In this document: one piece after another, positions 1 to 23,989 of the stretch
How positions within the stretch are numbered: the first letter of the stretch is position 1
How the letters are laid out: every line of letters starts with the position of its first letter
Assembly (NCBI GenBank): GCA_013150955.1
Contig: JAADJD010000022.1
Location: 1 to 23,989, forward strand
Origin: Calditrichota bacterium
GTDB taxonomy: Bacteria > Calditrichota > Calditrichia > RBG-13-44-9 > J042
Reading direction: 5' to 3'
Length of the DNA stretch: 23,989 nt
Made by a program: the position numbers and the translations under genes
The notes under the pieces: model-generated
Told to the model about the DNA's origin: nothing
Database searches by the model: none
Seen by the model: the letters and a program-made list of their open reading frames with translations, nothing else

Positions 1-106
1 ACATTTTCATCCAGATCTAACCCAGGGTATTTTATTAATTTTATTTGTGTTCATTCGTGTAATTCGTAGGCTAATGCATAATCTGGGTTAAAGCATAATT
101 TGGGTT
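1..106 (-). repeat. Intergenic ACGAAT repeat, locus 1 (partial, cut by window edge)
   Basis: This is the terminal part of a repeat found at eight places in the window, here in reverse orientation. It shows the core (reverse complement of TCTGGATGAAAAT), then TTTTATTTGTGTTCATTCG, then CGTGTAATTCGTAGG and the end motif ATGCATAATCTGGGTT. A second short copy of the end motif (AAGCATAATTTGGGTT) follows directly. It lies downstream of the minus-strand rlmD gene, 60 nt beyond its stop. The other end is outside the window. Confidence 0.85.
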
Positions 107-166
107 CAACTCAGATCACCCGGTGCCGTTTTTTATGGAATGCGGATTGGATACAAAAACTGGCCT

Positions 167-1579
167 TCAGGTGTGGGATTGATTGGATCGGCGCAGCAAG
201 GTAAGGCTTTCCACGTGGTAGGTTTGGGGAAACATGTCGAATGGGTAGATGGTGTCCGTGGTGTATCCCAGCCGGGTAAAGATTTCCAGATCCCTGACCA
301 GGGTTTTGGGATTACAGGAGACGTAAACGATCTTTTCGGGCTGCAGTTGCACCAGCTGGTGGATAAATCGTTCGTCCAGGCCTTTCCGGGGTGGATCCAC
401 AATGACGGTAGTGAATCTGGCTGCAGAGGATTCCGGGGAGCCAAGGTACGCTTCGGCATCCCCAATCTGAAATTCCACGTTGGAAATTTGATTATCACCG
501 GCATTTTGGATGGCGGCCTGAACGGCTTCTTCGCTGGATTCGATGCCGACTACATGCCTGACCCGTCGCGCAATGTACAGGGCGATGGTGCCCACTCCAG
601 AAAATAAATCCAGTACGCTTTCCGAAGGGGAAAATTCCGCAATTTCGGTAAGTTTTTCCAGCAAACGAACCGTTTGAACGGAGTTGATCTGAAAAAACGT
701 ATTGGGGTAGATGCGAAAGGTGAGGGGGCCAATTTTTTCGTAAATAAACGGTTCGCCCCAGATCAGGATGTTCTCGGGGCCCAGGATCACATTGGTCCTG
801 CGGGGTTGAATGTTGAGATAAACACTGGTCAATCCCGGCAGGTGATTTTTCAGCTCCTGCAGCGCACCCTTCCAGTTGGGTACTTCCTGTGTGGTGACCA
901 CCAGAATTACCATAACCTGGTTGGTGAACATGCCCTTTCGAACCACCACGTGGCGCAAAATGCCTTCGTGAGCGCGTTCGTCGTAAATCGGGATGTTTGA
1001 GCGATTGGCCCAGTCCCGAATGATGCGAAGCACGGCATTGGCATCCCGCGATTCCACCAGACAGCGATCGATAGGAACCAGAAAATGGGTACCGGAACGG
1101 TAAAGTCCGTAAATGACCTGATCCCCTTTTATTTGAAACGGCATCTGGGTTTTGTTGCGGTAGTAAAACGGTTCTGGCATGCCCACTACCGGTGCCACTT
1201 TAACCGAGCGCAGGGAAGGATATGCCAGCAGCAGTCGTTGAATGATTTGTTGTTTGAATCGCAATTGGAGGGGATAGGCCATGTGCTGCAGGTGGCAGCC
1301 ACCGCATTCGTCGAAAAAGGGGCAGGGGGGCTCCACCCGATCAGGCGCCTGCTCCAGCAGCTTTTTTAGAACGATGCGATCCTTGCGAGGCCGTTCGGGG
1401 CGGTATTCCACCAGCACTTCTTCCCCCGGAAGGGTCTTTTCCACCGTGAGCTTATGCCGCTGATGGAAGGCCACCCCGGCGCCTTTTTCATTCAGAAATT
1501 CAATCTTGGTTCGGATGCGAACGATTGGTTCCGAAAGAGCCAGGCCGTTGCCACGCTTTCGTTTCTTCCTTTTTGCCAT
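167..1579 (-). CDS. rlmD: 23S rRNA (uracil-5-)-methyltransferase, RumA/RlmD family
   Basis: This SAM-dependent enzyme makes 5-methyluridine in RNA, most likely U1939 of 23S rRNA. The 470-residue product has the family layout: a basic N-terminus, a TRAM-like beta-barrel (about 15-75), and four cysteines for a 4Fe-4S cluster (C86, C92, C95, C173; motif CPFFDECGGC). A Rossmann methyltransferase domain follows with LDLFSGVGTIALY (323-335), the IVDPPRKGL motif (393-401), the nucleophile C422 in VSCNPKTL and the general base E457 in HVESL. The frame stays open upstream to 1693, but homology begins only after the ATG at 1579, whose product opens MAKRKKRKRG, so this start was chosen; the ribosome site is weak. 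RlmC/RlmCD and TrmA belong to the same superfamily, so the exact target uridine is inferred. No operon partner is visible: a repeat-filled gap separates it from the DUF72 gene. Confidence 0.93.
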   Translation of the reverse strand: MAKRKKRKRGNGLALSEPIVRIRTKIEFLNEKGAGVAFHQRHKLTVEKTLPGEEVLVEYRPERPRKDRIVLKKLLEQAPDRVEPPCPFFDECGGCHLQHMAYPLQLRFKQQIIQRLLLAYPSLRSVKVAPVVGMPEPFYYRNKTQMPFQIKGDQVIYGLYRSGTHFLVPIDRCLVESRDANAVLRIIRDWANRSNIPIYDERAHEGILRHVVVRKGMFTNQVMVILVVTTQEVPNWKGALQELKNHLPGLTSVYLNIQPRRTNVILGPENILIWGEPFIYEKIGPLTFRIYPNTFFQINSVQTVRLLEKLTEIAEFSPSESVLDLFSGVGTIALYIARRVRHVVGIESSEEAVQAAIQNAGDNQISNVEFQIGDAEAYLGSPESSAARFTTVIVDPPRKGLDERFIHQLVQLQPEKIVYVSCNPKTLVRDLEIFTRLGYTTDTIYPFDMFPQTYHVESLTLLRRSNQSHT

Positions 1580-1800
1580 AATCCCGGACTTCGCCTTGGT
1601 CCACAAAGAACCCGAATGCACACCAATTGAATGAAAAATTGTTTGCCCCGGTTTCCATTGGAATCGGGACGACAGCCCTCTCAAAGATCCCAATTTCCCG
1701 GGCCTGTTTTTCCACTTCCCGATACAAAGGCGGCAAAATCTAAAATGGTGAAGGCCGGATTCCTAACGGTTTTTAAAGTTTCCGATTGCCCGATTCCCTG
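1580..1800. other. Gap upstream of rlmD, no certain feature
   Basis: This 221-nt stretch must hold the rlmD promoter, but I see no convincing -35/-10 pair. On the minus strand a second frame is open from a TTG at 1736 through the rlmD start to 1500. It reads as a reasonably protein-like chain (with segments such as YREVEKQAREIGIFER and FGFFVDQGEV), which may be chance or a remnant of an older gene. I do not call it as a gene. Confidence 0.4.
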
Positions 1801-2153
1801 TAAATCCAGATTATGCATTCGCCTACGAATGACACGAATAAACACAAAGAATACGTTTGACGATGTCTGGAAGGAAATGTGTTCCGGGAGATATTTTTGT
1901 AAACATTTTTCGGATTCATTCGCGGGATTCGCGGTTATTACATTAATTCGATTTATTCATGTGATTCGCAGGCGAATGCATAATCCCAGATTAAGCAATA
2001 GCCTACGAATTACACGAATTAACACAAATAAAACCAATAAAGTACATTGGATTGTGTCTGGATGAAAATGTGTTCCTTAGTTTATTCGCGTTTTTGTCGA
2101 CATTTTTTGGTTTCATTCGAGTGATTCGCGGTTTAATGCAAAATTTGGGATAA
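1801..2153 (+). repeat. Intergenic ACGAAT repeat, locus 2 (two tandem copies, forward)
   Basis: Two head-to-tail copies meet at about 1987-1992. The first has the best inverted ends in the window: 1809-1842 and 1952-1985 are reverse complements over 34 nt with only about 3 mismatches (GATTATGCATTCGCCT at one end, AGGCGAATGCATAATC at the other). The second copy carries the full consensus: TACGAATTACACGAATTAA, CACAAATAAAA, the core TCTGGATGAAAATGTG, then GTTTATTCGCG, TTTCATTCGAGTGATTCG and CGGTTTAATGC. Both lie in the gap between the start of rlmD and the end of the DUF72 gene, so they are upstream of one gene and downstream of the other. Confidence 0.9.
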
Positions 2154-2346
2154 TCCGGGCTAAGTTGATCGCAGGCAAACGCCTGTGGGGGTCGATCCGA
2201 TATATTCGGGAACATGGGGAATCCTCGTACATGTTGGCAAAGTCGTCCTCAGATTCCGTGAGAAAAACGACCGTGAAGCGGTCTGGCTTCTGATATTTGC
2301 CTTTGAAAGCCAGGGAACGCCTGTTTCCAAACGGATAGAGGCTCAT
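2113..2346 (-). CDS. Doubtful small ORF downstream of the DUF72 gene
   Basis: An ATG 16 nt beyond the DUF72 stop opens a 77-codon frame on the same strand, reading MSLYPFGNRRSLAFKG at its start and containing FTVVFLTESEDDFANMY. The composition is protein-like and the position would suit a second gene of an operon. Against it, there is no clear ribosome site, the last 13 or so codons run into the intergenic repeat, and I recognise no family. It could be chance or a decayed gene whose end was replaced by the repeat. Confidence 0.2.
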   Translation of the reverse strand: MSLYPFGNRRSLAFKGKYQKPDRFTVVFLTESEDDFANMYEDSPCSRIYRIDPHRRLPAINLARIIPNFALNRESLE

Positions 2347-2362
2347 TTTACCCGGGTTGAAA
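2154..2362. other. Non-repeat gap between repeat locus 2 and the DUF72 gene
   Basis: About 210 nt lie downstream of the DUF72 stop. Apart from the doubtful minus-strand frame at 2113-2346 I see no gene, no hairpin with a T-run and no repeat. Confidence 0.4.
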
Positions 2363-3136
2363 TTAGCCTTGCTCTGTGCTGGCGGTTGCGGACTGCTGGT
2401 ACCGCTGCACCAGGGATTGCAGGGTCTTGGCATTTTTTACAGCGTAGCCTTCCACATCGTTGTTAAAGAAGGCCCATACTTCCAGCCCTTGCTGTGCCCA
2501 GTCAACCATTTTTTGCGCGTATGTTTCCAGCATTTCATCCGGATAATCCGATGCATACAACCGCCCCGGGCCATGAAACCTCAGGTAAACCAGGTCGCCG
2601 GTCACCGTTTCCAGGTAAGGAAAGCGTCCACCCGAATGCGCAATGACGAAGGCAATGCGATATTCGCGCAACAGGTTCAGGGCTGCGGAATCGAACCAGG
2701 AATCGTGTCGCACTTCCAGTGCGAATTGGTAATTCTGGTACCGTTCGCGGAGCAGCTGAAAGAAAGGTTGCGCCCGGGAAGCATCGAAGCGCATGCTGGG
2801 GGGTAGTTGAATGAGAATGGGGCCCAGCTTTTCTTTCAGAATGGAAAAAACCTCGAAAAAACTGGCCAGGGCTTCCTCCACCGCCACCAGCTTTTTTTGA
2901 TGTGTAATCAGGCGGCTGAGTTTTGGGCACAGGCGGAAATGGGGTGGAGTGCGGGTGAGCCAGCCTTCCACCATGGCCGGTTTGGGCAAGCGATAAAAAC
3001 TGGCATTTAATTCCGTGCAGTCAAAATGTTGAACGTAGTATTCCAGAAATTCAGAAGGTTTCAGATGCGACGGGTAGAACCGACCGATCCAGTGCTTATA
3101 GCTCCATCCGGAAGTGCCAATCCAGATGCGTTTCAT
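2363..3136 (-). CDS. DUF72 (YecE-like) domain protein
   Basis: The 257-residue product matches the DUF72 family along its whole length. It opens with IWIGTSGWSYKHW and continues with FYPSHLKPSEFLEYY, FDCTELNASFYRLP and FRLCPKLSRLITH. Further family segments are LGPILIQLPPSMRF, FALEVRHDSWF, YLRFHGPGRLY and a late WAFFNNDVEGYAVKNA. Members are TIM-barrel proteins, common in bacteria and archaea, with no settled biochemical role, so no function is claimed. The length is normal for the family. The start at 3136 follows GGAG about 4 nt upstream. The gene stands alone: locus 2 repeats lie downstream and locus 3 repeats begin 30 nt upstream, leaving little room for a promoter outside the repeat. Confidence 0.9.
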   Translation of the reverse strand: MKRIWIGTSGWSYKHWIGRFYPSHLKPSEFLEYYVQHFDCTELNASFYRLPKPAMVEGWLTRTPPHFRLCPKLSRLITHQKKLVAVEEALASFFEVFSILKEKLGPILIQLPPSMRFDASRAQPFFQLLRERYQNYQFALEVRHDSWFDSAALNLLREYRIAFVIAHSGGRFPYLETVTGDLVYLRFHGPGRLYASDYPDEMLETYAQKMVDWAQQGLEVWAFFNNDVEGYAVKNAKTLQSLVQRYQQSATASTEQG

Positions 3137-3165
3137 GATCTCCGGCCCTTCTATTTATTGGGTGA

Positions 3166-3514
3166 TAAACCCAAATAATGCATTTAACCGCGAATCACAC
3201 GAATGAAACCAAAATACCTCCAAAAGAAGCGAATAAACTCCAATAATGCATTAAACCGCGAATCACGCGAATGAAACCTAAAAATATCAATAAAATCGCA
3301 AATAAACCTCGAAACGAATTTTTATCCAGATCTGATCTAATGTATTTGATCATTTTTATTTGTGTTAATTCGTGCAATTCGTGGTCTAATGCATAATCCG
3401 GGATAAATCATGAGAACAAGTTTTTCATCCAGATACAATCCAATTTTTTATTAATTTTATTTGTGTTCATTCGTGTCATTCGTGGTTTTAATGTATAATC
3501 TGGGATAAATCCGG
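3166..3514 (-). repeat. Intergenic ACGAAT repeat, locus 3 (one full and two partial copies, reverse)
   Basis: Three units stand in reverse orientation. The first (about 3166-3235) is truncated and keeps only one end (AACCGCGAATCACACGAATG). The second (about 3236-3409) is complete, with AACCGCGAATCACGCGAATG at one end and TTCGTGCAATTCGTGG at the other, around a core reading ATTTTTATCCAGATCTGA. The third (about 3410-3514) lacks its first end. The block fills most of the space between the start of the DUF72 gene and the end of the aminotransferase gene, both on the minus strand. Confidence 0.9.
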
Positions 3515-3663
3515 ACAATGCAATTATTTATACGAATGATCCCGGGAGAATTTTCGGAAAGGGCGAAAAACAGGAACAGTGGAACGGGCATACCACAGGA
3601 AAAAGCGTTATTGGCCGCATCGATCTGACGGATCGGGCACCACTGAGTGGTTAACGATAGGAT
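3515..3663. other. Gap downstream of the aminotransferase gene, no clear feature
   Basis: This 149-nt stretch has higher GC than the adjoining repeat. It holds a short symmetric word (ACCACTGAGTGGT, near 3640) with no room for a loop and no T-run, so it is not a convincing terminator. A plus-strand frame of about 30 codons from an ATG near 3535 has no support. Confidence 0.35.
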
Positions 3664-4839
3664 TCACAGCTGCTTCAGGATGTCTCGAATGATATCCACC
3701 CCCTGATCGATATGGGATGCTTCCACTATGAGCGGTGGCAGAAAACGGAGCACGTTACCGGCTGTGCTGTTCAACACGATTCCTTTTTCCAGCCCCTTTA
3801 ACACCAGCGGAAACGTATCCTGATGCATTTCCATGGCTGCCATCAGTCCCAGCCCGCGCACGGTTTTGATCCGATCGGGAAATTCGCTCTGGAGGTTCCG
3901 AAGCTGATTCAGCAGATAGGCACCGGTTTTCTGGACATGTTGCAGGAGATTTTTTTCTTCAATTTCCTGAAGCACGGCCAGTCCGGCGGCACAGCTCAGG
4001 GGACTGCCTCCGAAGGTGGTGCCATGTTCGCCCCGCTGCAGGACGTCGGCAAGCGAAGCGCGAACCAGGAAGGCTCCCAGCGGCAATCCGCCACCCAGCG
4101 CTTTGGCCGAGGCCACCAGATCCGGCTGCATATCGAAATGTTGATAGGCCATGAACTTACCGGTGCGTCCAATCCCGGCCTGAATTTCATCACCGACGAC
4201 GAGAACGTCGTGCTGTTCGCGTACGGTCTGAATGGCCTGGATGAATTCAGGTTCTGCGGGAACGATGCCCCCTTCCCCCTGGATGAATTCCAGAAAAATG
4301 GCGGCGGTGCGTCCGTTAACCGTGCGAAGCAGCGCTCCCGGATCGTTGTAAGGTAGTTGAATGACACCGGGTAGCAGGGGGGTAAAGCTTTTCTGATATT
4401 TTTCCTGTGCCGTGATGGAAAGTGCCCCCAGCGTGCGACCATGAAAGGCGTTTTCAAAACAGATAATGTGATCCTTTTGCCGCGCTTTGCCCCATTTTTT
4501 TACAATTTTAAGGATCCCTTCAATCGCTTCGGTGCCGCTGTTGGTGAAGAACAGCCGATCATAGCCGGCCAGCTGCAGCAGTTTCCGCGCCAGTTCAATC
4601 TGAACATCCTGCACAAAGAAATTGCTCAGGTGAAGGTTGCGCTTCAATTGTTGTTCAATGGCTTTCTGAACCCGGGGATGCTGGTAGCCCAGGGCGTTAA
4701 CACCCAGACCACTGAAAAAATCCAGATAGGCCTTCCCCTGGCGGTCGTACAAAAAGACGCCCTGTCCGTATTGCACTTCCAGCGGAAGCCGGCGGTATAC
4801 CGGCAAAAAGTATTGTTCCGATTCCTGAATCCAGTTCAT
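3664..4839 (-). CDS. argD: Acetylornithine/succinylornithine-type aminotransferase (class III, PLP)
   Basis: This is a 391-residue fold-type I aminotransferase. Its PLP features are the phosphate-binding SGTEA (101-105), ENAFHGRTLGAL (129-140), the pyridine-contacting D217 in VVGDEIQAGIGRTG, and the Schiff-base K246 in ASAKALGGGLPLGA. The GTTFGGSPLSCAAG and C-terminal NVLRFLPPLIV segments are typical of acetylornithine aminotransferases (ArgD), which convert N-acetylglutamate semialdehyde and glutamate to N-acetylornithine and 2-oxoglutarate. No other arginine-biosynthesis gene is adjacent, so a catabolic or other omega-aminotransferase role cannot be excluded. AAGGGA lies about 7 nt before the ATG. 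It is divergent from the GHKL kinase gene and appears monocistronic. Confidence 0.85.
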   Translation of the reverse strand: MNWIQESEQYFLPVYRRLPLEVQYGQGVFLYDRQGKAYLDFFSGLGVNALGYQHPRVQKAIEQQLKRNLHLSNFFVQDVQIELARKLLQLAGYDRLFFTNSGTEAIEGILKIVKKWGKARQKDHIICFENAFHGRTLGALSITAQEKYQKSFTPLLPGVIQLPYNDPGALLRTVNGRTAAIFLEFIQGEGGIVPAEPEFIQAIQTVREQHDVLVVGDEIQAGIGRTGKFMAYQHFDMQPDLVASAKALGGGLPLGAFLVRASLADVLQRGEHGTTFGGSPLSCAAGLAVLQEIEEKNLLQHVQKTGAYLLNQLRNLQSEFPDRIKTVRGLGLMAAMEMHQDTFPLVLKGLEKGIVLNSTAGNVLRFLPPLIVEASHIDQGVDIIRDILKQL

Positions 4840-4872
4840 ATCGTTTCCCTTTTATTTCAGGTGACCCACGGG

Positions 4873-4901
4873 ATTATCGTTGCCTGGCCAACAGAGGGCA
4901 A
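4873..4901 (-). promoter_or_regulatory. Candidate sigma70 promoter for the aminotransferase gene
   Basis: On the minus strand TTGCCC (4896-4901) and GATAAT (4873-4878) are separated by 17 nt. The -10 lies about 33 nt from the start codon at 4839. This is a pattern match only. Confidence 0.45.
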
Positions 4902-4997
4902 TCCGTTTTATGGCCTTGTTTTCCAGCAAAATGGTTCGATGATATGGGTGTGGATACGAAACGTGTTTCATACAGAGGCGATACCCAAATTACGTTT

Positions 4998-5025
4998 TTG
5001 AAACCCTGGCATCTTTTTTTATATT
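4998..5025 (+). promoter_or_regulatory. Candidate sigma70 promoter for the GHKL kinase gene
   Basis: TTGAAA (4998-5003) and TATATT (5020-5025) are separated by 16 nt and lie 29 nt before the start codon at 5055. A second AT-rich box (TATAAT, 5039-5044) lies too close to the ATG to give a normal leader. The two divergent promoters share the 215-nt gap 4840-5054. Confidence 0.5.
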
Positions 5026-5054
5026 CGATGAAGCAAAATATAATTGTTTGGTGA

Positions 5055-5501
5055 ATGAAAGGCAAAAAAAGAAAATCAACCATTTACGATGACCAGCTGG
5101 TCATTTCCAGCGATTTCTCGAACCTTTCCAAGGTGGAGAAATTTTCCCAGCGGATATCGAAAAAGGCCCGCCTTACCGAAGATCAGGGAGACAATCTGGC
5201 CATTGCCCTGACTGAGCTGGTGAATAATGCCATCATTCACGGGAACAAATCTGACCCTTCCAAACAGGTGGCCATTTTTGTGCAGTACAAACCGGATCGG
5301 GTGGAAGTCTCGGTGCTGGACGAAGGGGAGGGGTTCGATCCGGCCACGCTTCAGAATCCCACCGATCCCGAAAATCTCTGGAAAGAAAATGGCCGGGGCA
5401 TATTTTTAGTCCAGCACCTGATTGATGATCTCATCTTCGAGCAAACCCCACAGGGACTGCTGGTCACCATGGTCATTTCCCTGCGAAAAGCCACCCGATA
5501 G
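5055..5501 (+). CDS. RsbW-like GHKL ATPase (anti-sigma factor kinase family)
   Basis: The 148-residue product is a stand-alone HATPase_c domain of the RsbW/SpoIIAB type. The N-box is ELVNNAIIHGN (54-64), the G1 box DEGEGFDP (89-96) and the G2 box GRGIFLV (113-119). The family uses ATP to phosphorylate a STAS-domain antagonist on serine and binds a sigma factor when free, but many members in Gram-negative bacteria act in other partner-switching or two-component circuits. Neither a STAS protein, a PP2C phosphatase nor a sigma factor lies nearby, so the partner is unknown. The ribosome site is poor: GGTGA abuts the ATG. No better in-frame start exists because the next residues already lead into the domain. 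It converges on the ABC exporter operon with only 44 nt between stops. Confidence 0.87.
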   Translation: MKGKKRKSTIYDDQLVISSDFSNLSKVEKFSQRISKKARLTEDQGDNLAIALTELVNNAIIHGNKSDPSKQVAIFVQYKPDRVEVSVLDEGEGFDPATLQNPTDPENLWKENGRGIFLVQHLIDDLIFEQTPQGLLVTMVISLRKATR

Positions 5502-5545
5502 CATCATCGGAGCTGCTGCGATCACAAATCTCCAGTGCACACCGA

Positions 5546-6802
5546 TCAATTGTAACGGATCCAGCGAATAATTTCGGGTAACGTGGGACGTTTCCCGTAA
5601 AGCAAAATGCCCGTGCGATAGATTTTTGCCGATACCCAGGTTCCGGCCACAATGGCTGCCAGATTAATCAGAATGGCACCCCAGATTTCGTACCATGGGG
5701 GCATCATCAGCGTAATGCGCAGAAACATGAGCATGGGAGTAAAGAAGGGAACGTAGGATAAAACCTGCACCAGGGTGGATGCTGGATCTCTCACCACCGT
5801 AAAGCTAATGATAAAGGGTATGACCACCAGAATGGTGATGGGAGTGGATAGTGCCTGGGCATCCTCCTGGCTGGAGGACATGGCCCCCACTGCGGCGTAC
5901 AGGGTGGAGATCTGAAAGTAACCCACCAGGAAGAAAACGATGAAATAGAAGAACACCACTGGGGAGATGCTGATGTACTTCAACAGTGCTGGATTGGAAG
6001 CGGCCGCAAAGGCGAAGACCCCCAGCGCCATGGCGACCCACAGCAAGTATTGAATGAGGCCCACCATGCCCACCCCGAATACCTTGCCCATCATGAGTTG
6101 AAAGGCATTGGTGGAAGAAAGCAGCACTTCCATGATGCGGGAAGTTTTTTCTTCCAGAACTCCGCGCATGGTGGCATTCCCGTAAAGCAGGCTGGTCATG
6201 TACAAAATGATCAGGAAGACAAAGGCGGTGACCCATTCCTGTCCCAGTTGCTTTTCCCGGGCCTGTCCCTTTTCAATTTTGATGGTTTTGATTTTTAATC
6301 GGGTGGTCAGTTGCTCGATCACGTCCGGATTGATGCCGGCCCGGAATAGCTTCAGACGGTTGAGCTCCTGATTGATCCGATCCCGAACCAGCTGGATGAA
6401 TTCCATGTCGCTAATGCTCTTCCCCATGTATATCAGTGTTCCCCCTTCCCAGGCATTGGAGGGGATGATGACCACGGCTTTAATCTGTTTGTCTTCCAGT
6501 TGTTGCAGAAAAAGGGCGCGCTGGCGTTCGTAGGTGATGGAATCGATGACGGTGAGGATGAACCGTGGCTGCCCATTGGCCAGGGTGTCGCTAAAGGCGG
6601 CCGGCAGGTGAGGGGATAGCTGATTCGTCTGGTCGACAATCACCAGGCTGACGGATTTTTCCTCGGACAGGCTCAAGAAAAAGGCAGGACCAAACGAAAT
6701 GCCAATCATGAAGATCGGACCCAGCACGGTTCCCACAATGAATCCCCGGGTGAACACTTTGGTCATAATCTCGCGTTTGATGATGGTAACGATTTTATTC
6801 AT
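5546..6802 (-). CDS. ABC-2 type exporter permease (NatB-like)
   Basis: The 418-residue membrane protein has the ABC-2 permease plan: an N-terminal membrane segment (about 16-48, FIVGTVLGPIFMIG), a large extracytoplasmic domain (about 50-190), and a C-terminal block of five or six hydrophobic helices starting at FVFLIILYMTSLLYG. The cytoplasmic coupling motif GVLEEKTSRIMEVLLSS is typical of NatB/YhaP-like permeases. It should pair with the ATPase encoded just upstream. NatAB exports Na+ in Bacillus, but most homologues have unknown substrates, so no substrate is assigned. The ATG at 6802 was chosen over the upstream in-frame alternative because a strong GGAGGAAA sits about 6 nt before it. The ATG lies inside the end of the ATPase gene (8-nt overlap), implying translational coupling. 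Confidence 0.88.
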   Translation of the reverse strand: MNKIVTIIKREIMTKVFTRGFIVGTVLGPIFMIGISFGPAFFLSLSEEKSVSLVIVDQTNQLSPHLPAAFSDTLANGQPRFILTVIDSITYERQRALFLQQLEDKQIKAVVIIPSNAWEGGTLIYMGKSISDMEFIQLVRDRINQELNRLKLFRAGINPDVIEQLTTRLKIKTIKIEKGQAREKQLGQEWVTAFVFLIILYMTSLLYGNATMRGVLEEKTSRIMEVLLSSTNAFQLMMGKVFGVGMVGLIQYLLWVAMALGVFAFAAASNPALLKYISISPVVFFYFIVFFLVGYFQISTLYAAVGAMSSSQEDAQALSTPITILVVIPFIISFTVVRDPASTLVQVLSYVPFFTPMLMFLRITLMMPPWYEIWGAILINLAAIVAGTWVSAKIYRTGILLYGKRPTLPEIIRWIRYN

Positions 6803-7706
6803 GGCCGTTTCCTCCCCCGACAATTTCGATGAAGATGTCGTTTAAACTGGTTTCCATGGCCTCGAAGCGGGACACCTGCAATCCCGCCTGTGCCACGGCC
6901 TGGAACAATTCCTGCGGTGCCGTCTGGTCTTTCAGCCGAATTTCCATGTAATTGCCGTAATCATTAATCCGTTCCACAAAGGGTAGCGCGGCGATGAAGC
7001 TGGCATCGCCGGCATATTCCAGTTGAACGGAGTTGTGACTGTAGCGCTGCTTGATGTCTGAGAGGGGGCCCTGCAGCACCACCCGTCCCCGGTTGATCAG
7101 GCAAATTTCTTCGCACAATTTTTCGGCCTGATCCATCAGGTGGGTGGAAAGAATAATGGTTTTCCCCGCCTGTTTAAGCTCCAGCAGAATGTCTTTCAAT
7201 AATTTGGTGTTGATGGGATCCAGTCCACTAAACGGTTCGTCCATGATGATGAGCTGTGGATCGTGCATGATGGTGCTGATGAACTGGATTTTCTGCTGCA
7301 TGCCTTTGGATAACTCCTGGACTTTCTTTTCGGCCCATTTTTCCAATTCAAACCGTTCCAGCCAGTGGTGGGCTCGCCGTCGGGCTTCCGCTGCGGATAA
7401 TCCCTTCATTTCGCCCAGGAACTGAAGGTGATCGACGACTTTCATTTTAGGATAAAGGCCCCGTTCTTCTGGCAGGTAGCCGATCTGGTTTTTGTGTTCT
7501 TCCTGGAAGCGGGCACCAAAGATCTCGATGCGGCCTTCATCCGGAATGATGATGTTCATGATCATCCGCATGGTCGTGGTTTTGCCAGCTCCGTTGGGTC
7601 CCAGCAGACCAAACATTCGGCCCGCTTCGATCTGGAAACTGACCCGGTCCACGGCTTTGAAATGGTCATAAAACTTGCTCACCTGATCCACGATCAATAC
7701 CGCCAT
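6795..7706 (-). CDS. ABC transporter ATP-binding protein (NatA-like)
   Basis: The 303-residue cytoplasmic ATPase energises the adjacent ABC-2 permease. It shows Walker A GPNGAGKT (36-43), a Q-loop-region segment IGYLPEERGLYPKM (75-88), signature LSKGMQQK (132-139), Walker B LIIMDEP (152-158), D-loop SGLD and the switch histidine H189 in LSTHLMDQAE. The remaining 100 residues form the accessory C-terminal domain usual in NatA/CcmA-like ATPases. The variant LSKGMQQK signature is the form normally seen in this subgroup. The frame is open back to 7799, but AAAGGAG about 8 nt before the ATG at 7706 and the domain boundary fix the start. It is the first gene of a two-gene operon. Confidence 0.92.
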   Translation of the reverse strand: MAVLIVDQVSKFYDHFKAVDRVSFQIEAGRMFGLLGPNGAGKTTTMRMIMNIIIPDEGRIEIFGARFQEEHKNQIGYLPEERGLYPKMKVVDHLQFLGEMKGLSAAEARRRAHHWLERFELEKWAEKKVQELSKGMQQKIQFISTIMHDPQLIIMDEPFSGLDPINTKLLKDILLELKQAGKTIILSTHLMDQAEKLCEEICLINRGRVVLQGPLSDIKQRYSHNSVQLEYAGDASFIAALPFVERINDYGNYMEIRLKDQTAPQELFQAVAQAGLQVSRFEAMETSLNDIFIEIVGGGNGHE

Positions 7707-8015
7707 TTCGCCGCTCCTTTTTTGTGATTCAATGGTCATGGGATTTATAAGCAATATATGCAGTCGACAATACGGCCAGGCTGCGGAAATGTTCGCCAAT
7801 TTTTCCAGCGCTCACCGGTTCCGTCCCCCCACCCTTCGTTTTGCCAGAATTTTAACGAACGTCTTATTTTAACCCAAACAATCGAAAATTATTCAAAAAA
7901 AATAACAAAATTTTGTGTTGCTGGAATATTGAGGAGGGAGGGACTTTTAATATCTGGTTGAATTGACCGGGCTTTTGTGTTAGTTTCAAACGATATTGCA
8001 GGCAAAGTGAGAGGG
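7707..8015. other. Divergent intergenic region between the ABC exporter and the amidase
   Basis: This 309-nt AT-rich gap must carry two divergent promoters. On the minus strand TTGTCG (7765-7770) and TATAAA (7744-7749) form a weak pair with a short 15-nt spacer. On the plus strand no good pair stands out; a purine-rich GAGGAGGGAGGGA near 7931 looks like a ribosome site but no start codon follows at a useful distance. No member of the intergenic repeat family is present, apart from a possible short scrap (TTAACCCAAACAAT, near 7868). Confidence 0.4.
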
Positions 8016-9614
8016 ATGAAACGGCGGCATTTTGTTCAATGGCTTCTGGGATGGGGCATGGCACTGGGGGAATTCTTCAGTTTTCCCCGCAAACTCTTTT
8101 CCCGCATACTTCCCCAAAACCAGCTTCCCCGGGGGCACAATCAGATTACCCTGACCCATCCCCGGACCGGTGTGAAGACCCGTTTGCGGGTGGACTGGCA
8201 TTATTCGGTGGCCTATATCAGTGCCCATCAATTTGCCCGGGCTTTGGGGTACCATATTTATTTCAACGAGCAGAAGAGCAAGATGGTGCTATATTTGCCC
8301 GGGAACAAGGTGCTGGTTACCGCGAACAATCCGTTTATTTTGATTGACAATAAAACCTTTCAATTGCCGGTTCCGGCCATCTGGAAAGAGCAGCAAATCT
8401 GGGTACCGCTGGAGCCTTTTCTGGCTGTTCTCAACCGAAATACTAATCTGAATATTGCCTTCGACGCCGGGGATCAGCAGGTTCGCATACAGGAAAAGCA
8501 TTATAACGTCACCGGGATCGAAATATCCACCCGGGCCAACGGAACGGTGATTCGCATCCGCACTTCCAAAAAATACCGGAAAGAGGAAATGACCGCCAGC
8601 ATGCGCTACGGGTGGTTGCATGTGGATCTGTATGGGGCCCGTGCCGATGTGGCGTTACTGAAGCAGACACCCGTGAAGGGCCTGGTGCGGCAGGTAAAGG
8701 CCTTTCAATTTAAGGATTTACTGTCCATTGCGTTTTTATTGCGGGAGGAGCCGTTGTCCCGGGAGCTTTATCAGGATGAATTTTCAGGCGATATTGTGGT
8801 GGTGCTGCGTACCCGGGAGGAGATCCCCGATCCCGCCGAAGAACCGACCACCGGCACCGGAAACGACGCCGCCACCGATGCTGTGGATCCCGTAGATCTG
8901 GAAAAGGAGCGCGAAAAATGGTTGATCGATCGGGTGGTCATCGATCCGGGTCACGGGGGGAAGGATCCCGGGGCCATCGGTGTGGGAAATCTCAAAGAAA
9001 AGGATGTGGTGCTGGATATTGCCCTGCGCCTTGGGCGGTTAATCGAGAAAAAGATGCCCGGCGTGGAGGTGATCTATACCCGGAAGGATGATCGCTTTGT
9101 GGAACTGAAAGAGCGAACCCGTATTGCCAATCGCAAAAAAGGAAAGGTATTTATTAGCATTCATGCCAACTGGAGTCCCAATAAGCGCACCAGCGGATTC
9201 GAAACCTACATTGTGGGTCCGGAAAAGGGTGAACGGGCGGCGGAGGTGGTGCTGAAAGAAAATTCGGTGATTGAATTTGAGGACAATAAGGAAGAATACG
9301 AAGGGATCAACTTCATCCTGGCGCAGATGGCCCAATCCGCTTTCATGCGGCATTCGGAATACCTGGCGTCGCTGGTGCAGGAGGAAATGGAAAAGCGGCT
9401 CCGCAGCCTGAAAATGAAAAGTCGGGGCGTGAAGCAGGGGCCTTTCTGGGTGATGGTGGGGGCAACCATGCCCAGCATTTTAGTCGAAACCGGATTTGTC
9501 AGCAATCCTTACGAGGCCCGTCTGTTGCGCACCAAACGGCATCGGCAAAAAATTGCCGAAGGCATTTTTGCCGGATTGCAACGGTTCAAAAAAGATTACG
9601 AGAGTTCGATTTAA
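8016..9614 (+). CDS. N-acetylmuramoyl-L-alanine amidase (Amidase_3) with AMIN domain and Tat-like signal
   Basis: This periplasmic zinc amidase cleaves the bond between N-acetylmuramic acid and L-alanine in peptidoglycan. The 532-residue product begins MKRRHFVQWLLGWGMALGEF, a twin-arginine-type signal. A copper-amine-oxidase-N-like region follows (about 50-150), then an AMIN-like domain (about 165-265), a linker rich in D, E, P and T (270-295) and the catalytic domain (305-525). Zinc ligands are H313 (DPGHGG), E328 (LKEKD) and H383 (SIHAN), with the catalytic glutamate E491 in VETGFVSN. The start at 8016 was preferred to a GTG at 7977 because it places the signal at the N-terminus. It has GAGAGGG directly upstream, closer than usual. 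The glutamate racemase gene follows after 3 nt, so the two are probably co-transcribed. Confidence 0.93.
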   Translation: MKRRHFVQWLLGWGMALGEFFSFPRKLFSRILPQNQLPRGHNQITLTHPRTGVKTRLRVDWHYSVAYISAHQFARALGYHIYFNEQKSKMVLYLPGNKVLVTANNPFILIDNKTFQLPVPAIWKEQQIWVPLEPFLAVLNRNTNLNIAFDAGDQQVRIQEKHYNVTGIEISTRANGTVIRIRTSKKYRKEEMTASMRYGWLHVDLYGARADVALLKQTPVKGLVRQVKAFQFKDLLSIAFLLREEPLSRELYQDEFSGDIVVVLRTREEIPDPAEEPTTGTGNDAATDAVDPVDLEKEREKWLIDRVVIDPGHGGKDPGAIGVGNLKEKDVVLDIALRLGRLIEKKMPGVEVIYTRKDDRFVELKERTRIANRKKGKVFISIHANWSPNKRTSGFETYIVGPEKGERAAEVVLKENSVIEFEDNKEEYEGINFILAQMAQSAFMRHSEYLASLVQEEMEKRLRSLKMKSRGVKQGPFWVMVGATMPSILVETGFVSNPYEARLLRTKRHRQKIAEGIFAGLQRFKKDYESSI

Positions 9615-9617
9615 TCC

Positions 9618-10517
9618 ATGCAGAATCCGCAATCCACAAACGGGATGGATCCTCGCCCCATCGGGGTTTTTGATTCCGGTGTGGGTGGGCTCACGGTGGT
9701 CAAACAGCTCATGTCCCTGTTACCGGAGGAACGCATCATTTACTTTGGTGACACCGCCCGCATTCCGTACGGCACCAAATCGGAGGAAACCATAGTCCGT
9801 TTTGCACTGGAGAATTCCGTTTTTTTGCTGGAGAAGCAGGTGAAGATTATTGTGGTGGCCTGCAATACGGCGTCGGCCATTGCCCTGGATCGCCTCCAGC
9901 AGGTGTTTTCGCTGCCGGTGGTGGGGGTGATTGCACCCGGTGCACAGGCGGCCCTGGAACAAACGCGGAATGGGCGAATCGGGGTGATCGGTACCGCCTC
10001 GACCATTCGTAGCAATGCTTATGTTAAAGCCTTAAAGGCCCTGGATGCGCGGGTTAAGATTTTCACCCGGCCCTGCCCCCTTTTTGTGCCCCTGGTGGAA
10101 GAAGGCTGGATTGAGGATGAGGCCACTTATCTGATCGCCCGCCGTTATCTCCGCCCCCTGATGGACAATGGTATCGATACCCTGATCCTGGGCTGCACTC
10201 ATTATCCGCTGTTGAAATCCGTATTGCAGCAGGTGCTGGGGGAATCGGTGGTGCTGATCGATTCGGGCATCGAAACCGCGCGGCATGTGGAGGGCATCTT
10301 GAAAGAACGGGGATTGCGCGCACCAGTGGGACAAAAACCGGAACATTATTTTTACTTGAGCGATTTACCTTATAAATTTCAGGAGATTGGCGAGCGGTTT
10401 CTGGAACGGAGCCTGCCTCATGTAGAAACCGTCAATTTCGAGGCGTTTGTTTCTGGAAAGGGCAGGTCCTTCTGGGAGCGATTTGAAAGGGTGGTTGAAT
10501 CGACCCCGGTAAAATAG
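9618..10517 (+). CDS. murI: Glutamate racemase
   Basis: This enzyme supplies D-glutamate for peptidoglycan by cofactor-free racemisation using two cysteines. Both are present: C82 in VACNTAS and C193 in LGCTHYPLL. The substrate-binding IGVFDSGVGG (15-24) and YFGDTARIPYG (42-52) motifs are intact, and the length (299 residues) is slightly above the family norm because of about 12 extra N-terminal residues. The ATG at 9618 lies 3 nt after the amidase stop with no good ribosome site of its own, which fits coupling to upstream translation. An in-frame ATG at 9645, preceded by ACGGG, is an alternative that would give the usual family N-terminus. Confidence 0.95.
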   Translation: MQNPQSTNGMDPRPIGVFDSGVGGLTVVKQLMSLLPEERIIYFGDTARIPYGTKSEETIVRFALENSVFLLEKQVKIIVVACNTASAIALDRLQQVFSLPVVGVIAPGAQAALEQTRNGRIGVIGTASTIRSNAYVKALKALDARVKIFTRPCPLFVPLVEEGWIEDEATYLIARRYLRPLMDNGIDTLILGCTHYPLLKSVLQQVLGESVVLIDSGIETARHVEGILKERGLRAPVGQKPEHYFYLSDLPYKFQEIGERFLERSLPHVETVNFEAFVSGKGRSFWERFERVVESTPVK

Positions 10518-10633
10518 GGAAGAGAAGGTTTGCGGGTTGGCCAGATGCGGCCGAATAATCGGATCACCGGTTTATTCATGGGAAAGGCCGGGGGGCGGGA
10601 GTGCCCGAAAAACAGGAAAATTCCGGAGGAACA

Positions 10634-11590
10634 ATGAGAAGCGTTTTGCAAGTGGCGATATTGGTGATGTTGTTTTTTCCTGGCTGGAGCTGGGGACAAT
10701 CGGCAGGGACAACCAGTTTTAATTTTCTGAAGAATCAATACAGTGCGCGGGGGGCAGCACTGGCCGGAAACCTGGTTGCGGTAAAAGGGGACCTGAACAC
10801 CCTGATGTACAATCCGGCAGGACTCACCGGTTTGCCTAAAACGCAGTGGATGCTGGGCTACGTGGATCATTTACTGGATTTTCAGGGAGGCCAGCTGGCT
10901 TACGGGCGGGTGGTCCCACGCTGGGGGACACTGGGGGTCTGGCTGGTGTACTTTAATTATGGCCGTTTCGAGGAAACGGACGTTTTTGGAGAACCCACGG
11001 GAAAGGAATTTGGAGCTTCGGAGATGGCCCTGGGGGTCACCCTGTCCAATGTGCTGGGGCCGAATTTTGATTATGGTGTGAGCGTTAAGTGGATTTATTC
11101 TGCCCTGGATGTGTACACCGCCTCTGCACTGGCCATCGATGCCGGATTAATTTACACCCATCCCGGAATCGAAGGATTGCGGATTGGGCTGTCCGTGTCC
11201 AATGTGGGGATCATGCTGGACAAATACACCACGGTCAAGGAAAGCATGCCCATTTTGATCCGTGTGGGATTTGCCAAGCGACTGGCCCATCTGCCCTTAC
11301 TCTTTACCGCTTCTTTAAACGATCTCACCCGCAGTGATGGCGGGCCGCTGTGGAACCGGTTAAAGCGGTTTTCCGTGGGCGGCGAATTTGATGTCAGCCA
11401 GGTCATCAAATTGCGGTTTGGGTATCAGAATGACGTCAATCAGAATGTTAAGCCGCTGGGCGGGCGCAATTTTGCCGGGGTTACCGCGGGATTGGGAATC
11501 GTGTGGCGAGGGTTCCGGCTGGACTACGGCTATTCATCCTGGGGAGACCTGGGTTCTCAGAATCGGTTGACGGTCACCGGCACGTTTTAA
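10634..11590 (+). CDS. PorV/PorQ family outer-membrane protein
   Basis: The 318-residue product has a cleavable signal peptide (MRSVLQVAILVMLFFPGWSWG, cleavage near residue 21-23). The PorV/PorQ opening follows: FLKNQYSARGAALAGNLVAVKGDLNTLMYNPAGLTGL, split by the recognisable SARGAALAG and NPAGL motifs. The rest is a run of amphipathic beta-strands ending in an aromatic residue (VTGTF), as expected of a FadL-like outer-membrane barrel. In Bacteroidetes, PorV serves the type IX secretion system, but broader FCB bacteria carry many paralogues of unknown role and no other T9SS gene is visible. GGAGGA 4 nt before the ATG at 10634 decides the start against an upstream GTG at 10601. A 116-nt gap after murI contains a weak promoter-like pair, so it may be the third gene of the operon or separate. 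Its stop codon is the first bases of repeat locus 4. Confidence 0.88.
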   Translation: MRSVLQVAILVMLFFPGWSWGQSAGTTSFNFLKNQYSARGAALAGNLVAVKGDLNTLMYNPAGLTGLPKTQWMLGYVDHLLDFQGGQLAYGRVVPRWGTLGVWLVYFNYGRFEETDVFGEPTGKEFGASEMALGVTLSNVLGPNFDYGVSVKWIYSALDVYTASALAIDAGLIYTHPGIEGLRIGLSVSNVGIMLDKYTTVKESMPILIRVGFAKRLAHLPLLFTASLNDLTRSDGGPLWNRLKRFSVGGEFDVSQVIKLRFGYQNDVNQNVKPLGGRNFAGVTAGLGIVWRGFRLDYGYSSWGDLGSQNRLTVTGTF

Positions 11591-11748
11591 CCCAGATTAT
11601 TCATGAGCCACGAATTCCACGAATGAACACAAATAAAATGCTTTGGATTATTTCTGGATTGAAAATGTGTTTCGGGGTTTATTCGCGATATTGTGGATAT
11701 TTTTCGTTTCATTTGCGGGATTTGCGGTTTCATGTATGATTTGGGATT
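11588..11748 (+). repeat. Intergenic ACGAAT repeat, locus 4 (single full copy, forward)
   Basis: This is the cleanest isolated copy, about 160 nt: TAACCCAGATTATTCATGAG, CCACGAATTCCACGAATG, CACAAATAAAA, core TTTCTGGATTGAAAATGTG, GTTTATTCGCG, then TTTCATTTGCGGGATTTGCGG and TATGATTTGGG. The TAA at its first position is the stop codon of the upstream PorV/PorQ-like gene. The next gene starts about 90 nt after the element, and that remaining stretch must hold its promoter. Confidence 0.9.
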
Positions 11749-11839
11749 ATTACATGAAACAGACGAAATAGGGAATCCCCTTCGCCAGAATGACAAATTT
11801 TTGTAGATTCCATCTAAAAATGAGCGGGGAGAAAATCCG

Positions 11840-12793
11840 ATGTTGAAAATCACCGATGTTCCCGGAATCGAAGTCGGGCACGCCACCCATCCCACCGAAG
11901 CAACCGGCTGTACAGTGGTGCTGTGTCGCCAGGGAGCCGTGGCGGGTGTGGACGTACGCGGATCTGCTCCGGGCACCCGGGAAACGGATTTATTGCGTCC
12001 CGGCTTTCTGATTCAAAAGATTCATGCGCTGGTATTAACCGGTGGCAGCGCTTTTGGTCTGCGCACGGCGGATGGGGTCATGCAGTACCTCTGGGAACAT
12101 CGGATTGGGTACAATGCCCGGGGCATTATTGTGCCCATTGTTCCCGCAGCAGTAATTTTCGATCTCCGCCCCAATCGAGATCCCCGGTTCCCGGATGCAC
12201 AGATGGGTTATCAGGCCTGTGAGACGGCTGGTCAAACCACTCCCGAGGGGCTGGTGGGAGCGGGTCGCGGCGCCACCGTGGGAAAAATTCTGGGCCCGGA
12301 GAATGCCATGGCTGGTGGACTGGGGAGCGCCGCAACCGAATTACCCGGCGGCGTTCGGGTGGGCGCCCTGGCTGTGGTCAATTCCCTGGGCGACATCGTG
12401 GATCCCGGTAGCGGGGCAATCGTTGCCGGTGCACGGGAACCCGACGGTAGCGGCTTTGCCGATACCCTGCGCTGCATGAAGGAAGGACGTCTGGGATCGC
12501 CCCTTACCGCCACCAACACCACCCTCGCCGTGGTGGCAACCAACGCGCGCTTGACCAAAGAACAGGTCAACAAACTGGCCCAAATGGCCCAGAATGGCAT
12601 TGCCCGCGTTACCCGGCCCGCCCACACCATGTACGATGGCGACGTGGTGTTTGCCTTGAGTACCGGAGAGGAAACCGCGGACATCAATCTGCTGGGCGAG
12701 GTTGCGGCGCAAATGGTCAGCGAAGCCATCCTGCGGGCCGTTACCCTGAGCAACGCCTCCAGCACCGGATCGGAATTGACAAATTTGGAATAA
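11840..12793 (+). CDS. P1 family (S58, DmpA-like) self-cleaving aminopeptidase
   Basis: Members are Ntn-type hydrolases that cut themselves into two chains and release N-terminal residues from peptides, some favouring D- or beta-amino acids. The 317-residue product opens with ITDVPGIEVGHAT and has the family segments LVLTGGSAFGL (64-74), GLVGAGRGATVGK (137-149), VGALAVVNSLGDI and a late THTMYDGD-like AHTMYDGDVVFAL. The predicted self-cleavage site is in ATNTTLAVVATNA (224-236), so the nucleophile would be T227, where DmpA itself has serine. No signal peptide is seen, implying a cytoplasmic enzyme. GGGGAG lies about 8 nt before the ATG. The gene stands alone between two repeat loci, and its TAA stop is the first bases of locus 5. 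Confidence 0.92.
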   Translation: MLKITDVPGIEVGHATHPTEATGCTVVLCRQGAVAGVDVRGSAPGTRETDLLRPGFLIQKIHALVLTGGSAFGLRTADGVMQYLWEHRIGYNARGIIVPIVPAAVIFDLRPNRDPRFPDAQMGYQACETAGQTTPEGLVGAGRGATVGKILGPENAMAGGLGSAATELPGGVRVGALAVVNSLGDIVDPGSGAIVAGAREPDGSGFADTLRCMKEGRLGSPLTATNTTLAVVATNARLTKEQVNKLAQMAQNGIARVTRPAHTMYDGDVVFALSTGEETADINLLGEVAAQMVSEAILRAVTLSNASSTGSELTNLE

Positions 12794-13036
12794 ACCCACG
12801 TGATGCATTAAACCCAGATTATTGATTATCCTACGAATTACACGGATTAACACCGATAAAATAATAAACCCAAATTATGATTTAGACCACGAATTGAACG
12901 AATTAACGCAAATAAAAACAATAAAATCCATTGAATTAGATCTGGATGAAAATTCATTTCGAGGTTTATTCGTGATTTTATTGATATATTTTTGGGTTCA
13001 TTCGCGTGATTCGTGGTTTGACGTACTGTTTGGGTT
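12791..13036 (+). repeat. Intergenic ACGAAT repeat, locus 5 (partial plus full copy, forward)
   Basis: A partial copy (12791 to about 12864) starts with TAAACCCACGTGATGC, whose TAA is the stop codon of the peptidase gene, and keeps only the left arm (CCTACGAATTACACGGATTA). A complete copy follows (about 12866-13036), with CCACGAATTGAACGAATTA, the core GATCTGGATGAAAATT, GTTTATTCGTG, then TTCATTCGCGTGATTCGTGG and a closing TTTGGGTT. The complete copy contains an open frame discussed in the findings. Confidence 0.9.
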
Positions 13037-13205
13037 AAATGCACTTGCCGGTTGAAAATGCTTTCCTTTTTTCATAGCTTAGTCGATCTTGAAAACATTT
13101 CGTGCCGTGCCACAGGCGTTGGTCGGAAGCACATAAGGCACCGTCGCAACGTTTGCCCGGCGCGGGCATCCAATGAAGTGAATAAATTGTACGGGATGAA
13201 TACCA
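13037..13205. other. Leader region upstream of the fused E1 gene
   Basis: This 169-nt non-repeat stretch separates repeat locus 5 from the E1 gene. A weak promoter-like pair is TTGAAA (13052-13057) and TAGCTT (13075-13080), spaced by 17 nt, which would leave a leader of about 120 nt. Two adjacent GTGCC words (13102-13111) could pair with GGCAC (13137-13141). I recognise no riboswitch or tRNA. Confidence 0.3.
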
Positions 13206-15206
13206 ATGGCCATTCGCATAGATCGGAAACACCAGGTGGAGCTGGAAGCCTCCCGGCTTCTGGAGTTGTATTATTATCTCCTGCTGCCCCGCCGCATTGA
13301 AGAACGCATGTTAAAACTGTTACGGCAGGGGAAAATCGGGAAGTGGTTTTCTGGAATCGGGCAGGAGGCCATTGCCGTGGGGGCCACCTTTGCCCTGCAA
13401 TCCACCGATGTGATTCTTCCCATGCATCGCAATCTGGGAGTGTTTACCACCCGGGGGGTGGATTTAAAACGCCTTTTCCGCCAGTTACTGGGACGGGAAG
13501 GGGGATTTACCCGTGGACGCGATCGCACGTTTCATTTTGGGGTGCCCGGGCACCATATTATCGGGATGATTTCGCATCTGGCAGCCATGTTGCCGGTGGC
13601 CGATGGATTTGCCCTGGCCTTTCAACTGCGGGGGGAAAATCGCGTGGCCTTAGCGTTTACCGGCGAAGGGGCCACCAGCGAGGGCGATTTCCACGAAGCG
13701 CTGAATTTGGCCGCCGTCTGGAAATTACCGGTGATTTTTCTGATAGAGAACAACGGGTATGGATTATCCACGCCCACACACGAACAGTTTGCCTGCGAGC
13801 GGCTGGCCGATCGGGGTGTGGGCTATGGTATGCCGGGCGTTCAAATCGATGGTAATGATGTGCTGACGGTTTACCGAACCATTCGGGAAGCGGCAGAGCG
13901 GGCCCGAAGGGGAGAAGGTCCCACGCTTATCGAAGCCATGACCTTCCGTATGCGGGGTCACGAGGAGGCCTCCGGCACCAAATACGTTCCCCCCGAGCTG
14001 TTCGACATCTGGGCGAAAAAAGACCCCATCGATCGTTTTGAGCGCTGGCTGCAGGAGCAGGGAATCTTACAGGACACTCACAAGCAGGAAATCGAAAAAC
14101 GAATTGCTCACCAGATCGATACGGCTTTGAAAGATGCCCTGGACGCTCCCATGCCCCGCAGTCATCCAGAAGCCGAACTGGCCGACGTATACGCGCCCTC
14201 CCGGGTTGCGATTCACATCCCCCGTTCTCCCGGGGAAACCCGCCGTTACATCGATGCCATCAGCGAAGCCCTGTGGCAAAAGATGGAAGCCGATGAAAGC
14301 GTTCTGCTGATGGGGCAGGACATTGCCGAATACGGTGGGGTGTTCAAAGTAACCGAGGGGTTTGTGCAGCGCTTTGGAAAGGCCCGGATACGCAATACGC
14401 CCATCATTGAATCCGGTGCCGTGGGTGCGGCCCTGGGACTGGCGCTGGAGGGATTCAAACCGGTGGTGGAAATGCAGTTTGCCGATTTCGTGAGCTGTGC
14501 GTTCAATCAAATTGTCAACAATCTGGCGAAAACCCATTACCGCTGGGGTGCAGCGGTTAACGTAACCATCCGATTGCCTTACGGAGGTGGGGTCAGTGGC
14601 GGGCCGTTTCATTCGCAAAGTCCGGAGGCCTGGTTCTTTCACGTGCCAGGGCTCAAACTGGTGGCTCCGGCCACACCCTTCGATGCAAAAGGACTGCTGA
14701 TGGCGGCCATCGACGATCCCAATCCCGTCCTCTATTTTGAACACAAATTCCTGTACCGCAGCTTGAAGGGGGACGTCCCCCGGGAACCCTACGCTGTGGA
14801 GATTGGACGGGCAAAGGTGGTACGGAAGGGCACGGACCTGACCATCATCACGTACGGTCTGGCCGTGCACTGGGCCCTGGAGATTGCGGAGCAATTTTCT
14901 TCGGAGGGGTTTCGCATCGAGGTGGTGGACTTGCGAACCCTGCTCCCCTGGGACCGCGAGCTGGTATTGGATTCGGTGCGCCGGAACAACAAAGTGCTGG
15001 TTTTGCACGAGGCCAACCTGACCGGAGGGATTGGGGCCGAAATCGCTGCCACCATTGCCGAAGAAGCCTTCGAATTTCTGGATGCACCGGTGCGACGGGT
15101 GGCCTCTCTGGATACGCCCATTCCGGCAAGTGACTGGCTGGAAAAGCAGGTGTACTGGCCCAAAATACGCTTACCGGATGTCGTTCGTCAACTGCTGGCG
15201 TATTGA
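13206..15206 (+). CDS. 2-oxo acid dehydrogenase E1, fused alpha and beta subunits
   Basis: This 666-residue protein joins the alpha and beta chains of a heterotetrameric-type E1 (branched-chain 2-oxo acid or pyruvate dehydrogenase) in one polypeptide. It would decarboxylate a 2-oxo acid with thiamine diphosphate and pass the acyl group to a lipoyl E2. The alpha half (1 to about 335) carries GIGQEAIAVGA, the thiamine-diphosphate and metal motif GEGATSEGDFHEALN through ENN (153-183), and FRMRGHEEASGTKY. The beta half (about 345-666) carries LLMGQDIAEYGGVF, NTPIIESGAVGAALG, MQFADFVSCAFNQIVNN and GPFHSQSPEAWF. Substrate choice cannot be read from these motifs, and no E2 or E3 gene is in the window. 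The ATG at 13206 has no strong ribosome site; homology begins within about 15 residues. Its TGA stop merges into repeat locus 6. Confidence 0.92.
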   Translation: MAIRIDRKHQVELEASRLLELYYYLLLPRRIEERMLKLLRQGKIGKWFSGIGQEAIAVGATFALQSTDVILPMHRNLGVFTTRGVDLKRLFRQLLGREGGFTRGRDRTFHFGVPGHHIIGMISHLAAMLPVADGFALAFQLRGENRVALAFTGEGATSEGDFHEALNLAAVWKLPVIFLIENNGYGLSTPTHEQFACERLADRGVGYGMPGVQIDGNDVLTVYRTIREAAERARRGEGPTLIEAMTFRMRGHEEASGTKYVPPELFDIWAKKDPIDRFERWLQEQGILQDTHKQEIEKRIAHQIDTALKDALDAPMPRSHPEAELADVYAPSRVAIHIPRSPGETRRYIDAISEALWQKMEADESVLLMGQDIAEYGGVFKVTEGFVQRFGKARIRNTPIIESGAVGAALGLALEGFKPVVEMQFADFVSCAFNQIVNNLAKTHYRWGAAVNVTIRLPYGGGVSGGPFHSQSPEAWFFHVPGLKLVAPATPFDAKGLLMAAIDDPNPVLYFEHKFLYRSLKGDVPREPYAVEIGRAKVVRKGTDLTIITYGLAVHWALEIAEQFSSEGFRIEVVDLRTLLPWDRELVLDSVRRNNKVLVLHEANLTGGIGAEIAATIAEEAFEFLDAPVRRVASLDTPIPASDWLEKQVYWPKIRLPDVVRQLLAY

Positions 15207-15535
15207 ATCCAGATGATGCGTTAGACCACGAATGACACGAATTAACACTAATAAAATCTGGATGAAAATAATTCGTTTTGCGGTTTTTTCACGTTTATCC
15301 CAGATTATGTATTAGAACCACGAATTACACGAATGAACACCAATAAAAATAATAGAATGCACTTGATTCTATCTGGATGAAAATGTTTTTCGTGGATATA
15401 TTCGCTATTTTGCTGATATTATTCGAATTCATTAGCGTGATTCGTGGTTTAACTCATTATTTGGGTTTATATTGACATTTTTGGGGTTCATTCGCGTGAT
15501 TTGCGGTTTAATGCACAGTATGGGGTTATTTTGGC
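15204..15535 (+). repeat. Intergenic ACGAAT repeat, locus 6 (partial, full, partial; forward)
   Basis: The block begins at the E1 stop codon (TGAATCCAGATGATGCG). A shortened copy runs to about 15297 and keeps the left arm and a core (TCTGGATGAAAATAATTCG). A full copy follows (about 15298-15466), with CCACGAATTACACGAATG, core TATCTGGATGAAAATG and TTCATTAGCGTGATTCGTGG. A right-end fragment (TTCATTCGCGTGATTTGCGG, about 15467-15535) closes the block. It fills nearly all the gap to the NTPase gene, whose promoter must therefore overlap the repeat or be absent. Confidence 0.9.
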
Positions 15536-15578
15536 AGTGTGAAAGGGATTGTCGGATGGGGATCGATTGTTGACGGAA

Positions 15579-16139
15579 ATGAAGGGTGGATTGAAAATAT
15601 TGATTACCGGAAAGCCCGGGGTGGGTAAAACCACCTGTGTGGAGCGACTGGCACGTCAGCTGCCGGCAGACCGTCGGCTGGGATTTTTTACCCGGGAGAT
15701 TCGCGAGAAGGGACGACGGGTGGGGTTTGCCATCGAAACGCTGGATGGAATGCGGCGCACCCTGTCCCATGTCCGCTTTTCCAGTCCCCATCGGGTGGGG
15801 AAGTATGGGGTGGATGTCCCTGCCCTGGACGCAATCGTTGCCCACCTGGAGGCCCAACCGCTTCTGCCTTCCACCGTGGTGGTGGTCGACGAAATTGGGA
15901 AGATGGAGAGTATTTCCCCGCGTTTTCGGCAATGGATGGAACGGGTACTCCACGAAAGTCGGTTGCTGGTGGCCACCATCGCCATCCGCGGCGATGCCTG
16001 GATGGAGTCGCTCAAGCAGCGGCCGGATGTGAAGCGGGTGGAACTCACCATGGCCAATCGAGAAGAGACCTGTGCAGCAATCGTTCAGCAGGTATTGCAA
16101 GCACTTGAAGAAGTGAACGGAAAGGAGAATCGGTGTTAA
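15579..16139 (+). CDS. THEP1-type nucleoside-triphosphatase
   Basis: The product (186 residues from this start) is a small P-loop NTPase of the THEP1 (NTPase_1) family. It has Walker A TGKPGVGKTT (10-19), a GFFTREIRE segment matching the family GFxTxE pattern, RVGFAIETLDG, and Walker B VVVVDEIGKMES. Family members hydrolyse a broad range of nucleoside triphosphates in vitro; the cellular role is unsettled. The ATG at 15579 puts the P-loop close to the N-terminus, as usual, although its ribosome site (ACGGAA) is weak. A TTG at 15549 with AAAGGGA immediately before it is an alternative start. The last 7 nt overlap the endonuclease III gene, so the two are translated from one mRNA. Confidence 0.88.
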   Translation: MKGGLKILITGKPGVGKTTCVERLARQLPADRRLGFFTREIREKGRRVGFAIETLDGMRRTLSHVRFSSPHRVGKYGVDVPALDAIVAHLEAQPLLPSTVVVVDEIGKMESISPRFRQWMERVLHESRLLVATIAIRGDAWMESLKQRPDVKRVELTMANREETCAAIVQQVLQALEEVNGKENRC

Positions 16140-16792
16140 CGGCAAAAGTGATTCAACGGGTTCTGGAGATTCTGGAACGCCAGTACGGCAATACCGGAAC
16201 GGCGCTCCGTTTTCGTACCCCGTTTCAGTTGCTGGTGGCCACCATCATGGCGGCCCAGAGCACGGATAAACAGGTCAACAAAATCACCGAAAAATTGTTT
16301 GCGGAGCATCCCACACCGGAATCTTTTCTGGAATTATCTGTAGAAGAGCTGGAGGAGAAAATTAAACAGGTGGGATTGTACCGGAACAAGGCGCGCAATA
16401 TTCTGGCAACGGTGAAGATGATTGTGGAGGAATTTGGTGGAGAGGTGCCGCGCACCCGTCAGGAACTGATGCGGCTGCCGGGGGTGGGACGCAAAACGGC
16501 CAACGTGGTGCTCAGTGTGGGATTCAACCACGATGCCATTGCGGTGGATACCCATGTGTTTCGGGTGGCCAATCGGATTGGGCTGGCGCAGGCGAACGAT
16601 CCCCTGAACACCGAAAAGCAATTGATGGAGAACATTCCCCGGGAGAAGTGGTCGGCGGCCCATCACTGGCTGATCTGGCACGGACGGCGGATTTGCCGGG
16701 CGCAAAATCCCCGCTGCGATATTTGCCCCCTGACCGAATATTGCGAGTATTACCGAAAGACCTCGGGAACGTCAACCCAGGTTGTGGATTAA
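16133..16792 (+). CDS. nth: Endonuclease III (DNA glycosylase/AP lyase)
   Basis: This base-excision-repair enzyme removes oxidised pyrimidines and nicks the abasic site. The 219-residue product is of normal length. It has the helix-hairpin-helix LPGVGRKTANVV with catalytic K121, the catalytic D139 in VDTHVFRV, the MAAQSTDKQVN segment near the N-terminus and a complete 4Fe-4S motif C-x6-C-x2-C-x5-C (C188, C195, C198, C204). The start is GTG, with AAAGGAG 5 nt upstream, and it overlaps the end of the THEP1 gene by 7 nt (GTGTTAA). The TAA stop is the first bases of repeat locus 7. The gene converges with the fad operon. Confidence 0.96.
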   Translation: MLTAKVIQRVLEILERQYGNTGTALRFRTPFQLLVATIMAAQSTDKQVNKITEKLFAEHPTPESFLELSVEELEEKIKQVGLYRNKARNILATVKMIVEEFGGEVPRTRQELMRLPGVGRKTANVVLSVGFNHDAIAVDTHVFRVANRIGLAQANDPLNTEKQLMENIPREKWSAAHHWLIWHGRRICRAQNPRCDICPLTEYCEYYRKTSGTSTQVVD

Positions 16793-17130
16793 ATCCAAAC
16801 AATGCATTTAACTGCGAATCACACGAATGAAACCAAAAAATATCTACAAAATCTCGAATAAACCCCGGAACACATTTTCATCCAGACACAATCCAAAGTA
16901 TTTTATTGGTTTTATCCCAGATAATGCATTGAATTGCGAATCACGCGAATGAATCAAAAAAATATCAATAAAATCACGAATAAACCTCGAAGCGAATTTT
17001 TATACAGATCTAAACCAATGGATTTTATTGTTTTTATTTGTGTTAATTCGTGCAATTCGTGGTTTAAAGCATAATTTGGGTTTATTTGTGTTTATTCGTG
17101 TCATTCGTAGGCTAATGCAAAATCTGTGTT
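16790..17130 (-). repeat. Intergenic ACGAAT repeat, locus 7 (two copies plus an end fragment, reverse)
   Basis: The block starts at the nth stop codon (TAAATCCAAACAATGC) in reverse orientation. The first copy (to about 16915) has AACTGCGAATCACACGAATG and core ATTTTCATCCAGACACA but a shortened second end. The second (about 16916-17086) is complete, with AATTGCGAATCACGCGAATG and TTCGTGCAATTCGTGG. A further right-end fragment (TTCGTGTCATTCGTAGG, to 17130) follows. The block fills the space between nth and the fad terminator, so it lies at a convergent junction. Confidence 0.9.
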
Positions 17131-17163
17131 AAAAAAAGGCCACGGCACCGCAGTACCGTGGCC
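17131..17163 (-). terminator. Rho-independent terminator of the fad operon
   Basis: Read on the minus strand, an 11-bp stem (GGCCACGGTAC with GTGCCGTGGCC, one G-T pair) closes a TGCG tetraloop and is followed by seven T. It lies 26 nt beyond the fadN stop. This is the only textbook intrinsic terminator I found in the window. Confidence 0.93.
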
Positions 17164-17189
17164 GGGAGGATTGTGCTATGCCACTGCAT

Positions 17190-19535
17190 TTAGTTGCGAA
17201 GCGGCTTGCCTGTTTTTAGCATGTGCACGATGCGTTCCTGGGTTTTGGGTTGCTGACACAGGGTGACAAATGCTTCCCGTTCCAGATCCAGCAGGTACTG
17301 TTCGTCCACGGGATTGGTGGGCGAGGCCTTATCACCCCCGGTGAGCACGTAAGCCAGTTTCTGCCCGATGAATCGATCGTAATCGCTAATCAGGCCGCGC
17401 TTTCGCATGTCGTCCAGGGAGGCCTCGATGACCAGCCGACCGCCTTCGCCCGGCAGGTAAATTTCTTTCTGTGGCTCGGGGGGCGTGTAGCCTTCGGCCA
17501 GCTTCAGCACCAGTTGTTTGGCTTCGTAAATCAGGTGATCGGGATTAATGACGATCGAATCCTCAGGAGTCAGATAGCCCATTTTGATGGCTTCGGCAGC
17601 GGAGCTGGAGACTTTGGCATACGCGATGGTCTCAAAGGCTTTTTGCACGGGTGGAAAAGGCCCGCTGCGCATGGGCTGCATCATGCGAATAAAGTTCAGC
17701 AGAATGCGCAGGGTGCCGCCGGCGCCGGGAATCAGTCCCACGCCCACTTCCACCGCACCCACGTACAGTTCGGCGCAGGCAACCATGCGATCGGCCGCCG
17801 CCGAAATCTCGAACCCCCCGCCCAGGGTCATGTTAAACGGGGCGCTGACCACCGGAAACGGCGCGTATTTCAGGGCCTGTCCCAGATCCTGAAAGGTCTT
17901 GCTGAGCGCTTCAACCTTCTCCCACGCCTGCTGCTTGATCAGTTCCAGGATCATGGCCAGGTTGGCACCCACCGAAAAGTTCTGTGCCTGGGTACCGATC
18001 ACCAATCCCCGGTAGCCTTTCTGGGGAATGATGCGCAACGCCTGGCCAATCAGGGCCAGCATCTCATCGTCAATGGGGTTCATGTTGGGTTGATATTTAC
18101 TGTGCAGTTCCACCATCAGCACGCCATCACCCAGTTCCAGCAGGGTGGCGCTCCCATTTTCGGCGATGATGGGGCGGCGGGATTTCTCCACCTTTAATCG
18201 AATAACTCGCGGATTGTCGGGCGCGGGTGTAGGGGTTTGTTTTAATGGATCGTAAAATATAAGCTTGCCTTCCTGAATGGTGTAAAACGATCGCTGGCCT
18301 TTTTGAAGCATGGTACGCACCCATTCCGGAACCGCCTTGCCTTCTTCTTCCATCCGCTGAACTGTTTGCTCCACACCCAGAATGTCCCAGGTTTCGAAGG
18401 GCCCAAATTCCCAGCCAAAGCCCCATTTCATGGCATTGTCAATGTTCAGGACATCGTCGGCAATTTCGGGAATGCGGTTGGCGGCGTAAATTAGCGTGTT
18501 GGCCAGCACTTCCCAGATGAATTTGCCGGCTTTATCGCTGGCAAAGGCCAGTGACCGCAGGCGATCCTCCGTGCGCGGCAACCGTTTAAACTGCTGCACG
18601 CTGTCAAATGCCACTTTTTTGCGCGGTTCGTACTCCAATGTGTCCAGATTCAATGCCAGGATCTCTTTCCCTTCCTTTTTGTAAAATCCCTGTCCGCTTT
18701 TCTGACCCAGCCATTTACGCTCAATCATTTGCTGCAGGAAATCGGGTATCTGAAAAACCTCGCGTGCTTCGTCCGTGGTGCATTTCTGATAAGCGGTGTT
18801 GGCCACGTGCGCCAGCGTGTCCAGGCCCACCACATCGGCCGTCCGAAACGTCGCGCTCTTGGGGCGCCCAATGAGCGTCCCGGTCAGGGCATCCACTTCG
18901 TCTACAGTCAGTCCCATCTCCCGGGCCAGGCGCAGGGTAAGCATCATGCCGTAAACCCCAATGCGATTGGCAATGAAATTGGGTGTGTCTTTTGCGTAAA
19001 CGATGCCCTTGCCCAGAACGTTTTCCCCGAATGTAACCAGCGTTTGCAGCACTTCGGGGAGGGTATCGTCTCCCGAAACCAGTTCCAGCAGATGCATGTA
19101 GCGTGGGGGATTGAAAAAGTGGGTGACCATGAAATGCTGGCGGAAGGATTCGGGAAAGCCCTGAATCATCTCCTGAATCGAAATTCCCGAGGTATTCGAG
19201 GTGACGATGTTTCCCGGTCGGAGATGGGGCAACATGCGCTCGAAGAGGGCGCGTTTGATGTCCAGCCGCTCCACCACCGCCTCGATGACCCAGTCCACTT
19301 CTTTCAGCAGGTGCAGGTGGTCGTCGTAATTACAGGGCTGAATGCGCTGAATGAATTTGGGATCGTAGAACGCGGCCGGTTTAATGGAGGCGGCCATCTG
19401 GATGCCCTTTTCGGCCACCTCCTGCGAAATGTCGAATGCCAGGGACGGGATCCCTGCATTAGCCAGGTGAGCGGCAATCTGGCTGCCCATCACCCCGGTA
19501 CCCATCACCGCAACTTTTTTAATTGAATATGCCAT
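17190..19535 (-). CDS. fadN: 3-hydroxyacyl-CoA dehydrogenase / enoyl-CoA hydratase (FadN-like)
   Basis: This bifunctional beta-oxidation enzyme hydrates 2-enoyl-CoA and oxidises 3-hydroxyacyl-CoA with NAD+. The 781-residue product has the dehydrogenase first: nucleotide-binding VMGTGVMGSQIAAHL (10-24), the catalytic H139 in THFFNPPRYMHLLELVSG, and NFIANRIGVYGM. The crotonase domain comes last (about 460-680), with an oxyanion-hole segment NFSVGANL and catalytic glutamates E576 (LGGGFE) and E596 (GAVEVGVGLIPGAGG). This order, opposite to E. coli FadB, and the length match Bacillus FadN. An AGAGGAGG ribosome site about 9 nt before the ATG at 19535 sets the start; the frame is open further upstream. 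It follows fadA by 14 nt and is the last gene of the operon. Confidence 0.94.
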   Translation of the reverse strand: MAYSIKKVAVMGTGVMGSQIAAHLANAGIPSLAFDISQEVAEKGIQMAASIKPAAFYDPKFIQRIQPCNYDDHLHLLKEVDWVIEAVVERLDIKRALFERMLPHLRPGNIVTSNTSGISIQEMIQGFPESFRQHFMVTHFFNPPRYMHLLELVSGDDTLPEVLQTLVTFGENVLGKGIVYAKDTPNFIANRIGVYGMMLTLRLAREMGLTVDEVDALTGTLIGRPKSATFRTADVVGLDTLAHVANTAYQKCTTDEAREVFQIPDFLQQMIERKWLGQKSGQGFYKKEGKEILALNLDTLEYEPRKKVAFDSVQQFKRLPRTEDRLRSLAFASDKAGKFIWEVLANTLIYAANRIPEIADDVLNIDNAMKWGFGWEFGPFETWDILGVEQTVQRMEEEGKAVPEWVRTMLQKGQRSFYTIQEGKLIFYDPLKQTPTPAPDNPRVIRLKVEKSRRPIIAENGSATLLELGDGVLMVELHSKYQPNMNPIDDEMLALIGQALRIIPQKGYRGLVIGTQAQNFSVGANLAMILELIKQQAWEKVEALSKTFQDLGQALKYAPFPVVSAPFNMTLGGGFEISAAADRMVACAELYVGAVEVGVGLIPGAGGTLRILLNFIRMMQPMRSGPFPPVQKAFETIAYAKVSSSAAEAIKMGYLTPEDSIVINPDHLIYEAKQLVLKLAEGYTPPEPQKEIYLPGEGGRLVIEASLDDMRKRGLISDYDRFIGQKLAYVLTGGDKASPTNPVDEQYLLDLEREAFVTLCQQPKTQERIVHMLKTGKPLRN

Positions 19536-19549
19536 GATCTGCCCTCCTC

Positions 19550-20689
19550 TTACAATCGTTCGATGATGGTGGCAATTCCCTGGCCGGTACCGATGCACAT
19601 GGTGGCCAGTCCAATTCTGGCATTGCGCTGTTCCATCACATTCAGCAGAGTGGTCAGAATTCGGGCACCGGAGCATCCCAGTGGATGACCCAGGGCAATG
19701 GCTCCGCCGTTCAGGTTGATTTTGTCCATATCCCAGCCGCCCTTGCGGATCACGTACAGCGACTGGGCAGCGAAGGCTTCGTTGAGTTCAATGACTTCGA
19801 TGTCGTCCATGGTCAGGCCCGCACGCTGAAGGGCTTTTTCGGTGGCCGGCAGGGGCCCCATGCCCATGCGCGTCCAGTCCACGCCAGCGATCGCCCGTGC
19901 CAGAATCCGCGCCCGCGGTTTCAGTCCCAGCTCGCTGGCCAGAGTGTTGCTGGTAATGAGTAGTGCTGCGGCACCGATGGAAATCGGGCTGCTGGTGGCC
20001 GCGGTGATGGTGCCATCGGCCAGGAAGGCCGGCTTCAGGGATTTGATCTTCTCGATGTCCGGTTCCCGGGGGCCTTCGTCCCGCTCAATGGTCTGATCTT
20101 TGTAAACCACCGGCACCACCTCGTTGGCAAAGCGGCCACTGGCCCAGGCGTCCAGGGCCTTGCGGTGAGACGCAATGGCAAATTCTTCCTGATCTTCTCG
20201 ACTGATGTTGCCGTCCCGTGCCAGATTTTCGGCGGTTTCGCCCATGCCCATGTAATACTGTTTTTTCATCAGTTCCCGGTGAAAGCTGGGATTGAATCCG
20301 CCCATGGGCACGGAAAACATGTCTTCCACGCCTCCGGCAATGATGGCCTCCGCATCGCCCATGCGAATGGCATATTCCGCCTGATGGACGGCATCCATCG
20401 AGGAGCCGCAGAACCGATTGACCACCTTCCCCCCGGTGGTTTCCGGGAAGCCGGCCAGAATGGCGGCACCCCGGGCAATTAGCATGCCCTGACTGCCTTC
20501 CGGGAAGGCGCATCCCCAGATCACGTCCTCCACTTTGTCCTTCGGTAATTGGGGATTGCGCTCCATCAATGCCTTTAACACCTGTGCACTGAGGTCGTCC
20601 GGGCGCATGCCCACCATGTGTCCCCGTTTAATGCCAATGGGGCTGCGCACCGCATCGACGATCACGGCGAAACGTTCAGTTGTATTCAT
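19550..20689 (-). CDS. fadA: Acetyl-CoA C-acyltransferase (3-ketoacyl-CoA thiolase)
   Basis: This enzyme cleaves 3-ketoacyl-CoA with CoA to give acetyl-CoA and a chain shorter by two carbons. The 379-residue product has the nucleophile C94 in VVNRFCGSSM, the NEAFA box (303-307), H335 in GGAIALGHPLGCSGAR and the second active-site cysteine C365 in TMCIGTGQG. The DEGPREP segment (204-210) is the FadA-type version of the thiolase loop. One segment reads ATSSPISIGAAALL, with isoleucine where FadA-type thiolases usually have aspartate (SDGAAA); this is a modest deviation outside the catalytic triad. GGAGAAGG precedes the ATG. A 150-nt spacer with a strong hairpin separates it from fadE upstream, and fadN follows after 14 nt. 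Confidence 0.95.
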   Translation of the reverse strand: MNTTERFAVIVDAVRSPIGIKRGHMVGMRPDDLSAQVLKALMERNPQLPKDKVEDVIWGCAFPEGSQGMLIARGAAILAGFPETTGGKVVNRFCGSSMDAVHQAEYAIRMGDAEAIIAGGVEDMFSVPMGGFNPSFHRELMKKQYYMGMGETAENLARDGNISREDQEEFAIASHRKALDAWASGRFANEVVPVVYKDQTIERDEGPREPDIEKIKSLKPAFLADGTITAATSSPISIGAAALLITSNTLASELGLKPRARILARAIAGVDWTRMGMGPLPATEKALQRAGLTMDDIEVIELNEAFAAQSLYVIRKGGWDMDKINLNGGAIALGHPLGCSGARILTTLLNVMEQRNARIGLATMCIGTGQGIATIIERL

Positions 20690-20790
20690 GATGCCTTCTC
20701 CATTGTTTCGTTTGGATGCAATTGGTTGAATGCGACTACTGGATGGCCACCAACCGGGCCTCCTCTGTTTTTTTGATGGCGGTGGTAAAT

Positions 20791-20817
20791 GGCGCGGAAC
20801 GGATGGCCGTCCGCGCC
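20791..20817. other. Stable hairpin in the fadE-fadA spacer
   Basis: GGCGCGG pairs with CCGCGCC, then after a one-base bulge ACGG pairs with CCGT around an ATGG loop. No T-run follows on either strand, so it does not look like a terminator. It sits 23 nt after the fadE stop within an otherwise plain 150-nt spacer, where it could shield or process the polycistronic mRNA. Confidence 0.6.
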
Positions 20818-20839
20818 TTGCCTGTCCTGCTTGTGTTGA

Positions 20840-22738
20840 CTAATGGGGATGAGCTTCCAGAGCTTCCTTTTTACCGGGGGATTTGGTTTTACGCGGTGGA
20901 CGGTCATACATCCCCACAATACCTTCTTCCACCCAGGTGAATTTATCGTCCAGCACAGCCCGGGCGATCCGGTACTTGAAGACGTCGTCGTTATCCCACA
21001 GATCTTCAAACAGCCGATTGACCCGTCGGGTGGCGTTGCGGCAGAACAGATCGGCCAGATCGATGGCGTTAGTTCGGCCTTCCTCGGCTTCCTTTTTCGC
21101 CCGGCTGATGGTTGCCGCCATGGCAAACAGCTCCGCTCCAATATCTACCAGACGGAACAGAAATGCCTGTTTGCGCTGTAAACCGGCCTGATGGCGCAGC
21201 ATACCGTGGAAGACCTGCCGGGCCAGTTTCCGCGTGGAGCGATCCACAAAGCGCAGGTGTTTGGCCAGTTTGCCAAAGCCGGCATATTTGGGCCAGCGAC
21301 TCCAGCCCAGCCACAATCGTGGATACCAGGTGGCGTAAAATCCGATGATCTTTGGCAGGGCCGCCAGTTTGGCGCCGATGCTCTTTCGCGGATCCAGCAG
21401 CGCCCCGGCCACCTGAAGGTGTTTGTCCACGGCTTCCCGGGCAATGAAGAGGTGCAGGATTTCGCTGGAACCTTCGAAGATGCGGTTGATGCGAAAATCG
21501 CGCATGGCCCGTTCCACCGGAATGGGGCGTTCTCCGCGCTCGGCCAGCGAGTCGGCCGTTTCGTAACCGCGGCCACCCCGGATTTGCAACGCGTCGTCCA
21601 CGATCTTCCAGCCCACTTCGGTGTTGTACATCTTGGCAATGGCGGCTTCCAGACGAATGTCGAATCCGTTATCCAGCAGGGAGGTGCTGATGTCCGCCAC
21701 CGCCTCTAACGCAAACGTATTGGCGGCCATGTCGGCCAGCATGTGCGCGATGGCCTCGTGCTTGCCAATGGGCTGTCCCCACTGGATGCGCTCCTGCGAC
21801 CAGCGACGGGACACCTCCAGCATGGCCTTGGCCCCCCCCACGGCCGTGGTGGGAATGGTCAATCGTCCGGAGTTCAGGGTAATCAGAGCCAGCTTCAAGC
21901 CCTTGCCCTCCACCCACAACAGGTTCTCCCGCGGCACTTTCACATTGTGGAAGGAGATGACCCCGTTTTCGATGCCTTTCAGTCCCATAAAGGTGCAGCG
22001 ATGATCCACGTGGACACCTTCCCACTGGGTTTCCACGATGAAGGCGCTCAGTTTGCCAGTTTCTTCGTGGCGGGCCATGACGATCAGATAATCGGCGATG
22101 GTGCCGTTGGTGCACCAGAGTTTGGTGCCGTTCAGGATGTAGTACTTGCCGTCTTCAGACAGGCGAACGGAAGTGGTGAGATTGGCCGGATCGGAGCCCA
22201 CTTCGATTTCGGTGAGGGCAAAGCCGGACACGGCGCCCCGGGCCAGGGGAGGCAGGTACTTCTTTTTCTGTTCCTCGGTGCCGAAGAGTTGCACCGGCCG
22301 TGGCACGCCAATGGACTGGTGCGCCGACAGCAGGGCGGTCAGACTGCCATCCTGGCTGGTCACCAGTTTCATAATCTGGTTGTATTCCGCCTGAGAGAAT
22401 CCCAGTCCGCCATACTCCTTGGGAATCTTCATCCCAAAGGCGCCCATCTCTGCCAGACGTTTGCGAATCGATTCGGGGACGCGTCCTTCGCGATCAATGG
22501 CTTCAGAATCCACCTCGTTCAGCAGAAAATCCTTCATCTTCTGGTAAAACTCCTGGAATTCCGGGCGATCCAATCCCTTGGGCTTCGGGAAGGGGTAGAT
22601 CAGATCAAAGCGGAATTTGCCCAGAAACAGCTCCCTCAGGAAACTGGGCTTTTCCCATTTTTCTTCGCGGGCTTCTTCCGCCACCCGCATCGCTTCTTCT
22701 TCAGAAGCATGTTTTTTTACCACGTTGTTACCTGCCAT
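20840..22738 (-). CDS. fadE: Acyl-CoA dehydrogenase with C-terminal extension (FadE/VLCAD-like)
   Basis: This FAD enzyme introduces the trans-2 double bond into acyl-CoA, the first step of beta-oxidation. The 632-residue product has the acyl-CoA dehydrogenase fold at about 60-440: [15 protein letters not shown], the substrate/FAD motif [14 protein letters not shown] (174-187), [11 protein letters not shown], and the catalytic base E422 in [11 protein letters not shown]. About 190 further residues, rich in helix and basic residues, form a C-terminal domain as in VLCAD and Bacillus FadE. The first 50 residues are charged and carry no secretion signal. AGGAGA about 7 nt before the ATG sets the start. 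It is the first structural gene of the fad operon, 165 nt after the TetR gene. Electron-transfer flavoprotein genes are not in the window. Confidence 0.94.
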
Positions 22739-22753
22739 GATACGTCTCCTGAG

Positions 22754-22788
22754 TTAAGTAAATGTTTGTTTAATATTGTTCTTGTCAA
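22754..22788 (-). promoter_or_regulatory. Weak candidate control region for fadE
   Basis: In the 165-nt gap between the TetR gene and fadE, a perfect TTGACA (22783-22788, minus strand) lacks a good -10 at normal spacing. Just downstream, 22754-22773 is an imperfect inverted repeat whose arms (TTAAGTAAA and TTTGTTTAA) match at 7 of 9 positions. It does not resemble the GACCGA operator of the TetR gene. It may be an activator-dependent promoter or simple AT-rich sequence. Confidence 0.25.
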
Positions 22789-22903
22789 TCTGGAAAAATC
22801 CGAAGCGGGAATCTCTGGCCTTTCCTTTCCCATTTTATGTTTCTTTATCACATAATCGTTACCCCGGTCGTGAACATGAATGCCCGTCTGGAGCAGCGGA
22901 CAA

Positions 22904-23527
22904 TCAATCGTCATTGGAATGATTGGTGATACCTTCCAGAATGATGTTTAAAATGGTTTCGGCAGTTGCTTTTAAATCGAAATGGTGTTTATCGGCCATC
23001 CACTGAAGCAACAAACCATCGCCCGCGGCAATGATGGCCGATGCCACAAATTCCGTATTGTGCGGTTTAAAAATGCCTTTTTGAATGCCTTCTTCCAGGA
23101 TGGGGATGGTCAGGTCGCGGAATTCCTGGTAGCGATTGCGAATGTCCAGGGTGATGTTGTCGGCATTGTCTTTATTGCGAATGGCATAAGCCCAGAAGTC
23201 CAGTAAAATTTCGGCAAAGTCTTCGATCTGCATGGTGGTCACGTCCAGGTAGGCCAGGAAACCGGTTCGGATTTTTTCCGGTGGGCTCAGGGATTCGTCG
23301 ATCTGGGACACCATCATGGCCTTGATTTTGCGCAGCAGATATTCGAAAGCGGACTGGAAGAGTTGTTCCCGGCTCTGGAAGTATTCGTAGATGGTGCCTT
23401 TGCCGATGCCCGCGGCGCGGGCCACGTCGGCCATTTTGGTTTCGGTCACGCCCTTTTCGGCGAATACCCGCATGGCGGCTCGCAGGATTTCCTTTCGCTT
23501 GGCATCTTTGTCGACGATTTTGGGCAT
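22904..23527 (-). CDS. TetR/AcrR family transcriptional regulator (candidate fatty-acid degradation regulator)
   Basis: The 207-residue product has the TetR N-terminal DNA-binding domain: RKEILRAAMRVFAEKG, then the helix-turn-helix TKMADVARAAGIGKGTIYEYF, then SREQLF. The C-terminal ligand domain (about 60-207) is all-helical and not diagnostic. TetR regulators beside beta-oxidation genes (Bacillus and Thermus FadR) respond to acyl-CoA; here the same role is inferred from position, directly upstream and co-directional with fadE-fadA-fadN. GGAG about 9 nt before the ATG at 23527 fixes the start; the open frame extends past the promoter to 23671, which excludes the longer version. Its promoter carries a palindromic operator at the start site, which implies autoregulation. 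Confidence 0.9.
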   Translation of the reverse strand: MPKIVDKDAKRKEILRAAMRVFAEKGVTETKMADVARAAGIGKGTIYEYFQSREQLFQSAFEYLLRKIKAMMVSQIDESLSPPEKIRTGFLAYLDVTTMQIEDFAEILLDFWAYAIRNKDNADNITLDIRNRYQEFRDLTIPILEEGIQKGIFKPHNTEFVASAIIAAGDGLLLQWMADKHHFDLKATAETILNIILEGITNHSNDD

Positions 23528-23553
23528 GGGCGCGATCTCCGGAAAACAATTTT

Positions 23554-23571
23554 GACCGACCATTCGGTCGG
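23554..23571. promoter_or_regulatory. Palindromic TetR-type operator at the regulator's promoter
   Basis: GACCGA and TCGGTC are exact reverse complements separated by CCAT (23554-23569), and the shifted pair CCGACC/GGTCGG (23556-23571) is also exact. The site lies just downstream of the -10 box, across the expected transcription start, where a bound repressor would block initiation. I found no second copy of the same palindrome in the window, including upstream of fadE. Confidence 0.72.
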
Positions 23572-23575
23572 AATA

Positions 23576-23604
23576 AATATAATCGGTTCCCTCACCCCTG
23601 TCAA
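23576..23604 (-). promoter_or_regulatory. Near-consensus sigma70 promoter of the TetR gene
   Basis: On the minus strand TTGACA (23599-23604) and TATATT (23576-23581) are separated by exactly 17 nt. The -10 ends about 49 nt before the start codon. It is one of the two best promoter matches in the window. Confidence 0.8.
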
Positions 23605-23625
23605 TAGAATTCTGTGAAAAAATTT

Positions 23626-23840
23626 TAACCCGGATGATGCAATAGCCTACGAATGACACGAATTCACACAAATAAAACCAATAAAATCCATTGGATTGTG
23701 TCGGAATGAAAATGTGCTCCAGGGTTTATTCGAGATTTTGTAGATATTTTTCGGTTTCATTCGCGTGATTCGCGGTTTATTACATTATTTGGGTTTATTG
23801 GATTTATTCGTGAGATTCGCGGTTTCGTGCATCCTGAGTT
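23626..23840 (+). repeat. Intergenic ACGAAT repeat, locus 8 (full copy plus end fragment, forward)
   Basis: A full copy (about 23626-23795) reads TAACCCGGATGATGC, CCTACGAATGACACGAATT, CACAAATAAAA, core GTCGGAATGAAAATG, GTTTATTCGAG, TTTCATTCGCGTGATTCGCGG and ATTATTTGGGTT. A right-end fragment (TTATTCGTGAGATTCGCGG) follows to about 23840. It lies immediately upstream of the TetR promoter, whose -35 is only about 22 nt away. Confidence 0.9.
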
Positions 23841-23855
23841 TGACAGCAAACCCTC

Positions 23856-23923
23856 CATAGACGATCATTTTTGCTTGAAAATGCAAGGGTTTTGGCCGTT
23901 TTTTCAAAACGCTGTAGTCTATG
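23856..23923. other. Spaced inverted repeat near the right edge
   Basis: CATAGAC (23856-23862) and GTCTATG (23917-23923) are exact reverse complements about 54 nt apart. Between them lie AT-rich words, including CATTTTTGCTTGAAAATG and a T-run. It may be an upstream control region, or the end of a mobile element that continues outside the window. The sequence visible is too short to decide. Confidence 0.35.
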
Positions 23924-23940
23924 CATTTTTAAAATAATGC

Positions 23941-23969
23941 TTGACATTCTCCATATTATTCCCTATATA
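23941..23969 (+). promoter_or_regulatory. Near-consensus sigma70 promoter reading out of the window
   Basis: TTGACA (23941-23946) and TATATA (23964-23969) are separated by exactly 17 nt. It points rightwards, so the transcribed gene lies beyond 23989. Only about 20 nt of the transcript are visible. Confidence 0.72.
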
Positions 23970-23989
23970 AGTGATATGTTTGTAAAGAA

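Follow-up and report, generated by a model that had tools for sequence, protein, structure and literature searches.

The window analysed here, the whole 23,989-nt contig C32 of a 4.07-Mb Calditrichota genome assembled in 66 contigs (G000), carries similar intergenic sequences in eight places, raising the question of whether they are mobile DNA or structures maintained by the host. An earlier note on this DNA had proposed either a non-autonomous mobile element or a structured RNA/DNA boundary element, on the grounds that eight loci totalling about 2.1 kb share one architecture.

One repeat family with sharp ends

Searching with a profile made from 29 genome copies revealed copies and fragments of a single repeat family at all eight loci, covering 2,115 bp of the window and bearing out the shared architecture and its extent. 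The spacing of the arm words, the TCTGGATGAAAAT core, the occurrence of both orientations and the joining of full to partial copies were likewise as first described. The full element is about 165 bp long and runs from CCC to GGG (CCCAGATTATGCATTAG...TTAATGCATTATTTGGG). Full copies drawn from the window and from twenty 20-kb stretches of the genome (57 in all) range from 135 to 180 bp around a 165-bp consensus, from which they diverge by 8–26% (median 13.6%). This length of about 165 bp replaces the initial size of 160–190 bp, and the larger loci are composites. In an alignment of 30 genome copies, conservation begins sharply at CCCAGATT and ends sharply at ATTTGGG, beyond which the sequence is unrelated. 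The terminal inverted repeats are CCCAGATTATGCATTAG and CCCAAATAATGCATTAA; the outer ends as originally drawn included a preceding A or TAA that belongs to a 5-bp target duplication, and the right arm is the reverse complement of the left only approximately. The copy at the first locus, given earlier as 1-106, spans 1-95 and is cut by the contig end, because the window is the whole contig.

The element is non-coding and at 165 bp has no room for a transposase, which sets it apart from autonomous IS1380-family ISs. It has the attributes of a bacterial MITE: short length without a transposase gene, terminal inverted repeats, target duplications of fixed length, and many copies with insertion differences. 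The evidence below gives good support for regarding these intergenic repeats as a new bacterial MITE family, unusually dense and with ends of IS1380 type; copies in the window are listed in Table 1.

Table 1. MITE copies and fragments in the window, with bit scores for interrupted copies given for the joined halves and for each half singly.
Position	Strand	Feature	Evidence
1-95	-	MITE copy cut by contig start	profile match, profile positions 7-101
1805-1951	+	older, diverged, nearly full MITE with degenerate right end	profile match
1952-1979		apparent short end fragment of another MITE copy	follows the 1805-1951 copy
1985-2149	+	full-length MITE, 165 bp	target duplication ATAAT at 1980-1984 and 2150-2154
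3160-3237	-	right-end half of older MITE interrupted by 3238-3402	joined halves 124.3 bits vs 42.7 and 59.4 singly
3238-3402	-	full-length MITE nested in older copy	target duplication ATAAA both sides
3408-3514	-	left-end half of older MITE interrupted by 3238-3402	joined-flank score
11591-11745	+	MITE retaining both ends, 9 bp deleted internally	flanks TTTAA/ATTAT, no exact duplication
12788-12804		additional MITE end fragment, ~17 bp	adjoins the 12804-12861 fragment
12804-12861	+	left-end MITE fragment	profile match
12869-13034	+	full-length MITE	flanks ATAAA/TTAAA, no exact duplication
15201-15298	+	left half of older MITE interrupted by 15299-15465	joined halves 101.8 bits vs 47.2 and 35.2 singly
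15299-15465	+	full-length MITE nested in older copy	target duplication TTTAT both sides
15471-15529	+	right half of older MITE interrupted by 15299-15465	joined-flank score
16785-16915	-	right-end part of older MITE interrupted by 16916-17080	joined halves 181.1 bits vs 123.8 and 38.2 singly
16916-17080	-	full-length MITE nested in older copy	target duplication TTTAT both sides
17086-17138	-	left-end part of older MITE interrupted by 16916-17080	joined-flank score
23629-23793	+	full-length MITE	flanks TTTAA/TTTAT
23794-23834	+	right-end MITE fragment	profile match

Target duplications, nesting and empty sites

We compared the 5 bp before CCC with the 5 bp after GGG in the 57 full copies. These flanks were identical in 26, where chance would give 7.7 and the highest count among 2,000 flank shuffles was 16, and duplication lengths of 2–4 and 6–9 bp showed no enrichment in the same copies. 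The duplicated target reads WTWAW. In about half of the full copies the flanks do not match exactly, a result compatible with their 8–26% divergence from the consensus. Nesting was scored with a script that deleted each full copy together with one 5-bp flank, joined the remaining flanks and rescored them against each flank alone. By this measure, 13 of the 57 full copies are nested in an older one: their rejoined flanks score as a single continuous element, by a wide margin over either flank, and exact duplications accompany 10 of the 13; three nested copies lie within the window (Table 1). A good part of the full-to-partial joins thus arises because new copies nest in old ones; others, such as those at 12804-12861 and 23794-23834, are unexplained by nesting. 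The MITE itself contains WTWAW targets, with ATAAA close to its left arm and TTTAT close to its right, which would explain why new copies often land in old ones.

Comparison with a congener (G001) revealed that all eight sites are empty there. The genes of the window are collinear in G001 apart from one inverted gene (11840-12757), their counterparts lie on two contigs (window 190-7719 and 7946-23620), and neither syntenic stretch contains a profile match. Because G001 is just 71–84% identical to the window in aligned stretches, empty-site junctions are clear only beside genes. The insertion at 11591-11745 coincides with the stop codon (TTTTAA) of the gene upstream, and its site is empty in G001. 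A single related element was found in G001 (G001:C15:2434-2755, about 320 bp, duplication ATAAT); other periodic repeats, of ACAAAG and TTCAATC type, lie between its arms. The gene inverted in G001 sits between two MITE loci (window 11840-12793), and recombination between MITEs is one possible cause of the inversion.

Copies are not confined to the window. A first look across the genome gave 736 candidates, many more than chance would produce, the top 40 of which have 88–100% identity over most or all of their length. In a 400-kb sample that left out the window, 117 matches, 49 of them full length, occupied 14,392 bp (3.6%), which extrapolates to some 500 full-length copies among about 1,200 matches genome-wide. 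If the sample is representative, a share of about 3.6% of 4.07 Mb is dense for a single MITE family in a bacterium. Two congeneric genomes, one packed with the MITE and one with a single related element found, offer a natural before-and-after comparison.

Termini shared with a resident IS1380 element

A search of the genome for IS1380-family transposases gave a single match (PF13701, DDE_Tnp_1_4 in Pfam), which also matches the NCBIfam IS1380 equivalog (219 bits; cut-off 180). Overlap of two contig ends gives the resident IS1380-family IS a length of about 1,459 bp. Contigs break within this multicopy IS, of which the left and the right end were each seen at five sites. The left and right ends read CCCAGATTACGCAATAG and CCCAGATTACGCATTAG and mostly lie beside WTWAW (TTAAA, TTTAA or similar). 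A remnant on contig C8, 95% identical to the left end, deviates slightly from the other IS ends. The left end of the MITE is identical to these two ends at 15 and 16 of 17 positions, respectively, whereas the best chance match among 52,170 background positions from the congener reached 13 of 17. Together with the common WTWAW target, these 15–16 of 17 terminal bases are what is expected of an element mobilised by an IS1380 transposase. The likeness is limited to the terminal 17 bp, beyond which the two sequences diverge; the MITE is therefore no simple internal deletion of the resident IS.

Taken with the duplications, the nesting and the empty sites, these comparisons make it very probable that an IS1380-family DDE transposase, encoded by the resident IS of about 1.46 kb or by a close relative, moves the MITE in trans. 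Such a transposase would recognise the shared end CCCAGATTA[T/C]GCA[T/A]TAG, excise or copy the MITE and insert it where AT-rich WTWAW sites have been cut in a staggered fashion, yielding the 5-bp duplications. Repeated rounds of transposition could have filled the intergenic gaps in this lineage, with copies in genes or promoters presumably purged by selection. The proposal of a non-autonomous mobile element is thereby strongly supported, by the 5-bp duplications, the nesting, the empty sites and the ends held in common with the IS.

A variant of this explanation assigns the main part in mobilisation to another IS1380-type transposase that has since been lost, the present IS having arrived later or being a descendant whose ends are similar. 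IS copies are near-identical whereas MITE copies lie a median of 13.6% from their consensus; the MITE copies therefore look older, and much of their spread may be due to an earlier relative of the IS. In addition, the congener has a related element with an ATAAT duplication, and no match to the IS1380 transposase was detected in it. However, any lost mobiliser would need to be a close IS1380 relative, given that the present IS already has 15–16 of the 17 terminal bases and the target in common with the MITE. We consider this variant unlikely as the principal account; it refines the preferred explanation, and the two are not mutually exclusive. The only assembled transposase frame is frame-shifted near its N-terminus, the other IS copies being visible only at contig ends. 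One IS right end directly adjoins, and apparently interrupts, a reading frame at G000:C12:1-900 that looks like a cas1 gene.

Insertion sites and folding

MITEs make up 28% of sampled intergenic bases, and among 74 merged loci none lies mostly inside an ORF, as called by a simple longest-ORF rule. Occupancy was compared in gaps with a net length of 60 bp or more: MITEs were present in 16 of 28 convergent gaps and in 1 of 29 divergent ones. WTWAW density is lower in convergent than in divergent gaps (13.5 vs 23.3 per kb); since targets are not commoner where the MITEs lie, the bias implies selection against promoter insertions, or some targeting. The pattern marks the places that tolerate insertion; on its own it is no demonstration of function.

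A host-maintained functional element, such as a bidirectional terminator, an mRNA 3'-end hairpin or a boundary element kept for its RNA or DNA structure, could also produce this strong bias in spite of the sparser targets in convergent gaps, and the + strand does give a long hairpin (consensus -53.6 kcal/mol) that is stabler than the - strand fold in 43 of 47 copies. Single MITE copies form long hairpins, as inverted repeats do, and the placement bias is equally expected from selection against promoter insertions. Orientation relative to transcription showed no significant preference (11 same, 18 opposite, p=0.26). RNAalifold on 47 copies found 16 nearly invariant pairs with a negligible covariation term (-0.16; one pair, one double change); because invariant pairs argue neither for nor against a structure, an RNA function is unsupported, and an Rfam search with the element returned no match to a structured RNA family. 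Preserved pairing between the arms, a point raised in the earlier note, is in effect lacking in terms of RNA covariation, but a MITE does not need it. The element's absence from each of the eight orthologous sites in the congener, along with the target duplications and nesting, also speaks against host maintenance, which we regard as very unlikely. The boundary-element half of the original proposal has accordingly not been upheld.

Several insertions adjoin genes. A TetR-like ORF (window 22904-23671) has its listed start within MITE sequence (MCEFVSFVGYCIIRV...), and its real start therefore probably lies downstream. A MITE lies directly at the 3' end of the only GxxExxY gene in the genome (G000:C62:38166-41513), and at G000:C12:1-900, beside the IS1380 right end, another has deprived a four-helix-bundle (TIGR02436) gene of its N-terminal part. 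We considered both genes as autonomous partners and rejected them; each is present in one copy in the genome, and they look like targets. On contig C18 (L053:1980-2200), a run of TCAAAACATAYRNTTGTTTT-like units beside MITE copies looks like a separate minisatellite. Homologues found for the dehydrogenase encoded in the window were only distant, mostly from Bacteroidota, with up to 61% identity.

Relation to known elements

A review of bacterial MITEs covers the Correia elements of Neisseria, ERIC and Chunjie (PMC10969869). Like these, the present element is short, non-coding and intergenic, with terminal inverted repeats, target duplications, size variants and mutual insertion; unlike them, it has ends and a target of IS1380 type. 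The extrapolated copy number given above falls near the top of the range in that review, in which ERIC reaches 711 in Photorhabdus luminescens (PMC10969869). The word IS1380 does not occur in the text of the review, and the open-access literature that we searched yielded no description of an IS1380-linked MITE, although one may exist elsewhere.

Among IS1380 elements, ISEcp1 has ends reading CCTAGATTCTACGT and 4-5-bp repeats (PMC7864471). A complete IS1380 element in a relative (G017) has ends reading CCTAAATTTCTAA (CCTAAATTTCTAATGTAA ends) and the duplication TTTAA; this genome, which has complete IS1380 copies, shows three end pairs 1.6–2.9 kb apart and one pair at about 0.48 kb, and no MITE burst was seen in it. 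The MITE resembles ISEcp1 and the G017 element in its CC[C/T]A[A/G]ATT termini and target duplications of 4–5 bp, and differs from IS1380-family ISs in lacking a transposase and having only its terminal 17 bp in common with the resident IS. In the IS1380 'transposable modules' of ISPme1 and ISEcp1 (PMC9330008), the transposase likewise moves DNA beyond the IS; those modules are variable-length segments beside an IS, whereas the MITE is uniform, two-ended and high-copy.

That the repeats are instead REP/REPIN-type sequences moved by a Y1 tyrosine transposase (RAYT), as their high-copy, intergenic inverted arms and two Y1_Tnp matches in the genome might suggest, is hardly conceivable given their direct 5-bp target duplications, their DDE-type termini in common with the IS1380 element, and the lack of a full element near either Y1_Tnp locus, with one end-sized match about 1.25 kb from one of the genes and no match by the other.

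ACGAAT arm words in other genomes

For this genome at least, a hitherto unassigned class of repeats, intergenic and rich in ACGAAT, can now be described as a mobile element with a likely mobiliser. No paper on the ACGAAT arm words was found in the open-access literature searched. Of 40 genomes of the class, 11 contain the arm pattern CACGAATTNCACGAATTNNCACGAA; the reversed control gave no occurrence. Outside the genus, arm words were found in G027, in an element of about 120 bp with ends TGAGTTCA...TGGACTCA and 13 copies, and in G008 with ends GAGRCTGTTGCAGATT...AATYTGCAACAGCCTC. Tentatively, the periodic ACGAAT arm may be a portable module that mini-elements with unrelated termini captured independently, the termini being of IS1380 type here; we hold this to be possible but doubtful. 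If it is correct, the arms would be a mobile element in their own right, or a host-factor or terminator module that aids the persistence of such elements. With the same arm words known in elements with unrelated ends, the question is now testable. Recurrences of the arm words within elements that have unrelated inverted ends or no obvious ends were seen across G008 (L074, L219), G027 (L213, L224, L231, L232-L244) and G016 (L215, L225, L245-L251).
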